Of a DNA stretch of 61,885 nt, positions 1 through 61,885 are shown piece after piece (position 1 is the stretch's first letter; the number at the start of each line of letters is the position of its first letter). Below the pieces are notes generated by a model. The model was not told the origin of the DNA, ran no database searches, and saw only the letters and a program-made list of their open reading frames with translations. The DNA lies in the NCBI RefSeq assembly GCF_001552735.1, contig NZ_BCRT01000009.1, positions 1 through 61,885 on the forward strand, written 5' to 3'. The position numbers and the translations under genes were made by a program. The stretch is from Sanguibacter suarezii NBRC 16159. Lineage in GTDB: Bacteria; Actinomycetota; Actinomycetes; Actinomycetales; Cellulomonadaceae.

Positions 1-52
1 GGGGGGGCGGGGCTCGGACCGCAGCGGGGCGGCCCGGCCGAGAGGCGTGAGG

Positions 53-1426
53 TCAGACGGCGGCGGGGGTGCGCCCCTCGGCAGCCGCAGCGGCCGCAGC
101 GGCCGCCGAGGCGTGGCGCTCGCGCCAGTAGGACCCGTCCGGGAAGCGGTACTCGGCCACCGACGCCGGGTGCATCTCGGTCGAGTAGCCGGGCAGGCTC
201 GGCAGGACGTAGGCGGCATTCGTGACGACGCAGGGATCGGTGAAGTGCTCGTGCAGGTGATCGACGAACTCGGTGACGCGGCCCTCGCGGCTGCCGGAGA
301 TCGCCACGAAGTCGAGCATCGACACGTGCTGGACCATCTCGCACAGCCCGACGCCGCCCGCGTGCGGGCAGACCGGGACGTCGAACTTTGCCGCGAGCAG
401 CAGCACCGCGACGATCTCGTTGAGGCTGGCCAGGCGGCCGGCGTCGAGCTGGCAGAAGTCGAGGGCGCCAGCCTGCATGAACTGCTTGAACATGACCCGG
501 TTGTGGCAGTGCTCGCCGGTCGCGACCCCGATCGGCGCCACGCCGCGCTTGATGGCCGCGTGGCCGAGCACGTCGTCAGGGCTGGTGGGCTCCTCGATCC
601 ACAGCAGGTCGAATGGCGCGAGGGCGTTGGTCCACTCGATCGCCTGGTCCACGTCCCACACCTGGTTGGCGTCGATCATGAGCACACGGTCCGGACCGAT
701 CACCTCACGGGCGATCGCGCAGCGGCGGACGTCGTCCTCCAGGTTCCCGCCCACCTTGAGCTTGATGTGGTTGTAGCCCTCGTCGATCGCCTCCTGGCAG
801 AGGCGGCGCAGCTTGTCGTCGGAGTAGCCCAGCCACCCGGCCGATGTCGTGTAGCAGGGGTAGCCGGTGGCCTCGAGCTCGGCGATGCGCCCGGCCTTCC
901 CGGACTCCTTGGCGCGGAGCATCGCGACGGCCTCCTCGCGGGTGAGGGCGTCGGAGAGGTAGCGCAGGTCGGCGACGTCGACGAGCTGCTCGGGGGTCAT
1001 GTCCGCGAGCAGGCGCCACACCGGCTTGCCGGCCAGGCGCCCGGCGAGGTCCCAGGCGGCATTCATCACAGCAGACAGCGACAGGTGGACCACACCCTTC
1101 TCCGGGCCGAGCCAGCGCATCTGGGCGTCGGAGGTGAGGAAGCGGTACACCCCGCCCATGTCCGCCACCATCTCCTCGACGTCCCGGCCGACGAGCTGCT
1201 CAGCCTGCTGGCGCGCGGCGACGGCGACGATGTCGTTGCCCCGCCCCGTCGTGAACGTCAGCCCGTACCCGGCGAGCGGGGAGCCGTCTGCGGCGGTGCC
1301 GTCGGTGCGCAGCACCACGTAGGCGGCGGAGTAGTCGCCGTCCTTGTTCATCGCGTCCGAGCCGTCTGCGGTGAGGGAGGTCGGGAAGCGGACGTCGTCG
1401 ATCTCGATGCTGGTGATGCGGGCCAT
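53..1426 (-). CDS. L-fuconate dehydratase (enolase superfamily)
   Basis: Predicted to dehydrate L-fuconate to 2-keto-3-deoxy-L-fuconate in the cytoplasmic oxidative L-fucose pathway. The 457-residue protein has the enolase-superfamily barrel: a lysine motif HIKLKVGG near residue 220, metal ligands in MIDANQVWD (~251), WIEEP (~276) and GEHCHNR (~303), and [10 protein letters not shown] (~360), the last being very typical of fuconate dehydratases. The ATG at 1426 is chosen because AAGGGG lies about 7 bases upstream and the protein then starts [11 protein letters not shown] longer frame adds 23 unsupported residues. The C-terminus ends in a low-complexity alanine run (about 9 Ala), probably a disordered tail. 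It diverges from a D-2-hydroxyacid dehydrogenase across a short regulatory gap. Another acid-sugar dehydratase specificity (galactonate, rhamnonate) is possible but less likely. Confidence 0.88.
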
Positions 1427-1495
1427 GTCTGGCACCCCTTCGTCATTGATGGGTGGGTGGTTCGAGCGAGAACAGGAGCAGACGTAGCCTAGCAA

Positions 1496-1569
1496 TCATC
1501 TGATGACTGAGGCAAAGTAGTCCCGACTGCGCGGCGCAGAGCCGCTAACTACTGTTATAGATCAGATCT
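1496..1569. promoter_or_regulatory. Divergent control region with two ATCTGAT-type palindromes
   Basis: Between the divergent dehydratase and dehydrogenase genes, TCATCTGATGA (1496-1506) and AGATCAGATCT (1559-1569) are each palindromes around one central base. They share the core ATCTGAT/ATCAGAT in opposite orientation. This suggests two sites for one dimeric regulator. The regulator is not identifiable from sequence. Confidence 0.35.
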
Positions 1570-1620
1570 TTAGTGGATCGCGCCTCCTTCGAGGGGTCAC
1601 CGGTCCGGAGACGAGGAAGC

Positions 1621-2634
1621 ATGACCCACCGCCAGCGCACCCCGGGCCAGGAGTATGTCGTCGGGCTCAGCTCGGACGTGACCGCACCGGACGGCTCGAC
1701 GATCTTCGGCGACGTCGGCCTGGACCGGCTCACCGAGGCGGGGCTGCGCTGGGAGGTGATGCCCGCGCTCGCCGGTCACGACCCGAGCGCCGCCGAGCTC
1801 GCCCCCTACGACGCCGTGCTGTCCTTCGGTCACTGGGGCTACTCCCGGGAGGTCGTCGCCGCGGCGCCCCGCCTCAAGCACGTCGCCCGCTTCGGAGCGG
1901 GCTTCGACGGGATCGACCTCGCCGGCCTGGCCGCCGAGGGGGTCGTGGTGACCAACACCCCGAACGGCGTGCGCCGGCCGCTCGCCCTCGCGGCGATGAC
2001 CCTGCTGCTCGCCCTGAGCCATCGCCTCATGGACAACGGCCGTGCCGCCGCGCAGGGCCGCTGGCAAGACCGCGGGAGCTACCGAGGGCTGGGGCTGGCG
2101 GGGCGGACCGTGGCGATCATCGGCGTCGGCGGGGTCGGCACCGACCTGGCTCAGCTCATCGCCCCGCTCGGGGTCCGGATCGTCACGGTGGACCGCCCGA
2201 GCGTGCGCGCCCGCCAGGCGGCCGGGGAGCTGGCCGGCGTCGAGCTGCTCAGCCTGGAGGACCTCGCGGCGAGGGCCGACTACGTCGTCCTCACCGCCTC
2301 GCTCACCCCGTCCTCACGCCACATGGTCGACGCCGACTTCCTCGCGCGGATGCCGCGGACCTCCTACGTCATCAACGTCGGGCGCGGGCCGCTGATCGAC
2401 CAGGACGCCCTGGTCGAGGCGCTGCGCACGGGCAGCATCGCCGGGGCCGGGCTCGACGTGCTCGAGCAGGAGCCGCCGGCCGCCGACGACCCGCTGCTCA
2501 CCATGGACAACGTCATCGTCACCCCGCACGCCCTGTGCTGGACCGCCGACTTCGTCCGCGACGTCTCCACGAGCGTCGTCGACGCCCTCATCGACGTAGC
2601 CCACAACCGCCCCCCAACCCACCCCCTCAACTAA
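1621..2634 (+). CDS. D-isomer-specific 2-hydroxyacid dehydrogenase
   Basis: NAD(P)-dependent oxidoreductase of the phosphoglycerate/D-lactate dehydrogenase family, reducing a 2-keto acid or oxidising a D-2-hydroxy acid. The 337-residue protein shows the Rossmann motif GVGGVG near residue 168. The catalytic Arg is in NVGRGP (~254), Glu in EQEPP (~282) and His in TPHAL (~301), all in the expected order. The ATG at 1621 is preceded by GAGGAA, so an upstream in-frame start at 1573 is rejected. It diverges from the fuconate dehydratase and faces glycerate kinase, so glyoxylate/hydroxypyruvate or a sugar-acid breakdown product is a plausible substrate. The substrate cannot be assigned from sequence. 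Confidence 0.85.
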   Translation: MTHRQRTPGQEYVVGLSSDVTAPDGSTIFGDVGLDRLTEAGLRWEVMPALAGHDPSAAELAPYDAVLSFGHWGYSREVVAAAPRLKHVARFGAGFDGIDLAGLAAEGVVVTNTPNGVRRPLALAAMTLLLALSHRLMDNGRAAAQGRWQDRGSYRGLGLAGRTVAIIGVGGVGTDLAQLIAPLGVRIVTVDRPSVRARQAAGELAGVELLSLEDLAARADYVVLTASLTPSSRHMVDADFLARMPRTSYVINVGRGPLIDQDALVEALRTGSIAGAGLDVLEQEPPAADDPLLTMDNVIVTPHALCWTADFVRDVSTSVVDALIDVAHNRPPTHPLN

Positions 2635-2646
2635 CCCCACCCCACC

Positions 2647-2718
2647 CCCCCGCTGAGTGCTGGCTTGTGCACGCCCATATCGGACATCAGGCGTGCACAA
2701 GCCAGCACTCAGCGGGGG
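2647..2718. repeat. 29-bp perfect inverted repeat between convergent genes
   Basis: Arms 2647-2675 and 2690-2718 are perfectly complementary over 29 bases around a 14-base loop. The core arm reads GCTGAGTGCTGGCTTGTGCA. The right arm contains the stop codon of the minus-strand glycerate kinase (2709-2711). It could terminate both convergent genes, but it is longer than a usual terminator and lacks a flanking T run. It may be a dispersed palindromic element. Confidence 0.85.
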
Positions 2719-3854
2719 CGGATGGGTGGGATGGGGGGAGTGGGGTCGGCTGGGCCGGGGGTGGTGAGGGCGTGGGCGGCGCGGGTGCCGGCCTCGGTGA
2801 GCCAGCGCGCTGGGTCGGCCAGGGCGGCCGCCTCGCCGGCGAGGTCCACCAGGGAGCAGTGCCAGACGCCGTGCTCGTCCAGCCAGCGCGCGTCGGGGAT
2901 CGACCCGGCGACGACGGCGGTCCGCAGCGCGGGACGCGACGCCAGGCCCACGACCTCACCGACCACCTTCCCGTCCAGGCTCGTCCCGTCGAACCGCCCC
3001 TCCCCGGTGATCAGCACGTCGGCGCCGCTCAGCAGCTCCGGGAGCCCGACGAGGGCGGCGACGTGCGCGGCACCTGAGACGACGCGCGCCTGCCAGGCGG
3101 CGATGAAGCCGAAGCCGGTGCCGCCCGCCGCTCCGGCGCCGGGAACCTGCCCTGCCCCGTCCAGCACCTGCGCGAGCCGCGCCAGCCCAGCCTCCAGCTG
3201 CTCGACGTCGCCCGCGGACGCGCCCTTCTGCGGGCCGAAGACCCGCGCCGCCCCCCGCGCGCCGAGCAACGGGTTGTCCACGTCGGTCAGCAGGACCACC
3301 CCACCCGGGGGAGGTGGGCGCAGCCCCGAGCGATCCGCCGTTGCCAGTTGGCCCAGCGCCCCTCCGCCGTCCTGGAGCACCGCGCCGGTCGCGTCGCGCA
3401 GCACCAGGCCGAGGGCGCTGAGGGCACCGGCCCCGCCGTCGGTCGAGGCCGACCCGCCGAGCGCGATCGTCACGGACTGCGCGCCGGCGTCCAGCGCTGC
3501 TGCGACCACCTCACCGAGCCCGCGGGTGGTCGCCCCCAGCGGGTCCGGGGCCGCCATCAACGTCAGCCCGCTGACCTGCGCGAGCTCGACGACCGCGTGG
3601 CGACCAGGCAGCTCGAGCCAGCGGCCCACCACGACCCGCCCGTCCGGACCCGTGCAGCCCGGTACCTCATGGACCAGGGCGCCGGGGACCGCCGCGGCGA
3701 TGACCGCGAGGGTCCCTTCACCGCCGTCCGCCAGGGCCACGGTCCGCACGTCGTCGCCCGGGCGCACCGCCCTCCAGCCGCGGGCGATCGCCGCCGCGGC
3801 GCCGGCCGCGTCGAGGGATCCCTTGAAGGAGTCCGGGGCGACGACGACGCGCAC
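2709..3854 (-). CDS. glxK: Glycerate kinase (GlxK/GarK family)
   Basis: Phosphorylates D-glycerate with ATP, feeding glycerate from glyoxylate or sugar-acid catabolism into glycolysis. The 381-residue length and the N-terminal VVAPDSFKGSLDA motif are characteristic of the family. Other family blocks are DVRTVALADGGEGT near residue 37 and the central ALGGSASTDGGAGAL. The start is GTG at 3854, immediately after the TGA of the upstream trmL (TGAGTG), so the two are probably translated from one mRNA. The last codons run into a long inverted repeat and give a Pro/Arg-rich tail, which may be repeat-derived rather than functional. Confidence 0.93.
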   Translation of the reverse strand: MRVVVAPDSFKGSLDAAGAAAAIARGWRAVRPGDDVRTVALADGGEGTLAVIAAAVPGALVHEVPGCTGPDGRVVVGRWLELPGRHAVVELAQVSGLTLMAAPDPLGATTRGLGEVVAAALDAGAQSVTIALGGSASTDGGAGALSALGLVLRDATGAVLQDGGGALGQLATADRSGLRPPPPGGVVLLTDVDNPLLGARGAARVFGPQKGASAGDVEQLEAGLARLAQVLDGAGQVPGAGAAGGTGFGFIAAWQARVVSGAAHVAALVGLPELLSGADVLITGEGRFDGTSLDGKVVGEVVGLASRPALRTAVVAGSIPDARWLDEHGVWHCSLVDLAGEAAALADPARWLTEAGTRAAHALTTPGPADPTPPIPPIRPR

Positions 3855-4331
3855 TCAGACCCCGCCGACGAAGCCCGCCTGGCGCCACGCCTCGTAGATG
3901 ACGATGGACGCGGAGGAGGTGAGGTTGAGGGAGCGGCGGCTGGGCAGCATCGGGATCTTCACCTGGTCGGTGATGCGCGGGTGAGCCAGGACGGCGTCCT
4001 CCAGGCCGGTCGGCTCCGGGCCGAAGAGCAGGATGTCGCTGGGACGGTAGACGATGTCCGCGTAGCGGGTCGTCGCCTTCGTGGTGAAGGCGAAGACCCG
4101 CGCGGTGAGGTCGCCGGCGAGCAGCGCCTCGAAGTCGGGGTGCACGCTGACGGAGGCGAGGTCGTGGTAGTCCAGGCCGGCGCGCTTGAGCTTGGGCTCG
4201 GACAGGTCGAAGCCGAGCGGCTCGACCAGGTGCAGCCGGGCACCGGTGACCGCCGCGAGGCGGATCGCGTTCCCGGTGTTCTGAGGGATGCGGGGTTCGT
4301 GGAAGGCGATGCTCGGCAGGGTGTCAGTCAC
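3855..4331 (-). CDS. trmL: tRNA (cytidine/uridine-34-2'-O)-methyltransferase, TrmL-like SPOUT
   Basis: SPOUT-fold methyltransferase expected to 2'-O-methylate the wobble nucleotide of leucine tRNAs using SAM. The 158-residue protein begins MTDTLPSIAFHEPRIPQNTGN. It carries the three trefoil-knot motifs: NTGNAIRLA (~18), LFGPEPTGL (~103) and SLNLTSSASIV (~137). The GTG at 4331 is preferred over GTG 4373 because it puts the family motif near the N-terminus and avoids overlap with the upstream gene. Upstream GGGTGG is only a weak ribosome site. It is directly adjacent to glycerate kinase. Confidence 0.87.
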   Translation of the reverse strand: MTDTLPSIAFHEPRIPQNTGNAIRLAAVTGARLHLVEPLGFDLSEPKLKRAGLDYHDLASVSVHPDFEALLAGDLTARVFAFTTKATTRYADIVYRPSDILLFGPEPTGLEDAVLAHPRITDQVKIPMLPSRRSLNLTSSASIVIYEAWRQAGFVGGV

Positions 4332-4360
4332 CCGATGATTCTGCCACCCGCGCGAGGGGC

Positions 4361-5374
4361 TCAGCCGATCCACACCGCGGCGTCGGCGGCGTCGAGCTCC
4401 AGGCCCGCTCCGACCAGCAGTGCGAGCGACTCCCGGGCCAGGGCGAGCCGCTCGGCCGCGGAGGCCTGCGCAGGGCGCGCGGTGACCTTGACCCCGACGA
4501 AGGCGAGGTCAGCGTCACCGGCGGCGGCCAGCGCCGCGGCCACCTCCTCGACCCCGAGCAACGAGGCCGACGACGCGGCGAGGGCTGCGGACTCGCCGCG
4601 CGGTGCCATGTGGGTGTCGTCCCAGGCCGGACCCCAGGCGGTCGCCTGGTCGGTGGCCCCGGAGAAGATGATCGAGCGCAGCAGCCCGGCCTCGGCGGCG
4701 ACGCGCACGTGCTCGGTCGCGGTCTCGCTCGAGCGTCCCTCGATCGCGGACCGGCCCCAGTTGATCCCCACCCCCAGTCGCGCGTCGGGCTGTGCGGCGA
4801 GCACGGTGCGGATCGCGGTGATCTCGTCGTCGATGGTGAGGAATCCCTTGACCGGTGCCTGCCCGGGGACGAGCGCGTCACAGTGCTCGACGACGATCTG
4901 CGCGCCGCCCAGGTCCCACGTCGCCAGCTCGGCGAGGGACTGGGCAAAGGCGTCGACCGACCCGAGCTCGGGGCCGGGGGCGCTGTGCACCTCGATCGCC
5001 GTCACCCGCGGACGGCCGCTCGCGGCGGCGAGGGTGTGGGCCAGGTCCCGGGCGACGGCCAGGTCCGCCAGGGCGGCGCGCCGCCCCTCGGCGTCGGTCG
5101 AGGCGAGGCCGTAGCCGGGGGAGGTGGCCAACCGCATCATGGTCCGCGGGATGCACGTGATCATGAGGTCCCACTCGGGGCGCAGCGTGCTCAGGATCCA
5201 CTCCGGGTCCAGGGCCGGTGCGCCCTCGCCCAGCAGCGGGAGCTCGATCGTGGCGACGGGGAGGTCGCCCAGCCCGGTGTAGAACTCCGCCTCGGCGCGG
5301 CCGGCGTCGGCGTCGGGCCCGGGGGTGAGGGCGTAGGCGCCGAAGGTCAGGGAGGGGAGGGGAGCATGCGTCAT
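4361..5374 (-). CDS. DUF4862 family protein (predicted TIM-barrel-like)
   Basis: A 337-residue cytoplasmic protein matching, from memory of the family, the uncharacterised actinobacterial DUF4862 group. N-terminal FGAYALTPG, central IEVHSAPGP and VVEHCDALVPGQAPVKGF, and the WGRSAIEGRSSETATEHV region are the recognisable blocks. The alternation of beta-strand and acidic/histidine motifs (EVHS, EHCD) resembles sugar isomerase/epimerase-like barrels, but no enzymatic activity is known to me. The ATG at 5374 has GGAG about 8 bases upstream. It lies 60 bp downstream of the Gfo/Idh-DUF6807 gene on the same strand, so co-transcription is likely and a role in the same sugar pathway is inferred. Confidence 0.72.
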   Translation of the reverse strand: MTHAPLPSLTFGAYALTPGPDADAGRAEAEFYTGLGDLPVATIELPLLGEGAPALDPEWILSTLRPEWDLMITCIPRTMMRLATSPGYGLASTDAEGRRAALADLAVARDLAHTLAAASGRPRVTAIEVHSAPGPELGSVDAFAQSLAELATWDLGGAQIVVEHCDALVPGQAPVKGFLTIDDEITAIRTVLAAQPDARLGVGINWGRSAIEGRSSETATEHVRVAAEAGLLRSIIFSGATDQATAWGPAWDDTHMAPRGESAALAASSASLLGVEEVAAALAAAGDADLAFVGVKVTARPAQASAAERLALARESLALLVGAGLELDAADAAVWIG

Positions 5375-5434
5375 CGGGACTCCAGGGGGCGGTCGCGGTC
5401 GCGCGGTCTTCTCGTCTGAGGACTCCATTGTCGG

Positions 5435-7627
5435 CTACCGCAGGCGTGGAACCTCGTTCCACGCCAGCGCCGCGCCGAGGTGTTCCACGCGCGGCCGGGA
5501 CAGGCGCCCGTCGGCCACGGCGACGCGCACCGTGCGGGTCTGGGGTGCTCCGGGGGCCAGGACCGTCTGCCTCTCCCAGGCGATCGCCGAGCCGACGCCG
5601 GGGTAGGAGGCGGCGCGCACCACCCACGGGTCCGCGGCGGTGGGCGCGTCTCCTGCGGCGAAGACGAGGGTGAAGGGTGCACCGCCTCCTACCCCGGCGT
5701 CGCCAGCGTCGCCGCCGTCGCCGCCGTCGCCCGACGGCGTGGCGGTGGCCTGCCAGGCCACCCAGGGTGCGAGCGAGCCGTGCACGGCGTCCTCCCCGAC
5801 GCGGTCCGGGGACCACACGTCGATCTGGCTGCAGGGAGCCACCCGCCAGAAGAACCCGCCGTACCCGCCGCCCGGGCGGCCGTTGGACCCCGGGCTGCCC
5901 AGCACGACGTCGCGCTCGGCCGCGGCGGTCAGCGTCGAGCTGGTCTCCAGGGCCCACGCCGCCTCGTCCAGCTGCCACCAGCGTGTGGTGCGCCGCTCGG
6001 TGAGCAGCGCCGAACCGTCGTGAGCCAGCCAGGTGAGCGCGTCGGTGACGTGCTCCGCGTCCTGGGTCAGCGTTCGGTCGTGGCGGATCGACCCGTGGTC
6101 GTCGCGCCAGAGGTAGCCGTGGTCACGGACGTAGGTGCGTCCGCCCCAGAGGTTGTTCCCGTCCACGTCCTGCACGCCGATGCCGGCTCCGGCGTGCCAG
6201 GTGTGGTCGGCCGGTCGGGCGTCGGTCACGGTGACGCCGGCCAGGGTGCGCACCGGGTGCAGGTGCGGGCGGGGGGAGTCGGAGGGACGCGAGCCCGACC
6301 CGTCGACGAGGCGGGCGACCTCGACCCCGGCCACGCGGGCGGTCGCCAGCTTGCGGTGCGGACCCTCGGGGGAGGGAACCGTCCACGGTGCGCCGAGGGT
6401 GGTGAAGGTCTCCAGGTGCTCGGCCACCTGCTCGCACCAGTGCTCGACGTCGGCCACCACGATGTGCGGGGAGACCGGGGGCGCGACGGTGGTCGCGGGC
6501 GGAGCCGGTGCAGCCGGTTCAGCCGGGTGCCCAGCTGCCCCCGGGAGCACCGTGGTCAGGTGCTCAGGTGAGATCTCGGCCGGGTCCGGGGCCGCCCGGA
6601 CCGCATCGAGGACCCGCATGAACGCCCCCGTCCCCTGGACCGGGCACAGCAGCGCAGCGCCGTCGCGGATGTGGTCGACGAGGTTGGCCAGCAGCCCGGT
6701 CCGTCCGTGCTGCTCGGTCGTGACCTCGGCGCCGCGGCGGATCTGCACGGTGTCGGTCGTGTAGAACAGCGTCGCGCTCGCGGCCGACCCGTGCACCACG
6801 ATGCGCGGCGCGGTCTGGACCGGCGCGCACAGGGTGAGCCCGAGGGCGATGACCGTGCCGGTCCGGGTCCGGATCCGCACGCTCGAGGTGTCGTCCGCCT
6901 CGATGCGGTTGCCACGGTAGAGGTCCGTGGTCACCTCGGTCACGTCGCCGGCCAGGGTGGAGCCGTCCACGGCCAGCGCGGTCGCGACCGCGTGGGCGAG
7001 CGGGTTGGTGACCACGCCGTCCACGACGGGCACGCCGTCGAGCGTGCGGCGCCCGGCCCAGCGGGCGCGCGCCCAGTAGACCTCGTCGCGGGTCCACGTC
7101 CCCACCGCGCCGATGCCGCGCACGGTGCCCAGCTCACCGGAGGTGACGAGCTCGCGGACCCGCGTGAGGGCGTGGGAGCCCAGGGACTGGAATCCGACCT
7201 GGCAGGCCAGGCCGGAGCGCTCGGCTGCGGCGAGCAGCCGCTCGAAGGTGGCCAGGGACGGGGTGGTGGGCTTCTCGAGGAAGACGTGGCTGCCGTGGGC
7301 GAAGGCCAGCTCGGCGAGCTCGAGGTGGGTGTTGATGGGCGTGCAGATGATGGTGATGTCGGGGGAGTGCGCCGCGAAGAGGTCGGCTGCGCTGGCGTAG
7401 ACCCGGTCGGCGCTGAGGGTCTCGGTGATGGTGGCGGGCGGGGCCGGGTCGGCGACGGCGACGAGCTCGACGAGGGCGGGGCGCCCTTCCCGCGCGGTGG
7501 ACAGGTCGGCGATGACCCGCAGGTGGGATCGGCCGTGGCCGCCGGCGCCCAGGAGTGCGACGGTCAGCGGTGACCGGTCGGAGAGTGGATGCGGCGTGGG
7601 GATCGGTTCGGTGGTGGCGACGTGCAC
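5435..7627 (-). CDS. Two-domain Gfo/Idh/MocA oxidoreductase - DUF6807 (PmoA-like) fusion
   Basis: The 730-residue protein joins two domains. Residues ~18-380 are a Gfo/Idh/MocA NAD(P)-dependent oxidoreductase with the dinucleotide motif LLGAGGHGRSH and the catalytic-lysine motif LEKPT near residue 118. Residues ~425-725 are a DUF6807 domain, annotated in databases as PmoA-like although unrelated to methane oxidation. That domain shows the conserved histidines of RPHLHPVRT (~455), ADHTWHAG and NLWGGRTYV. The start is GTG at 7627, preceded by AGGAG at 9 bases; the longer open frame upstream has no ribosome site and would cover the promoter. It diverges from a sugar ABC transporter, so both probably act on the imported sugar. 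No signal peptide is visible. Confidence 0.85.
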   Translation of the reverse strand: MHVATTEPIPTPHPLSDRSPLTVALLGAGGHGRSHLRVIADLSTAREGRPALVELVAVADPAPPATITETLSADRVYASAADLFAAHSPDITIICTPINTHLELAELAFAHGSHVFLEKPTTPSLATFERLLAAAERSGLACQVGFQSLGSHALTRVRELVTSGELGTVRGIGAVGTWTRDEVYWARARWAGRRTLDGVPVVDGVVTNPLAHAVATALAVDGSTLAGDVTEVTTDLYRGNRIEADDTSSVRIRTRTGTVIALGLTLCAPVQTAPRIVVHGSAASATLFYTTDTVQIRRGAEVTTEQHGRTGLLANLVDHIRDGAALLCPVQGTGAFMRVLDAVRAAPDPAEISPEHLTTVLPGAAGHPAEPAAPAPPATTVAPPVSPHIVVADVEHWCEQVAEHLETFTTLGAPWTVPSPEGPHRKLATARVAGVEVARLVDGSGSRPSDSPRPHLHPVRTLAGVTVTDARPADHTWHAGAGIGVQDVDGNNLWGGRTYVRDHGYLWRDDHGSIRHDRTLTQDAEHVTDALTWLAHDGSALLTERRTTRWWQLDEAAWALETSSTLTAAAERDVVLGSPGSNGRPGGGYGGFFWRVAPCSQIDVWSPDRVGEDAVHGSLAPWVAWQATATPSGDGGDGGDAGDAGVGGGAPFTLVFAAGDAPTAADPWVVRAASYPGVGSAIAWERQTVLAPGAPQTRTVRVAVADGRLSRPRVEHLGAALAWNEVPRLR

Positions 7628-7687
7628 GGTACGTGCTCCTGACTCGCGTGTGTCCAGGTGGTCATGACACCCGCCACACAGTCGTCG

Positions 7688-7717
7688 TTGACATGTGTCG
7701 TGCATCACTGCTAAAAC
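7688..7717 (+). promoter_or_regulatory. Predicted sigma-70-type promoter for the first ABC transporter
   Basis: TTGACA at 7688-7693 is followed after 18 bases by TAAAAC (7712-7717). It lies upstream of the permease gene starting at 7782, and the palindromic operator begins about 11 bases after the -10. Confidence 0.5.
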
Positions 7718-7727
7718 TACTACATGA

Positions 7728-7747
7728 GTTGGAGAGCGCTCTCCAAC
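7728..7747. promoter_or_regulatory. LacI-type operator
   Basis: GTTGGAGAGCGCTCTCCAAC is a perfect 20-bp palindrome with the central CG step typical of LacI/CcpA-family operators and similar to CebR-like sites (GGGAGCGCTCCC). It sits just downstream of the predicted -10 of the ABC transporter promoter, where binding would block transcription. It lies in the divergent gap shared with the Gfo/Idh-DUF6807 gene. One of the three LacI regulators at 22-25 kb is the likely ligand (inference). Confidence 0.72.
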
Positions 7748-7781
7748 ACTCCGGGCTATCAACGAAGATTGCCGAGGCACC

Positions 7782-8732
7782 ATGTCTGCACCAACGGAAC
7801 TGCGCTCGACGACCCGCACCGCTGGACGGCGTGGTAGACGAGGGCCGGCGACCGCGTCCGAGAAGAGGGATGCCAAGGCAGCCCTGTTCTTCCTGGCCCC
7901 CTGGGCCGTCGGGCTCGTCCTCATCACCGTGGGGCCCATCACGGCCTCCCTCTACCTGTCCTTCACGGACTACAGCCTGCTCGCGCCGCCCGAGTGGATC
8001 GGCCTGGAGAACTACGAGCGGATGATCGACGACCCGCGCCTGCACACGGCGCTGGCGGTGACCTTCCGCTACGTGTTCATCTCGGTCCCGCTCCAGCTCA
8101 TCGCGGCCCTCGGGCTGGCGATGATCCTCGACCGCGGTGTCCGCGGGCTCGCGATCTACCGGTCGATGTACTACCTGCCCTCCCTGCTCGGCGGGTCGGT
8201 CGCCGTCGCCATCCTGTGGCGTCAGGTCTTCGGCACGGACGGGCTCGTCAACCAGCTGCTCGCCTTCTTCGGCATCCAGGGGCAGGGCTGGGTGTCTCAC
8301 CCGGAGTACGCCCTGGGCACGCTCATGATCCTCAACGTATGGACCTTCGGGGCTCCGATGGTCATCTTCCTCGCCGGGCTGCGGCAGATCCCGGAGATGT
8401 ACTACGAGGCGGCCGCGATCGACGGCGCGGGCAAGGTGCGGCTGTTCTTCTCCATCACCATCCCGCTGCTCACGCCGATCATCTTCTTCAACCTCGTGCT
8501 GCAGGTCATCAACGCCTTCCAGTCCTTCACGCAGGCGTTCATCGTCTCGGGAGGCTCGGGCGGACCCGCCGACTCGACGCTCTTCTTCACGCTGTACCTC
8601 TACCAGAAGGGCTTCGGAGCCCTGGACATGGGGTACGCCTCAGCGATGGCCTGGCTGCTCCTGGGCATCATCGCTGCACTCACCGCCGTGAACTTCTTCG
8701 CCTCGAAGTATTGGGTCTTCTACAATGACTGA
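7782..8732 (+). CDS. Carbohydrate ABC transporter permease (MalF type)
   Basis: Integral-membrane subunit of a CUT1-family sugar importer. The 316-residue protein has a hydrophilic N-terminus and about six membrane segments, the first around LFFLAPWAVGLVLITVGPI. The EAA loop EAAAIDGAGKVRLFFSITIP near residue 205 contacts the ATPase. It starts at ATG 7782 with GAGG just upstream. It is the first gene of a permease-permease-binding protein cluster; no ATPase is encoded here, so a shared MsiK-like ATPase elsewhere is expected, as is usual for actinobacterial CUT1 systems. It overlaps the next gene by 8 bases. Confidence 0.92.
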   Translation: MSAPTELRSTTRTAGRRGRRGPATASEKRDAKAALFFLAPWAVGLVLITVGPITASLYLSFTDYSLLAPPEWIGLENYERMIDDPRLHTALAVTFRYVFISVPLQLIAALGLAMILDRGVRGLAIYRSMYYLPSLLGGSVAVAILWRQVFGTDGLVNQLLAFFGIQGQGWVSHPEYALGTLMILNVWTFGAPMVIFLAGLRQIPEMYYEAAAIDGAGKVRLFFSITIPLLTPIIFFNLVLQVINAFQSFTQAFIVSGGSGGPADSTLFFTLYLYQKGFGALDMGYASAMAWLLLGIIAALTAVNFFASKYWVFYND

Positions 8733-9651
8733 TTCCCTTGTCCTCGCCGAGAAGTCGTCCGCGAGCGCCGGCCAGAGCTCCTCCACCTCGCGACGTCGCG
8801 AGCACCGCAAGCCCTCCGCGGCCAAGCGTCGAGCCAGGGCGGTGGTCAAGCACACGCTGCTCATCATCTTCGGCCTGATCATGCTGTACCCGCTGCTGTG
8901 GATGCTGGCCAGCTCCTTCAAGCCGAGCTCGTTGATCTTCCGGGACCCCTCGCTCATCCCGTCCACGGTCGACCTGAGCAACTACACCGGTGGCTGGAAC
9001 GCACTGTCCCACCCCTTCGGGCACTACATCATGAACTCCGCGATCGTGGTGGCCGGGTCGCTGCTGGGCAACCTCATCGCCTGCTCGATGGCCGCCTACG
9101 CCTTCGCCCGGCTGAACTTCCGCGGCCGCAAGCTGCTCTTCGCGATCATGCTCATGACGATCATGCTGCCGATCCACGTCATCATCGTGCCGCAGTACAT
9201 CCTGTTCTCCCAGCTGCAGTGGATCAACACCTTCCTGCCGCTGATCGTGCCGAAGCTGCTGGCCACGGACGCGTTCTTCATCTTCCTCATGGTCCAGTTC
9301 TTCCGCGGGATCCCCAAGGAGCTCGACGAGGCCGCCCGCCTGGACGGCTGCGGTCACATCCGCACGTACTTCCGGATCATGCTGCCGCTGTCGGTCCCGG
9401 CCTTGGCCACGACCGCGATCTTCACGTTCATCTGGACCTGGAACGACTTCTTCAGCCAGCTGATCTTCCTCACCCGACCGGACATGTACACGGTCCCGGT
9501 GGCGCTGCGCACCTTCGTCGACGCCACGGGTCAGACGAGCTGGGGGCCGCTGTTTGCGATGTCCATCGTCTCCCTCATCCCCATCTTCCTCGTCTTCCTC
9601 TTCGGCCAGAAGTACCTGGTCAAGGGCATCGCCACGACCGGTATCAAGTAG
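8725..9651 (+). CDS. Carbohydrate ABC transporter permease (MalG type)
   Basis: Second membrane subunit of the importer, 308 residues. A charged N-terminus is followed by six predicted membrane segments (first: TLLIIFGLIMLYPLLWMLAS). The EAA motif is ELDEAARLDGCGHIRTYFRI near residue 198. The ATG at 8725 overlaps the end of the preceding permease by 8 bases, indicating translational coupling. The MalG-type C-terminus ends LVKGIATTGIK. The transporter substrate is not readable from sequence; its neighbours suggest an oligosaccharide or glycoside. Confidence 0.92.
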   Translation: MTDSLVLAEKSSASAGQSSSTSRRREHRKPSAAKRRARAVVKHTLLIIFGLIMLYPLLWMLASSFKPSSLIFRDPSLIPSTVDLSNYTGGWNALSHPFGHYIMNSAIVVAGSLLGNLIACSMAAYAFARLNFRGRKLLFAIMLMTIMLPIHVIIVPQYILFSQLQWINTFLPLIVPKLLATDAFFIFLMVQFFRGIPKELDEAARLDGCGHIRTYFRIMLPLSVPALATTAIFTFIWTWNDFFSQLIFLTRPDMYTVPVALRTFVDATGQTSWGPLFAMSIVSLIPIFLVFLFGQKYLVKGIATTGIK

Positions 9652-9732
9652 GCCGGCCACGCTGCCCCTCACGACGCACATCTCACCGGAACGACCCGTC
9701 AGAGCACTGCAAGGCACAAGCAAAGGAGCATG

Positions 9733-11106
9733 ATGTCTCAGCACAGCACCTCACCGTTCCCCCCGTCCCACCCCCCACGCGCCCGACGCCGGTCGATCGC
9801 CACCACCGCGGGCCTCGCCGTGGTCGGCCTGCTCCTGGCAGGCTGCGGCGGCGGCGACGGCGGGCTCGCGCCCGCCGAGGCGTCCCCCAAGACCAGCACC
9901 TCCGCCGGCGGCGACGAGAAGGTCGAGCTGCGGTTCTCCTGGTGGGGCTCGGACACCCGGCACGCTCTCAACCAGGAGGTCATCGACCTCTTCACCGCTG
10001 AGCACCCCAACATCACGATCGTCGCCGACTACACCAGCTGGGGTGACTACTGGGACAAGCTCTCCACCACCGTCGCAGCCGGGGACACCCCGGACGTGAT
10101 GATGCAGGAGGAGCGCTACCTGCGCGAGTACGCCACCAAGGGCGTGGTCCAGGACATGTCGGCCCTGACCAGCCTGGACCTGAGCGGGATCGAGGAGGAG
10201 ATCCTCTCCGCCGGGAACTTCGACGACGGCCAGTTCGGTGTCCCCACCGGTATCAACACCTACGCCTTCGTCGCCGACCCCGAGGTCTACGCGGCAGCCG
10301 GCGTGGAGCTCCCGGACGACACCACGTGGACCTGGGACGACTACATCGAGGTCACGACCGCGATCTCCGCCAACTCTCCTGACGGTGTCTACGGCGCGCA
10401 GGACTACGGCTTCAACGAGCCCGGCTTCGCGATCTTCGCCCGCCAGAAGGGTGAGGAGCTCTACAACCCCGACGGCAGCCTGGGCTTCAGCAAGGAGACC
10501 CTCGCCGAGTGGTGGAGCATGTCCCTGACGCTGCAGGACGCCGGCGCGACGCCGCCTGCGACCAAGAGCGTGGAGGTGGAGAACGGCGGCCCGGAGATGT
10601 CCCTGGTGGGCACCGGGCAAGGCGGCAACTCGCTGTTCTGGACCAACCAGCTCGGCGCGCTGACCAGCGCGGCCGGTCACGAGCTCAAGCTGCTGCGTCA
10701 CCCTGGCGAGGCGGACGGGGAGCGGACGGGCATGTACTTCAAGCCCTCGATGTACTACTCCATCTCCTCCACGACCGAGCACCCGGAGGAGGCGGCCCTC
10801 TTCGTCGACTTCATGCTCAACGACGTCGAGGCCGGCAAGATCATCCTCTCCGACCGTGGCCTGCCGGCCAACACCTCGGTGCGTGAGGCGGTCCAGGAGA
10901 GCTTCACCGACGTGGACAAGCAGTCCGCAGCCTTCCTGGCAGACCTGGGGCCGGTCATCGTCGACTCCCTCGCCACCCCGCCCGTCGGCTCGGGTGAGGT
11001 CGTGAACATCATCAAGCGCATCAACGAGCAGGTGCTGTTCCGTCAGATCACCCCGGAGCAGGCGGCCGAGCAGTTCATGTCAGAGGTCGAGCAGGCCACG
11101 AGCTGA
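9733..11106 (+). CDS. Extracellular sugar-binding lipoprotein (SBP family 1)
   Basis: Substrate-binding component of the first ABC importer, about 457 residues. An Arg-rich n-region, a hydrophobic stretch (TAGLAVVGLLLAGC) and a lipobox cysteine near residue 37 indicate a lipoprotein anchored on the outer membrane face, followed by a Gly/Ser linker. The mature part starts ELRFSWWGSD, a classic family-1 sugar-binding opening. AAAGGAG lies just upstream; ATG 9733 is preferred to the adjacent ATG 9730 on spacing. It is followed by a strong hairpin and then by Gfo/Idh genes. The ligand is unknown. Confidence 0.92.
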   Translation: MSQHSTSPFPPSHPPRARRRSIATTAGLAVVGLLLAGCGGGDGGLAPAEASPKTSTSAGGDEKVELRFSWWGSDTRHALNQEVIDLFTAEHPNITIVADYTSWGDYWDKLSTTVAAGDTPDVMMQEERYLREYATKGVVQDMSALTSLDLSGIEEEILSAGNFDDGQFGVPTGINTYAFVADPEVYAAAGVELPDDTTWTWDDYIEVTTAISANSPDGVYGAQDYGFNEPGFAIFARQKGEELYNPDGSLGFSKETLAEWWSMSLTLQDAGATPPATKSVEVENGGPEMSLVGTGQGGNSLFWTNQLGALTSAAGHELKLLRHPGEADGERTGMYFKPSMYYSISSTTEHPEEAALFVDFMLNDVEAGKIILSDRGLPANTSVREAVQESFTDVDKQSAAFLADLGPVIVDSLATPPVGSGEVVNIIKRINEQVLFRQITPEQAAEQFMSEVEQATS

Positions 11107-11175
11107 TCCCTGCCGGCCGGGACGCGGCACCGATCAGTGAGCTGATCGTGTGCAGCGGCTCGCGCTGACGTACTA

Positions 11176-11213
11176 CCGTCGGCCCAGACCCGCCGGAGGG
11201 TCTGGGCCGACGG
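11176..11213 (+). terminator. Intercistronic hairpin after the binding-protein gene
   Basis: Arms 11176-11191 and 11198-11213 are perfectly complementary over 16 bases with a 6-base loop. There is no U tract, so it may stabilise upstream mRNA or cause partial termination before the Gfo/Idh genes, a common way to over-express the binding protein. Confidence 0.7.
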
Positions 11214-11244
11214 TCCGTGACAGACAAGAACAGGAGCAGTCCAC

Positions 11245-12591
11245 GTGGGAGACAGTGCAGGTGGTGCAGTGCGACGGTACGCCGTCGTCGGGGCGGGGCA
11301 CCGTGCGCAGATGTACGTCGACTCGATCCTCGCCGACCACGGCGACGTCGCGCAGATCGTGGCGTGGTGCGAGCCCAACCCCGTGCGTGCGGACTACTTC
11401 GACGGGCTGCTCCAGGCCGCCGGGCTCCCCGCGGTCCCGCGGTACCTGCCGGCCGACCTCGAGGTGATGATCGCCGACGAGCGCGTCGACACCGTCATCG
11501 TGACCAGCCCGGACGACACCCACGCGGAGATGGCCACCCGGGCCATGCGGGCCGGCGCGGACGTCGTCATCGAGAAGCCGTTGACCACGGATCTGGCGGG
11601 CAGCCGCCGATTCATCGAGGCGCTCGAGGACACCGGCCGGTCCCTCGTCCTGACGTTCAACTACCGCTACGCCGCGCGCAACTCCGCCCTCAAGGAGGTC
11701 ATCTCCTCCGGGGAGATCGGGGAGGTGACCTCGGTGCACTTCGAGTGGCTGCTGGACACCATGCACGGAGCCGACTACTTCCGGCGCTGGCACCGTGACC
11801 GGGAACGGTCCGGCGGGCTGCTGGTCCACAACTCCTCCCACCACTTCGACCTCGTCAACTGGTGGCTCGACGACTTCCCCTCCCGCGTCTTCGCCAGCGG
11901 CGGCCTGCGCTTCTACGGAGACGTCAACGCCAAGGCGCGCGGCCTGGGCCGGCGCCCCGAACGCGGCACGACGACGCCGCCGAGCAACGACCCCTTCGCC
12001 CTGGACCTGCGGGACGACCCCCGCCTCAAGGCCCTCTACCTCGACGCCGAGGAGCACGACGGGTACCTGCGTGACCGGGACGTGTTCTCTCCCGGCATCA
12101 CGATCGAGGACAACATGTCCGTGCTCGTCGACTACACCCGCGGCGCCTCGCTCACCTACTCCCTCAACACCCACAGCCCGTGGGAGGGGTACCGGGTGGG
12201 GATCAACGGCACCGAGGGACGGGTCGAGCTGGAGGTCGTCGAGCGCGGTGCGCTGCTGCCCCGGGCCGACGGCCGCCGCGACCTCGACGCCTCCAAGACC
12301 GGGCACGAGGACGCGCCCGGCGAGCTGCGCCCCCGCGGAGAACGCATCCTCGTCCAGCGCCACTGGGAGGCCTCGCGCGAGGTGGCGATCCACCGCACCG
12401 ATGGGGCGCACGGCGGCGGCGACGCGCAGATGCTCGCCGACGTCTTCCGCGGCCCGGCCCCGGACTCCCTGGGACGACCGGCCAACTACAAGGACGGGCT
12501 CCGGTCCGTCGTCGTGGGCATCGCGGCCACGTCGTCGTTGCGGATCGGCCTCCCGGTACGCATCGCGGACCTCGGGCTCGACCTGACCTGA
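11245..12591 (+). CDS. Gfo/Idh/MocA family oxidoreductase (paralogue A)
   Basis: Predicted NAD(P)-dependent sugar or glycoside dehydrogenase, 448 residues. Visible features are the Rossmann motif VVGAGHRAQMY at the N-terminus, the catalytic Lys in VIEKPLT (~110), NYRYAARNS and the conserved VHNSSHHFDLVNWW (~200), which supplies the catalytic His/Asp region. The GTG at 11245 has AGGAG 8 bases upstream. There is no signal peptide. It is longer than typical 330-380-residue family members and very similar in layout to the next gene, so the two look like a tandem duplication. It follows the ABC transporter on the same strand, suggesting it oxidises the imported sugar. Confidence 0.87.
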   Translation: MGDSAGGAVRRYAVVGAGHRAQMYVDSILADHGDVAQIVAWCEPNPVRADYFDGLLQAAGLPAVPRYLPADLEVMIADERVDTVIVTSPDDTHAEMATRAMRAGADVVIEKPLTTDLAGSRRFIEALEDTGRSLVLTFNYRYAARNSALKEVISSGEIGEVTSVHFEWLLDTMHGADYFRRWHRDRERSGGLLVHNSSHHFDLVNWWLDDFPSRVFASGGLRFYGDVNAKARGLGRRPERGTTTPPSNDPFALDLRDDPRLKALYLDAEEHDGYLRDRDVFSPGITIEDNMSVLVDYTRGASLTYSLNTHSPWEGYRVGINGTEGRVELEVVERGALLPRADGRRDLDASKTGHEDAPGELRPRGERILVQRHWEASREVAIHRTDGAHGGGDAQMLADVFRGPAPDSLGRPANYKDGLRSVVVGIAATSSLRIGLPVRIADLGLDLT

Positions 12592-12662
12592 GGCGATCGC
12601 GCGACCTGCCCTGCTCAACCCGCCCTGCACCCACGCTTCGTCGAACCGAGAGTGAGCTCATC

Positions 12663-14030
12663 ATGACCACCCGCCGCAGATACGCCGTCGCAGGGCTGGG
12701 CAACCGGGCCGAGATGTTCGTCGAGGCCATCGCCGGCCCCCACCAGGACGTCGCCGAGCTGGTGGCCTGGTGCGAGCCGAACCCCACCCGCGCGGCGTAC
12801 TACGACGCCAGGTGCGCTGAGCTGGGCATCTGTGCGGACCCGCTGCCGCGCTACGACCCCGAGGCCCTCGAGGCGATGATCGCCGAGCAACGGGTCGACG
12901 TCGTCATCGTCACCACCCCGGACTACACCCACGCTGACCTGGTGACCCGCGCCATGCGCGCCGGGGCCGACGTCGTGGTGGAGAAGCCGCTGACCATCGA
13001 CCTGGCCGGCGCCCTGGCCATCGAGGAAGCCCGCGCCGAGACCGGGCGGGACCTGACGGTGACCTTCAACTACCGCTACTCCCCGCGCAACAGCGCCCTC
13101 AAGGAGGTGCTGCGCAGCGGCGTGATCGGTGAGGTGACGTCGGTGCACTTCGAGTGGGTGCTGGACACACGGCACGGCGCCGACTACTTCCGGCGCTGGC
13201 ACCGGCTCAAGGAGCAGTCCGGGGGCCTGCTCGTCCACAAGTCCTCGCACCACTTCGACCTCGTCAACTGGTGGCTCGACGACGTGCCGTCCCGCGTCTT
13301 CGCCAGCGGCGGGCTGCGGTTCTACGGGCCGGAGAACGCGGCCGCGCGCGGGCTGGAGGACCGGCCCGTGCGCGGGACCGGTGACCACGCTGCGAGCGAC
13401 CCTTTCGCCCTCGACCTGCGCGACGACCCCCGCCTGCGCGACCTCTACCTCGAGGCCGAGGACCACGACGGGTACCTGCGTGACCTCGACGTCTTCACCG
13501 GTCCCATCACCATCGAGGACAACCTGGCCGTGCTCGTCGACTACCGCTCCGGGGCCACCCTCACCTACTCCCTCAACGCCCACGGCCCCTGGGAGGGGTA
13601 CACCGTCGCGGTCAACGGCACGGGCGGGCGAGCGGAGCTGTCAGTCGTGGAACGGACCTCGGTCCCACCGTTCCCCGGCCACGGAGTCCTCGACGCGAGC
13701 GCCCACGACGAGCCCGGCGGGGCAGCGCGCACCCCCGGCGCCGTGAACGAGGACCTCGAGCCCGCGCGGGTGCGCGGCAACCGGCTGGTGGTCCAGCAGC
13801 ACTGGGGCGAGGCCCGCACCGTCCCGGTGGCGGAGGGCGCAGGAGGGCACGGCGGGGGAGACGCCGCGCTGCTGGCCCACGTCTTCCGCGGGGTCAGCCA
13901 CGACCCCCTCGGCCTGCACGCGGGGCCCCGGGACGGCTTCCGGTCCCTCGCCGTCGGGATCGCGGCGAACGCCTCGCTGGAGTCCGGCAACGCCGAGCGT
14001 GTCCTCGAGCTGGGACTGCCGCTGCACTGA
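12663..14030 (+). CDS. Gfo/Idh/MocA family oxidoreductase (paralogue B)
   Basis: 455-residue paralogue of the upstream gene with the same motif order: VAGLGNRAEMF, VVEKPLT (~107), NYRYSPRNSALKEVL, GADYFRRWHR, and VHKSSHHFDLVNWWLDD (~197). Long segments are identical between the two, so both probably bind related substrates with different specificity, or form a hetero-oligomer. The start is ATG 12663; the frame is open further upstream, but that part overlaps the previous gene out of frame. The ribosome site (GTGAGC) is weak. The gene ends just before a new promoter/operator region. Confidence 0.87.
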   Translation: MTTRRRYAVAGLGNRAEMFVEAIAGPHQDVAELVAWCEPNPTRAAYYDARCAELGICADPLPRYDPEALEAMIAEQRVDVVIVTTPDYTHADLVTRAMRAGADVVVEKPLTIDLAGALAIEEARAETGRDLTVTFNYRYSPRNSALKEVLRSGVIGEVTSVHFEWVLDTRHGADYFRRWHRLKEQSGGLLVHKSSHHFDLVNWWLDDVPSRVFASGGLRFYGPENAAARGLEDRPVRGTGDHAASDPFALDLRDDPRLRDLYLEAEDHDGYLRDLDVFTGPITIEDNLAVLVDYRSGATLTYSLNAHGPWEGYTVAVNGTGGRAELSVVERTSVPPFPGHGVLDASAHDEPGGAARTPGAVNEDLEPARVRGNRLVVQQHWGEARTVPVAEGAGGHGGGDAALLAHVFRGVSHDPLGLHAGPRDGFRSLAVGIAANASLESGNAERVLELGLPLH

Positions 14031-14040
14031 CACGATCCCT

Positions 14041-14141
14041 GAGATTTCGATCTCTGGGGAGCGCCCGCACATAACTGGCGCGAAAACAATGGTGGACATC
14101 ACAGCCTTCCTAAGGCAAGATCTCTCGAGAGATCGATCTCT
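14041..14141 (+). promoter_or_regulatory. Promoter with GATCTCT-type palindromic operators
   Basis: A likely promoter is TGGACA (14093-14098), 17 bases, CAAGAT (14116-14121). The perfect 16-bp palindrome GATCTCTCGAGAGATC at 14119-14134 overlaps the -10. The half-site CGATCTCT recurs at 14134-14141 and at 14049-14056, the latter inside the inverted repeat GAGAT-ttcg-ATCTC (14041-14054). This looks like cooperative repression of the downstream ThuA/oxidoreductase/xylanase/transporter genes. The regulator is unknown; a neighbouring LacI protein is plausible. Confidence 0.6.
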
Positions 14142-14179
14142 GCGGCAACGATGCCGCTCGGCCTGGGGAGTTGAGATGC

Positions 14180-14437
14180 ATGGGCGACGACCCCTGGGGC
14201 CACCTCCCCGTCCGCGTCGAGGAGGACGCCGCCTCCCGCACAGAGCGCATCTCCTTCATCCTCAGCGCTGCTGACGAGACCGCTCCCCAGCTGCCGAGGC
14301 TGACCACGCACGCCTGCGCCGTCGCCCTGACCCGCCGTGAGCGGGAGACCACCCGTGCCGCGGGTCGGCTGCGACGAGCGGAGCCGAGGACCACGGTCGA
14401 ACCGACCGGGCGACACGAGAGGACACGACAGACATGA
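14180..14437 (+). CDS. Small hypothetical protein coupled to thuA-like gene
   Basis: An 85-residue ORF that I do not recognise. Support is a GGGGAG site 9 bases before ATG 14180, strong G/C third-position bias over the first ~55 codons, and a stop codon that overlaps the next gene's start (ATGA at 14434). The N-terminal half is acidic (MGDDPWGHLPVRVEEDAAS); the C-terminal half is rich in Arg and Thr. There are no membrane segments. It could be a small regulatory or accessory protein, or merely a leader cistron for translational coupling. Confidence 0.45.
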   Translation: MGDDPWGHLPVRVEEDAASRTERISFILSAADETAPQLPRLTTHACAVALTRRERETTRAAGRLRRAEPRTTVEPTGRHERTRQT

Positions 14438-15135
14438 GACAAGCACTCGTGGTGCGCGGGGGGTGGGACGGTCACCAGCCGGAGGCTGCGACCGACCTCT
14501 TCGTGCCCTTCCTGCGCGAGCAGGGCTTCGAGGTGGACATCGAGAAGGACAACGAGGTCTACGCCGACGCCGCACGGATGGCCGAGGTCGACCTCGTCCT
14601 GCAGAGCGTGACGATGACCGAGATCAGCGGCCCCGCCGTCGCGGGGCTGCGGGCAGCCGTCGCCGCCGGGACGGGCCTGGCCGGCTGGCACGGAGGGATC
14701 GCCGACTCCTACCGCAACAGCTCGGACTACCTCCAGCTCGTCGGGGGCCAGTTCGCCACCCACCCGGGCAAGCACCCGCAGGAGCGGGTCGGCGACGCCA
14801 GCGACAACTACCTGCGCTACACGGTCGAGGTCACCGACGCGGGGCGAGAGCACCCGATCATGGCTGGCATCGAGGACTTCGAGCTCGAGACGGAGCAGTA
14901 CTGGGTGCTGCACGACGACCTCATCGACGTCCTCGCCACCACGACGCACCCCGTGCAGCCGTGGCACCCGTGGCACCGTCCCGTCACCTCGCCCGCGGTC
15001 TGGACCCGGCTGTGGGGCGCGGGACGCGTCGTCGTGGTCACCCCCGGGCACTCGCCCGAGGTGCTCACCGACCCGAATGTTCGCACGATCGTGGAGAGGG
15101 GCCTGCTGTGGGCGAGCCGCACGGAATCGGAGTAA
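14434..15135 (+). CDS. ThuA domain protein
   Basis: 233-residue ThuA-like protein (class I glutamine-amidotransferase-like fold) of the family named after Sinorhizobium trehalose utilisation ThuA. Recognisable parts are the opening ALVVRGGWDGHQPE, a GLAGWHGGIADSYRNS core near residue 83, and the GGQFATHPG segment. ThuA proteins co-occur with Gfo/Idh/MocA (ThuB-like) dehydrogenases acting through 3-keto sugars; the exact reaction of ThuA is not established. Its start overlaps the upstream small ORF by 4 bases, and its end overlaps the following Gfo/Idh gene by 28 bases, so all are one transcriptional unit. Confidence 0.9.
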   Translation: MRQALVVRGGWDGHQPEAATDLFVPFLREQGFEVDIEKDNEVYADAARMAEVDLVLQSVTMTEISGPAVAGLRAAVAAGTGLAGWHGGIADSYRNSSDYLQLVGGQFATHPGKHPQERVGDASDNYLRYTVEVTDAGREHPIMAGIEDFELETEQYWVLHDDLIDVLATTTHPVQPWHPWHRPVTSPAVWTRLWGAGRVVVVTPGHSPEVLTDPNVRTIVERGLLWASRTESE

Positions 15136-16226
15136 TCGGTCTCGGCGTCATCCTGGACGCGTATCTGACGACGCTGGCTGACCACCACGGGGTGCGGATC
15201 GCCGCCGTCGCCGACCTCGACCCCGCGCGGGCCGCGGCCGTCGCGGACGCCCTCCCCGGGACCCGAGCGTGCTCGGTCGACGAGCTGCTCGGTACGGACG
15301 ACGTCGAGACGGTCCTCGACCTGACGACCCCCGGGGCGCACGCCGAGATCGCGCTGGCCTGCGCGCGCAGCGGGAAGAACCACTACGGCGAGAAGCCGCT
15401 CGCCTCGACGCTCGACGACGCCCGCCGCGTCGTCCAGGCGGCAGGCGCCGCGGGGATCGGGCTGGGCTGCGCGCCCGACACGGTCCTGGGCACCGGCGTC
15501 CAGACGGCGCGCGCCATCATCGACGCGGGGCTCATCGGCACCCCGACGGGCGCCGTGGCGACCTGGGTCTCACCCGGGCACGAGGCCTGGCACCCCAACC
15601 CGGACTTCTACTACCTGCCCGGCGGCGGCCCGCTGCTGGACATGGGTCCGTACTACCTCACGAGCCTGGTCCACCTGCTCGGTCCGGTCGTGGCAGTGAC
15701 CGGGTCGGCCGGTCGTCTGCGCGACCGGCGGACCATCGCCTCGGGGGCCCGCGCCGGTGAGGTGGTGCCGGTGGAGGTCGCCACCCACGTCGCCGGCACC
15801 CTCGAGCACGCCACCGGTGCGATCTCGACCGTGACGGTGAGCTTCGACGCGGCCGGCACCCGGGCCCGGCCCATCGAGGTGTACGGCGACGAGGGCGCGG
15901 TCGCCGTCCCCGACCCCAACACCTTCGCGGGGGACGTCGAGCTCCTCAGGCGTGGCAGCACCTCGTGGGACCTCGTGGCGCCGCGAGCCGGCTTCGTGGA
16001 CTCCTCGCGCGGCCTCGGGCTGCTCGAGATGGTCGGCTCCGCCGGCCTCGGCGCAGCCCCGGAGACGGCGCGGGCGAGCGGGGCGGTCGGGCTGCACGTC
16101 ATGGAGATCATGACCGGGCTGCTCGAGGCAGCGAGCAGCGGCCGGCGCACAGCCGTCACCACGGCACCTGCCCGTCCCGACCTCGTGCCGCTGACCGAAC
16201 GCGAGACGTGGCGGTGGGGCATATGA
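15108..16226 (+). CDS. Gfo/Idh/MocA family oxidoreductase (ThuB-like position)
   Basis: 372-residue NAD(P)-dependent oxidoreductase with IGVIGLGVILDAY at the N-terminus, the catalytic-lysine motif YGEKPLAS near residue 96, and GGGPLLDMGPYYLTSLVHL (~177). Its length is normal for the family and it is not a close copy of paralogues A and B. The GTG at 15108 is preceded by GAGAGGGG and lies inside the end of the ThuA gene; the frame is open far upstream but without support. The pairing with ThuA mirrors ThuA-ThuB, where ThuB oxidises a disaccharide at C3, so a 3-keto-sugar product is inferred. Confidence 0.87.
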   Translation: MGEPHGIGVIGLGVILDAYLTTLADHHGVRIAAVADLDPARAAAVADALPGTRACSVDELLGTDDVETVLDLTTPGAHAEIALACARSGKNHYGEKPLASTLDDARRVVQAAGAAGIGLGCAPDTVLGTGVQTARAIIDAGLIGTPTGAVATWVSPGHEAWHPNPDFYYLPGGGPLLDMGPYYLTSLVHLLGPVVAVTGSAGRLRDRRTIASGARAGEVVPVEVATHVAGTLEHATGAISTVTVSFDAAGTRARPIEVYGDEGAVAVPDPNTFAGDVELLRRGSTSWDLVAPRAGFVDSSRGLGLLEMVGSAGLGAAPETARASGAVGLHVMEIMTGLLEAASSGRRTAVTTAPARPDLVPLTERETWRWGI

Positions 16227-17422
16227 GCACCGACCACCGGACAGGGACGGCGTCGCTGCGGCTCACCAGCGAGAGCGGGGAGACGCTCGCGCACCGCGAC
16301 GTCCGGGTGCGCCAGGTCCGCCACGCCCTCGAGTTCGGCTGCGCCGCCTTCGAGGTCGCCCAGGCGGGCGAGGACTACCAGCAGCTCTGGCTGGACCTCT
16401 TCGACACCGCGACGCTCCCGGTCTACTGGGGACGCTACGAGCCGGAGCGCGGCGCGACGCGACGCGACGACCTCATGACCGCGGCGCGCTGGTTCGCCGA
16501 GCGCGACGTCCGGCTCAAGGGCCACCCCCTCGTGTGGCACACGGTCAAGGCGCCGTGGGTCGACGCGCTCGCGCTCGAGGAGGCCGAGGCGCTGCTGCGC
16601 GGACGGGTGCGCCGCGAGGTGGGTGACTTCGCCGGGCTCATCACCACCTGGGACGCGATCAACGAGGTCGTCATCATGCCGCGCTTCACCAACGAGCCCG
16701 ACGGCGTCCCGAACGCGATCACGCGCCTGTGCGCCCAGAAGGGGCGCGTCGAGATGGTGCGCCTCGCCGTGGAGGAGGCCCGCTCTGTGGGCACGACGCC
16801 GCGGCTGGTCCTCAACGACTTCGACCTCGGTCCCGAGTACGAGCAGCTCATCGAGGAGGTGCTCGCCGCCGGCATCGAGATCGACGCCATCGGTCTGCAG
16901 TCGCACATGCACCAGGGCTTCCGGGGCGAGGAGCAGCTGTGGGAGATCTCCGACAGGTTCGCGCGCTTCGGTCTGCCGCTGCACTGGACCGAGACGACGC
17001 TCGTCTCGGGCGACCTCATGCCGGCCGAGATCACCGACCTCAACGACCACGTCGTCGCCTCCTGGCCGAGCACCCCCGAGGGGGAGGCACGCCAGGCAGA
17101 CGAGATCGTCCGTCAGTACACCACGCTCGTCGAGCACCCCGCGGTCGAGTCGATCACGTACTGGGGCATGGGTGACGCGGGTGCGTGGCTCAACGCACCG
17201 GCCGGGCTGGTGCGAGCCGACGGCTCCGCCAAGCCCGCCTACCACGCGCTGCGCGACCTCGTCCGTGGGACGTGGTGGCTCGACCCGACGACGGTGCGCA
17301 CGGACGAAGACGGCCGCCTGCCCCTCGCCGGCTTCGCTGGGAGGTACGAGCTCGAGCTCGACGCGAGGTCTGCTCAGGTCGACCTCGCTCCCGGGGACCA
17401 GGCCCTGGACGTGGTGCTGTGA
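16223..17422 (+). CDS. GH10 endo-beta-1,4-xylanase-like enzyme, apparently cytoplasmic
   Basis: Glycoside hydrolase family 10 enzyme of 399 residues. The acid/base Glu is in WDAINEV near residue 147 and the nucleophile Glu in LHWTET near residue 256. Substrate-binding blocks KGHPLVWHT and SHMHQGF are also present. There is no signal peptide: the protein begins MSTDHRTGTASLRL, with a short N-terminal beta segment. It would therefore act on imported xylo-oligosaccharides or aryl-xylosides inside the cell. The ATG overlaps the stop of the preceding oxidoreductase (ATGA), so it belongs to the ThuA operon. It lacks carbohydrate-binding modules. Confidence 0.88.
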   Translation: MSTDHRTGTASLRLTSESGETLAHRDVRVRQVRHALEFGCAAFEVAQAGEDYQQLWLDLFDTATLPVYWGRYEPERGATRRDDLMTAARWFAERDVRLKGHPLVWHTVKAPWVDALALEEAEALLRGRVRREVGDFAGLITTWDAINEVVIMPRFTNEPDGVPNAITRLCAQKGRVEMVRLAVEEARSVGTTPRLVLNDFDLGPEYEQLIEEVLAAGIEIDAIGLQSHMHQGFRGEEQLWEISDRFARFGLPLHWTETTLVSGDLMPAEITDLNDHVVASWPSTPEGEARQADEIVRQYTTLVEHPAVESITYWGMGDAGAWLNAPAGLVRADGSAKPAYHALRDLVRGTWWLDPTTVRTDEDGRLPLAGFAGRYELELDARSAQVDLAPGDQALDVVL

Positions 17423-17555
17423 GCGACGACGCCGGGCTGAGGCCGCCCTGAGGACACCGCGAGGCACCCGCACGCACCACCCCCCCACGCGTCACCCACG
17501 CAGCAGACACCGACGTCCGCTGACACCGAGCAACCCGATCTCAACGAGGAGAATC

Positions 17556-19244
17556 ATGGTTTACCGACCCACCCTTCGACCCACCCGCCCCGCCCTGCTG
17601 CGCAGGAGCGCCGCCTTCGCCGCCGTCTCGACCCTGGCGCTGGTCGCCTGCTCCTCCGGAGGTGGCGGCGGTGGCGGCGCCGCCGCCGAGGCCGGCCCCG
17701 TCGATCTCACCTGCTCCGTCGAGGACTACTCGGCCGACCAGCAGTTCACGAGCCCGGAGCCGATGGAGGTGAGCATGCTCTGGACGGACTGGCCCGAGGC
17801 GACCATGAAGGACTCCTGGGAGCTGTTCGACGAGATCGAGGCGCGCACCAACGTCACGATCACCACCACCCACATCCCCTTCAGCGACGCGCTCGAGAAG
17901 CGCGGGCTCCTCATCAGCGCGGGCGACGCTCCGACCGTCATCCCGCTCATCTACACAGGTGACGAGCGCCAGTACGCCGCCTCCGGCGCGGTGCTGCCGC
18001 TGAGCGACTACGCCGAGTACATGCCCAACTTCCAGAAGTACCTCGAGGAGTGGGACCTCGCCGGCATGATCGACAACCTGCGTCAGGCCGACGGCCGGTA
18101 CTACATGACCCCGGGCCTCCAAGAGGTCTCGGTCCCGATGTTCTCCCTCATCATCCGCAAGGACGTCTTCGACGAGGTCGGCGCGCCGGTCCCGGAGACC
18201 TGGGAGGAGCTCGAGGCGGGCCTGGCGCTCATCAAGGCGAAGTACCCGGACAGCAAGCCGCTCGCTGACGGCTTCGAGGGAGCCTCGATGCTCAACTACG
18301 CCGCGCACGCCTTCGGCACGGTCGCCGGCTGGGGCTTCGGCACCGGGATGTTCTACGACGAGGCCGCCGGTGAGTTCGAGTACGCCGCCACCTCTGAGGA
18401 GTACAAGAGCATGCTCGAGTACTTCAACGGCCTCACCGAGCAGGGGCTGCTCGACACGGAGTCCTTCACGGCACCGAACGACGGCACCGGGACGGTCATC
18501 GAGAAGTTCGCCGCCGAGTCCGTCTTCGCGGCCTCCGGCGCCCCGGGCACCGTCCAGGAGTTCGCCACGGCCCTCGACGCAGCCGGCGTGACTGACTACG
18601 AGCTCGTCCAGATCGCACCCCCGGGCGGGGACGCGGGCCAGGTCGTCGAGCCGCGCAACTTCTGGAACGGCTTCATGATCACCGCCCAGGCGAAGGACGA
18701 CCCCAACCTGTGCAGCACCATCCAGTTCCTCGACTGGCTGTACTACAGCCCCGAGGCGCGCGAGCTCATCCAGTGGGGCGTCGAGGGTGAGACGTACACC
18801 AAGGCTGAGGACGGCGCCATCACCTTGAACCCGGAGTACAAGTACGCCGCCTACAACCTCAACATGGACACCGGCACCACGGACATCAAGCTCGACCTCG
18901 GCTACGGCAACGACGTCCTCGCCGGGTCCACCGAGTCTCGCGAGCTCAAGGAGTCCTACAACTCCCCGCAGTACGTCGAGTACATCGACACGGTGCTCGC
19001 CACGCGGACCCCGCGTGATCCTTTCCCGCCGGCTCCGCTCGACGAGGCCGACCTCGAGCAGGCCTCGCTCCTGGGTACCCCGCTCAAGGACTCCGTGGAC
19101 ACCGCGACCCTGCAGTTCATCCTCGGGGAGCGTGACCTCGCCGAGTGGGACTCCTATGTCGCCGAGCTCGAGGGTCAGGGCCTGTCCGGCTACGTGGACC
19201 TCATCAACAACGCCAAGGACAGCTACGCCGAGAACAAGGGCTGA
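17556..19244 (+). CDS. Extracellular substrate-binding lipoprotein (LplA/YtcQ type)
   Basis: 562-residue binding protein of an Lpl-type oligosaccharide ABC importer. The N-terminus has a basic region, a hydrophobic core and a lipobox LVACSS (Cys near residue 32), followed by a Gly/Ala linker. The size and the blocks VSMLWTDWPEATM and EWDLAGMIDNLRQADGRYYMTP fit the large ~500-550-residue LplA group. CGAGGAG precedes ATG 17556. It is separated by about 130 bp from the GH10 gene and followed by two permeases. Lpl-type systems usually import plant cell-wall oligosaccharides (rhamnogalacturonan, xylo-oligomers). The exact ligand is unknown. Confidence 0.9.
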   Translation: MVYRPTLRPTRPALLRRSAAFAAVSTLALVACSSGGGGGGGAAAEAGPVDLTCSVEDYSADQQFTSPEPMEVSMLWTDWPEATMKDSWELFDEIEARTNVTITTTHIPFSDALEKRGLLISAGDAPTVIPLIYTGDERQYAASGAVLPLSDYAEYMPNFQKYLEEWDLAGMIDNLRQADGRYYMTPGLQEVSVPMFSLIIRKDVFDEVGAPVPETWEELEAGLALIKAKYPDSKPLADGFEGASMLNYAAHAFGTVAGWGFGTGMFYDEAAGEFEYAATSEEYKSMLEYFNGLTEQGLLDTESFTAPNDGTGTVIEKFAAESVFAASGAPGTVQEFATALDAAGVTDYELVQIAPPGGDAGQVVEPRNFWNGFMITAQAKDDPNLCSTIQFLDWLYYSPEARELIQWGVEGETYTKAEDGAITLNPEYKYAAYNLNMDTGTTDIKLDLGYGNDVLAGSTESRELKESYNSPQYVEYIDTVLATRTPRDPFPPAPLDEADLEQASLLGTPLKDSVDTATLQFILGERDLAEWDSYVAELEGQGLSGYVDLINNAKDSYAENKG

Positions 19245-19262
19245 CCAGCTCTGACCAGGCCT

Positions 19263-19308
19263 TGCGGGGTGCTCGGCCGCCGGATCACGGGAGTGCCGGC
19301 ACCCCGCA
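19263..19308 (+). terminator. Intercistronic hairpin after the LplA-type gene
   Basis: TGCGGGGTGC (19263-19272) pairs with GCACCCCGCA (19299-19308). CGGC/GCCG extends the stem inward past a one-base bulge on each side, around an 18-base loop. There is no T tract. It probably attenuates or stabilises mRNA between binding protein and permeases. Confidence 0.5.
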
Positions 19309-19332
19309 GGGCCCCTGACGAAGGAGTACGGC

Positions 19333-20382
19333 ATGACTGTCACACCCGAGCCCGCTCCGGCTCAGCCGGGGGCCGCCGCCGTCGCGGCCCCGGTCGGCCT
19401 GCTGGACGACGACACCGCGACGCCCGCATCATCCTCGACCGGTCGAGAGGCCGGTCCACCTCCAGGCCTCCGCTCCCTCCGGGTGCCCTGGAAGATGGCG
19501 CTGCGACGCGACTGGCCGCTGTACGCGATGGCCCTCGGCCCCGTCCTGTTCCTCCTGGTCTTCAAGTACATCCCGATGCTGGGCAACGTCATCGCCTTCC
19601 GGCGGTTCCGGCCCGGCGGGAGCATGTTCGGGGACGAGTGGGTCGGGATGCGCTACATCGACCTCTTCATCAACGACCCCTCGTTCTGGAAGGTCTTCGG
19701 CAACACGGTGGTGCTCGGTGGTCTCACCCTGCTCTTCTGCTTCCCGCTGCCGATCATCCTCGCGCTCATGCTCAACGAGGTGCGCAAGAAGGCCTTCAAG
19801 CGGACCATCCAGTCGATCTCCTACCTTCCCCACTTCCTCTCGATCGTCATCATCGTCGGGATGACGATGCAGATCCTCTCGGTCCAGGGCACGGCCAACC
19901 AGATCATCACCGCCTTCGGTGGCGACGCGATCCCGTTCCTGCAGCGCGCCGAGTGGTTCCGCACCGTGTACGTCGGCACCGAGGTGTGGCAGACCGTCGG
20001 GTGGGGGACGATCCTCTACCTCGCCGCGCTCACGACCGTGGACTCGAGCCTCTACGAGGCAGCCCGCATCGACGGGGCCAACCGCTGGCGCCAGACCTGG
20101 CACGTCACGCTGCCCGGCATCCGGCCCACGATGATCACCCTGCTCATCCTCAACATCGGCTCCTTCCTCAACGTCGGCTTCGAGAAGGTGCTCCTGCTGT
20201 ACAACCCCTTGACCTACTCGACCGGTGACGTGATCTCGACCTACCTGTACCGCGTCGGGCTCGTGGCCAACAACTTCAGCTATGCGGCGGCGATCGGCCT
20301 GTTCCAGGCGATCATCGGCCTGATCATGATCCTGAGCGCGAACTTCCTCTCGCGCCGAGTGGTAGGAGCAAGCCTGTGGTGA
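19333..20382 (+). CDS. Oligosaccharide ABC transporter permease (LplB type)
   Basis: 349-residue membrane subunit. An Ala/Pro-rich cytoplasmic N-terminus is followed by six predicted membrane segments, the first at WPLYAMALGPVLFLLVFKYI. The EAA loop SLYEAARIDGANRWRQTWHV and the tail ANFLSRRVVGASLW are typical of LplB/YteP. AAGGAG precedes ATG 19333. It overlaps the next permease by 7 bases (GTG start at 20376). It partners the binding lipoprotein upstream; the ATPase is not encoded nearby. Confidence 0.93.
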   Translation: MTVTPEPAPAQPGAAAVAAPVGLLDDDTATPASSSTGREAGPPPGLRSLRVPWKMALRRDWPLYAMALGPVLFLLVFKYIPMLGNVIAFRRFRPGGSMFGDEWVGMRYIDLFINDPSFWKVFGNTVVLGGLTLLFCFPLPIILALMLNEVRKKAFKRTIQSISYLPHFLSIVIIVGMTMQILSVQGTANQIITAFGGDAIPFLQRAEWFRTVYVGTEVWQTVGWGTILYLAALTTVDSSLYEAARIDGANRWRQTWHVTLPGIRPTMITLLILNIGSFLNVGFEKVLLLYNPLTYSTGDVISTYLYRVGLVANNFSYAAAIGLFQAIIGLIMILSANFLSRRVVGASLW

Positions 20383-21314
20383 CCCAGAGCGCGATGACGA
20401 CGCCCACCGCCTCACCGCGCGGCGGCAAGCCGGTGGGAGTGCGAGACAGCCGCGGGTACCGGGTGTTCACCTGGGTCAACGGGACACTGCTCCTCCTCAT
20501 CTGTTGCGTGATGCTCTACCCCTTCGTGACCCTGCTCGCCCAGTCGTTCAGCAGCTCGGGCGCGATCAAGGCGGGCATGGTCAACGCGTGGCCGGTCGAG
20601 TTCAACATCGACACCTACCGGGCGGTCGGGCAGAACGAGATGTTCTGGCGCAACTACCGCAACACCGTCGTCTACACGGTCGTGGGAACGACCATCGCGA
20701 TGGTGCTCACGACCCTCTTCGCCTTCGTCCTGTCGAAGAAGCACCTGCGCGGCCGCACTGTCCTCATCTGGATCGCGGTCTTCACGATGTTCTTCAACGG
20801 CGGCCTCATCCCCAACTACGTCCTCATCTCGACGCTGGGCATGAAGAACACCATGTGGGCTCTCGTCCTGCCCGGTGCCATCTCGGTCTTCAACCTGCTC
20901 GTCATGAAGTCCTTCTTCGAGAACCTGCCGACCGAGCTCGAGGAAGCAGCCCAGATCGACGGCCTCGGGTGGTTCGGGATCTTCGGTCGCATCGTCCTCC
21001 CGCTCTCGAAGGCGGTCATCGCCACGATGATCCTCTTCTACTCGGTGGCGATCTGGAACGACTGGTTCCCCGCCTTCCTCTACCTGGACAAGCAGGAGCT
21101 CTTCCCCGTGACGCTCTTCCTGCGCAACCTCGTCGCGGGAGCCTCGAGCACCGCCTCGGAGGGGGCGGCGGCCTCCGGCAGCACGACCGCGGCGATCTCG
21201 GCGAACATCCAGTCGGTGACGATGATCCTCACGATCATCCCGATCCTGTGCGTGTATCCCTTCGTCCAGCGGTACTTCGTCTCCGGCGTCATGCTCGGGT
21301 CGGTCAAGGGATGA
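20376..21314 (+). CDS. Oligosaccharide ABC transporter permease (LplC/YtcP type)
   Basis: 312-residue second permease with about six membrane segments and the EAA motif ELEEAAQIDGLGWFGIFGRI. It ends with the typical FVSGVMLGSVKG tail of LplC/YtcP proteins. The start is GTG at 20376 with AGGAG eight bases upstream, overlapping the LplB-type gene by 7 bases. Its end overlaps the DUF624 gene by 4 bases. Confidence 0.93.
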   Translation: MVTQSAMTTPTASPRGGKPVGVRDSRGYRVFTWVNGTLLLLICCVMLYPFVTLLAQSFSSSGAIKAGMVNAWPVEFNIDTYRAVGQNEMFWRNYRNTVVYTVVGTTIAMVLTTLFAFVLSKKHLRGRTVLIWIAVFTMFFNGGLIPNYVLISTLGMKNTMWALVLPGAISVFNLLVMKSFFENLPTELEEAAQIDGLGWFGIFGRIVLPLSKAVIATMILFYSVAIWNDWFPAFLYLDKQELFPVTLFLRNLVAGASSTASEGAAASGSTTAAISANIQSVTMILTIIPILCVYPFVQRYFVSGVMLGSVKG

Positions 21315-22000
21315 GCACCGCCCACGTCGTCACCGGGACCGGCGCGCTGTCCCAGCTGACCCAGGCGGTGTACCAGCACGCCGCGCTGGCGCTGTGCCTG
21401 GTGGCAGGGTGCGCGCCGACGGTGGTCGCGCTCACGCTGCTCACCGGGGCGCCGGCCAACCTGCCGTTCTTCGTGCTCGCCCAGCTCCCGGTGGCTCCGG
21501 TGCTCTCCGCCGGGCTCTACGCCGTCCGGGGCTGGCGAGCCGACGCCGACCAGGGGCCCGTCGCCCTGTTCTGGCGGGGGTGCAGGATGAACACCCGCGA
21601 CGTCCTGCGCTGGTGGGTCCCCGTGGTGCTAGTCGCCATGGTGCTCGTGGTGAACATCTGGGCAGCGGACAGCGTGGCGGGGGCTCAGATGCTCCGCCCT
21701 GCGGCCGTCGTCCTCCTCGTGATCCTCGCGCTCTGGTCCGGGCAGATGCTCCTCGTGACGACCTTCTTCAGCTTCAGGACGAGGGACGCCGCGCGGATCG
21801 GTGCCGTCATGGCCTTCTCGCGATGGCGCGTGACAGCCGTCCACGCCTCCTTGCTCGTCGTCGCCGTCGGCGTCACCACCTTCGGTTCCGACGTCCTCCT
21901 CGCCCTGTCTGCCTGGGCTCTCGTCTCGATGCTCGAGGCGGTCTCCCGTCCGGTCGTGGTCGAGGTCACCGAGAGGTTCACGGTCCGCGACGACGCGTGA
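21311..22000 (+). CDS. DUF624 (YesL-like) membrane protein
   Basis: 229-residue integral-membrane protein with about five hydrophobic segments (for example ALCLVAGCAPTVVALTLL and WWVPVVLVAMVLVVNIW) and the DUF624 pattern WRGCRMNTRDVLRW. YesL-like proteins are regularly the last gene of Lpl/Yes-type oligosaccharide transport operons; their role is unknown, possibly transporter assembly or sensing. The ATG at 21311 overlaps the upstream stop (ATGA). It is followed immediately by a strong bidirectional terminator. Confidence 0.82.
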   Translation: MSTAHVVTGTGALSQLTQAVYQHAALALCLVAGCAPTVVALTLLTGAPANLPFFVLAQLPVAPVLSAGLYAVRGWRADADQGPVALFWRGCRMNTRDVLRWWVPVVLVAMVLVVNIWAADSVAGAQMLRPAAVVLLVILALWSGQMLLVTTFFSFRTRDAARIGAVMAFSRWRVTAVHASLLVVAVGVTTFGSDVLLALSAWALVSMLEAVSRPVVVEVTERFTVRDDA

Positions 22001-22005
22001 CCTGG

Positions 22006-22039
22006 CGGCTCCTGCGGCCGATACCGGCCGCAGGAGCCG
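22006..22039. terminator. Bidirectional terminator
   Basis: A perfect 15-bp stem (22006-22020 with 22025-22039) and 4-base loop (atac) lie between the converging DUF624 gene and the first LacI gene. The stem ends one base before the LacI stop. Confidence 0.85.
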
Positions 22040-22040
22040 T

Positions 22041-23057
22041 CTACACAGACTCCCGGACGACCAGCCGCGTCTCGGCGAGGACGTGTCGCGGCTCGGTGAT
22101 CGGGGCTCCGAGGGAGCGCACGACGAGCCCCGCAGCGATCGACCCCATCTCCTGGAGCGGCTGGTGCACGGAGGTGAGCGGCGGGTCGGCGGTGGCGGCG
22201 ACGACCGTGTCGTCGAAGCCGACCACCGAGACGTCGGTCGGCACCTGCCTGCCGCTGGCTGAGAGCACCCGCATCGCACCGACGGCCATGAGGTCGGACT
22301 GGGCGAAGAGACCGTCGACGTCGGGCGATCGCCGCAGCAGCTGCGCCATGGCAGCGGACCCGGAGGCCATCGTGAAGTCCCCACGGGCGACCGGCCCCGG
22401 TGGCAGGCCCCACGCCTCGAGCTCGTCGATGAACCCGCGCAGGCGCTCCAGCGCCGGCAGGTAGGGGTCGCGGCCGGCGATCGTCGCGATCCTCCGCCGG
22501 CCCGCCTCCAGCAGGGCTCGCGTGGCGAGCCGGGCGCCACCGTAGTTGTCGGAGTCGACGAGGGTGTCCTCCTCGGCGAGCTCGGTGGTGGGGTGGCCGA
22601 CGTAGACGATGGGGATCGGCAGGCCCCTGAGCTGGCGGAACAAGGTCTCTGACTCGCGCTGCAGGATGACGACGGCGCCGTCGACGTGCCCGGAGGTCAG
22701 GTACGGCACCAGCGGGCTCGGCTCCTGGCCGTCGTCGAGCAGCAGGACGGGCAGCAGGGACTGCTCGAGGAGGGTGGTGGTCGCCCCGCGCAACGGAGCG
22801 CCGACGAAGGGACCGGCCAGTCCCTCGAGCTCGCTGTTCGGCGCGATGACGGCGACCGAGCTCGAGGCGCCGCTGCGCAGGGCGCGCGCAGCGGTGTTGG
22901 TGCGGTAGTTCAGGCGGCGGGCAGCCATCTGGACGCGGTCGGCGAGCTCGGGGTCCACGGTCGTCTGGCCGGCGAGGACACGGGAGGCGGTGGCACGCGA
23001 GACGCCCGCGGCCCGCGCGACGTCGAGGAGGGTCGGACGACCAGTGGCAGAGGTCAC
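22041..23057 (-). CDS. LacI family transcriptional regulator 1
   Basis: 338-residue repressor with an N-terminal LacI helix-turn-helix and hinge (TLLDVARAAGVSRATASRVL, residues ~10-30; hinge ~50-60). The periplasmic-binding-protein-like effector domain contains DLMAVGAMRVL and VVGFDDTVVAA. The start is GTG at 23057 with GAGGTGG upstream. It is highly similar to the neighbouring LacI 2 (both have VVGFDDTVVAAT-DPPLTSV), so the two are duplicates. Its position facing the Lpl-type operon suggests it controls one of the two sugar transport systems in response to a sugar ligand. Confidence 0.9.
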   Translation of the reverse strand: MTSATGRPTLLDVARAAGVSRATASRVLAGQTTVDPELADRVQMAARRLNYRTNTAARALRSGASSSVAVIAPNSELEGLAGPFVGAPLRGATTTLLEQSLLPVLLLDDGQEPSPLVPYLTSGHVDGAVVILQRESETLFRQLRGLPIPIVYVGHPTTELAEEDTLVDSDNYGGARLATRALLEAGRRRIATIAGRDPYLPALERLRGFIDELEAWGLPPGPVARGDFTMASGSAAMAQLLRRSPDVDGLFAQSDLMAVGAMRVLSASGRQVPTDVSVVGFDDTVVAATADPPLTSVHQPLQEMGSIAAGLVVRSLGAPITEPRHVLAETRLVVRESV

Positions 23058-23137
23058 GCATGCATCGTCCCACCTCTGACCCGCAGGACACGGCACACGC
23101 CGAGCCCCGCAGGGCGGCGGAGCGGGTGATCTCTTCC

Positions 23138-24169
23138 TCAGACGGACTCTCGCGTCGTCAGCGACGTCGACAGGACCGGGACGACGGCACCGGCCGCCGC
23201 GGCGCCGTCGACCAGGAGGCGCGCCGCGGTGCGGCCCATCTCCTCCAGGGGCTGCCTGACGGAGGTGAGCGGAGGGTCGCAGGTGGCCGCGACGACGGTG
23301 TCGTCGAAGCCCACGACAGACACGTCGTCGGGGACCGTGCGGCCCGCACCGTGCAGGACCCGGACCGCACCGACTGCCATGAGGTCGGAGGAGGCGAAGA
23401 CCCCGTCGATCGCCGGGTCGTGACGGAGCAGACGGGCCATCGCGGCGGCACCGGTGGCGAGGGTGAACTCCCCGCGGGCGATCCGGCCCGGGGTGAGACC
23501 CCATGCCTCGTGCTCCTCGCGGAAACCGGTCACGCGGTCCTCGCCCGACCCGATGTCGGACGGCCCGGCGATCATCACCAGCCGCCGCCGCCCGGCCTCG
23601 AGCAGCGCCCGGGTGGCCAGGCGCGCACCTTCCGCGTTGTCGCAGTCCACCACGGGGTGGGAGGGCTGTGGATCCGCAGGGCGCCCGACGTAGACGAGAG
23701 GCAGGTCGAGGTCACGAAGCTCGTCCAGCAGGAAGGTGATCTCGTGCTGGAGGATGACGATCGCGCCGTCCACGTGCCCGCGCCGGAGGTAGTGGGCGAC
23801 CCTCCCCGGGTCAGCGCCGTCGACGAGCAGCAGGACCGGCTGGATCTGCGCCTCGATGAGGACCTTGGTGGCGCCGCGGACCGGCGCCGCGGTGAAGGTC
23901 CCCCCGATGCCCTGGTCCAGCTCGCTCGCCGCGGCGACCAGAGCGATCGACCCCGTCCGGCCGCTGCGCAGGGACTGGGCGGCCTTGTTGGTCTCGTAGC
24001 GCAGCTCGCGGGCCGCCCGCCACACGGCGGCAGCCATCGAGGCGTCCACCGATGTCGATCCAGACAGGACGCGTGAGGCCGTCGCCCGGGACACGCCGGC
24101 GGCGTGGGCCACGGTGACGAGGGTGGGTCGGCGTCCGGAGGTGGGGGTGGAGGGTCCGGAGGATGGCAC
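23138..24169 (-). CDS. LacI family transcriptional regulator 2
   Basis: 343-residue LacI-type repressor with HTH LVTVAHAAGVSRATASRVL and effector domain blocks HVDGAIVILQ, RALLEAGRRRLVMIAG and SVVGFDDTVVAAT. GTG 24169 is chosen by analogy to LacI 1: both genes carry a related CGATG-ATGCGTG start context. An alternative GTG at 24238 would overlap the upstream LacI 3 stop (GTGA) and add 23 residues; neither start has a good ribosome site. It is a paralogue of LacI 1, probably recognising a related operator. Confidence 0.87.
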   Translation of the reverse strand: MPSSGPSTPTSGRRPTLVTVAHAAGVSRATASRVLSGSTSVDASMAAAVWRAARELRYETNKAAQSLRSGRTGSIALVAAASELDQGIGGTFTAAPVRGATKVLIEAQIQPVLLLVDGADPGRVAHYLRRGHVDGAIVILQHEITFLLDELRDLDLPLVYVGRPADPQPSHPVVDCDNAEGARLATRALLEAGRRRLVMIAGPSDIGSGEDRVTGFREEHEAWGLTPGRIARGEFTLATGAAAMARLLRHDPAIDGVFASSDLMAVGAVRVLHGAGRTVPDDVSVVGFDDTVVAATCDPPLTSVRQPLEEMGRTAARLLVDGAAAAGAVVPVLSTSLTTRESV

Positions 24170-24234
24170 GCATACATCGTGCCGCACGACGGCCGGGCGC
24201 ACCGGCACGCGGGCAGCGCGGCGTGGCGTGGTGG

Positions 24235-25257
24235 TCACCGGCCAGGCGGCCCCGGGGTCGAGTCGCGGATGGTCACGGTCCCCTGGACCCGCACCACGCG
24301 GGGCTCGGGCGCCGGGGCGGCGAAGGCCAGGTCTGTCGCCGCGATCCCGATGTCGTGCAGGGGCAGGTGCACGGTGGTCAGCCGCGGCGTGACGTCCTGC
24401 AGCGCGTCGATGTCGTCGAAGCCGGCGAGGGACACGTCCTGCGGCACGCGCAGGCCGGCGTCGGTCAGCGCGGCGAGTGCGCCGAGGGCCATGACGTCGT
24501 TGACGGCGAAGATCAGCTCGGGCCTGGCCGAGCGCAGCACGTCCTGGGTGGCGTCGCGTCCGCCGTCGCGGGTGAACCGCGAGTGGACCATGGTCGTGCG
24601 GGCGCCGCCGAGCAGCGCGAGCTCCTGGGCAAAGGTCTGCGCCCGCTCTTGGGCGGTGAGGTGGTCCGCGGGCCCGGCGAGGATCGCCACGTCCCGGTAG
24701 CCGCGGGCGTGCAGGGCACGGGCGAGCGACCGGGCGCCGTCGACGTTGTCGATGACCACGGTGTCCGTCTCCAGGACGGCCTGGCCCACCAGGACCGTCG
24801 CGCCACCGGTCCGGCGGTGCTCAGCCAGAGCGCCGGTGAGGGCGGCGAGCACAGCCGGGTCGGCGCGCCGGCCGCCGACGACGACGAGCGCGTGGGCGCG
24901 CTGGGAGGACAGCAGCTCGACGAGCTCGCGCTCGCGGTTGGCGTTGGACTGCGTGCTCGCCAGCGTCACCACAAAACCGCGACGCTCGGCGGCGACCATG
25001 ACACCGGAGGCGATCGCGGAGAAGTAGGGATCGGTGATCGAGTGGACGATGAGCCCCAGCTGCTTCGTCTCACCGCGGGCCATCGCCTGGGCGTTCGCGT
25101 CAGGGGAGTAGCGCAGCTTCTCCGCCGCAGCGTGGACGCGCTCGCGGATGTCGTCGCGGACCTTGCGGTTCTTGTTGCCGTTGATGGCCCGGCTCGCGGT
25201 GGCGAGGGACACCCCGGCCTCGCGGGCCACGTCGGTCAGCGTCACCCGCGGTGTCAT
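24235..25257 (-). CDS. LacI family transcriptional regulator 3
   Basis: 340-residue LacI repressor with HTH VTLTDVAREAGVSLATASRA and a GNKNRKVRDDIRERV hinge region unlike LacI 1 and 2. The effector domain is a normal LacI type (LGLIVHSITDPYFSAIASGV; SLAGFDDIDALQDV). It is more distant from the other two than they are from each other. It begins with ATG at 25257 and diverges from the AbiE toxin-antitoxin genes. It probably forms a regulator cluster with LacI 2 (66 bp downstream). The target is unknown. Confidence 0.9.
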   Translation of the reverse strand: MTPRVTLTDVAREAGVSLATASRAINGNKNRKVRDDIRERVHAAAEKLRYSPDANAQAMARGETKQLGLIVHSITDPYFSAIASGVMVAAERRGFVVTLASTQSNANRERELVELLSSQRAHALVVVGGRRADPAVLAALTGALAEHRRTGGATVLVGQAVLETDTVVIDNVDGARSLARALHARGYRDVAILAGPADHLTAQERAQTFAQELALLGGARTTMVHSRFTRDGGRDATQDVLRSARPELIFAVNDVMALGALAALTDAGLRVPQDVSLAGFDDIDALQDVTPRLTTVHLPLHDIGIAATDLAFAAPAPEPRVVRVQGTVTIRDSTPGPPGR

Positions 25258-25372
25258 GGGCCGATCCTAGTCCGGCCCGGCGCACTCGTGCCCCGGTCTG
25301 TTCGTGTCTGCCGTTCCGACTTCTCTTCGGCACCCGATGCAGGATGGCTGACGGTGACGACCACTAGAATGT

Positions 25373-25411
25373 GTTTGCGGAACGTCCCCTTACGGGGTAC
25401 GTTTTGCAAAC
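25373..25411. promoter_or_regulatory. Inverted-repeat operator of the AbiE operon
   Basis: GTTTGC (25373-25378) and GCAAAC (25406-25411) enclose nested ACGT-CCCC / GGGG-(T)-ACGT repeats, forming a long interrupted palindrome just upstream of abiEi. AbiEi antitoxins of the studied type autorepress through inverted repeats in their own promoter, so this is the likely autoregulatory site. Confidence 0.6.
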
Positions 25412-25444
25412 AGATCTAGGTGAGCGTTCGCATTGGAGACGACC

Positions 25445-26263
25445 ATGGCAGCTCGTCCGACGACCGAGCAGCGTGACCGGATCTGCCGCGCCCGTTCGCT
25501 CGTCCACGAGGCCGCTGCGATCCTTGATGCGCTCGGCGACCTCCCCGGGGCGCAGCAGATCGCCGCAGCGCAGAAGACCATCGCCGACCGTCTTGATGAG
25601 CTGGAGTCCGGAAAGCATCCACATCCACCACGGCTGAGTGATCCGCAGCGGCTGCGAGACGCGATTCGCAGCGGGCCGTTGGGGGCGGTCGATGCCAGGG
25701 CGCTCGAGCGGGACTACGTCAATCCGCGCAAGGCATTGGCTGACGGTGTGGCCGACGGACGGCTGCATCGGGTGGCGCGCGGTATCTACATGGCTCGGCC
25801 GCGCACAGCGACAGACCGCTGGAAGCCGACCATCGAGACCGCAGCGGTGGCTGTCGGTGCGCTGAGGATGGGCCAGGAGATCCCCTTGATGGGGATGAGT
25901 GCGGCCCGGCTGCACAACGCGTTGCCGCGGGCGATCAACCGCGCGTGGCTGGCCGCGCCGAGGACACACCGGCCCGTCCAGCTGTGTGACGGTGGGGTCG
26001 TCCAGTTCGTCACCCGGAGAGGTCTGGGTGATCTCGACGTCGAGAAGGTCGCGACCGACCTGGGCACGGTGACTGTCACGACAGTCGAGCAGACGATCCT
26101 TGACCTCATGCGAAGGTGGGGGGCGGACGGCATGGAAGGGGAGATCGAACCTGTCGTCCGTGCCTTGGCAGACCAGACGGACTTCAAAGGCGTCGCTCGG
26201 CTGGTGGTCGAAGGCAAGGGTAGTCGTGCCGCGCTCGACCGGTTCATGAAGGTCCTCGCGTGA
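25445..26263 (+). CDS. abiEi: AbiEi-family antitoxin (type IV toxin-antitoxin)
   Basis: 272-residue predicted antitoxin and autorepressor of an AbiE system. After an alpha-helical N-terminal extension (~residues 1-60) come a winged-helix region (NPRKALADGVADGRLHRVARGIY) and the AbiEi C-terminal domain (IPLMGMSAARLHNALPRAI; VEKVATDLGTVTVTTVEQTILDL). AbiEi counteracts the cognate nucleotidyltransferase toxin without direct contact (type IV). ATG 25445 has GGAG six bases upstream. It overlaps the toxin gene by 4 bases (GTGA). Third-codon positions look less G/C-saturated than in flanking genes, consistent with acquisition by transfer. Confidence 0.85.
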   Translation: MAARPTTEQRDRICRARSLVHEAAAILDALGDLPGAQQIAAAQKTIADRLDELESGKHPHPPRLSDPQRLRDAIRSGPLGAVDARALERDYVNPRKALADGVADGRLHRVARGIYMARPRTATDRWKPTIETAAVAVGALRMGQEIPLMGMSAARLHNALPRAINRAWLAAPRTHRPVQLCDGGVVQFVTRRGLGDLDVEKVATDLGTVTVTTVEQTILDLMRRWGADGMEGEIEPVVRALADQTDFKGVARLVVEGKGSRAALDRFMKVLA

Positions 26264-26916
26264 GTCTGGACCCGGACGAGCTCGCCGACGTCGCGGAGCA
26301 CTTCGGCGTTGCGGACGAGCAGGTGCATCGGGACCACGCCATCTCCCACCTGTCGGCAGCGCTGTCGCGTGAGGTGCCGGAGAGCGTCATCTTCTTTGGC
26401 GGCACCGCTTTGTCGCGGACGCACCTCAGTGACCTGCGTCTGAGCGAGGACGTCGATCTCATCGCGGTAGGTCACCGCACCGACGTTGCACGATCGATTG
26501 CAGTGGCCTTCGACTCCCGCCCGGTGCGTCGTGAGCTGGGCCGCCTTGCCTGGCGCCCCGAACTGCACACCACGAACGGGTCGGCGCACGCGGTGGTGAC
26601 CACGGCGACTGGCCATGCGATCAAGGTCCAGCTGCTCGCGGGCCACGGATATCCGAGTTGGCCCACCGAGGTGGTCGCGATCCGACAGCGCTACTCCGAC
26701 GCGGCAGCTGCATCTCTGCGGGTGCTGACGCGTGACGCCTTCGCGGCCGCGAAGCTGTCCGCATGGACTGATCGCCGTGCGTCGCGAGATCTGTACGACC
26801 TCTGGGCGATGGTCAGCGAAGGGATGGTCACCGCCGGACAGACCCGGATCGCCGTCGACCAGGAGACCGCTGCAGACATCGTCGCCCGCGCATGGGATGT
26901 CGTCAGGGTGCGGTGA
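26260..26916 (+). CDS. abiEii: AbiEii-family nucleotidyltransferase toxin
   Basis: 218-residue nucleotidyltransferase toxin (DNA polymerase beta fold). Motifs in order are FFGGTALSRTHL (motif I), RLSEDVDLIAV with the acidic pair (motif II), AIKVQLLA (motif III) and the RRASRDLYDLWAM helix (motif IV), so the catalytic residues look intact. AbiEii/MenT relatives add nucleotides to tRNA or other RNA and cause bacteriostasis, protecting against phage. The GTG start overlaps abiEi by 4 bases. The protein is at the short end of the family, but all four motifs are present. Its stop is 7 bases from the convergent polymerase gene. Confidence 0.86.
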   Translation: MSLDPDELADVAEHFGVADEQVHRDHAISHLSAALSREVPESVIFFGGTALSRTHLSDLRLSEDVDLIAVGHRTDVARSIAVAFDSRPVRRELGRLAWRPELHTTNGSAHAVVTTATGHAIKVQLLAGHGYPSWPTEVVAIRQRYSDAAAASLRVLTRDAFAAAKLSAWTDRRASRDLYDLWAMVSEGMVTAGQTRIAVDQETAADIVARAWDVVRVR

Positions 26917-26923
26917 CCGTCGC

Positions 26924-28615
26924 CTACTTGGCCTCCGCATACGACACCACGACCGCCACGCTCACCTGGAATTCCACGCTCGCCTCATCGGCCGCCCCGA
27001 ACAGCAGCCGCCCGGCCTCGCTCGCGCACTCTCGCACGATGTCGGCGACCTCCTCGGCCAGGTGCGCCGGGGTGTGCACCATGACCTCGTCGTGCAGAAA
27101 GAACGCCAGGTGCGGGCCGGCCGTCACGTCACCGCCGGGGGTGAGGTCACGCAGCCGCAGCCGCAGCAGCGCCATCCAGCACAGCGCCCACTCCGCGGCG
27201 GTCCCCTGGACGATGAAGTTTCGCGTGAAACGTCCCCACCCCCGGGCCTGCGCCCGCGCCCGGTCCTGCTCGACGCCCGTCGCGCCCTCGCCCGAGGCCT
27301 CACCCTGGGCCAGGCGCCAGTCCTGTCCCGGACGCGGTGAGCTGCGGCCCAGCCACGTCGAGACGACCTCCCCGCGCTCGCCGGCCCGTGCCGCGTGCTC
27401 GACGAGGGCCAGGGCCTGCGGGTAGGCCTTGGTCATCCGGGGCAGCATCCGCCCGCTCTCGCCCTGGGTCCCGCCGTACATCGCCCCGAGCATGCCGTAC
27501 TTGGCCTGCTGGCGGGTCTCGACGGCCCCGGTGGCGACCATGCCCTCGTACATGTCGGTGGCCTGACCTGCCCGTGCCATCGCTCGGTCCCCGGACATGG
27601 CCGCGAGGATCCGTGGTTCCAGCTGGGCAGCGTCGGCCACCACGAGGGTCCATCCTGGGTCGGCGCGCACCGCGCCACGGACCTGGTGGGGCAGCTGCAG
27701 GGCGCCGCCGCCGTCGGAGGCCCAGCGCCCGGTGACCACGCCGCCCGGGACGTACACCGGGCGGAAGCGGCCGCCGGCGACCCACGTGTCGAGCCAGTGC
27801 CAGCCGTTCGCGGTCATCAGCCGGGACATCTTCTTGTACTCCAGCAGCGGAGGGATCGCCGGATGGTCGATCTCCCGCAGCTCCCAGGACCGCGTCGAGG
27901 TGGCCGGCAGCCCAGCCAGCCGCAACGCCTTGAGCAGCTCGGCGGGGGAGTCGGGGTTGACGTCGCCGACGCCCAGGGCGCTGCGCACCTGGGCGAGCTT
28001 GGCCTCGAGCAGCTCGGGCCGGTAGCCGCTGACCGGCCGCCGCCCCAGCAGCGCGGTGAGGATCCGGTCGTGCTCGATGGCGTCCCACGGCACGCCCGCA
28101 TGCGTCATCTCGGCCGCCACGAGCGAGCCTGCCGACTCCGCCGCGAGCAGCAGGGACAGCCTGCCCGACGCCGGCCGGCCGTCGTCGGCGAGGGCCGCCG
28201 CCACGGTGCGGCGCTGGCGGCGCAGCTCCTCCAGCGGGTCGAGACGGACCGGAGGATCGAGGTCGAAGAGCCGGTCCGTGGCGGTCTGGACCCGCGGCTG
28301 GTCCCACGCCGAGGCACCCGCCGAGGCGAAGGAGGTGTGCGCGGTCAGTGCGCTGGCGCGCAGGATCGCATGACACAGGCGCAGGTCCCAGCACCGGGCG
28401 ACGGTCACGCCGGCGGCAAGCAGCGGCGGGTACCAGGTCGCGGTGTCCGACCACACCCAGCGTGGTGCCGGGGCGCCGGGGGCCTGCTCGCGCTCGCGGA
28501 CGAAGTCCGGCAGGTCGCCTGCATCAAGGTCGGTCGTGGTCAGGACGGAGTCGTCATCGTCGAGGTCGTGCACGGACACTTGGTCAGTGGTGGTGGCGAC
28601 GACGACGGAGAGCAT
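26924..28615 (-). CDS. Bifunctional 3'-5' exonuclease/DNA polymerase, family A (Pol I-like)
   Basis: 563-residue family-A polymerase homologue found across actinobacteria, distinct from and shorter than PolA. The N-terminal ~200 residues are a degenerate exonuclease-like domain without a clear DEDD motif set. The polymerase domain has motif A VVADAAQLEPRI with the catalytic Asp (~327), motif B RQQAKYGMLGAMYGG (~375) and motif C FLHDEV (~505). The polymerase active site therefore looks intact, though motif A differs from Pol I (DAAQLEP instead of DYSQIEL). The cellular role (repair synthesis?) is unproven. It is convergent with the AbiE operon with only 7 bp between stops. Confidence 0.85.
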   Translation of the reverse strand: MLSVVVATTTDQVSVHDLDDDDSVLTTTDLDAGDLPDFVREREQAPGAPAPRWVWSDTATWYPPLLAAGVTVARCWDLRLCHAILRASALTAHTSFASAGASAWDQPRVQTATDRLFDLDPPVRLDPLEELRRQRRTVAAALADDGRPASGRLSLLLAAESAGSLVAAEMTHAGVPWDAIEHDRILTALLGRRPVSGYRPELLEAKLAQVRSALGVGDVNPDSPAELLKALRLAGLPATSTRSWELREIDHPAIPPLLEYKKMSRLMTANGWHWLDTWVAGGRFRPVYVPGGVVTGRWASDGGGALQLPHQVRGAVRADPGWTLVVADAAQLEPRILAAMSGDRAMARAGQATDMYEGMVATGAVETRQQAKYGMLGAMYGGTQGESGRMLPRMTKAYPQALALVEHAARAGERGEVVSTWLGRSSPRPGQDWRLAQGEASGEGATGVEQDRARAQARGWGRFTRNFIVQGTAAEWALCWMALLRLRLRDLTPGGDVTAGPHLAFFLHDEVMVHTPAHLAEEVADIVRECASEAGRLLFGAADEASVEFQVSVAVVVSYAEAK

Positions 28616-28674
28616 GCCCCCAGTGTCCTCGCTGCCTGCGACAAACCTCGCGGCGGAGGTCCCCTAGACGTCCC

Positions 28675-29328
28675 TCATTGAGGCGCGTGCCCTGATCGCT
28701 GCGCGAGGTCGTGGGCACCATCGCCGGTGAAGGTGCCCGCGTCTTCGGGGCGACCTGACACAGCCATCAGAAGGGCCAGCGTGGTCCCTCGAACGATCGC
28801 ACCTGAACCGTGGTCAAGCCCTGTGTCTGTGGCGCGCAAGCGAAGACCGGCGGCGCGTTCCTTGCCGCCGCCCATCGAGACGGTGGTCTTGAGCTGGTAG
28901 CGCAAGGCCGTGGCGATCCGGTCACAGGGGTAGGACCGCACGATCCCCAGGGGGCGGCGGATGTCCTCACCGTGCACGATCGCCTCGACCAGACGGGTCG
29001 CGAGAGCGGCGGGCGGCGTCGCGGTCGCGGTGCGAACACGCTGGAATTCCGCCAGTGTCCCGGCCGGGCTCGACCTGCGTTCCTTCGCGACGCCCCGGGC
29101 GTTGTCCCGGTCGAAGTCGAAGCCTGCCGAGATGAGACGACGGGCGAACCCGAGACGGGTCGTCGTGGCGGCATCCACAAGATGCGCCACGACGTCGTGC
29201 ACGTCCCATCCCGCGCACAGCGACGGGGTTGCCCACTGCTGCGGAGTGAGGGCGGCGAGGTCTGTGATCAGCGCCTGGCGTTCGTCGTGCACTGCTGACC
29301 ACACCGCGGCCGAAGGTCGGGGAGACAT
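28675..29328 (-). CDS. Maleylpyruvate isomerase/DinB-type mycothiol-dependent enzyme
   Basis: 217-residue four-helix-bundle protein of the DinB-like, mycothiol-dependent maleylpyruvate isomerase superfamily. N-terminal ...LTPQQWATPSLCAGWDVHDVVAHLVDA carries the first metal-binding His, and IVHGEDIRRPLG near residue 115 supplies further ligands. Members use mycothiol for isomerisation or detoxification, but most are of unknown substrate. The start at 29328 is not marked by a strong ribosome site. It lies just upstream of the polymerase-like gene on the same strand, 59 bp apart. Confidence 0.8.
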   Translation of the reverse strand: MSPRPSAAVWSAVHDERQALITDLAALTPQQWATPSLCAGWDVHDVVAHLVDAATTTRLGFARRLISAGFDFDRDNARGVAKERRSSPAGTLAEFQRVRTATATPPAALATRLVEAIVHGEDIRRPLGIVRSYPCDRIATALRYQLKTTVSMGGGKERAAGLRLRATDTGLDHGSGAIVRGTTLALLMAVSGRPEDAGTFTGDGAHDLAQRSGHAPQ

Positions 29329-29387
29329 GCGGCAAGTGAACCAGAAGGGTGACCTCGCCGCTATGGCTGCACCTGTCCGGCTGGGGC

Positions 29388-30587
29388 CTAGGTGTGCACG
29401 CGTGCCAGCACTGCGGAGCTGCCGAGCAGCGCTGCCCAGACCACCGCGCCGATGCCGACCGCCATGGTGACCCCGCCCGCCTGGACGAGGACTCCCGCAG
29501 CGGCGCTGCCAGCGGCCGACCCGAGGTTGTGGCTGGTGTTGACCCAGGTGGTCGCGGCATTCTGGCGGTTCTCGCCGCCGGCGGTGTGGGCGGCGACGTA
29601 CGCCACGATCATGACAGGGGAGAAGAACAGACCGGCGAGGGCCAGGACGAGGCTGACCGCCACCGCGCCCGTGGCGACCGCGACGGCCGAGGACGCCGCG
29701 AGGAGGAGGGTGGACAGCACGAGGATCTGGCGGGTCGGCGACCCTGACACCTTCAGTGCACCGTAGAGGAGCCCGCCGACGGCGCTGCCTCCGGCGAACA
29801 CGCCGAGCGCCAGGCCGGCGGCGCTCGAGCCTCCGTGGTCCGCCAGGGCAGACGGTACTGCGACCCCCAGCGAGCCGGCGATCGAGCCTGCGACGAGCAC
29901 CGGGAGCAGCAACCCGACGAACCGGCGGTCAGCCAGCAGCGTCCGTCCCCGCTCCGCGTTGGGTGCGGCTCGCCCGTGGGCGGGCATCTCGGCGATGACG
30001 GGGGTCGCAGCGAAGAGCAGACCTCCGACGAGGACGAGCACGGCGGGGACGAGCAGGGCCAGCCCGGGAGCCAGGAACACCAGCGCGAGGCCTGCCAGAG
30101 CCGGCCCGGCGAGGTAGAGCAGCTCTTCGACGACGGCGTCCAGGCTCAGCCCGGTGCGCAGGTGATCGTCGTCGGGGGCCAGGGATACCCAGGCCACGCG
30201 CATCGTCGGACCGAGAGGCGGAGCGACCGCGCCGGCGACGGTCGCCGACGCGATGAGCAGGCCGGCCGAGCCGCTGAGCAACGAGGCGACCGCCGTGGCG
30301 ACCAGGGCGCTCGCGAAGAGCACCACGAGCGCAGACAGGACTCGGCGGGCCCCGAACCGGTCGATGAACCAGGCCCGGGTCGGGGCGAGGAAGCTCGCCG
30401 CGGCTCCGTAGGCGGCGACGGCCCCACCGGCCAGAGCGATCGATCCGGTGGCCTCCGAGACGGCGTAGAGCAGAGGGAGGAAGACGAGGGCATAGGCGGC
30501 GCGGCCCAGGAGAGCGGCGCCGAAGGTGCGGGGGACACGAGGTAGTGCGAGCACGTCGACATAGCGTGCTGTCCGGGTGGACGTCAT
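29388..30587 (-). CDS. MFS transporter
   Basis: 399-residue major-facilitator protein with about twelve predicted membrane segments. Examples are AYALVFLPLLYAVSEATGS, AALLVLAGLVFLAPGL-like stretches and VTMAVGIGAVVWAALLGSSAVLA. A cytoplasmic loop follows membrane segment 2 (APTRAWFIDRFGARRVLS), the usual MFS signature. ATG 30587 has GGAG eight bases upstream; the frame stays open much further but without support. It resembles drug/sugar efflux-type MFS proteins, but the substrate is not predictable. Confidence 0.83.
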   Translation of the reverse strand: MTSTRTARYVDVLALPRVPRTFGAALLGRAAYALVFLPLLYAVSEATGSIALAGGAVAAYGAAASFLAPTRAWFIDRFGARRVLSALVVLFASALVATAVASLLSGSAGLLIASATVAGAVAPPLGPTMRVAWVSLAPDDDHLRTGLSLDAVVEELLYLAGPALAGLALVFLAPGLALLVPAVLVLVGGLLFAATPVIAEMPAHGRAAPNAERGRTLLADRRFVGLLLPVLVAGSIAGSLGVAVPSALADHGGSSAAGLALGVFAGGSAVGGLLYGALKVSGSPTRQILVLSTLLLAASSAVAVATGAVAVSLVLALAGLFFSPVMIVAYVAAHTAGGENRQNAATTWVNTSHNLGSAAGSAAAGVLVQAGGVTMAVGIGAVVWAALLGSSAVLARVHT

Positions 30588-30608
30588 GGGAAAACTCCAT
30601 ACCAAGGA

Positions 30609-30640
30609 GCGCGCTGTCGAGCGCGCTGTCGAGCGCGCTG
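30609..30640. repeat. 12-bp tandem repeat
   Basis: GCGCGCTGTCGA is repeated 2.7 times directly upstream of the MFS gene, inside a 221-bp gap with no gene. It may change promoter-to-gene spacing by slippage. Nothing else is visible in the gap. Confidence 0.75.
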
Positions 30641-30808
30641 GGGACAAGGATCGGCGGTCCGCGCGCCCGGCAGGGCGCGGCTCCCGATCAGTGGCAGGTA
30701 TGAAGCACAGCGCCAGTGTAGAGACCGCGCCGCATCGAAGCACGGTGATATCGCAGGTCAGCGCTGGGGGCGGGAGATTCCCGCGCCGGCGGCTCTGCTC
30801 CCTGCGGA

Positions 30809-31543
30809 CTATCGGGCTGCCGTCCAGGCCTCCTGGGACGCCGGGAAGCGGATCGCCCTGACGGTCACCGCAGCCAGCAGCGCCGCGGCGACCACGAGCA
30901 CCCACCGGCTGTGGCCGCCGGTGACCAGGAAGGAACCGATCACCGCGCCGACGAGCATCGACAGGACGGACGCCCCGCGCCGCCCGATCCGGTTCCCGGC
31001 ACCTCCGACGATCCGGCTGTCCGCGGCGATCGAGGTGATCGTCTTGGTCACGGCGTTGGTGGTGAGGTCGGCGACGTCGAGGGCGCGGGCGGCGGCGTTC
31101 TGCAGCCCCATGGCGATCGCCAGGACCGTGATGAGGGCGAACCTCGACGGACCGGTGAACGGCTCGCTCGCCAGGACGACCCAGCATGCGGCGGCGAGCA
31201 GCAGGACCAGCTCGACGAGCGCGGAGCGGAACATCAGCAGCCCGCGGTGGTGACCCCAGGTGCTGGCGATCTGCCCCCCTAGCAGCCCGCCGACCACGAA
31301 GGCGGCCAACCCGGTGAGGGACCCCACGGCCGAGAACTCTTCGGAGCCGCCGACGGCGACGCCGAGGAAGATCACGTTGCCCGTCATGTTGGCCACGAAC
31401 ACGTGCCCGAGCGCCAGGTAGCACAGAGAGTCCACCAGGCCCGTGGTGAGGGTGAAGGTGAGCACCAGCGGGGCGAGCGGTCCGTCCGTGTCGTCAGGTG
31501 CGGGGTGGATGACGTGCCATGCCTCGCTCAGGTGCTCTCTCAC
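30809..31543 (-). CDS. DUF1275 (YoaK-like) membrane protein
   Basis: 244-residue membrane protein with about six to seven hydrophobic segments and the family-typical N-terminal block TTGLVDSLCYLALGHVFVANMTGN near residue 33. The function of DUF1275 is unknown; it is widespread in bacteria as a small transporter-like protein. It begins at GTG 31543 with GAGG upstream. The leader carries a 12-bp direct repeat (31545-31556 and 31558-31569). No clear operon partner: 90 bp separates it from the DUF779 gene upstream on the same strand. Confidence 0.85.
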   Translation of the reverse strand: MREHLSEAWHVIHPAPDDTDGPLAPLVLTFTLTTGLVDSLCYLALGHVFVANMTGNVIFLGVAVGGSEEFSAVGSLTGLAAFVVGGLLGGQIASTWGHHRGLLMFRSALVELVLLLAAACWVVLASEPFTGPSRFALITVLAIAMGLQNAAARALDVADLTTNAVTKTITSIAADSRIVGGAGNRIGRRGASVLSMLVGAVIGSFLVTGGHSRWVLVVAAALLAAVTVRAIRFPASQEAWTAAR

Positions 31544-31633
31544 GGGTGCCTCGTCTCGGTGCCTCGTCTGGGTGGCCGGCGGCGGGACGGAGCCGGTCGC
31601 CAGCGCCCGGTGGCGGGGGTGGGGCGGGCGGGG

Positions 31634-32041
31634 TCAGCGGAAGGGCTGTGCGTCATCCATCAGTCTGGACCGGATGAGGAACCGCAGCCCCTCGGGGCTC
31701 TCGACGGAGAAGCCAGATCCGCGACCGGGCACGACGTCGACGGTGAGGTGCGTGTGGCTCCAGTAGGCGAACTGCTCGCGTGACATCCAGAAGTCGAGGG
31801 GCTGGGCCGGACCGTCCGCGGCGGCGAGGTCGAAGGTGCCCAGCAGGACGTCGGCGTCGGAGGTGTAGAACTCCCCGGCGGGATAGCACATGGGCGAGCT
31901 GCCGTCGCAGCAGCCGCCGGACTGGTGGAACATCAGCGGACCGTGCCGGTCCCAGAGCAGGCGCAGCAGGTCGACGCTCGCCTCGGTCAGCGCGACGCGC
32001 GACTGGCTCTCCCCGTCGATGACGACCGCGGCGTCGAGCAT
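31634..32041 (-). CDS. DUF779 domain protein
   Basis: 135-residue protein with the family blocks LLRLLWDRHGPLMFHQSGGCCDGSSPMC and FYTSDADVLLG, whose vicinal cysteines (GGCCDGSSPMC) may bind a metal. DUF779 genes repeatedly accompany aldehyde dehydrogenase genes of the AldA/ExaC kind; the role is unknown, perhaps cofactor or stress-related. ATG 32041 has a consensus AGGAGG six bases upstream. It is downstream of the aldehyde dehydrogenase gene on the same strand, probably co-transcribed. Confidence 0.85.
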   Translation of the reverse strand: MLDAAVVIDGESQSRVALTEASVDLLRLLWDRHGPLMFHQSGGCCDGSSPMCYPAGEFYTSDADVLLGTFDLAAADGPAQPLDFWMSREQFAYWSHTHLTVDVVPGRGSGFSVESPEGLRFLIRSRLMDDAQPFR

Positions 32042-32049
32042 GGTGTCCT

Positions 32050-32085
32050 CCTGACGTGGGATCTGACGTGGGCTCTGACATGGGA
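32050..32085. repeat. Three 12-bp tandem repeats in the ALDH-DUF779 gap
   Basis: CCTGACGTGGGA, TCTGACGTGGGC and TCTGACATGGGA follow each other directly, adjacent to the DUF779 ribosome site. The function is unknown; the rest of the 143-bp gap holds nothing obvious. Confidence 0.7.
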
Positions 32086-32184
32086 TCGGGGGTGTGACGG
32101 GTGCGGGGCGAGCCCCGACGGTGGCTGCCGTGGCGAGAGCGGTGAGGGTCACCGCCCTCGCCACGGTGCTCGTGCTGAAGCGGC

Positions 32185-33708
32185 CTAGAAGAAGCCGAGC
32201 GCCGCCTCCGAGTAGCTCACGAGCAGGTTCTTCGTCTGCTGGTAGTGGTCGAGGGCCAGCTTGGAGTTCTCCCGGCCGATCCCCGAGCTCTTGTACCCAC
32301 CGAAGGCCGCCCCCGCGGGGTAGGCGTGGTAGTTGTTGATCCACACCCGCCCGGCCTTGATGTCTCGTCCGGCGCGGTAGGCGAGGTTGCCGTTGCGGGA
32401 CCACACCCCGGCGCCCAGGCCGTAGAGGGTGTCGTTGGCCTTGGCGATCGCGTCGTCGTAGTCCTCGAAGCTCGTCACCGCCACGACGGGACCGAAGATC
32501 TCCTCCTGGAAGATCCGCATGGAGTTCTGCCCCTCGAAGATGGTCGGGGCGACGTAGAACCCGTCGGTGAGGTCACCACCGAGGTCTACCCTCTCCCCGC
32601 CGAGCAGCAGGCGCGCGCCCTCCTGCTTGCCGATGTCGATGTAGCTGAGGATCTTCTCGAGCTGGTCGTTGGAGGCCTGCGCGCCCACCTGGGTGTCGGT
32701 GTCCAGCGGGTTGCCCTGGACCGCCTTCTTCGTCCGGTCGAGGGCGTCGGTGAGGAAGGAGTCATAGATCGGCTTCTGGATGAGGGACCGGGACGGGCAG
32801 GTGCACACCTCGCCCTGGTTGAAGGCGAAGAGCACAAAGCCCTCCTGGGCTTTGTCGTAGAAGGAGTCGTTCTTGTCTGCGACGTCCTCGAAGAAGATGT
32901 TCGGGCTCTTGCCGCCCAGCTCGACGGTGGACGGGATGAGGTTGGCGCTCGCGTACTGGAGGATGAGCCGCCCCGTCGTCGTCTCCCCGGTGAAGGCGAT
33001 CTTGCGGATGCGAGGGCTGGAGGCGAGCGGCTTGCCGGCCTCCAGGCCGAAGCCGTTGACGATGTTGAGCACCCCCGGCGGCAGGATGTCCCCGATGAGC
33101 TCGGCCAGGACGAGGATCGAGACGGGCGTCTGCTCCGCCGGCTTGAGGACGATGGTGTTGCCGCCGGCGAGGGCCGGGGCGAGCTTCCACGTCGCCATGA
33201 GGATGGGGAAGTTCCACGGGATGATCTGCCCGACGACGCCCAGCGGCTCGGCGTAGTGGTAGGCAACGGTGTCCCGGTCCAGCTCGGTGAACTCCCCCTC
33301 CTGGGCGCGGATGACCGAGGCGAAGTAGCGGAAGTGGTCTGCGGCGAGCGGGAGGTCGGCGTTGAGCGGCTCGCGGATCGGCTTGCCGTTGTCCCACGTC
33401 TCGGCGACGGCGAGCATCTCGAGGTTGGCGTCGATGACGTCGGCGATCTTGTTGAGGACGGCGGCGCGCTCGGTCCCGGTGGTCTTGCCCCACGCGGGTG
33501 CGGCCTTGTGGGCGGCGTCCAGCGCCGCGTCGATGTCTTCGGCCGTGCCGCGGGCGACCTCGGCGAAGGGCTTGCCGGTCACCGGGGAGATGTCCTCGAA
33601 GTACTGGCCCTTGACCGGGCGTACCCACTCTCCACCGATCCAGTGCTCGTAGCGGGACTTGAAGGTGACGAGGGACTCAGGGGTCCCGGGGGCTGCGTAG
33701 ATGGTCAT
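32185..33708 (-). CDS. Aldehyde dehydrogenase (ExaC/AldA-like)
   Basis: 507-residue NAD-dependent aldehyde dehydrogenase, predicted to oxidise acetaldehyde or other aliphatic aldehydes to acids. The catalytic Cys is in [11 protein letters not shown] (~302), the general-base Glu in [10 protein letters not shown] (~263), and the cofactor site is [16 protein letters not shown]. The N-terminus [27 protein letters not shown] matches the ExaC-type group. ATG 33708 has AGGAG upstream. Neighbours are DUF779 downstream and a GAF-domain regulator upstream, the usual set for stress- or alcohol-induced aldehyde dehydrogenases. Confidence 0.93.
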
Positions 33709-33793
33709 CTGTGCTCCTATGACGACGCTGTCAGGTGAGCGCTCGACGGAACTGTCGGGCTGGTGCCACCGTAGGTCGCGGGCCGTTGCATCC

Positions 33794-33807
33794 GGTTGCG
33801 AGCAACC
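33794..33807. promoter_or_regulatory. Possible activator site upstream of ALDH
   Basis: GGTTGC-GA-GCAACC is an inverted repeat 86 bases upstream of the aldehyde dehydrogenase start. A second GTTGC lies just before it. It could be the binding site of the neighbouring GAF-domain regulator. Otherwise the 153-bp gap shows nothing. Confidence 0.4.
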
Positions 33808-33861
33808 TCCCGTCGCTACCCGCCCTGCCCGCGCCAGCCTGACCGCCCGCTGCCCCCTCCA

Positions 33862-34872
33862 TCACCGCACCCGGACCGCCAGCGCGCGCTGCTGCACGGT
33901 GAAGCGCAGCTGGGAGGCCGTCCCGACGATGTCGCCGTCCGCCTCGACGGCGGTCGGACGGGCCAGGCGCACGGTGATCTGGCGCGCGGTCGCGTAGCGG
34001 AAGCTCTCCGGTGACCGTTCCTCACCCACTGGCGCGCCGGCTGCCAGCGCCTTCGCGCGGTGCCCCAGCCACCGCCCGCCCAGCCAACCCACGGTCCGTG
34101 CGAGGTGGTGGGGGGAGATGGAGACCAGGGTGAGGACGTCGAGCAACCCGTCGTCCACCACGGCGTTGGGCAGGATCGGCAGACCGCCGGCCAGGGTCGA
34201 GCAGCTGCCCACGAGCATGGTGTGCACGGCCGCGTGCACGGGGTGGCCGTCGTCGAGGCGGTACGCGGTGGCCGTGCGACCGCGCCGGAACAGGGACCGG
34301 ACGATGGGCTGGACGTAGGCCGTCCACCCGAGGTGCCGCTTGAGCAGCGGGTCTGCCCCCAGGACCATGTCGGAGTCCACCCCGAACCCGGCCATGACGA
34401 AGAAGGTCTGGCGCCGCACGACCTGATGGTCGCGGGCCAGGGTCACCGTGGCGGCGTCGATCCGCCGGGTGGTGGGCCCCAGCGCGACGAGCGCGGCTGC
34501 CCGCAGGTTGGAGACGGGCAGGGCGAGGTTGCGGGCGAGAAGGTTCGCGGTCCCCACCGGCAGGATGCCCAGCGGCACGTCACCGCCGGTGAGCGCCGCG
34601 CCCACGTCCCGGACCGTCCCGTCGCCCCCGGCAGCCACGACCACCGAGGCCCCGGCGGCCAGTGCGCGTTCCACCAAGGGCTGGGGGTTCGTGCCGGGGG
34701 AGGTCGGTCGCCACGTCGACCGCGGCAGCCCGAGGGCGCGCTCCGCCTGGGCGACAGCAGGGCGCAGCCGGCTCAGGTCCGCCGCGGCGGGGTTGTAGAT
34801 GATGACTGCCGCGCCTGCGGCCCGCGCAGGCGGGTGGGGCCGGGAGCCGACGTCAGGCGAGGGACACCTCAA
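33862..34872 (-). CDS. Diacylglycerol/lipid kinase family protein
   Basis: 336-residue DagK-like catalytic-domain protein. The nucleotide-binding glycine motif AAGGDGTVRDVG (~83) and the substrate block LPVGTANLLARNL are clear. The C-terminal beta-sandwich (VEADGDIVGTASQLRFTVQ) matches the DagK fold. Members phosphorylate diacylglycerol or related lipids. The start is a TTG at 34872, three bases after GGAGG, overlapping the end of the regulator by 20 bases; no ATG or GTG exists in the correct region. It forms a unit with the upstream GAF regulator. Confidence 0.88.
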   Translation of the reverse strand: MRCPSPDVGSRPHPPARAAGAAVIIYNPAAADLSRLRPAVAQAERALGLPRSTWRPTSPGTNPQPLVERALAAGASVVVAAGGDGTVRDVGAALTGGDVPLGILPVGTANLLARNLALPVSNLRAAALVALGPTTRRIDAATVTLARDHQVVRRQTFFVMAGFGVDSDMVLGADPLLKRHLGWTAYVQPIVRSLFRRGRTATAYRLDDGHPVHAAVHTMLVGSCSTLAGGLPILPNAVVDDGLLDVLTLVSISPHHLARTVGWLGGRWLGHRAKALAAGAPVGEERSPESFRYATARQITVRLARPTAVEADGDIVGTASQLRFTVQQRALAVRVR

Positions 34873-36106
34873 GAGCCTCCAGGTGCGCGACGACGCCCGC
34901 CCGCTGGGGCGAGCGAGCCGGCAGCAGGCGCAGGCAGGTGGTCCACAGCGGGGCGTCGTCGGCGCACTCGTCGAGCCGGGCGAAGGCCACGAGGGTGTCC
35001 ACGTCGGCGTCGGCGAGCAGGGACTCGCGCAGGGTGGTGGCCACCTCGGCGCGCAGCGCCTCGATCCCGGGTGCGGCGGACTCCGGGAGGACCGGGCCGG
35101 TGTAGCAGTCCAGCGCCACCCGGTGGGCTCCGCGGTCCAGGCTGGCGAGCACCCGGTGGGCGTCGAGGGTGACGGGACGGGTCAGCCGGTAGGGCCGCGA
35201 CGCCGGGACGAGCTCGGGGACGGTCGCGGCGAGGACCTTGCGCAGGCGCACCATCTCCGCGCGCAGCGTCACCACCGCGGGCCTCCCGTAGACGGCGTAG
35301 GCCAGCTCCTCGGCGCTCAGGCCCCGGTCGTGCCAGGTGAGCAGGGTGAGGATCTCCCCGTGGCGGGCGCTCAGCCGGAGCCGGCGGGGTCCGGCCTCCA
35401 GCACCGCTTCGGTGCGGCCGAGGGCGTGCAGCACCGGCGTGCCTCGTGCGGGGGGCGCCGGCCGCAGGTGGGTGGCGCCGCGCGGGGACGGTGCAGTGGG
35501 ACGCGGGAGGAGGGTGAGGAGCTGGAGCTCTGCCTCGACCGCGGCCACGGTCGCCTCGAGCAGCGGCAGGGCGGCCGGCCCGACGGCGTCAGCGCCGCCG
35601 GTGAGGTCGACCACCCCGATGATGGTCCCCGTCGTGCGGTCCCGGACGGGCACGGCGGAGCAGCTCCACGGGCGGACGGCGGTGTTGAAGTGCTCGGCTC
35701 CCACGATCTGCACGCTGCGCCCCAGTGCCAGCGCGGTGCCGGGGGCGCTCGTGCCAGCCGCGCGCTCGGACCAGTCAGCCCCGGGGACGAAGGCCATCGC
35801 CTCGGCGCGGCGCCGCAGCCCCGGGTCGCCGTCCACCCACAGCAGGCGCCCGTGCTGGTCGCCGACCGCCACGATGAGCCCGCGATCGGTGGTGTGCCGC
35901 ACCAAGAGCTGGTCGATGACGCCCTGCACCCGCGCGAGCGGGTGGTTCGAGCGGCGCTCGCGGAGCTCGTCGTCGGCCAGGTCGACGACGCCAGGGACGG
36001 CATCGGGATCGAGGCGGAAGGCCTGGGACCGGCGCCAGGAGTCCGCGACCACCCGGCGCACCCCGGTGGTCGAGGTGGCGCAGGAGTTGACCCACGGGCT
36101 CAGCAC
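34853..36106 (-). CDS. GAF-domain transcriptional regulator (putative ALDH regulator)
   Basis: 417-residue regulator with an N-terminal signature typical of AcoR-type proteins (VVADSWRRSQAFRLDP; NHPLARVQGVIDQLL). A central GAF sensing domain covers residues ~75-195 (SCSAVPVRDRTTGTIIGVVDLTG). The C-terminal winged-helix-like segment is LSARHGEILTLLTWHDRGLSAEELAYAVYG. It lacks the AAA+ (sigma-54 activator) domain of true AcoR. It begins at GTG 36106, preceded by GGAG seven bases upstream. Its position beside the aldehyde dehydrogenase strongly suggests control of that gene. Confidence 0.78.
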   Translation of the reverse strand: MLSPWVNSCATSTTGVRRVVADSWRRSQAFRLDPDAVPGVVDLADDELRERRSNHPLARVQGVIDQLLVRHTTDRGLIVAVGDQHGRLLWVDGDPGLRRRAEAMAFVPGADWSERAAGTSAPGTALALGRSVQIVGAEHFNTAVRPWSCSAVPVRDRTTGTIIGVVDLTGGADAVGPAALPLLEATVAAVEAELQLLTLLPRPTAPSPRGATHLRPAPPARGTPVLHALGRTEAVLEAGPRRLRLSARHGEILTLLTWHDRGLSAEELAYAVYGRPAVVTLRAEMVRLRKVLAATVPELVPASRPYRLTRPVTLDAHRVLASLDRGAHRVALDCYTGPVLPESAAPGIEALRAEVATTLRESLLADADVDTLVAFARLDECADDAPLWTTCLRLLPARSPQRAGVVAHLEALEVSLA

Positions 36107-36200
36107 ACCGCTCTCCGATCACCTCGGGTGGCCGACTCTGGCCAGGGTCCACCCAATGTATCGACGGCCCCAGGGCCCCGCCACAGGTGCGGCCGGAGGC

Positions 36201-36776
36201 TCAGGGCTCCGGGGTGCACCCGTCGGGCTGGTCGTTCGGGAGCAGCATGGTCCACGCCCACGCCGCCGCGCGCTCGGGGGAGGGGCGGGGGTCCATGTCC
36301 AGCCAGGTGGTCAGGACGCCGACGAGCGAGCCGGTGATCCCGGCTGCCGCGATCTCCAGCGGCAACCCGATCCGGTCGAAGTCGTCGCGGTGGGAGGAGA
36401 CCCCGGTGAGCGCGAGGGCGTGGATGCGGCGGCGCAGCCGGGCGGTGGCGCCGGGGGAGCCGTGGTCGCCGAGCACGCGGCGGTACAGGGCGGCGTTCTC
36501 GGCCATGTGCGTGGCGTACCGGGCGAGCAGCGCGAGCGGGTCGATGTGCAGCATCGCCGGGTCGGCGAGGTCTGCCCCGGCCTGGCGGGCCTGCTCGTCC
36601 AGGGCGTCCGCGAGCAGGGTGTCCTTGTCGGCGTAGTGCTGGTAGAAGGTCGACCGGTTGATCGTGGCCCGGTCGGCGATGTCCGCGACGGAGATGTCGT
36701 CGAGGTCCCGCTCGCGAGCGAGGGAGAGCAGCGCATCCTGGAGGAGGGTGCGCGTGCGAGCGATGCGGGGATCCAT
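36201..36776 (-). CDS. TetR family transcriptional regulator
   Basis: 191-residue repressor with an N-terminal TetR HTH (ISVADIADRATINRSTFYQHYADKDTLLADALDEQ, residues ~22-56) and an unconserved ligand-binding C-terminal domain. It diverges from the MMPL transporter, and a near-palindromic site sits in the gap, so it very likely represses that transporter and is released by the exported compound. Confidence 0.92.
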   Translation of the reverse strand: MDPRIARTRTLLQDALLSLARERDLDDISVADIADRATINRSTFYQHYADKDTLLADALDEQARQAGADLADPAMLHIDPLALLARYATHMAENAALYRRVLGDHGSPGATARLRRRIHALALTGVSSHRDDFDRIGLPLEIAAAGITGSLVGVLTTWLDMDPRPSPERAAAWAWTMLLPNDQPDGCTPEP

Positions 36777-36815
36777 GCCCTCATTGTGTCAGCCCGCGGA
36801 CACATCTGCCACAAC

Positions 36816-36858
36816 TTAAGCAACACGCGTTGCCTAACCCACGTTCGTTGTTTACTGT
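36816..36858 (+). promoter_or_regulatory. MMPL promoter with TetR operator
   Basis: The promoter is TTGCCT (36830-36835), 17 bases, TACTGT (36853-36858). The operator is a 22-bp near-palindrome at 36816-36837 with outer arms TTAAGCAAC and GTTGCCTAA, two base pairs short of perfect. It overlaps the -35, where TetR binding would block polymerase. A possible half-site (GTTCGTTG) lies at 36843-36850. Confidence 0.65.
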
Positions 36859-36939
36859 GGAGACGTCGTCCGATGGTGTGCGACAGCACAGCGCCGTAAC
36901 GCTCACTGCCGGGCTCGCTCGGACGACCAAGGGACCACC

Positions 36940-39225
36940 ATGGCTTCATTTCTCTACCGGGTAGGACGCTTCTCCTTCACCCGCCGCTGGATCGTCCTGA
37001 TCATCTGGCTCGTGGTGCTCGCCGCGGCCGGTGGCGGGGCCCTCGCCTCCGGCATGAAGATGACCGAGGCGATCACCATCCCCGGCACCGAGTCCGCGAA
37101 CGCCCAGGAGATCCTCGAAGACCGCTTCGGCGAGGCCGCGAGCGGGGTCGGCGCAGGGACGGCTGGCTCCGCGGGCAGCGGGACCGTCGTCGACCAGCCC
37201 GCGTCCGCCCGCGTCATCGTCGAGGCGCCTGAGGGCACCAGCCTCATCGACGACGGCGGCCTCGCCGTCGTGCTCGGCACCCTGGCCCCGGTGACCGAGG
37301 CCGCGGACGTCGCCTCGATCTCCGACCCGACGACGGCCGGAACCATCTCCCCGGACGGCGCGGCCGTCTACGTCGACGTCCAGTTCACCGTCCCGGCCGA
37401 CGACGTCCCGGCCGCGACCCTGGACGCCCTCACCGCGGCACAGGACCAGCTCGAGGCCGACGGGTACACCACCGTCCTCTCCGGCGGGCCGTTCACCGAG
37501 CCGCTCGAGCTGCTCTCACCCACCGAGGCCCTCGGCGTGGTCATCGCCCTCCTCGTGCTGCTGGTGACCTTCGGGTCCCTGCTCGCGGCCGGCATGCCGA
37601 TCCTCACCGCGCTGCTCGGGGTCGGGACCGGCCTGGCCGGTGTGCTCGCCTTCTCGGCCGTGGTGACCATCTCCTCCGCGACGCTCACCCTGGCGCTCAT
37701 GCTCGGCCTCGCCGTCGGCATCGACTACGCGCTCTTCCTGCTCTCCCGCCACCGTCAGCAGCTCGCTGAGGGCGTCGACCCGGCCGAGTCCGCCGGGCGC
37801 GCCGTCGGCACCGCCGGCAGCGCGATCGTCTTCGCCGGGCTGACCGTGGTCGTCGCCCTCTGCGGGCTCGCCGTGACCGGCGTGCCGTTCCTGGCGGTCA
37901 TGGGCTTCGCCGCCGCCGCGACCGTGGCCACCGCGGTGCTCATCGCCGTGACCCTGCTGCCCGCCCTCATGGGCTTCGCCGGGACCCGGCTCGTCCCGCG
38001 CGGCCGCGCCGCCGCTCGCGCCCAGCGCTCCACCCAGGCCGAGAACCGGTGGGGCACCCTCATCACGCGCCACCCCGTCTGGACCCTGGTCGCCGGCGTC
38101 CTCGCGCTGGGCATCATCGCGATCCCGGCCACCTCCATGCGCATGGGCCTGCCCGACGCCGGCCAGGAACCCGCCACCTCCAACGAGCGCCAGGCCTACG
38201 ACCTGCTCGCGGAGAACTTCGGTCCCGGCATCAACGGCCCGCTCGTCGTCCTCGTCGACGCCGCGGACAACCCGGCCGGGCTCATGGAGGCGAGCGCGGC
38301 GGTCTCCGAGGCGCTCGCCGGGGTCGAGAACATCGCCTACGTGGCACCGGCTGCCCCCAACGGCGCCGTCGGCGGGATGCTCGGCCCGGACACGCCCGCA
38401 CCGGCCGGCACGCCGGAGGCTGACGCGGCCCTCGTCGTCGTGCTCCCCACCACGGGGCCCAACGACGCCGAGACCGCCGACGTGGTCCACGACATCCGCG
38501 ACCTGCGCACCGAGATCGAAGAGGCGACCGGCACCCAGATCTGGGTGACCGGCGCGGCCGCGGCGAACATCGACATCACCCAGAAGCTCTCCGACGCGCT
38601 GCCGCTGTTCCTGGCGATCGTCGTCGGGCTGGCCCTGGTGCTGCTGCTGGTCGCCTTCCGCTCCATCCTCGTCCCGCTGACCGCGGTGCTGGGCTTCCTG
38701 CTCACCGTGGCCGCGGCCTTCGGTGCCACGACCGCGGTGTACCAGTGGGGATGGCTCTCTGACATCTTCCAGGTCGCCACACCCGCCCCCCTGCTGAGCT
38801 TCATGCCGGTCCTGCTCGTGGGCGTGCTCTTCGGTCTGGCGATGGACTACCAGGTCTTCCTCGTCTCACGGATGCGGGAGGACTTCGTGCACGGTGCCGC
38901 TCCGCTGGTCGCGGTGCGCTCCGGCTACGCCCACGGCGCCCGGGTGGTGCTCGCCGCCGCGCTCATCATGATCGCGGTGTTCTCCAGCTTCGTCTTCTCC
39001 GGCAACACCACGATCGGCCCGATCGCCTTCGCGATGGGCTTCGGGGTGGCTGTGGACGCCCTCGTGGTGCGCATGACGATGATCCCGGCGGTCATGGCGC
39101 TGCTCGGGAGGTCGGCCTGGTGGCTGCCGCGCTGGCTGGACCGCCTGGTCCCCAACGTCGACATCGAGGGCACCTCCCTCGAGCGGGGCGCGACGCCGGT
39201 CGAGTCCGAGCCCGCGCGACCCTGA
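36940..39225 (+). CDS. MMPL/RND-family transporter
   Basis: 761-residue MmpL-like transporter driven by the proton gradient. It has an N-terminal membrane segment (WIVLIIWLVVLAAAGGGALA), a first external domain (~50-190), a block of five membrane segments (LGVVIALLVLLVTFGSLLAAG onward), a second external domain (~390-550) and a second membrane block. The conserved GIDYALFLLSRHRQQ and its counterpart AMDYQVFLVSRMRED carry the Asp-Tyr pair of MMPL pumps. ATG 36940 has AAGGGA upstream. It is likely to export drugs, lipids or other hydrophobic compounds under TetR control. Confidence 0.92.
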   Translation: MASFLYRVGRFSFTRRWIVLIIWLVVLAAAGGGALASGMKMTEAITIPGTESANAQEILEDRFGEAASGVGAGTAGSAGSGTVVDQPASARVIVEAPEGTSLIDDGGLAVVLGTLAPVTEAADVASISDPTTAGTISPDGAAVYVDVQFTVPADDVPAATLDALTAAQDQLEADGYTTVLSGGPFTEPLELLSPTEALGVVIALLVLLVTFGSLLAAGMPILTALLGVGTGLAGVLAFSAVVTISSATLTLALMLGLAVGIDYALFLLSRHRQQLAEGVDPAESAGRAVGTAGSAIVFAGLTVVVALCGLAVTGVPFLAVMGFAAAATVATAVLIAVTLLPALMGFAGTRLVPRGRAAARAQRSTQAENRWGTLITRHPVWTLVAGVLALGIIAIPATSMRMGLPDAGQEPATSNERQAYDLLAENFGPGINGPLVVLVDAADNPAGLMEASAAVSEALAGVENIAYVAPAAPNGAVGGMLGPDTPAPAGTPEADAALVVVLPTTGPNDAETADVVHDIRDLRTEIEEATGTQIWVTGAAAANIDITQKLSDALPLFLAIVVGLALVLLLVAFRSILVPLTAVLGFLLTVAAAFGATTAVYQWGWLSDIFQVATPAPLLSFMPVLLVGVLFGLAMDYQVFLVSRMREDFVHGAAPLVAVRSGYAHGARVVLAAALIMIAVFSSFVFSGNTTIGPIAFAMGFGVAVDALVVRMTMIPAVMALLGRSAWWLPRWLDRLVPNVDIEGTSLERGATPVESEPARP

Positions 39226-39273
39226 CCCTCGTCAGGACCGCACAGGTCCGCCGCTGTCGCGGACCTGTGCGGT
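39221..39273. terminator. Nested hairpins between convergent MMPL and peptidase genes
   Basis: CCTGAC-cctc-GTCAGG (39221-39236) covers both stop codons. A perfect 15-bp stem with a 7-base loop (39237-39251 / 39259-39273) lies within the last codons of the peptidase gene. They probably terminate the MMPL transcript. No T run is visible. Confidence 0.6.
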
Positions 39274-40521
39274 GAGGCGGGAGAGCACGTCACCGGTGCG
39301 CAGCCCGTCGTGCTCGAACTCGTTGGTCACCCAGGTGTGCACGTTGCCCACGGCCGCCGCCGTCTCCAGGCTGAGCCCGGCGTCGACGAACATGTCGTCG
39401 AAGTACACCGCCGCCGCGACCGGCACCTCGTTGGCCGCGATCACGGCGTCGTCGTAGAGCGTGGTCCAGCGCTCGCGCCGAGCGAGCTCGTCGGCCGCGG
39501 CGGCGAAGGGGCGCAGCCCGGCGATCTCGGTGAACATCCACGGGTAGATCATCTCCCCGGTCAGCTGCAGCGGCCGGTGCCCGGGGTCGAAGCCGGGGTG
39601 CTCGGCGCGCTCGGCGTGAGCGGCCCACCCGGTCACCTGGTCGCCGGAGGCGTAGATGGACTCGTGCAGCACCGCGTACAGCGGGTTCTCCCGATAGGAC
39701 GTCAGCGTCATGACCTGGTTGAGGAAGGTGTCGCTCAGCTCGGTCGACCCCGGGTCGAAGGCCTCGTCGACCAGCCAGTGCAGCCGCTCGGGCCCGGGCT
39801 TCATCCCCAGGTCCATCCCCACCGTCTGGAAGCGGTGCACCGAGAGCAGGTCGCCGTCGGGCAGGCGCACGTCGCCGTCCGCCAGCCGGTCGGCGATCCG
39901 CGCCAGCTGCGCGCCGTCGCCGGGAAAACGGGCGAGGAACCGGCGGTTCTTCTCGGCCGTGCGCGGGTAGGTGCGCCGGTAGACCTCGCGGGCGTCGGAG
40001 TGCAGCCCGGGCAGCCCGCCGGTCACGTAGCAGGCGGCAAGTCCCTGTGGCGCCTGGGACAGGTAGGTCAGGGTGAGGAAGCCCCCGTAGCTCTGGCCCA
40101 GGCTCTCCCAGCGGGCGCCGCCGTAGAGGGTCTGGCGCACGTGCTCGGCGTCGGCCACGATGGAGTCCGCGCGGAAGTGGGTGAGGTGCTCGGCCTGCTC
40201 GGCCGGGGTGCCCAGCGCGGCCATCTGAGCGCCGCGCAGCGCGCTCGAGCGGCCGGTGCCGCGCTGGTCGAGCAGAACCACGCGGTGGGTGGCGAGCATG
40301 TGACCGAGCCAGCCGTCCGGGCCGGTCGGGCGGGGCCCCTTGCCGCCGGGGCCGCCCTGCAGGAACACCAGCAGCGGCAGGTCCTCGTGACGCCGCGCCG
40401 GGGCGACCACCTCACGGACGAAGAGCGTCAGCGCGCGGGAGTCGCGGTCGTCGAACCAGTCGAGGGGGACGCTCACCTCGTGGTCGGTGATGTGCATCCC
40501 AGGGACGGTGTAGCTGTTCAC
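39232..40521 (-). CDS. Alpha/beta-hydrolase, proline iminopeptidase family (S33)
   Basis: 429-residue peptidase-like hydrolase. The oxyanion motif is QGGPGGKGPR (~58), then LLDQRGTGRSS and the nucleophile elbow SLGQSYGG with Ser near residue 142. The C-terminal His lies in EFEHDGLRTGDV. It removes N-terminal proline or related residues from peptides, or acts as a non-specific aminopeptidase. ATG 40521 gives MNSYTVPGMHITDHEVSVPLDW, the family's usual opening. The last codons lie within a strong hairpin shared with the MMPL transcript. Confidence 0.88.
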   Translation of the reverse strand: MNSYTVPGMHITDHEVSVPLDWFDDRDSRALTLFVREVVAPARRHEDLPLLVFLQGGPGGKGPRPTGPDGWLGHMLATHRVVLLDQRGTGRSSALRGAQMAALGTPAEQAEHLTHFRADSIVADAEHVRQTLYGGARWESLGQSYGGFLTLTYLSQAPQGLAACYVTGGLPGLHSDAREVYRRTYPRTAEKNRRFLARFPGDGAQLARIADRLADGDVRLPDGDLLSVHRFQTVGMDLGMKPGPERLHWLVDEAFDPGSTELSDTFLNQVMTLTSYRENPLYAVLHESIYASGDQVTGWAAHAERAEHPGFDPGHRPLQLTGEMIYPWMFTEIAGLRPFAAAADELARRERWTTLYDDAVIAANEVPVAAAVYFDDMFVDAGLSLETAAAVGNVHTWVTNEFEHDGLRTGDVLSRLTAQVRDSGGPVRS

Positions 40522-40609
40522 GTGCTCTCCTCGCAGGCTCTGGGCCAGCGTCCGTGGCGCAGGCCCGGGGCAAGCCTATGTCCCTGCCCGCACGGGTCCG
40601 GGGACGGCC

Positions 40610-40640
40610 GTGGCCCGGCTCCCCGAGGGGGCCGGGCCAC
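40610..40640 (-). terminator. Terminator-like hairpin after glpK
   Basis: GTGGCCCGGC and GCCGGGCCAC (40610-40619 / 40631-40640) form a 10-bp stem with inner CCCC-GA-GGGG pairing, between the glpK stop and the downstream peptidase gene. No T run follows on either strand. Confidence 0.65.
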
Positions 40641-40671
40641 AGGTCGTGCTGGTGCTGGTGGTGCTGGGGTG

Positions 40672-42189
<1,518 letters not shown>

Positions 42190-42258
42190 GGGGGAATCCT
42201 TCACTTCGGTGTGCGGGCGAGCCGGCCGCGGCCGGCGGAGATCAGGTCAGGTGGGCGG

Positions 42259-43023
42259 TCAGCCGTAGACGCGGCCGAGAAGACCGGCCAGGACGGCACC
42301 GACCAGCGGGCCGGCGATTGGGACCCAGGCGTATGACCAGTCGCTCGAGCCCTTGCCGCGGATCGGCAGGATGGCGTGAGCGATACGAGGACCGAGGTCA
42401 CGCGCAGGGTTGATGGCGTACCCGGTGGGACCACCGAGGCTCGCGCCGATCCCGACAACCACGAGGGCGACGGCGAGCGGGCCCAGGCCCGAGGGGGTGG
42501 ACCCGGAGACGACCACGAAGAAGACGAGCACGAAGGTCGCGATGACCTCAGTGATGAAGTTCCAGCCGTAGGAGCGGATGGCCGGGCCTGTCGCGAACAC
42601 GCCGAGCTTGGCGGACGGGTCCAGGTCCTCGTCGAAGTGCTTCTTGAAGGCGATGAACACGAGCACGGCACCGATGAACGCACCGATCATCTGTGCGCCG
42701 AAGTACATGAACATGTTGGAGACGGTCGGTTCGATGACGATCTCCGCCTTGCCGCCGGGACCGGTCAGCGTGGCGAAGGGCAGGTCGGCCGAGAACAGAC
42801 CGAGGGTCACCGCCGGGTTGAGGTGTGCGCCGGACTTGAAGGCGACGAACACACCGGCGAAGACCGCGAGGCCCCACCCCCAGTTGATGAGGAGCCAGCC
42901 GCCGTTGAATCCCTTGGACTTGGGAAGCAGGACGGTCGCGACGACACCCCCACCGAGGAGGAGCAGTGTCGCGGTCCCCAGGACCTCCGACCAGAAGGCG
43001 TTAACTAAAATGGAATCCATCAC
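42259..43023 (-). CDS. glpF: Glycerol facilitator (aquaglyceroporin)
   Basis: 254-residue MIP-family channel for glycerol diffusion across the membrane. It has six transmembrane segments and the two NPA boxes, AHLNPAVTLGLF (~68) and YAINPARDLGPR (~206). The extended loop after the second box is normal for GlpF. Its upstream AAAGAGAG is a modest ribosome site. It lies 69 bp before glpK and 125 bp after glpD on one strand. Confidence 0.95.
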   Translation of the reverse strand: MMDSILVNAFWSEVLGTATLLLLGGGVVATVLLPKSKGFNGGWLLINWGWGLAVFAGVFVAFKSGAHLNPAVTLGLFSADLPFATLTGPGGKAEIVIEPTVSNMFMYFGAQMIGAFIGAVLVFIAFKKHFDEDLDPSAKLGVFATGPAIRSYGWNFITEVIATFVLVFFVVVSGSTPSGLGPLAVALVVVGIGASLGGPTGYAINPARDLGPRIAHAILPIRGKGSSDWSYAWVPIAGPLVGAVLAGLLGRVYG

Positions 43024-43055
43024 AGGCTCTCTTTCTTGGTGGACTTCGTTGTCAC

Positions 43056-43083
43056 CTCCTCGCAGCGGCTCTGCTGCGAGGAG
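43056..43083 (-). terminator. Intercistronic hairpin between glpD and glpF
   Basis: CTCCTCGCAGC pairs with GCTGCGAGGAG over 11 bp with a 6-base loop, on the minus strand 5' of glpF. It may attenuate or stabilise the glpD transcript. Confidence 0.7.
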
Positions 43084-43148
43084 TCACGGTCTGGCATGGA
43101 CAGGGATCTGATGCGGGGTGCTGGGGACCGGCGAGCTGGTCAGGTCCG

Positions 43149-44909
43149 TCAGCTCGTCGTGGACAGGTCGGCCAGCGGGCTGACGTCGTGCGCCGCGAGG
43201 CGCACCACCTCCGCCGACGCGTCGTCGGGCTGCTCCTCGGCGGCCGCCTCGGCGTTGGCCCGTGACGTGTACGCGGCGACCTCGGCGAGCCGGGTCTCCT
43301 CGTCCCATCCCAGGCCGGCCGCGGCGATCTGCGAGATCTCCTCGAGAGCGGCCAGGCCGCGGTCGGAGACCTCGTAGTTGAGCCGGGTGCGGTGCAGCAG
43401 GATGTCCTCGAGGTGCAGGACTCCTTCATGGCTGACGGCGTAGGCGATCTCGGCCCGCAGGTACGCGGGAGCGTGCTCGAGAGGCTTGGCCATCGACGGG
43501 TCGTCCTGGCAGAGCGTGACGATGTCCGTGACCAGCGACCCGTAGCGGTGCAGCAGGTGGTCGACGAGCGCGGGGGTCCAGCCGTAGGTCGCCGCGTGGC
43601 GCCGACCCCAGTTGCGCTGGACCTCCAGTCCCACCGCGCCGAGCAGGGGGACGTTCGCCGTGATCGAGGGACGGGCCTTGGCGCCCTCGCCGAGGGCGAA
43701 GTCGACCGCGTCCTCGGCCATGACGCGGTAGGTGGTGAGCTTGCCGCCGGCGATCACGGTCAGGCCGGGCACCGGGGAGGCGACGGTGTGCTCACGCGAG
43801 ACCTTGGCCGACGACGTGCCCTCCTTGGTCCCGGGCTGCAGCAGCGGGCGCAGTCCGGCCCAGGTGCCGATGATGTCGTCCCGGGTGAGCGGGTCCGCCA
43901 GCACGGCGTTGGCGTGGGCGAGGATGTAGTCGATGTCCGCCGCGGTGGCCACCGGGTGCTGAAGCTCCTGGGTCCAGGGGGTGTCGGTCGTGCCGATCAC
44001 CCAGTACCGCGACCACGGGATGACGAAGAGCACGCTCTTCTCGGTCTGCAGGATCAGGCCGGCCTTGCCCTTGATGCGGTCCCGCGGGACGACGATGTGC
44101 ACGCCCTTGGACGCGAGGACCTGGAGGCCTCCGGTGCCGCCGGCGAGCGACTCCGTCTCCTCGGTCCACACGCCGGTGGCGTTGATGACGTTGCGAGCCT
44201 TGACGGGGAAGGTCTCCCCGGTCTCGAGGTCGGTCAGCACCGCGCCGTCGACCCGGCCGCCCGCGTCCTTGGTCAGCTCGACGACCTGGGTCCGGCTGGC
44301 GGCCTGGGCGCCGTAGGAGGCGGCGGTGCGGATGAGGGTGCTCACCAGGCGGGCGTCGTCGACGGTGCCGTCCCAGTAGCGGATGGCGCCGACGGCTGCG
44401 TCGTGACGCAGGTCGGGGAAGAGGCGCTCCATGCCCTTGCGGGTGACGTGCTTGTGGAAGGGCAGTGCGCGCTTGCCGGGGGCCAGGCTGGCGAGGGTGT
44501 CGTACAGCATGACGCCGGCGCCGACGTACCCGCGCTCCCAGACCCGGTGCTCGAGGGGGTAGAGGAAGGAGACGGGGCGGACCAGGTGCGGGGCCAGCTT
44601 GTTGATGAGCAGGTCGCGTTCGGTCAACGCCTCGTGGACGAGGTGGAAGTCGAGCATCTGCAGGTAGCGCAGGCCGCCGTGGACCAGCTTGGAGGACCGG
44701 CTCGAGGTTCCGGAGGCCCAGTCCTGGGACTCGACGATCGCTGTGGTCAACCCGCGGGTCACCGCGTCGAGGGCGATCCCGGCGCCGGTCACACCTCCGC
44801 CGATGACCAGGACGTCGAGGGGGTCACCCTGGGCGGATCCGCGCAGCACCTCCAGGGAGCGCTCGCGGGACTGGGGGGTGAGCTTGGAGGACGTACCGGT
44901 GGTTGACAT
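43149..44909 (-). CDS. glpD: Aerobic glycerol-3-phosphate dehydrogenase
   Basis: 586-residue FAD-dependent membrane-associated dehydrogenase oxidising glycerol-3-phosphate to dihydroxyacetone phosphate and feeding electrons to quinone. FAD-binding VLVIGGGVTGAGIALDAV near residue 35 and WASGTSSRSSKLVHGGLRYLQ are family signatures; the C-terminal helical cap is present. It is the first gene of the glp operon and is divergent from the SorC-type regulator across a 125-bp control region. Confidence 0.96.
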   Translation of the reverse strand: MSTTGTSSKLTPQSRERSLEVLRGSAQGDPLDVLVIGGGVTGAGIALDAVTRGLTTAIVESQDWASGTSSRSSKLVHGGLRYLQMLDFHLVHEALTERDLLINKLAPHLVRPVSFLYPLEHRVWERGYVGAGVMLYDTLASLAPGKRALPFHKHVTRKGMERLFPDLRHDAAVGAIRYWDGTVDDARLVSTLIRTAASYGAQAASRTQVVELTKDAGGRVDGAVLTDLETGETFPVKARNVINATGVWTEETESLAGGTGGLQVLASKGVHIVVPRDRIKGKAGLILQTEKSVLFVIPWSRYWVIGTTDTPWTQELQHPVATAADIDYILAHANAVLADPLTRDDIIGTWAGLRPLLQPGTKEGTSSAKVSREHTVASPVPGLTVIAGGKLTTYRVMAEDAVDFALGEGAKARPSITANVPLLGAVGLEVQRNWGRRHAATYGWTPALVDHLLHRYGSLVTDIVTLCQDDPSMAKPLEHAPAYLRAEIAYAVSHEGVLHLEDILLHRTRLNYEVSDRGLAALEEISQIAAAGLGWDEETRLAEVAAYTSRANAEAAAEEQPDDASAEVVRLAAHDVSPLADLSTTS

Positions 44910-44962
44910 GCTTCGACCTTTCGACTCGCTAGATGTCTAGGACTAAGGTCACACTGTCAGAA

Positions 44963-44993
44963 CGTTTGCGCAACCCGTTTGCACATATGTGCA
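44963..44993. promoter_or_regulatory. Operator region between glpD and its regulator
   Basis: TGCACATATGTGCA (44980-44993) is a perfect 14-bp palindrome. CGTTTGC occurs as a direct repeat at 44963-44969 and 44976-44982, spaced 13 bases. This is the likely binding region of the divergent SorC-type regulator. Confidence 0.55.
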
Positions 44994-45034
44994 CGCGGGG
45001 GTGTGCTCGGCCTAGACCAGGGAGAAGATGCGAT

Positions 45035-45991
45035 ATGGGTGTGCGCGACCAGGACGTGCTGCGGGCCGCCTCGATGTACTACCTCCAGGACATGAAGATG
45101 GAGACGATCGCCAAGCACCTGGGTACCTCGCGGTCGACGGTCTCCCGGATGGTGAAGCTCGCCCGAGAGACCGGCCTTGTCGAGATCAATCTTCGTCCTA
45201 CTCGTTCCAACGCGCCTGGGCTGGGCCAACGGATCAGCGAGGTCTACGGGATCGAGGCCTTCGTGGTGCCCGTCCCGGACGATCATTCGGAGGTGGAACG
45301 CCTCGACCAGGTGGCGCTGACCACCGCCCGGCTGATCGGGAACTGGTTCGACTCGAACATGATCCTGGCCCTGGCCTGGGGGACCACGCTGAGCGCGATC
45401 GCACCCCACCTGAGCCGCAAGACCACCCGCGGCAGCGCGGTGGTCCAGCTCAACGGAGCGGCGAACACCCGCACCAGCGGGGTGGAGTACGCGGGGGACC
45501 TCATCGCCAGCTTCGGGCGCGCCTTCGAGGCGCGGATGCACTATTTCCCAGTTCCGGCCTTCTTCGACTTCGCGCGGACGCGGGAGGCGATGTGGCGCGA
45601 ACGGTCGGTGAAGCGGGTCCTGGAGCTCCAGCGCAGAGCTGACATCGCCCTCTTCTCGGTCGGCGCCATCTCCGGAGGGCTGCCCAGCCACGTCTACTCC
45701 GCGGGCTACCTCGAGGCTGAGGACGTCGCCGAGCTGGACCGTGAAGGGGTGGTGGGTGACGTCTGCACGGTGTTCCTGCGTGAGGACGGGACGTACCGCG
45801 ACGTTCAGCTCAACGCCCGGGCGACCGGGCCCATGCCGCACCAGCTCCGCGCTATCCCGCGCCGGGTGTGCGCGGTGGCCGGGGACAACAAGGTGGCGCC
45901 GCTGCGTGCGGCCCTGCGCGCCCGGGTGGTGACCCACCTGATCATCGACGAGGTGACTGCGACCAGGCTGCTGCTGGAAGGAGAGGGATGA
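45035..45991 (+). CDS. SorC/DeoR-type sugar-binding transcriptional regulator
   Basis: 318-residue regulator with an N-terminal HTH (VLRAASMYYLQDMKMETIAKHLGTSRSTVSRMVK, residues ~7-40) and a SorC sugar-binding domain (LALAWGTTLSAIAPHL; ADIALFSVGAISGGLPSHVYSAGYL; NKVAPLRAALRARVVTHLIIDEVTATRLL). ATG 45035 follows GGGAGAAG; a longer frame is rejected. Its divergent position to glpD suggests it represses the glp operon with glycerol-3-phosphate or another phospho-sugar as effector, instead of the usual DeoR/IclR-type GlpR. Confidence 0.88.
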   Translation: MGVRDQDVLRAASMYYLQDMKMETIAKHLGTSRSTVSRMVKLARETGLVEINLRPTRSNAPGLGQRISEVYGIEAFVVPVPDDHSEVERLDQVALTTARLIGNWFDSNMILALAWGTTLSAIAPHLSRKTTRGSAVVQLNGAANTRTSGVEYAGDLIASFGRAFEARMHYFPVPAFFDFARTREAMWRERSVKRVLELQRRADIALFSVGAISGGLPSHVYSAGYLEAEDVAELDREGVVGDVCTVFLREDGTYRDVQLNARATGPMPHQLRAIPRRVCAVAGDNKVAPLRAALRARVVTHLIIDEVTATRLLLEGEG

Positions 45992-46046
45992 GCGACGGCG
46001 GGGTTGGGAATGTATGCAGTGGGCTGAGTAGGAGTACGTTGGACCG

Positions 46047-46595
46047 GTGACCGTGACAGACCAGACCGACCAGACCGACACGCCAGCCCTCCCGCGGATC
46101 AGGCCCGCTCGCCCGAGCGACGTGCGAGCGATCCGCGCCCTCGTGGAGCCCTACGCCGACCGCCGCATCCTCATCGCCAAAGAGATGGTCGCCTACTACG
46201 AGGCCGTGCAGGAGTTCCTCGTCGTCGACGCGGGGACCGACGACGCTCCCGAGATCGTCGGGTGCGGCGCGCTGCACGTCATGTGGGAGGACCTCGCGGA
46301 GATCCGCACCTTGGCGGTCTCAGCCGACCGGCTGGGCGACGGGCTGGGGCACGCGCTCGTCGAGCAGCTGCTGGAACGGGCCCGCCACCTCGGCCTGCGC
46401 CGGGTGTTCTGCCTGACCTTCGAGGTCGACTTCTTCGCCCGGCACGGATTCCACGAGATCGAGGGGACGCCGGTGGACCCGGCCGTCTACGCCGAGCTCC
46501 TGCGCTCCCACGACGACGGCGTGGCCGAGTTCCTCGACCTCGCCCGCGTGAAGCCGAACACCCTGGGCAACTCGCGGATGATCATCGACCTCTAG
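46047..46595 (+). CDS. GNAT amino-acid N-acetyltransferase (short NAGS-like)
   Basis: 182-residue GNAT acetyltransferase resembling the short actinobacterial N-acetylglutamate synthase. The opening RIRPARPSDVRAIRALVEPYADRRILIAKEM, VGCGALHVMWEDLAEIRTLAV and the acetyl-CoA site AVSADRLGDGLGHALVEQLLERA are visible. It would catalyse the first arginine-biosynthesis step, though no arg genes are near. It starts at GTG 46047 and is convergent with mutY. Confidence 0.8.
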   Translation: MTVTDQTDQTDTPALPRIRPARPSDVRAIRALVEPYADRRILIAKEMVAYYEAVQEFLVVDAGTDDAPEIVGCGALHVMWEDLAEIRTLAVSADRLGDGLGHALVEQLLERARHLGLRRVFCLTFEVDFFARHGFHEIEGTPVDPAVYAELLRSHDDGVAEFLDLARVKPNTLGNSRMIIDL

Positions 46596-46600
46596 CTCAC

Positions 46601-46621
46601 AGCCGGCTGTTCAGCCGGTCA
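46601..46621. terminator. Short bidirectional hairpin between GNAT and mutY
   Basis: CCGGCTG-TT-CAGCCGG spans 46603-46618 between the two convergent stop codons. No poly-T run follows. Confidence 0.5.
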
Positions 46622-47560
46622 CGCCAGGTCGACCGGCAGGTGGTAGTGCTGACCGGTCCGGGCGATCAGGCCGTCGGCGACGAGGCCGGTCAGGCACCGC
46701 TCGAGCTGGGTGGCGTCGGGCCACACCGCGTCGATGACCGCGGCGGGCACCGGGGAGTGGGCGGCGCGCAGCGCGCCCATGACCTTGCCGCGCACCTGCC
46801 GGTCGGTCCCGGCCCAGGCCTGGGTGCGGCGTCGGGCGGCGTGGGCGTCGGCGGGGTAGCCGGCCGCGCGCCAGGCGCACAGGCTCGCCACCGGGCAGTC
46901 GTCGCAGCGCGGGGCGCGCGCGGTGCACACCACCGCCCCGAGCTCCATCGACGACGCCGCCCACAGCGCCGCCGGGGCGTCGCCGGCGGGGACGAAGGCC
47001 GCCGCGCGAGACATCTCCGCAGCGGTGAGGGACGTCGGGGGCAGCGCCTCCCCACCGACCACCCGGGCCAGCACCCGGCGGATGTTCGTGTCCACGACCA
47101 CCGAGCGGTGACCGAAGGCGAAGGCCTGCACCGCGGCGGCGGTGTACGTACCGATGCCCGGGAGGGCGAGCAGCTCGGCGGTGCTGGCGGGGACCTCGCC
47201 GTCGTGCAGCTCCACGATGGCGCGGGCGCACTCCTGCAGTCGCAGCGCGCGCCGCGGGTAGCCGAGGGAACCCCAGGCGCGCAGCACCTCGGCGGTCGGT
47301 GCCTGGGCGAAGTCGGTGGGCGTGGGCCACCGGTCCATCCAGTCCAGCCAGATCGGGGCGACCCGCGCGACGGGGGTCTGCTGGGACATGACCTCGCTGA
47401 CCAGCACGCCCCAGGGGGTGCGGTCAGGGGAGCGCCACGGCAGGGGTCGCGCGGTCTCCTCGAACCAGCGCCCGAGCGCCTCGGGCAGATCTGTCGGTCC
47501 AGCCGGCTCCGGGGCTGCGATCGCGATCGCGGGGTGAGGAGGTGGTGTGGAGGTCACCAC
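46619..47560 (-). CDS. mutY: A/G-specific adenine DNA glycosylase
   Basis: 313-residue base-excision repair enzyme removing adenine mispaired with 8-oxoguanine. Catalytic Glu lies in SEVMSQQTPVARV (~58), the helix-hairpin-helix is LPGIGTYTAAAVQ (~127), the catalytic Asp is in VVVDTNIRRVL (~155), and four cysteines in C-x6-C-x2-C-x5-C (~211-227) ligate a [4Fe-4S] cluster. It is shorter than E. coli MutY and seems to lack the NUDIX-like C-terminal 8-oxoG sensor. The start is uncertain: GTG 47560 is preferred, but a GTG at 47596 is possible and neither has a well-spaced ribosome site. Confidence 0.9.
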   Translation of the reverse strand: MVTSTPPPHPAIAIAAPEPAGPTDLPEALGRWFEETARPLPWRSPDRTPWGVLVSEVMSQQTPVARVAPIWLDWMDRWPTPTDFAQAPTAEVLRAWGSLGYPRRALRLQECARAIVELHDGEVPASTAELLALPGIGTYTAAAVQAFAFGHRSVVVDTNIRRVLARVVGGEALPPTSLTAAEMSRAAAFVPAGDAPAALWAASSMELGAVVCTARAPRCDDCPVASLCAWRAAGYPADAHAARRRTQAWAGTDRQVRGKVMGALRAAHSPVPAAVIDAVWPDATQLERCLTGLVADGLIARTGQHYHLPVDLA

Positions 47561-47696
47561 TCCATTCTCGCGTGTCTTCGCCGGGGCTCCTGGCACGCCA
47601 CGTACCGTGAAGGCTCACACCTGCGGCTCTGCCAGCCGATGGGCATGCGGCAGTCGCACAACGGGTACACAGCGAGCACAGACGGGACGGTCAGCC

Positions 47697-48419
47697 ATGG
47701 AACGCGAGCGCACGGACCGTCCTGCTCGGCAGAACCAGAACCAGAACCAGAACACCAGGCCCCGGCGTCCCGCGAGCGGGACCACGGTCAGGGCGGGCGC
47801 ACCGCGGCCCGCAGCGGGGCGCTCTGGCCGCGGCCCGGCGCGCCCGGGGCCCCGGCGGCCCACCCGCGGACAGCTTGTCCTGCGGTGGCTCGTCGTGCTC
47901 GTGGTCGTGAGCGGTGCGCTCGTGGGCATCGTCGCCGGAGCCAAGGCGCTCTTCGACGCCGCGAGCGAGGCGATCTCGAGCGCAGCCGCCGCCGCGAGCA
48001 GCCCCGAGCCCACGCCCACCGGGCCGCCGAAACCGGTCGACTGCACCCCGGCGGACGTCGAGATCAGCCTCGCCTCGGACGCTCAGAGCTACCGCGTGGG
48101 CAGGACGGCGACCTTCGACATCGGCATCACTCACATCGGGACGCTCCCGTGCACCCTCGACGCCGGGAACGTCGGACGCGAGCTGATCATCACCTCGGGT
48201 GAGGACCGGGTCTATTCCTCCGCCGACTGCGACACGGCAGGGTCGACGCTGCTGCTGCTCGCCCCGGGGGACCAGTACCCGGGCCGCGTCACGTGGGCGA
48301 CGCAGCGGTCAGCGCCGGGCTGCCCGGCGGGGCTGCCGGCCCTGGGCGCGGGGAGCTACCAGGCGGTCGTCACAGCGGGGACCGTGACGTCACCGCCGAT
48401 CGCCTTCACCGTCGGCTGA
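47697..48419 (+). CDS. Membrane-anchored protein with extracellular beta-domain
   Basis: 240-residue protein of no recognised family. Residues 1-60 are basic and proline-rich with four Gln-Asn repeats (CAGAAC x4 at 47730-47753). A single membrane segment follows (LVLRWLVVLVVVSGALVGIVAGA, ~62-85). The ~150-residue external domain (VDCTPADVEISLASDAQSYRVGRTATFDIGITHIG) has the DUF4232-like pattern of a beta-sandwich with paired cysteines. Type II membrane topology is likely. ATG 47697 is supported by the low-complexity start; the ribosome site is weak. Confidence 0.7.
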   Translation: MERERTDRPARQNQNQNQNTRPRRPASGTTVRAGAPRPAAGRSGRGPARPGPRRPTRGQLVLRWLVVLVVVSGALVGIVAGAKALFDAASEAISSAAAAASSPEPTPTGPPKPVDCTPADVEISLASDAQSYRVGRTATFDIGITHIGTLPCTLDAGNVGRELIITSGEDRVYSSADCDTAGSTLLLLAPGDQYPGRVTWATQRSAPGCPAGLPALGAGSYQAVVTAGTVTSPPIAFTVG

Positions 48420-48436
48420 CGCCGCAGCCCACCTGG

Positions 48437-48500
48437 CTCAGACGGAGCAGTTCTCAGACGGAGCGATCCTCAGACGGAGCGTTTCTCAGACGTAGCGTTC
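48437..48500. repeat. Four 16-bp tandem repeats at the disA 3' end
   Basis: CTCAGACGGAGCAGTT and three near-copies follow directly (48437-48452, 48453-48468, 48469-48484, 48485-48500). The last copy contains the disA stop and its final codons. A 16-base period shifts reading frame at each copy, so slippage would move the stop. Confidence 0.85.
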
Positions 48501-49571
48501 CAGGATGCTGGACTCGGCGAGGCGGGACAGGCCCTCTCGGACCGAGCGTGCGCGCTGCTCGCCGACGCCCTCGACGGCGATGAGGTCGTCGATGGTCGCG
48601 GCGAGGAGCTTCTGCAGCCCGCCGAAGTGGAGCACCAGGCGGCCCACGATCGTGGCGGGCAGGCGCGGGACCTTGGACAGCAGCCGGTAACCGTGCGGGG
48701 CGACCGCGGCGTCGAGCGCCTCGCCGCCACCGGGCAGGCCGAGGACCCGGCCGATGAGTCCGAGGTCGAGCAGCTCGGTGGAGTCCAGCAGGGAGAGGGC
48801 AGCCAGCACGTCCTGCACCGAGCGGTCCTTGCGGCCCACCTCGACGTAGTCGCGGATGACGAACTCCCGGTCGGAGCCGAGCCCGCCGATGAGCTCGTCG
48901 AGCTGGAGAGCGAGCAGACGCCCTTCGGTGCCGAGCTCGACGACGTACCCGGCGATCTCCTCCGAGATCCGGCCGACCATCTCCAGACGCTGCACCACGG
49001 CACAGACGTCGCGGACGGTGACGAGGTCCTCGATCTCCAGGGCCGACAGCGTGCCGCTGACCTCGTCCAGTCGCGCCTTGTAGCGCTCGAGGGTGGCCAG
49101 GGCCTGGTTGGCGCGGGACAGGATCGTGTCTGGGTCCTCGAGCACGTAGCGGGAGCCGCCGACGTACAGCGCGACGATCCGCATGGACTGGCTGACGGAG
49201 ATGACCGGGAAGCCGGTCTGCTTGGCCACCCGCTCGGCCGTGCGGTGGCGGGTGCCGGACTCGGTGGTCTCGATCGTGGGGTCCGGCAGGAGCTGGACCG
49301 CCGCGCGCAGGATGTGGTTGGCGTCGCGGTCCAGGACGATCGCGCCGTCCATCTTGGCCAGCTCGCGCAGCCGGGTGGAGGAGAACTCGATGTCCAGCGA
49401 GAAGCCGCCCGAGCTCATGGTCTCGACCGTCTGGTCGAAGCCGAGCACGATGAGCGCGCCGGTGCGCCCGCGCAGGATCCGTTCCAGACCGTCGCGCAGC
49501 TCAGTCCCGGGCGCGACGGCCGCCAGGGTCTCGCGGAGAAGCTCGTCAATGTGTGCGGGGGAGTTGGCCAC
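48486..49571 (-). CDS. disA: DNA integrity scanning diadenylate cyclase
   Basis: 361-residue octameric enzyme making c-di-AMP from two ATP and stopped by branched DNA. The DAC domain has [11 protein letters not shown] (~74) and [16 protein letters not shown] (~109), the nucleotide-binding motifs. A linker helical domain and a C-terminal helix-hairpin-helix ([31 protein letters not shown]) follow. It lies 9 bp downstream of radA on the same strand, the usual pairing where RadA modulates DisA. Its stop overlaps a tandem repeat. Confidence 0.95.
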
Positions 49572-49580
49572 GGGGAGATC

Positions 49581-50999
49581 TTACGCGTCGATCCGCGTCG
49601 GGAGGCGGACGGCAGGCTGACTTTTGTCGAGCGCTTCTCGGACGTTGGCGACGGGGAGCAGCGTGAGCCCGGACGGAGCCTTCGCGTCGGTGCCCATCGG
49701 GACGATGGCGCGGGTGAATCCGAGCCTGGCCGCCTCGCTCAGGCGCCGGGAGATCCCGGTGACGGAGCGGATCTCGCCGGCCAGCCCGATCTCGCCGATC
49801 GCGATGGTGCCGACCGGGACCGGCTTGTCCGCGACGGCGCTCAGGGCGGCGAGCGCGATCGCGAGGTCGGCCGCCGGCTCGGTGACGCGCGCGCCGCCGA
49901 TCGTGGAGACGTACACGTCCTGGTTGTGCAGCTGGACGTTGATATGGCGGTGCACGACGGCGAGGATCATCGCCAGCCGGCTCGAGTCGATGCCAGCGGT
50001 GGTGCGACGGGGGTTGGCGAGGCTGGTCGCCACGACGAGGGACTGGATCTCCAGGGCGAGCGGGCGCCGTCCCTCGAGGGTCACGGTGATGCAGGTGCCC
50101 GGGACCGCGAGGTTGATGTGGGACAGGAACAGCCCGCTCGGGTCCACCAGCCCGGTGATGCCGTCCTCGGTCAGCTCGAAGCACCCCACCTCGTCGGTGG
50201 GGCCGTAGCGGTTCTTCACGGCGCGCACCATGCGCAGGCGGGAGTGGCGGTCGCCCTCGAACTGGCAGACGACGTCCACCAGGTGCTCGAGGGTGCGGGG
50301 CCCGGCCACGGACCCGTCCTTGGTCACGTGCCCCACGAGGATGACCGGCATGTTGCGTTCCTTGGCCACGGCGATGAGCGCGGCCGCGACCTCACGGACC
50401 TGGCTCACCCCGCCGGGGGAGCCGTCCACCTGAGCCGAGGCGATGGTCTGGACGGAGTCGACGATGAGCATGTCCGGCTCGGTGGCCTCGATCTGGCCCA
50501 GGACGAGCCCGAGGTCCGTCTCGGCGGCGAGCAGCAGCCGGGGCGCGAGGGCTCCGATCCGTTCTGCCCGCAGACGCACCTGTCCGGCCGACTCCTCGCC
50601 GGTGATGTAGAGGACCCGCCGGCCCCCGCGCGCGGCGGTGGCCGCGACGTCGAGCAGGAGGGTGGACTTGCCGACGCCGGGCTCCCCGGCGAGCAGGACC
50701 ACCGCCCCCGGCACGATGCCTCCGCCGAGCACGCGGTCGAACTCGCTGATCCCGGTCGGGGTGGCCTGAGCGGCGTCGACGTCGATCTCACCGATCGGCT
50801 TGGCGTACCCGCGCGTGGGGGCTGAGACCGTGGTCTTGGGCCCCGAGGAGGCGGCGGCCGTCTCGGTGACGCTGCCCCACTCCTGGCACTCCCCGCAGCG
50901 GCCGACCCACTTGGACGTGGTCCAGCCGCACTCGGTGCAGCGGTAGCCGGGGCGGGCGGCGCGGGCGGAGGAGCCCGACGAGCGAGGTGTGGAAGCCAT
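49581..50999 (-). CDS. radA: DNA repair protein RadA
   Basis: 472-residue RecA-like branch-migration ATPase. A four-Cys zinc finger (YRCTECGW...GRCGECQEW) occupies residues ~20-40. Walker A is LLAGEPGVGKST (~105), the RadA signature is AVKNRYG (~261, usually KNRFG), and the C-terminal Lon-like domain ends with VPVGTIAIGEIGLAGEIRSV. ATG 50999 is chosen because the zinc finger then begins near residue 20; a longer frame adds 16 residues. No strong ribosome site is visible. It is first in the radA-disA unit. Confidence 0.95.
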   Translation of the reverse strand: MASTPRSSGSSARAARPGYRCTECGWTTSKWVGRCGECQEWGSVTETAAASSGPKTTVSAPTRGYAKPIGEIDVDAAQATPTGISEFDRVLGGGIVPGAVVLLAGEPGVGKSTLLLDVAATAARGGRRVLYITGEESAGQVRLRAERIGALAPRLLLAAETDLGLVLGQIEATEPDMLIVDSVQTIASAQVDGSPGGVSQVREVAAALIAVAKERNMPVILVGHVTKDGSVAGPRTLEHLVDVVCQFEGDRHSRLRMVRAVKNRYGPTDEVGCFELTEDGITGLVDPSGLFLSHINLAVPGTCITVTLEGRRPLALEIQSLVVATSLANPRRTTAGIDSSRLAMILAVVHRHINVQLHNQDVYVSTIGGARVTEPAADLAIALAALSAVADKPVPVGTIAIGEIGLAGEIRSVTGISRRLSEAARLGFTRAIVPMGTDAKAPSGLTLLPVANVREALDKSQPAVRLPTRIDA

Positions 51000-51064
51000 G
51001 AGGGAACGGTATCCGGTGGCACTGACACTCAGCCCGCAGCACCTCACCGCCCCAGCGGCCCGGC

Positions 51065-52060
51065 TCAGATCGCGCGGGTGGTCCCGCGCACCACCAGGGA
51101 GGTGGGCAGGCGCACGAGGGTGCTCTCGGGCGGGTTGCCGTCGAGCAGGTCGATGAGCATCGCGATCCCGGCGGCGCCCATCGCCTGGATGGGCTGGTGG
51201 ATGGTGGTGAGCTGAGGAGTGGTGGCCATCGACTCCGGGATGTCGTCGAAGCCGACGATGGACAGGTCGTCGGGGATCCGCAGCCCCATGGACTCGGCCA
51301 CCTCCATCGCGCCGATGGCGGAGATGTCGTTGGCGGCGAACAGGGCGGTCGGCCGGTCCGGCAGGTTCAGCAGCTCTGCGGCCGAGCTGCGTGAGGAGTC
51401 CAGCTGGTAGTCACCGGAGCGGACCAGGTCAGGGTCGTAGGGGATCTTGGCCTCGTCGAGCCCTTGGCGGTAGCCGGCCTCGCGCAGCGCGGAGGAGGCG
51501 AGGTCTTCACGGCCGGCGATGAAGCCGATCCGCCGGTGGCCCAGCTCGGCCAGGTGGCGGGTGGCCAGGAGTGCGCCGGTGAGGTTGTCGGAGTCGACGG
51601 TGGGCGGGCCCAGGGGCCCTTCGTGCGGGTCGATGGCCACGACCGGGATGCCCACGTTCGCGTCGACCACGGTCGGGGTGACGATGAGCGCGCCGTCGAT
51701 GAGGGTCCCGCTGAGGCGGGAGAGGTAGCGCCGCTCCCAGCCGGGTCCGCCGCTCTGGCTCGCCCCGGTGTAGGCGAGGAGCTCGTAGCCGGTCTTGGCG
51801 AGGGCGCGCCCGGCGCCCTTGAGGATCTCGGTGCTGAACGGCTCGAACTCGGCCACCAGGATGCCGATGACGTTCGTCCGGTGGGACCGCATGCTGCGGG
51901 CGACCAGGCTCGACTCGTAGCCGAGCTGCTCGATCACCTCCTGCACACGGGACGTCGTCGCGGCCGCGACGCCGTACCGGGCGTTGATGACCTTGGAGAC
52001 GGTTGCCACGGAGACGCCCGCGGCCTCCGCGACGTCTGTGATCGTGACCCGTCGGTTCAT
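51065..52060 (-). CDS. LacI family regulator of the GH3/GH43 transport operon
   Basis: 331-residue LacI repressor with [24 protein letters not shown] and hinge (residues ~50-62). The effector domain contains [27 protein letters not shown] and [15 protein letters not shown] 52060 ([12 protein letters not shown]) is preferred; the ORF is open upstream. It diverges from a sugar ABC transporter and a perfect LacI palindrome lies between them, so it very likely controls that operon. The order resembles bxlR-bxlE-bxlF-bxlG-bxlA of Streptomyces. Confidence 0.92.
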
Positions 52061-52081
52061 GTCTTGACCATACCGTTTGTA

Positions 52082-52129
52082 AAACGTTATCGATAACGTT
52101 TGACACGCTCCCCGGAGCGCTGCAATAGT
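52082..52129 (+). promoter_or_regulatory. LacI operator and promoter of the GH3/GH43 operon
   Basis: AAACGTTATCGATAACGTTT (52082-52101) is a perfect 20-bp palindrome typical of LacI-family operators. It overlaps a -35-like TTGACA (52100-52105), followed after 18 bases by AATAGT (52124-52129). A CGCTCC-CC-GGAGCG inverted repeat sits in the spacer (52106-52119) and could be a second site. The gap from the regulator to the binding-protein gene is 302 bp; the rest is leader. Confidence 0.75.
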
Positions 52130-52172
52130 CAGATCCGTACCCGCAGTCGAAGACGACAAGGAGTGCTCAACG

Positions 52173-52265
52173 ATGAGAACCGCAGTACGCACGACGATCG
52201 TCTTCACGGTGGCGCACGCCCCACAGCACCAGACGCACCGGCACTGCAGCCGAGGCGTCGCCTAG
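52173..52265 (+). CDS. Possible leader peptide upstream of the sugar-binding protein gene
   Basis: A 30-codon ORF with an excellent AAGGAG 9 bases before ATG 52173. The peptide starts MRTAVRTTIVFTV and its second half is His/Gln-rich (HAPQHQTHRHC). It lies about 40 bases after the predicted promoter and 97 bases before the real gene. It could be a regulatory uORF or simply a chance small ORF in a leader. No known family is recognised. Confidence 0.35.
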   Translation: MRTAVRTTIVFTVAHAPQHQTHRHCSRGVA

Positions 52266-52362
52266 CTCCAGACCGCTGCGGGTTGACCCACCCAGCACCT
52301 TCCAGTCGCTCCTCCGGGCGACTTCTCCACCTCTGTATCGCTCTACGAAAGAGGACAGATCA

Positions 52363-53649
52363 ATGAACGCGAAGAAGATCCTGGCGGTCTCGGCCGTCAT
52401 GATGATGGCCACAGCGGGACTGAGCGCCTGCAGCAGTGACAGCGGCGGGTCGGGCGGCGACGGCGACGTCTCGATGACCTTCTGGCACAACTCCACGACC
52501 GGCCCCGGCAAGGAGTACTGGGAGAAGACGGTCGCGGACTACGAGAAGGCCAACCCAGGGGTCACGATCAAGCTGCAGGCCATCCAGAACGAAGAGATGG
52601 ACGGGAAGCTGCAGACCGCGCTCAACTCGGGCGATGCGCCGGACATCTTCATGGCGCGCGGCGGCGGCAAGCTCGCTGACCTGGTCGAGGCAGGTCAGGT
52701 CATGGATCTCACGGACAGCATCTCGGAGGAGGTGAAGTCTGAGGTCCCCGAGACAGCGTTCTCTGCCTTCGCGATCGACGAGAAGGTCTACGGGATGCCG
52801 ATGGCGATCCTTCCCGGCGGCATGTACTACACGCAGTCCCTCTTCGACAAGGCTGGCGTCACCGCCACCCCCACGACCATCGACGAGCTCGTCACGGTCA
52901 CCGATGCCCTCGACGCGGCGGGGGTCCAGCCCATCGCCCTCGGCGGCAAGGACGCCTGGCCTGCTGCGCACTGGTACTACTTCTTCGCGCTGCGGGAGTG
53001 CTCGCAGGACGTCTTCGAGGCAGCCGACGAGCTCGACTTCTCCGACCCCTGCTGGACCAAGGCTGGCGAGAACCTCGCGGCCTTCGCAGAGACCGAGCCC
53101 TTCAACGACGGCTTCCTCACCACCTCCGCCCAGGGTAGCGCCGGATCGTCGGTCGGCCTCCTTGCCAACTACCAGGCCGGCATGGAACTCATGGGCGCTT
53201 GGAACATCGGTGTGGCCGCAGATCTGACGCCGGACAAGAAGCCGGTCCCCGACCTCAAGTGGTTCCCGTTCCCCGAGGTCGAGGGTGGCCAGGGTGACCC
53301 CGCGGCTCTCATGGGAGGCATCGACGGCCAGTCCTGCTCGGCTCAGGCCCCGAAGGAGTGCGCTGACTTCCTCAACTTCACGATGACTAAGGCCAACCAG
53401 GAGGGCTACGCGACGGCCTTCCACACCGTGCCTGCTAACACCGAGGCCCAGGGCGTCGTGGAGGACCCGGCTCTCGTCTCCGTCCTCGAGGCCTACAACG
53501 AGGCTCCCTACGTCGCCCTGTGGCTCGACTCCGCACTCGGCCAGAACGTCGGCAACGCGCTCAACGCAGCGATCGTCGAGATGCTCGCCGGTGACGGCGA
53601 CGCCGCTGGGATCGTCACGGCGCTCAACGACGCCGCGGCCAAGGGATAG
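52363..53649 (+). CDS. Sugar-binding lipoprotein (SBP family 1, BxlE-like position)
   Basis: 428-residue extracellular binding protein. Signal MNAKKILAVSAVMMMATAGLSAC has the lipobox LSAC with Cys near residue 23, followed by a Ser/Gly linker. The mature sequence begins VSMTFWHNSTTGPGKEYW. Four further cysteines in the C-terminal half (RECSQ, DPCW, QSCS, KECAD) may form disulfides. AAAGAGGAC precedes ATG 52363. It is first in an operon with two permeases, GH3 and GH43; xylobiose or xylo-oligosaccharides are plausible ligands by analogy. Confidence 0.92.
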   Translation: MNAKKILAVSAVMMMATAGLSACSSDSGGSGGDGDVSMTFWHNSTTGPGKEYWEKTVADYEKANPGVTIKLQAIQNEEMDGKLQTALNSGDAPDIFMARGGGKLADLVEAGQVMDLTDSISEEVKSEVPETAFSAFAIDEKVYGMPMAILPGGMYYTQSLFDKAGVTATPTTIDELVTVTDALDAAGVQPIALGGKDAWPAAHWYYFFALRECSQDVFEAADELDFSDPCWTKAGENLAAFAETEPFNDGFLTTSAQGSAGSSVGLLANYQAGMELMGAWNIGVAADLTPDKKPVPDLKWFPFPEVEGGQGDPAALMGGIDGQSCSAQAPKECADFLNFTMTKANQEGYATAFHTVPANTEAQGVVEDPALVSVLEAYNEAPYVALWLDSALGQNVGNALNAAIVEMLAGDGDAAGIVTALNDAAAKG

Positions 53650-53658
53650 TCGACAACC

Positions 53659-54681
53659 ATGAGCGACTCCTCAGGCGAGACCTCACGAGCATCACTGACC
53701 ATCCCGCCTGGGGGTCGTCCGGTGGTGGGGGACGATGTGCGCATCGCCCCCGCCACCGCGCCGCGGCGCCGCAGGAGGACGGACTGGCGCAAGAACTTCG
53801 AGATCGCACTCCTCTCGGGTCCTGCCATCATCATCTTCCTGGCGTTCGTCATCTTCCCCGTGGTGATGGCGGCCTACTACGGCTTCTACAAGTGGAAGGG
53901 CTTCGGGCCCCCCACCGACTTCGTCGGGCTCGACAACTACCTCATCATCTTCAAGGACTCCGCCTTCCATGACGCGGTCCTCAACAACGGGCTCATCGTC
54001 GTCGCGTCCCTGGTCATCCAGGGACCGGTGGCCATCGCCCTGGCCCTGCTCATCAACCAGAAGATGCGAGGGCGCTCGATCGTCCGCGTCCTCATCTTCG
54101 TCCCGTACGTGATCTCCGAGGTCATCGTCGGCACCGGCTGGGGCCTCATGCTCCAGACGAACGGAGCCGTCAACGACCTGCTCCAGAAGATCGGGCTGTC
54201 CGACACCTCGATCGACTGGCTGTCCAACCCGGACATCGCCTTCTGGTCCCTCATGGTCATCATCTCGTGGAAGTACATCGGCTTCGCCGTGATCCTCTTC
54301 CTCGCCGGCCTGCAGAGCATCCCGGAGGAGCTGTTCGAGGCAGCTGCCATCGACGGCGCGTCCTACTGGGAGATGCAGCGGAGCATCACCATCCCGCTGC
54401 TCGGCCCGACGATCCGGATCTGGGCCTTCTTGTCCATCATCGGCTCGCTCCAGCTCTTCGACCTCGTCTACATCATCTGGGGCCAGTACGTCTCGGGCAC
54501 CGCAGGCGTGTCGACCATGGCGATCTACATGGTCAGCGAAGGCCGCATGTCGGGGAACTACGGCTTCGGCAACGCCGTCGCAGTCGTGCTGTTCCTCATC
54601 TCCCTCGTCATCGCGCTCGTCTACCAGCGCTTCGTCCTCCGTCGTGACTTGGCCGGCGCACTGACCGAAAGGAAGAAGTGA
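53659..54681 (+). CDS. Carbohydrate ABC transporter permease (MalF type)
   Basis: 340-residue permease with a polar N-terminus and about six membrane segments, the first IALLSGPAIIIFLAFVIFPVVMAAYYGF. The EAA loop is ELFEAAAIDGASYWEMQRSITI. ATG 53659 lies 10 bases after the binding-protein stop. It overlaps the next permease by one base. It is the BxlF-like partner; the ATPase must come from elsewhere. Confidence 0.93.
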   Translation: MSDSSGETSRASLTIPPGGRPVVGDDVRIAPATAPRRRRRTDWRKNFEIALLSGPAIIIFLAFVIFPVVMAAYYGFYKWKGFGPPTDFVGLDNYLIIFKDSAFHDAVLNNGLIVVASLVIQGPVAIALALLINQKMRGRSIVRVLIFVPYVISEVIVGTGWGLMLQTNGAVNDLLQKIGLSDTSIDWLSNPDIAFWSLMVIISWKYIGFAVILFLAGLQSIPEELFEAAAIDGASYWEMQRSITIPLLGPTIRIWAFLSIIGSLQLFDLVYIIWGQYVSGTAGVSTMAIYMVSEGRMSGNYGFGNAVAVVLFLISLVIALVYQRFVLRRDLAGALTERKK

Positions 54682-55565
54682 TGGCAGCGATCGCGGTCTC
54701 GGCGCCACCCACGAAGACCCCCCTCCCGCAGACGAAGAAGAACTCCGGGCTGAGCAACGCGCGGTGGTACACCTACCTCGTCGCCTACATGTTCGTGGGC
54801 ATCTGCATCGCGCCCGTGCTGTTCATCGTCCTGGGCGGCTTCCGGTCCAACTCCCAGATCACCGTGGACCCCTCGGGGCTGCCCAACCCCTGGCAGCTGA
54901 CGAACTACGCGGACGTGCTGACCAACCCGACCTTCTGGCGACAGATGGGCAACTCGGCCTTCGTCGGGGTCTTCACGACCCTCGGGGTCGTCGTGCTGGG
55001 AGTCATGGCGAGCTACGTCGTCGCGCGGTACAAGTTCAGTGCGAGCGGAGCGATGTACTCCCTCTTCGCCGCCGGCCTCATGTTCCCGATGACCGTGGCG
55101 ATCACCCCGCTGTACATCCTCGTGCGTGAGCTCGGCCTGATGAACACCCACTGGGGGATCATCCTTCCCCAGATCGCCTTCGCGCTGCCGACGACGGTCA
55201 TCATCCTCGTGCCCTTCCTGCGGGCCATCCCGCAGGAGCTCGAGGAAGCGGCGTCGATCGACGGCGCGAGCCGGTTGGGGTTCTTCTTCCGCATGGTCGT
55301 GCCGCTGTCGCTGCCCGGAGTCGTCACCGTCGGCATCCTCGCCTTCGTCGCGAGCTGGAACAGCTACATGCTCCCGCTGTTCATCCTCAACGACGCGGAG
55401 ATGTACACCGTGCCGCTCGGCGTCCAGTCCTTCGCCTCGCAGTACTCCGTCGACACGGCGTCGGTCCTGGCCTTCACGTCGCTGTCGATGATCCCGGCGC
55501 TGATCTTCTTCTCGCTCTTCGAGCGGCGGATCGTCGGCGGGCTCACCGGAGCAGTCAAGGGCTGA
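54681..55565 (+). CDS. Carbohydrate ABC transporter permease (MalG type)
   Basis: 294-residue second permease with six membrane segments (first: YLVAYMFVGICIAPVLFIVLGGF) and EAA motif ELEEAASIDGASRLGFFFRMVV. The start is ATG 54681, sharing one base with the previous TGA, after an AAAGGAAG site; a GTG three bases earlier is less likely. It ends in the MalG-like GGLTGAVKG. Confidence 0.93.
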   Translation: MAAIAVSAPPTKTPLPQTKKNSGLSNARWYTYLVAYMFVGICIAPVLFIVLGGFRSNSQITVDPSGLPNPWQLTNYADVLTNPTFWRQMGNSAFVGVFTTLGVVVLGVMASYVVARYKFSASGAMYSLFAAGLMFPMTVAITPLYILVRELGLMNTHWGIILPQIAFALPTTVIILVPFLRAIPQELEEAASIDGASRLGFFFRMVVPLSLPGVVTVGILAFVASWNSYMLPLFILNDAEMYTVPLGVQSFASQYSVDTASVLAFTSLSMIPALIFFSLFERRIVGGLTGAVKG

Positions 55566-55577
55566 TCGCCCACCCCC

Positions 55578-55606
55578 CCCGACGGCGGCCGCGCGCCGCC
55601 GTCGGG
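55578..55606 (+). terminator. Hairpin between permease and GH3 gene
   Basis: CCCGACGGCGGC and GCCGCCGTCGGG form a perfect 12-bp stem with a 5-base loop. Without a T run it is more likely an attenuator or mRNA stabiliser before the hydrolase genes. Confidence 0.65.
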
Positions 55607-55713
55607 CAGTCCGGGCGCACATCGAGGTGCGAGCCGGGCAACCGACGGTGAGCATGCATCTCAGACCGCCGCGGCTGCAGCACCACACACGTCAGACCCA
55701 AGGAGAGTGCCCC

Positions 55714-58167
55714 GTGTCCCACGTCGTCCCCGCCATGCCCGCGGTGAGCGAGCGAGTCCGCGCGCTCCACGCGCAGATGACCCTCGAAGAGAAGCTGGCC
55801 CAGATCGTGGGCTACTGGCTCGACCAGAACGGCACCGTCGCCCCGATGCAGTCTGAGATGGCCGCCGGCCAGCAGGACGCGAGCCAGCTGAGCGACATCA
55901 CCCGGCACGGGATCGGTCACTTCTCGCGGGTGTACGGAACCCGGCCGGTCGACCCGGCAGAGCGCGCCGCCTGGTTGTGGGCCGAGCAGCGCCGGCTCAA
56001 GCGTCAGACCCGCCTGGGGATCCCGGCCTTGGTGCACGAGGAGTGCCTGACCGGGCTGGCCGCCTGGAAGGCGGCCACGTATCCGACGCCGCTGGCCTGG
56101 GGCGCGTCCTTCGACCCCGAGCTGGTCGCCGAGGCCGCGCGGGCGATCGGGGACTCCATGCGCGAGATCGGCATCCACCAGGGCTTGGCACCGGTCCTCG
56201 ACGTCGTCCGCGACCCGCGCTGGGGGCGCGTCGACGAGTGCATCGCGGAGGACCCCTACCTCGTGGGCACGATCGGGGCCGGTTACGTGCGCGGTCTGCA
56301 GGAGGGCGGCGTGCACGCCACGCTCAAGCACTTCGTCGGATACTCCGGCTCCATCGCTGGACGCAACCACGCCCCGGCCCGGATGGGTCCGCGCGAGCTC
56401 GCCGACATCTACCTCCCGCCCTTCGAGATGGCCATCCTCGACGCCGGTGCGCGCTCGGTCATGAACTCCTACGCCGACGTCGACGGCGTGCCGATGGCCT
56501 CGAGCGTGGAGCACCTGACCACTATCCTGCGCGAGACGTGGGGATTCGACGGCGTGGTGGTCGCCGACTACTTCGCGGTCGCCTTCCTGGAGGTCATGCA
56601 CGCGGTCGCAGGGGACCGTGGGGAGGCCGCTGCGCTGGCACTCACCGCCGGGATCGACGTCGAGCTGCCCACCGGTGACGCCTATCTGGCGCCGCTGGCC
56701 GAGCGGGTGCGTGCCGGTCTGCTCGACGAGGCCTACGTCGACCGCGCCGTCCTGCGGGCCCTCAAGCAGAAGGAAGAGCTCGGCCTGCTCGACGACGACG
56801 CCTTCGAGGACGACCCGCCCACCGACATCCAGCTCGACTCCCCGCGCCACCAGGCGCTGGCCCGCCGCCTCGCCGAGGAGTCGGTGATGCTGCTGACCAA
56901 CGACGGCGTCCTGCCCCTGAACGGGTGGGAGGCCGCTCCCCAGCGGGTCGCGGTCGTGGGCCCCAACGCCCACCGCGCCGAGGCGCTCATGGGTTGCTAC
57001 TCCTTCGCCAACCACGTGCTCGCCCACCACCCCGGTGTCCCCTTCGGCTTCGAGATCCCGACCGTGCTCGACGCGCTCGGCCCGGCCTTCGAGACCGCAG
57101 GCATGCCCCGTCCCGAGCTCGTCTTCGCCGAGGGATGCACCGCCGAGGGCGAGGACACCACCGGCTTCGCCGACGCGGTCACCGCCGTCCAGGGCGCCGA
57201 CGTCGCGATCGTCGTGGTCGGCGACCAGGCCGGCCTGTTCGGGCGCGGGACCGTGGGAGAGGGCAACGACGCCGAGTCGCTCGAGCTGCCCGGCGTCCAG
57301 CGTCAGCTCGTCGAAGAGCTCCTCGCCACGGGCACCCCGGTGGTCCTGGTGCTGCTCACCGGACGCCCCTACGCCATCGGCTGGGCGCTGGACGGCGAGG
57401 GCCCGACGCCGGCCGCCGTCGTGCAGGCCTTCTTCCCCGGGGAGGGAGGCGGCCTCGCGCTGGCCGACGTGCTCACCGGAACCGTCAACCCCTCGGGCCG
57501 GCTGCCCGTGTCGCTACCGCGCTCGACCGGCGCGCAGCCCTACACCTACCTGCACCCCATCCTGGGCGGCCCCTCGGACGTGACGTCGAGCGACTCGACC
57601 CCAGCGCGGCCCTTCGGATTCGGGCTGTCCTACACGACCTTCGCCTACTCCGACCTCGAGGTGGACGAGACCGTCGAGGCCGGGGGGACCTTCACCGCGA
57701 CGGTCACGGTGACCAACACCGGCACGGTCGCCGGGACGGACACCGTCCAGCTCTACGGCCACGACGTGCTGGGCACCATCGCCCGGCCGGTCGCTCAGCT
57801 CGTGGGCTTCGCACGCACCGAGCTGGAGCCGGGGGAGTCCAGCCGGATCACCTTCACGGTGCCCACCACGCGCTTCGCCTTCTCCGACCGCCGGATGGTC
57901 AAGATCGTCGAACCGGGCGACGTCGAGGTGTGGGTCGGTTCCCACGCCGAGGCCTCGAGCAACGGTGCGAGCACCGAGGAGCTGACCGGCGGAGCGATCT
58001 CCAACGACAAGGCCACGACGCGCCGCACGATCCCCGGGACGGCGACGCCCCGCGCCGTGCTGACGATCACCGGAGACGTGTACCCGGTCACGACCGCCGA
58101 CCCGCGGTGGGTCACGGTCGACGTGGCCACCACCGCCGGCGCGACCGCGGCTGCCGTGACGGGGTGA
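55714..58167 (+). CDS. GH3 beta-glucosidase/beta-xylosidase, no signal peptide
   Basis: 817-residue glycoside hydrolase family 3 enzyme cleaving terminal beta-linked sugars. It has an N-terminal TIM-barrel domain (TLEEKLAQIVGYWLDQNG; LKHFVGYS at ~205; nucleophile Asp in VVVADYFAV at ~285), an alpha/beta sandwich domain (~400-610) and a C-terminal FN3-like domain (FTATVTVTNTGTVAGTDTVQLYGHD). The GTG at 55714 is preceded by AAGGAG; a longer frame is rejected. No signal peptide, so it is cytoplasmic and acts on imported oligosaccharides. Beta-xylosidase is likely from context (BxlA-like). Confidence 0.9.
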   Translation: MSHVVPAMPAVSERVRALHAQMTLEEKLAQIVGYWLDQNGTVAPMQSEMAAGQQDASQLSDITRHGIGHFSRVYGTRPVDPAERAAWLWAEQRRLKRQTRLGIPALVHEECLTGLAAWKAATYPTPLAWGASFDPELVAEAARAIGDSMREIGIHQGLAPVLDVVRDPRWGRVDECIAEDPYLVGTIGAGYVRGLQEGGVHATLKHFVGYSGSIAGRNHAPARMGPRELADIYLPPFEMAILDAGARSVMNSYADVDGVPMASSVEHLTTILRETWGFDGVVVADYFAVAFLEVMHAVAGDRGEAAALALTAGIDVELPTGDAYLAPLAERVRAGLLDEAYVDRAVLRALKQKEELGLLDDDAFEDDPPTDIQLDSPRHQALARRLAEESVMLLTNDGVLPLNGWEAAPQRVAVVGPNAHRAEALMGCYSFANHVLAHHPGVPFGFEIPTVLDALGPAFETAGMPRPELVFAEGCTAEGEDTTGFADAVTAVQGADVAIVVVGDQAGLFGRGTVGEGNDAESLELPGVQRQLVEELLATGTPVVLVLLTGRPYAIGWALDGEGPTPAAVVQAFFPGEGGGLALADVLTGTVNPSGRLPVSLPRSTGAQPYTYLHPILGGPSDVTSSDSTPARPFGFGLSYTTFAYSDLEVDETVEAGGTFTATVTVTNTGTVAGTDTVQLYGHDVLGTIARPVAQLVGFARTELEPGESSRITFTVPTTRFAFSDRRMVKIVEPGDVEVWVGSHAEASSNGASTEELTGGAISNDKATTRRTIPGTATPRAVLTITGDVYPVTTADPRWVTVDVATTAGATAAAVTG

Positions 58168-59756
58168 GCCTGGCCGCCAACCCCCTGCTGCCGGGGTGCT
58201 ACCCCGACCCGACGATCTGCCGGGTCGGCGCCGACTACTACCTCGTGACGTCGACCTTCGAGTACTTCCCCGGGCTGCCCGTCTTCCACAGCCGTGACCT
58301 GGTCAGCTGGCAGCAGATCGGTCACGTCGTGGAGCGGGCCGAGCAGCTGGACTACCAGGGGGTGGCGTCCTCGGGCGGGCTCTACGCGCCCACCTTGCGC
58401 CACCACGACGGGACCTTCTGGCTCGTCTGCACGCTCGTGGACCAGCAGGACGGCGCTCGCGGGGGGAACTTCCTCATGACGGCGTCCGACCCGGCCGGGC
58501 CCTGGTCGGACCCGGTGTGGCTGGACGCGGGTGGGATCGACCCCTCGATCTTCTTCGACGACGACGGCCGCGTGTGGCTGCACGGCACGCGTCTGGCCGC
58601 CGAGCCGCAGTGGCACGACCAGACCGAGGTGTGGGTCCGCGAGCTGGACCCGGCGACCATGGCGCTCGTCGGCCCTGAGCACGTGGTGTGGACCGGGGCC
58701 GTGCGCGACGCGGTCTGGGCGGAGGGTCCGCACCTGTACCGGATCGACGGCACCTACTACCTGCTGGCCGCCGAGGGCGGCACGGAGATGAACCACGCGG
58801 TCTGCGTCGCCCGGTCCGAGGCGGTCACCGGGCCGTACGAGGGGAACCGCAAGAACCCGGTGCTCACCCACCGGCACCTGGGGAGCGGGACCGACGTCGT
58901 CGGCGTCGGGCACGGGGACCTCGTGCAGGCGGTCGACGGCAGCTGGTGGGCCACCGTGCTGGGCATGCGCCCCTACGGAGGCCTGCACCACAACCTGGGC
59001 CGTGAGACCTTCCTCGTCCCGGTGGAGTGGGAGGACGGCTGGCCCGTCTTCGCCCCCGGGGTGGGTCGGGTGCCCACCGAGGTCGAGGTGCCCTTCGCGC
59101 AGGAGCCCCGACGTGCCACCGCGTCCGGTGTGGTCCCACCCGGTGACCTGCGCTGGACGTCGCTGCGCGGCCCGGCCTCCGCCTTCGCCGTCCCGCGCGG
59201 TCACGGCTGGGACCTCAGCCTGCGCCCGAGCACCCTGTGCGACGCCGTCACCCCGGCCTTCCTCGGGCTGCGCCAGCAGCACCAGGACGTCGACGTGCAC
59301 GCGGACCTGCGGGTGGCGCTCGCAGACGGAGAAGACGCCGGGCTCGTCGTGCGTCAGTCCGAGGACGACCACGTCCGGGCGTCCGTGATCCGCGCGGGGC
59401 AGGGGCGGCGCGTCGTCGTCGTGCACCGCAGGGCAGGTGTGGAGACCACGCTGGGGGAGAAGGACCTGGACGGACTCGCCTGGGGGCCGGGCGCCGTCGG
59501 GGACGAGGTGGCTGTGCGGTTGAGCCTGCGCGCTCGCGGGCAGGACTACGCCTTCCTCCTCAGCCCTGGTGGCCCGAGTGGCGGCGGCGCGCAGGCTGAG
59601 CCGGTCACCGTGGCGGTGGCTGACGGCCGCACCCTCGACTCGATGGCCACCGGCGGCTTCCTCGGGCTGTGGATCGGGGTGTACGGCACGAGCAACGGGC
59701 AGCCGACCACCACGACGGCTCATCTGGACCGGCTGGAGTACGTGCCGGTGCGCTGA
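58164..59756 (+). CDS. GH43 beta-xylosidase/alpha-arabinofuranosidase
   Basis: 530-residue glycoside hydrolase family 43 enzyme. The five-bladed propeller has the catalytic Asp in YPDPTICR (~14), the pKa-modulating Asp in GGIDPSIFF (~126) and the general acid Glu in WAEGPHLY (~187). A C-terminal beta-sandwich (~330-530) is typical of the beta-xylosidase subgroup. Its start is a GTG overlapping the GH3 stop by four bases (GTGA), so the two hydrolases are co-translated. No signal peptide: it is cytoplasmic and complements GH3 on arabinoxylan oligomers. Confidence 0.9.
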   Translation: MSLAANPLLPGCYPDPTICRVGADYYLVTSTFEYFPGLPVFHSRDLVSWQQIGHVVERAEQLDYQGVASSGGLYAPTLRHHDGTFWLVCTLVDQQDGARGGNFLMTASDPAGPWSDPVWLDAGGIDPSIFFDDDGRVWLHGTRLAAEPQWHDQTEVWVRELDPATMALVGPEHVVWTGAVRDAVWAEGPHLYRIDGTYYLLAAEGGTEMNHAVCVARSEAVTGPYEGNRKNPVLTHRHLGSGTDVVGVGHGDLVQAVDGSWWATVLGMRPYGGLHHNLGRETFLVPVEWEDGWPVFAPGVGRVPTEVEVPFAQEPRRATASGVVPPGDLRWTSLRGPASAFAVPRGHGWDLSLRPSTLCDAVTPAFLGLRQQHQDVDVHADLRVALADGEDAGLVVRQSEDDHVRASVIRAGQGRRVVVVHRRAGVETTLGEKDLDGLAWGPGAVGDEVAVRLSLRARGQDYAFLLSPGGPSGGGAQAEPVTVAVADGRTLDSMATGGFLGLWIGVYGTSNGQPTTTTAHLDRLEYVPVR

Positions 59757-59775
59757 GCACCGGTCTGGTCTGCGG

Positions 59776-59815
59776 CGTCGGGAGGCAGGGGCAGGAATGC
59801 CCCTGCCTCCCGACG
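59776..59815 (+). terminator. Strong operon terminator
   Basis: A perfect 18-bp stem (59776-59793 / 59798-59815) with GGAA tetraloop follows the GH43 gene. There is no T tract, but its position and stability make a factor-independent or assisted terminator likely. Confidence 0.85.
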
Positions 59816-59905
59816 TGCCTCGCGGGCGCGCGGGGCTGTGCGCCGTAGGCTGGCGCAGGCTCGCCCGATCAGATGTGCGAGCCCGCGTACGCACGAGGGA
59901 GAGAC

Positions 59906-60811
59906 ATGAGCGAGCACGGGGACCTCTGGCCCGGACCACGACGGGCGCACGGCGCTGCCGGAGAGCCGGAGCAACCGCTCGGTCCGGACGCCGGCGCGGT
60001 CACCCCGGACGACGGCGTCTCCGCCCCAGTCTCCGCCCCCGCCTCCGTCTCTGCTCCCGCCTCTGCGGAGCTGGCGCCGGAGCCTGAACGGACCGAGGAC
60101 GCTCCATCAGCTGAGGACGCTCCATCGGGTGAGGACGCTCCGGCGGCTGACGACGAGTCGCCCGCGGCGTCGACCCGGTCTGCTGCCCGCACGGGAGCGA
60201 CCCGGCCCGCCGACGGCCGCCGCATCGGCACGCCGGTGCTCATCTGGTCCCTCGTCGGGGCTGTGGTCCTCATCGCCGTCGCGGTCACCGCGTACCTGCT
60301 GCTGCGCGACGACGGCTCGCAGGCCGCGCCGGCCCAGGCGCCCACCGTGACCACCACGCTGCCCGCACCGACCCCGGCCGCCGCTCCGATCGAGCGTGGC
60401 GAGGGCAGTGCGCTGTTCACCGCCCTCCCGGGGGAGGTTCGCCAGTACGTGCTCACCTCCATCACCCCCGTGGGGCCGGCCGTCCCGGGCGGAGCCCTCG
60501 AGACCTACGACGTCACCTACGAGGGTGACCTCGCCGGTGCCGGTGCTGCCTACACCGTGCACGTCGAGCAGTGGGCCACCCCTGAGCTGGCGACCGCGGC
60601 AGCCGAGGCGGCTGCCGCGCCGCTCGCTCCGGCGTCGTCCACCGGCGAGGTGCTCGTCGCTGACGCGGCGACCGGCACCTTCTCCCTCTTCGGTGAGGAC
60701 GGTGCGGCGACGGAGACCGGCACGGCCGTGTGGACCAACAGCACGCTCGTCCTGCAGGCGAGCGGCCCCGCCCTGGACATCCGCAACTTCTATCTCGCCT
60801 TCGGCCTGTGA
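59906..60811 (+). CDS. Membrane-anchored protein of unknown function
   Basis: 301-residue protein with a long disordered acidic/alanine-proline-rich cytoplasmic part (~1-110) that contains three EDAP-type repeats. A single membrane segment (PVLIWSLVGAVVLIAVAVTAYLLL, ~112-136) and an extracellular domain (~165-301) follow. I recognise no family. ATG 59906 follows GGGAGAG. Its stop overlaps the next LacI start by one base (TGATG), suggesting coupling, though functional linkage is unclear. Confidence 0.7.
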   Translation: MSEHGDLWPGPRRAHGAAGEPEQPLGPDAGAVTPDDGVSAPVSAPASVSAPASAELAPEPERTEDAPSAEDAPSGEDAPAADDESPAASTRSAARTGATRPADGRRIGTPVLIWSLVGAVVLIAVAVTAYLLLRDDGSQAAPAQAPTVTTTLPAPTPAAAPIERGEGSALFTALPGEVRQYVLTSITPVGPAVPGGALETYDVTYEGDLAGAGAAYTVHVEQWATPELATAAAEAAAAPLAPASSTGEVLVADAATGTFSLFGEDGAATETGTAVWTNSTLVLQASGPALDIRNFYLAFGL

Positions 60812-61824
60812 TGGCGGCAGGCAAGCGTCCCCCCGGGATGAACGACGTCGCCCAGGCGGCCGGGGTCTCCCACCAGACGGTCTCGCGGGTGCTCAACGAC
60901 CACCCGAACGTGCGCCCCGAGACGCGCGAGCGGGTGCTCGAGGCGATCGCCCAGCTCGGGTACCGGCGCAACAGCGCCGCGCGGGCGCTGGTGACGCGGC
61001 GCTCGGGCACGCTCGGCGTGGTCACCACCGGTTCCTTCCAGTTCGGCCCCTCGCGCACGCTCGTGGCGATCGAGGAGGCGGCCCGTGAAGCCGGCTACTA
61101 CATCTCCGTGGCGACGCTGCGCACGGTGGACAGCGCGTCGATGAACGTCGTCCTCGAGCACCTCATGGACCAGGCCGTCGAGGGCATCGTGGTCATCGCC
61201 CCGCACGCCGCCGTCGTCGACGCGGTGCGCGCCTTCCACGACCGCCTCCCGATGGTCGTGGTCGCAGCGATCCCAGACCCCCCGGAGTCCGTGACGACCG
61301 TGTCGGTGGACCAGGGGCTGGGTGCCCGGCTCATCGTGCGCCACCTCGCCGAGCTCGGTCACCAGGAGGTGCTGCACCTCGCCGGCCCGCACGACTGGCT
61401 CGACGCCGACGCCCGTGCCTCGGCCTGGGCGGACGAGTGCACCCGGCTCGGTTTCTCGGTGAGCGAGCCCATCGAGGGGGACTGGTCGGGCAACCGGGGC
61501 TACGAGGTGGGGCTCGAGCTTGCTCGGTCCGGCCCGCCGACGGCGATCTTCGCCGCGAACGACCAGCTTGCCCTCGGCCTGCTGCGCGCCTTCAACGAGT
61601 CGGGTCTGCGCGTGCCGCAGGACGTGTCGGTCGTGGGCTTCGACGACATCACGGGGGCGGACAACTTCATCCCGCCGCTGACGACCATCCGTCCCGGCTT
61701 CGACGCGCTCGGCACCCGGATCATCGAGACGCTCCTCGGGGTGCTCGAGGGCCGGTCGACCGGGCCGGCGGTGCTCGAGCCGGAGCTGGTCGTGCGTGGG
61801 AGCACGGCGGCCCCGAGGGCCTGA
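60811..61824 (+). CDS. LacI family transcriptional regulator 5
   Basis: 337-residue LacI repressor with HTH NDVAQAAGVSHQTVSRVLNDH and hinge near residue 55. The ligand domain contains LGVVTTGSFQFGPSRTLVAIEEAA and SVVGFDDITGADNFIPPLTTIRPGF. ATG 60811 overlaps the upstream stop by one base. Its target lies presumably beyond the window, or it controls the GH3/GH43 operon. The remaining 61 bases hold only GTGACC-GG-GGTCAC (61844-61857), a possible operator half of the next gene. Confidence 0.9.
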   Translation: MAAGKRPPGMNDVAQAAGVSHQTVSRVLNDHPNVRPETRERVLEAIAQLGYRRNSAARALVTRRSGTLGVVTTGSFQFGPSRTLVAIEEAAREAGYYISVATLRTVDSASMNVVLEHLMDQAVEGIVVIAPHAAVVDAVRAFHDRLPMVVVAAIPDPPESVTTVSVDQGLGARLIVRHLAELGHQEVLHLAGPHDWLDADARASAWADECTRLGFSVSEPIEGDWSGNRGYEVGLELARSGPPTAIFAANDQLALGLLRAFNESGLRVPQDVSVVGFDDITGADNFIPPLTTIRPGFDALGTRIIETLLGVLEGRSTGPAVLEPELVVRGSTAAPRA

Positions 61825-61885
61825 ATCGGCTAGGTGACCTGCGGTGACCGGGGTCACGAGGGGCCGATTGGCCAAGACGGCGATC

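What the first reader, a model, noticed from the sequence alone, without database searches (positions are those of the whole stretch)
4361..17422. Candidate oxidative (3-keto) glycoside-cleavage island
Seen: four Gfo/Idh/MocA oxidoreductase domains (one fused to DUF6807), ThuA, DUF4862 and a signal-less GH10 enzyme around an ABC sugar importer. Known: ThuA/ThuB and Gfo/Idh/MocA enzymes oxidise disaccharides and glycosides at C3 before cleavage, and such loci co-encode barrel proteins. Inference: this locus imports a glycoside or xylo-oligosaccharide, oxidises it, and cleaves it by an elimination step rather than only by hydrolysis. DUF4862 and DUF6807 would be candidates for the missing lyase or hydratase.
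Basis: partly seen in the sequence, partly recalled or inferred. Interest (0 to 1): 0.75.

Follow-up and report, generated by a model that had tools for sequence, protein, structure and literature searches.

The report
Predicted NAD-using pectin-sugar glycosidase locus
What looked like one gene island is three neighbouring sugar-use gene sets, and the most interesting one probably imports pectin fragments and cuts off their acidic sugars with an enzyme that briefly oxidises the sugar using NAD, a function predicted from sequence and not yet tested.

Summary
The genes are real: four Gfo/Idh/MocA domains (one fused to DUF6807), ThuA, DUF4862, GH10 and an ABC importer. They are not one island but three modules. 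(A) DUF4862 sits in a KduI-type deoxy-uronate gene set; 1 of 80 named DUF4862 loci has a close GfoA relative nearby. (B) Gfo-DUF6807, importer and GfoA form a Micrococcales locus: 71 of 77 DUF6807 genomes have GfoA, 33 within 10 kb (about 0.8 expected). UxaA-type dehydratase and PL11 rhamnogalacturonan lyase are often near, pointing to hexuronides. (C) ThuA-GfoC-GH10 and a second importer stand apart in a related genome. GfoA's best solved relatives are NAD+-dependent sulfoquinovosidases (GH188), by a small margin over plain dehydrogenases; it keeps their Lys, Tyr and His, lacks their sulfonate-binding residues, and has a GGHGG-type loop like GH109 in 23 of 24 members, against 0 of 46 other Gfo proteins in the Gfo part. 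Best reading: GfoA/GfoB oxidise, eliminate, hydrate and reduce in one enzyme, so no DUF4862 lyase is needed. No biochemistry was available and structure prediction never ran.

The parts
53..1495 (-). Module A: enolase-superfamily acid-sugar dehydratase (MR_MLE); resemblance to L-fuconate dehydratase is recalled, not tested
   Evidence: Pfam MR_MLE_C 1.9e-61; no NCBIfam model over cut-off; 94% identical and syntenic in Sanguibacter gelidistatuariae
1573..2634 (+). Module A: 2-hydroxyacid dehydrogenase
   Evidence: Pfam PF02826 3.1e-52; 85% in S. gelidistatuariae
2709..3854 (-). Module A: glycerate kinase
   Evidence: Pfam PF02595 1.3e-97
3855..4373 (-). Module A: SpoU-family methyltransferase, TrmL-like (the name TrmL is recalled)
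   Evidence: PF00588 4.4e-27; 91% in S. gelidistatuariae next to DUF4862
4361..5428 (-). Module A: DUF4862, possibly a xylose-isomerase-like barrel, in a deoxy-uronate gene set
   Evidence: PF16154 3.8e-102; weak xylose isomerase match E 0.31; context
5435..7600 (-). Module B: Gfo/Idh/MocA domain fused to DUF6807 (exact start uncertain; open frame reaches 7942)
   Evidence: PF01408, PF22725, PF14100 4.4e-62
7782..8732 (+). Module B: ABC permease 1
   Evidence: PF00528; clustered in 15 of 21 loci compared, window included
8725..9651 (+). Module B: ABC permease 2
   Evidence: PF00528; clustered in 13 of 21 loci compared, window included
9730..11106 (+). Module B: sugar-binding protein
   Evidence: PF01547; clustered in 14 of 21 loci compared, window included
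11245..12591 (+). Module B: GfoA, predicted NAD+-dependent hexuronidase
12663..14030 (+). Module B: GfoB, paralogue of GfoA with the same predicted active-site residues
   Evidence: Pfam; 63-65% identical to GfoA; motif
14434..15135 (+). Module C: ThuA
   Evidence: PF06283 7.1e-44
15126..16226 (+). Module C: GfoC, ThuB-like partner of ThuA; no GGHGG-type loop
   Evidence: Pfam; adjacent to ThuA in 8 of 8 ThuA loci fetched with 20 kb, chosen mostly from the best ThuA matches
16223..17422 (+). Module C: GH10 enzyme, probably cytosolic
   Evidence: PF00331 2.4e-26; 8b73 E 1e-115, which is AcXyn10A
17541..21314 (+). Module C: second ABC importer (binding protein, two permeases)
   Evidence: SBP_bac_8 2.4e-16; PF00528 for both permeases; syntenic with GH10
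21311..22000 (+). Module C: YesL-like membrane protein (name recalled)
   Evidence: no Pfam match; conserved position
22041..25257 (-). Three LacI-type regulators
   Evidence: Pfam; a relative of the first lies beside the ThuA-GH10 operon of G003

Best explanation
The stretch is three neighbouring carbohydrate modules. Module B (5435-14030) is a hexuronide-utilisation locus: the ABC importer brings in a small uronic-acid glycoside, most likely derived from rhamnogalacturonan or pectin, and GfoA/GfoB cleave it in the cytosol as metal-free NAD+-dependent glycosidases: hydride transfer from C3 to NAD+, beta-elimination of the aglycone across C1-C2, water addition, and reduction of the ketone by the NADH just made. 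The net result is hydrolysis, and the freed hexuronate enters the UxaC/UxaA pathway. Shown here: gene content, conservation, co-localisation, presence of the residues. Inferred: the reaction and the substrate. The role of DUF6807 is unresolved; a ligand-binding or accessory domain that couples the pathway to its regulator is my best guess. Module C (ThuA-GfoC plus GH10 and a second importer) is a separate, probably xylan-type oligosaccharide operon, and module A (DUF4862 and left) a deoxy-uronate gene set.
For: Separation of modules: in the four relatives where TrmL is beside DUF4862 (G001, G003, G004, G005, of 13 other genomes examined) no Gfo, ABC, ThuA or GH10 relative of the window is near; of 80 named loci one has a close GfoA relative, while KduI is in 15 and DctM in 18. 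ThuA-GfoC-GH10-importer-YesL is complete in G003 at 2.28 Mb, away from its GfoA loci at 0.58 and 0.61 Mb. Module B coherence: GfoA in 88 and DUF6807 in 77 of 297 genomes (window genome included), 71 shared, 33 within 10 kb against about 0.8 expected. Uronide link: 47 of 59 PF20629 genomes and 47 of 54 PL11 genomes have GfoA; within 10 kb in 20 (0.3 expected) and 12 (0.5 expected) genomes; UxaC, KdgD-type dehydratase and a galactarate-dehydratase relative sit in several loci. The own genome has UxaC, UxaA-type dehydratase, PL11 and a second GfoA/DUF6807 locus on contig C8. Mechanism: best PDB relatives are GH188 8qc2/8qc3; K107, Y136 and H193 of ArSqgA align with K111, Y140 and H199, invariant in 21 of 21. 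Of the five alignments printed only the two GH188 rows have Tyr at the Y140 position. The GHGGGD-type loop with H389 is invariant in 21 of 21 and present in 23 of 24 GfoA-family proteins, in the Gfo part of 0 of 46 other Gfo proteins; GH109's catalytic acid/base lies in a GGHGG loop (title of reference 22).
Against: No activity or structure. The margin over plain dehydrogenases is small: 8qc2 9.7e-25 and 8qc3 1.3e-22, then 3q2k 2.3e-21 and inositol 2-dehydrogenase 4hkt 2.5e-21; the EKP Lys and the His are general to Gfo dehydrogenases (recalled), so Tyr and the loop carry the argument. The main alignment to 8qc2 stops near residue 214, with one weak C-terminal piece, so H389 is matched to H321/H404 by motif and not by alignment. 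ArSqgA E189 is a His in GfoA. 41 of 88 GfoA genomes have no PL11, and only 32 of 88 have UxaA-type dehydratase or PL11 within 20 kb, so the substrate may differ between lineages; several loci carry unrelated glycan enzymes. One paralogue (L177 8516-9892) lacks the loop. In the window itself module B carries no uronate gene. Genomes are related, so counts are not independent; expected values assume random placement. The 20 loci compared were picked because GfoA and DUF6807 are close in them. The epimerase cluster had no PDB relative at 1e-12, so it is not confirmed as uronate dehydrogenase.
Confidence: 0.48

Rival explanations
1. GfoA/GfoB and the Gfo-DUF6807 protein are plain C3 dehydrogenases that make a 3-keto uronide, which a separate lyase and hydratase then break down, as in the levoglucosan pathway or the glucuronide-3-dehydrogenase type.
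For: 8tdi glucuronide-3-dehydrogenase is the fifth-best profile match (E 7.7e-21) and plain dehydrogenases score almost as well as GH188; the levoglucosan pathway uses four separate enzymes (abstract and part 1 of 4 of PMC7676230); DUF6807 is of unknown function.
Against: No PF01261 lyase-type gene among the window ORFs scanned left of 25.3 kb, nor among the recurring clusters that I scanned in relatives; not every neighbour gene was scanned. GfoA has the GGHGG-type loop that the other Gfo proteins lack.
Confidence: 0.24
2. GfoA/GfoB act on free uronates, polyols or inositol-like compounds after cleavage, and a conventional glycosidase elsewhere cuts the bond.
For: The best NCBIfam match is inositol 2-dehydrogenase, far below its cut-off (95 against 355 bits); UxaC and UxaA-type genes are nearby in relatives.
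Against: An oligosaccharide-type importer is part of the core; the GH188/GH109 features would be unexplained; 34 of 44 tested genomes with both PL11 and GfoA have no GH88/GH105 match.
Confidence: 0.18
3. One reading: one island that oxidises xylo-oligosaccharides, with DUF4862 and DUF6807 as lyase/hydratase.
For: All named domains are present; DUF4862 may be a barrel (weak match); in Actinotalea soli too a GfoA locus lies near DUF4862.
Against: DUF4862 is otherwise not linked to close relatives of the Gfo genes; ThuA-GfoC-GH10 is a separate module; DUF6807 is also a LacI C-terminal domain.
Confidence: 0.06

Closest known systems
GH188 NAD+-dependent sulfoquinovosidases (SqgA; 8qc2, 8qc3)
   Same: Gfo/Idh/MocA proteins; Lys, Tyr and His equivalent to K107, Y136, H193; in gene clusters for catabolism of the released acidic sugar
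   Different: Sulfonate-binding R166 and K172 are V/A/L/C/M and G in GfoA; E189 is His; neighbours are uronate and pectin genes where examined, not sulfoglycolysis
GH109 NAD+-dependent alpha-N-acetylgalactosaminidases (6t2b, 2ixa)
   Same: GGHGG-type loop; metal-free NAD+ mechanism proposed
   Different: Weak match (E 1.4e-13 for 6t2b) limited to profile positions 2-152; no sign of a GalNAc context
P2B11 glucuronide-3-dehydrogenase (8tdi)
   Same: Gfo/Idh/MocA profile match E 7.7e-21; acts on an acidic sugar by its name
   Different: Called a dehydrogenase, so it would need partner enzymes; no Tyr at the Y140 position in the printed alignment; its paper is recalled, not held
ThuA/ThuB pair (3-keto disaccharides; recalled)
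   Same: ThuA next to a Gfo protein (GfoC) in module C
   Different: Here tied to a GH10 and its importer; not part of the GfoA/DUF6807 locus
Acetivibrio clariflavus AcXyn10A (8b73), GH10
   Same: Window GH10 matches over residues 4-387, E 1e-115
   Different: Genomic context with ThuA-GfoC; no activity known for the window enzyme

Membership tests
GH188 | NAD-binding Rossmann domain with EKP lysine | tested here: met
   PF01408; K111 in 21 of 21; general to the superfamily
GH188 | Active-site Tyr136 and His193 | tested here: met
   Y140 and H199 invariant in 21 of 21
GH188 | C-terminal catalytic His321 | tested here: inconclusive
   H389 in a GHGGGD-type loop is the candidate; the alignment does not reach it
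GH188 | Sulfonate-binding Arg166 and Lys172 (98.3% and 96.7% of GH188, PMC11465081) | tested here: not met
   Aligned positions 169 and 175 are V/A/L/C/M and G
GH188 | Sulfoglycolytic neighbourhood | tested here: not met
   Uronate and pectin genes where examined; sulfoglycolysis genes were not searched by family
GH188 | Sulfoquinovosidase activity | not testable with these tools
   needs assay
GH109 | GGHGG loop with catalytic His | tested here: met
   GHGGGD/AHGGGD-type loop in 23 of 24; equivalence by motif only
GH109 | Sequence similarity along the whole protein | tested here: not met
   6t2b matched over profile positions 2-152
NAD-dependent GH177 and GH179 | Sequence membership | not tested
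   no sequences or models of these families were at hand
NAD+-dependent oxidoreductive glycosidase (mechanism class) | Transient C3 oxidation, deuterium incorporation at C2 | not testable with these tools
   needs purified enzyme
Multi-enzyme 3-keto glycoside pathway (levoglucosan type) | Separate sugar isomerase-like lyase/hydratase (PF01261 type) in the locus | tested here: not met
   none among the window ORFs scanned left of 25.3 kb; DUF4862 is PF16154 and not linked
ThuA/ThuB | ThuA domain with adjacent Gfo/Idh/MocA gene | tested here: met
GH10 xylanase | GH10 domain with a close solved xylanase relative | tested here: met
   the two catalytic Glu were read by eye only

The most novel reading that the evidence does not exclude
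GfoA is the founder of a so far unassigned family of NAD+-dependent glycosidases that remove galacturonosyl (perhaps 4,5-unsaturated) residues from rhamnogalacturonan fragments, taking the place of GH88/GH105 enzymes in many Micrococcales, with DUF6807 as a domain traded between the pathway's oxidoreductase and its LacI repressor. Assignment to GH177 or GH179 was not tested.
Probability: 0.33. Interest if true: 0.72.

Novelty: new variant of a known kind. Interest (0 to 1): 0.55.

Why it matters
Hexuronide release is usually put down to ordinary hydrolases and to GH88/GH105. A metal-free NAD+-dependent enzyme for uronides would add an acidic-sugar branch to a small set of NAD-dependent families (GH4, 109, 177, 179, 188; passages of PMC11701701) and could explain how Micrococcales that have a PL11 match but no GH88/GH105 match (34 of 44 GfoA-positive genomes tested) use its products. 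It also gives DUF6807, found on an oxidoreductase and on a repressor of the same type of locus, a testable context.

Tried and rejected
Considered and rejected: DUF4862 as pathway lyase (gene order); E. coli YcjR and YihM as DUF4862 relatives (no significant match to my profile; both are PF01261), so the E. coli control that rings stays unidentified; one-island model; GH188 membership (sulfonate residues); DUF6807 as aldose-epimerase-like (hhalign against YihR, probability 0.1 per cent); cluster-6 epimerase as confirmed uronate dehydrogenase (no PDB relative at 1e-12).

Led nowhere: DUF6807 profile against PDB (best E 0.071) and viral contigs gave no relative; searches for the words DUF4862 and DUF6807 found no functional report in the held open-access papers (DUF6807 only named as a number); broad 3-keto searches listed mostly off-topic papers. 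Structure prediction was never accepted because the machine was busy, so no model and no fold search exist. The GH88/GH105 replacement test is weak: strong matches in 4 of 44 tested PL11+GfoA+ genomes against 3 of 7 PL11+GfoA- genomes, Fisher p 0.045, but those three are one genus and their PL11 matches are weak fragments (about 1e-23 to 1e-24); without them it is 0 of 4. Three PL11+GfoA+ genomes (G050, G067, G103) were not tested, the 63 of 88 GfoA-positive genomes and the 40 other GfoA-negative genomes were picked by hand. GfoA counts use E 1e-60 and at most five scored candidates per genome, so they may be low. In one search five genes were counted twice; I give 46 distinct proteins.


Full report
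What is there. Pfam confirms DUF4862, a Gfo/Idh/MocA-DUF6807 fusion, two permeases, a binding protein, GfoA and GfoB, then ThuA, GfoC, GH10, two more permeases and three LacI regulators, and a second binding protein. The four Gfo domains, ThuA, DUF4862 and GH10 of the finding are real. No ABC ATPase turned up among the ORFs scanned.

The window is contig C9 of a 3.8 Mb genome whose DUF4862 is 80% identical to that of Sanguibacter gelidistatuariae. In that species a TrmL-like gene, glycerate kinase, 2-hydroxyacid dehydrogenase and the enolase follow DUF4862 in the same order at 72-94% identity, and then ADH, 2HADH, SDR, IclR and KduI; the same set at 89-91% identity lies at the end of contig C8 of the window's genome. 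C8 therefore probably continues into C9.

DUF4862 (module A). One search found it in 14 of 59 genomes, window included. Around it in the 13 others a TrmL-like gene is near in four; GfoA-like matches are short 28-33% fragments in two; one has distant relatives of the first importer and one of the second. In 80 named loci (the best 80 of 250 that encode a relative; flanks up to 10 kb, several cut by contig ends) KduI occurs in 15, all actinobacterial, and DctM in 18 (families named on one representative each). A close GfoA relative is in 1 (L035, Actinotalea soli, about 3.4 kb away); distant Gfo proteins appear in six more. DUF4862 thus has a deoxy-uronate context in the actinobacterial loci. 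A weak xylose isomerase match (E 0.31) fits a barrel but proves nothing. Its reaction stays unknown.

Module B. In 297 genomes of the order, DUF6807 is in 77 and a close GfoA relative in 88; 71 have both (Fisher p 2e-44), 33 within 10 kb against about 0.8 by random placement. Relatedness inflates the p-value. I compared 20 loci of about 20 kb from 19 genomes and eight families of the order with the window; they were picked because GfoA and DUF6807 lie close in them, so what the comparison adds is that the two permeases and the binding protein recur as well. DUF6807 is a separate gene in some, fused to Gfo in others, and fused to the C-terminus of a LacI repressor in others. Of 46 distinct DUF6807 proteins (51 rows; the window's own not counted) BLAST showed Gfo on 7 and LacI on 6; on the other 33 no partner was recognised, some of them with an unexplained N-terminal stretch or a cut flank. 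Pfam confirmed all 4 LacI fusions tested.

Substrate. By clustering, near module B in these 20 loci are an altronate/galactarate dehydratase (6 loci), UxaC (3), an epimerase (6), a galactarate-dehydratase relative (5) and a KdgD-type dehydratase (4) (one representative each scanned), PL11 rhamnogalacturonan lyase (and cluster 16) and a pectate lyase. Across 297 genomes PF20629 is within 10 kb of GfoA in 20 genomes (0.3 expected) and PL11 in 12 (0.5 expected). The window's genome has UxaC, a PF20629 dehydratase and PL11 on C8, with a second GfoA/DUF6807 locus. Against a single substrate: 41 of 88 GfoA genomes lack PL11, 32 of 88 have PF20629 or PL11 within 20 kb, and some loci carry an alpha-amylase-type protein, an MGH1-like glycoside hydrolase, GH43 or an apiosidase-like protein, or GH51 and AXE1 in the own second locus.

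Mechanism. GfoA's best solved relatives are 8qc2 and 8qc3, GH188 NAD+-dependent sulfoquinovosidases (PMC10755693; parts 1 and 2 of 4 read, passages searched), by a small margin over plain dehydrogenases. GH188 enzymes are reported to do C3 oxidation, elimination, hydration and reduction in one active site. Their Lys107, Tyr136 and His193 fall on K111, Y140 and H199 of GfoA, each invariant in 21 of 21 family members aligned; in the five alignments printed only the two GH188 rows share the Tyr. Glu189 falls on an invariant His, and the sulfonate-binding Arg166 and Lys172 on V/A/L/C/M and Gly, so GfoA fails the GH188 signature (PMC11465081, part 1 of 2 read). GfoA also has an invariant GHGGGD-type loop. 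The title of reference 22 of PMC10755693 places the catalytic acid/base of GH109 in a GGHGG loop. The loop is in 23 of 24 GfoA-family proteins; among 46 other Gfo proteins the string occurs in two, both in the DUF6807 half (read against the alignment). E. coli YcjS and YcjQ, annotated as C3 dehydrogenases, lack it. The match of H389 to ArSqgA His321 is by motif, as the main alignments stop near residue 214. GfoA matches no NCBIfam model over its cut-off. A one-enzyme mechanism would explain the lack of a recognised lyase gene in the conserved core.

GH88/GH105. Of 63 of the 88 GfoA-positive genomes searched, 15 match PF07470. Of 44 of the 47 that also have PL11, 34 have no match, 6 a weak one and 4 a strong one; the window's genome has none. 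Of 7 PL11-positive GfoA-negative genomes 3 match strongly, all one genus and with only weak PL11 fragments. This is a hint of replacement, no more.

Module C. ThuA-GfoC-GH10-binding protein-permeases-YesL occur in the same order in G003 at 66-88% identity, away from its GfoA loci. ThuA relatives are in 108 of 297 genomes, GH10 relatives in 57 of 297. GfoC is next to ThuA in 8 of 8 ThuA loci fetched, mostly best matches; GH10 with its importer also occurs without ThuA-GfoC. Neighbours in relatives include GH43, GH3, GH95 and GH127 enzymes. The GH10 resembles 8b73 (E 1e-115), Acetivibrio clariflavus AcXyn10A (passages of PMC11966585). Module C is therefore likely an ordinary oligosaccharide operon joined to a ThuA/ThuB-like pair.

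Literature. The levoglucosan pathway (PMC7676230, part 1 of 4 read) shows the multi-enzyme variant. The broad-specificity glycan pathway paper and the ThuA/ThuB 3-keto work are recalled, not read (one search was a listing). No functional report on DUF4862 or DUF6807 was found in the held papers; most subscription papers are not held.

Noticed in passing
L175, L176, L177, L178, L179, L186: DUF6807 fused to the C-terminus of a LacI repressor (HTH, sugar-binding domain, DUF6807) beside the same kind of GfoA/ABC locus; Pfam-confirmed in the 4 tested.
   Followed up: partly
L177:8516-9892: A second GfoA paralogue that lacks the GHGGGD-type loop, possibly a changed or lost function.
   Followed up: no
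L262 (end of contig C8) and window 1-1495: Gene order against Sanguibacter gelidistatuariae suggests contig C8 continues into the window contig, with KduI, IclR, SDR, 2HADH and ADH just outside the window.
   Followed up: partly
L171: Second GfoA locus of the own genome: GH51, GfoA, another Gfo, stand-alone DUF6807, cupin and AXE1 esterase.
   Followed up: partly
L250:7772-11158: ThuA-GfoC pair next to a relative (74%) of the window's enolase-type dehydratase.
   Followed up: no
window 40672-44909: Apparent glycerol gene set: FGGY kinase, MIP channel and FAD glycerophosphate dehydrogenase-type protein (Pfam).
   Followed up: no
window 51065-58167: A further sugar operon: LacI, binding protein, permeases (one scanned) and a GH3 enzyme.
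   Followed up: no
L035:10001-20936 (Actinotalea soli): DUF4862/KduI/TRAP genes and a GfoA/ABC/Gfo locus lie within about 4 kb of each other, as in the window.
   Followed up: no
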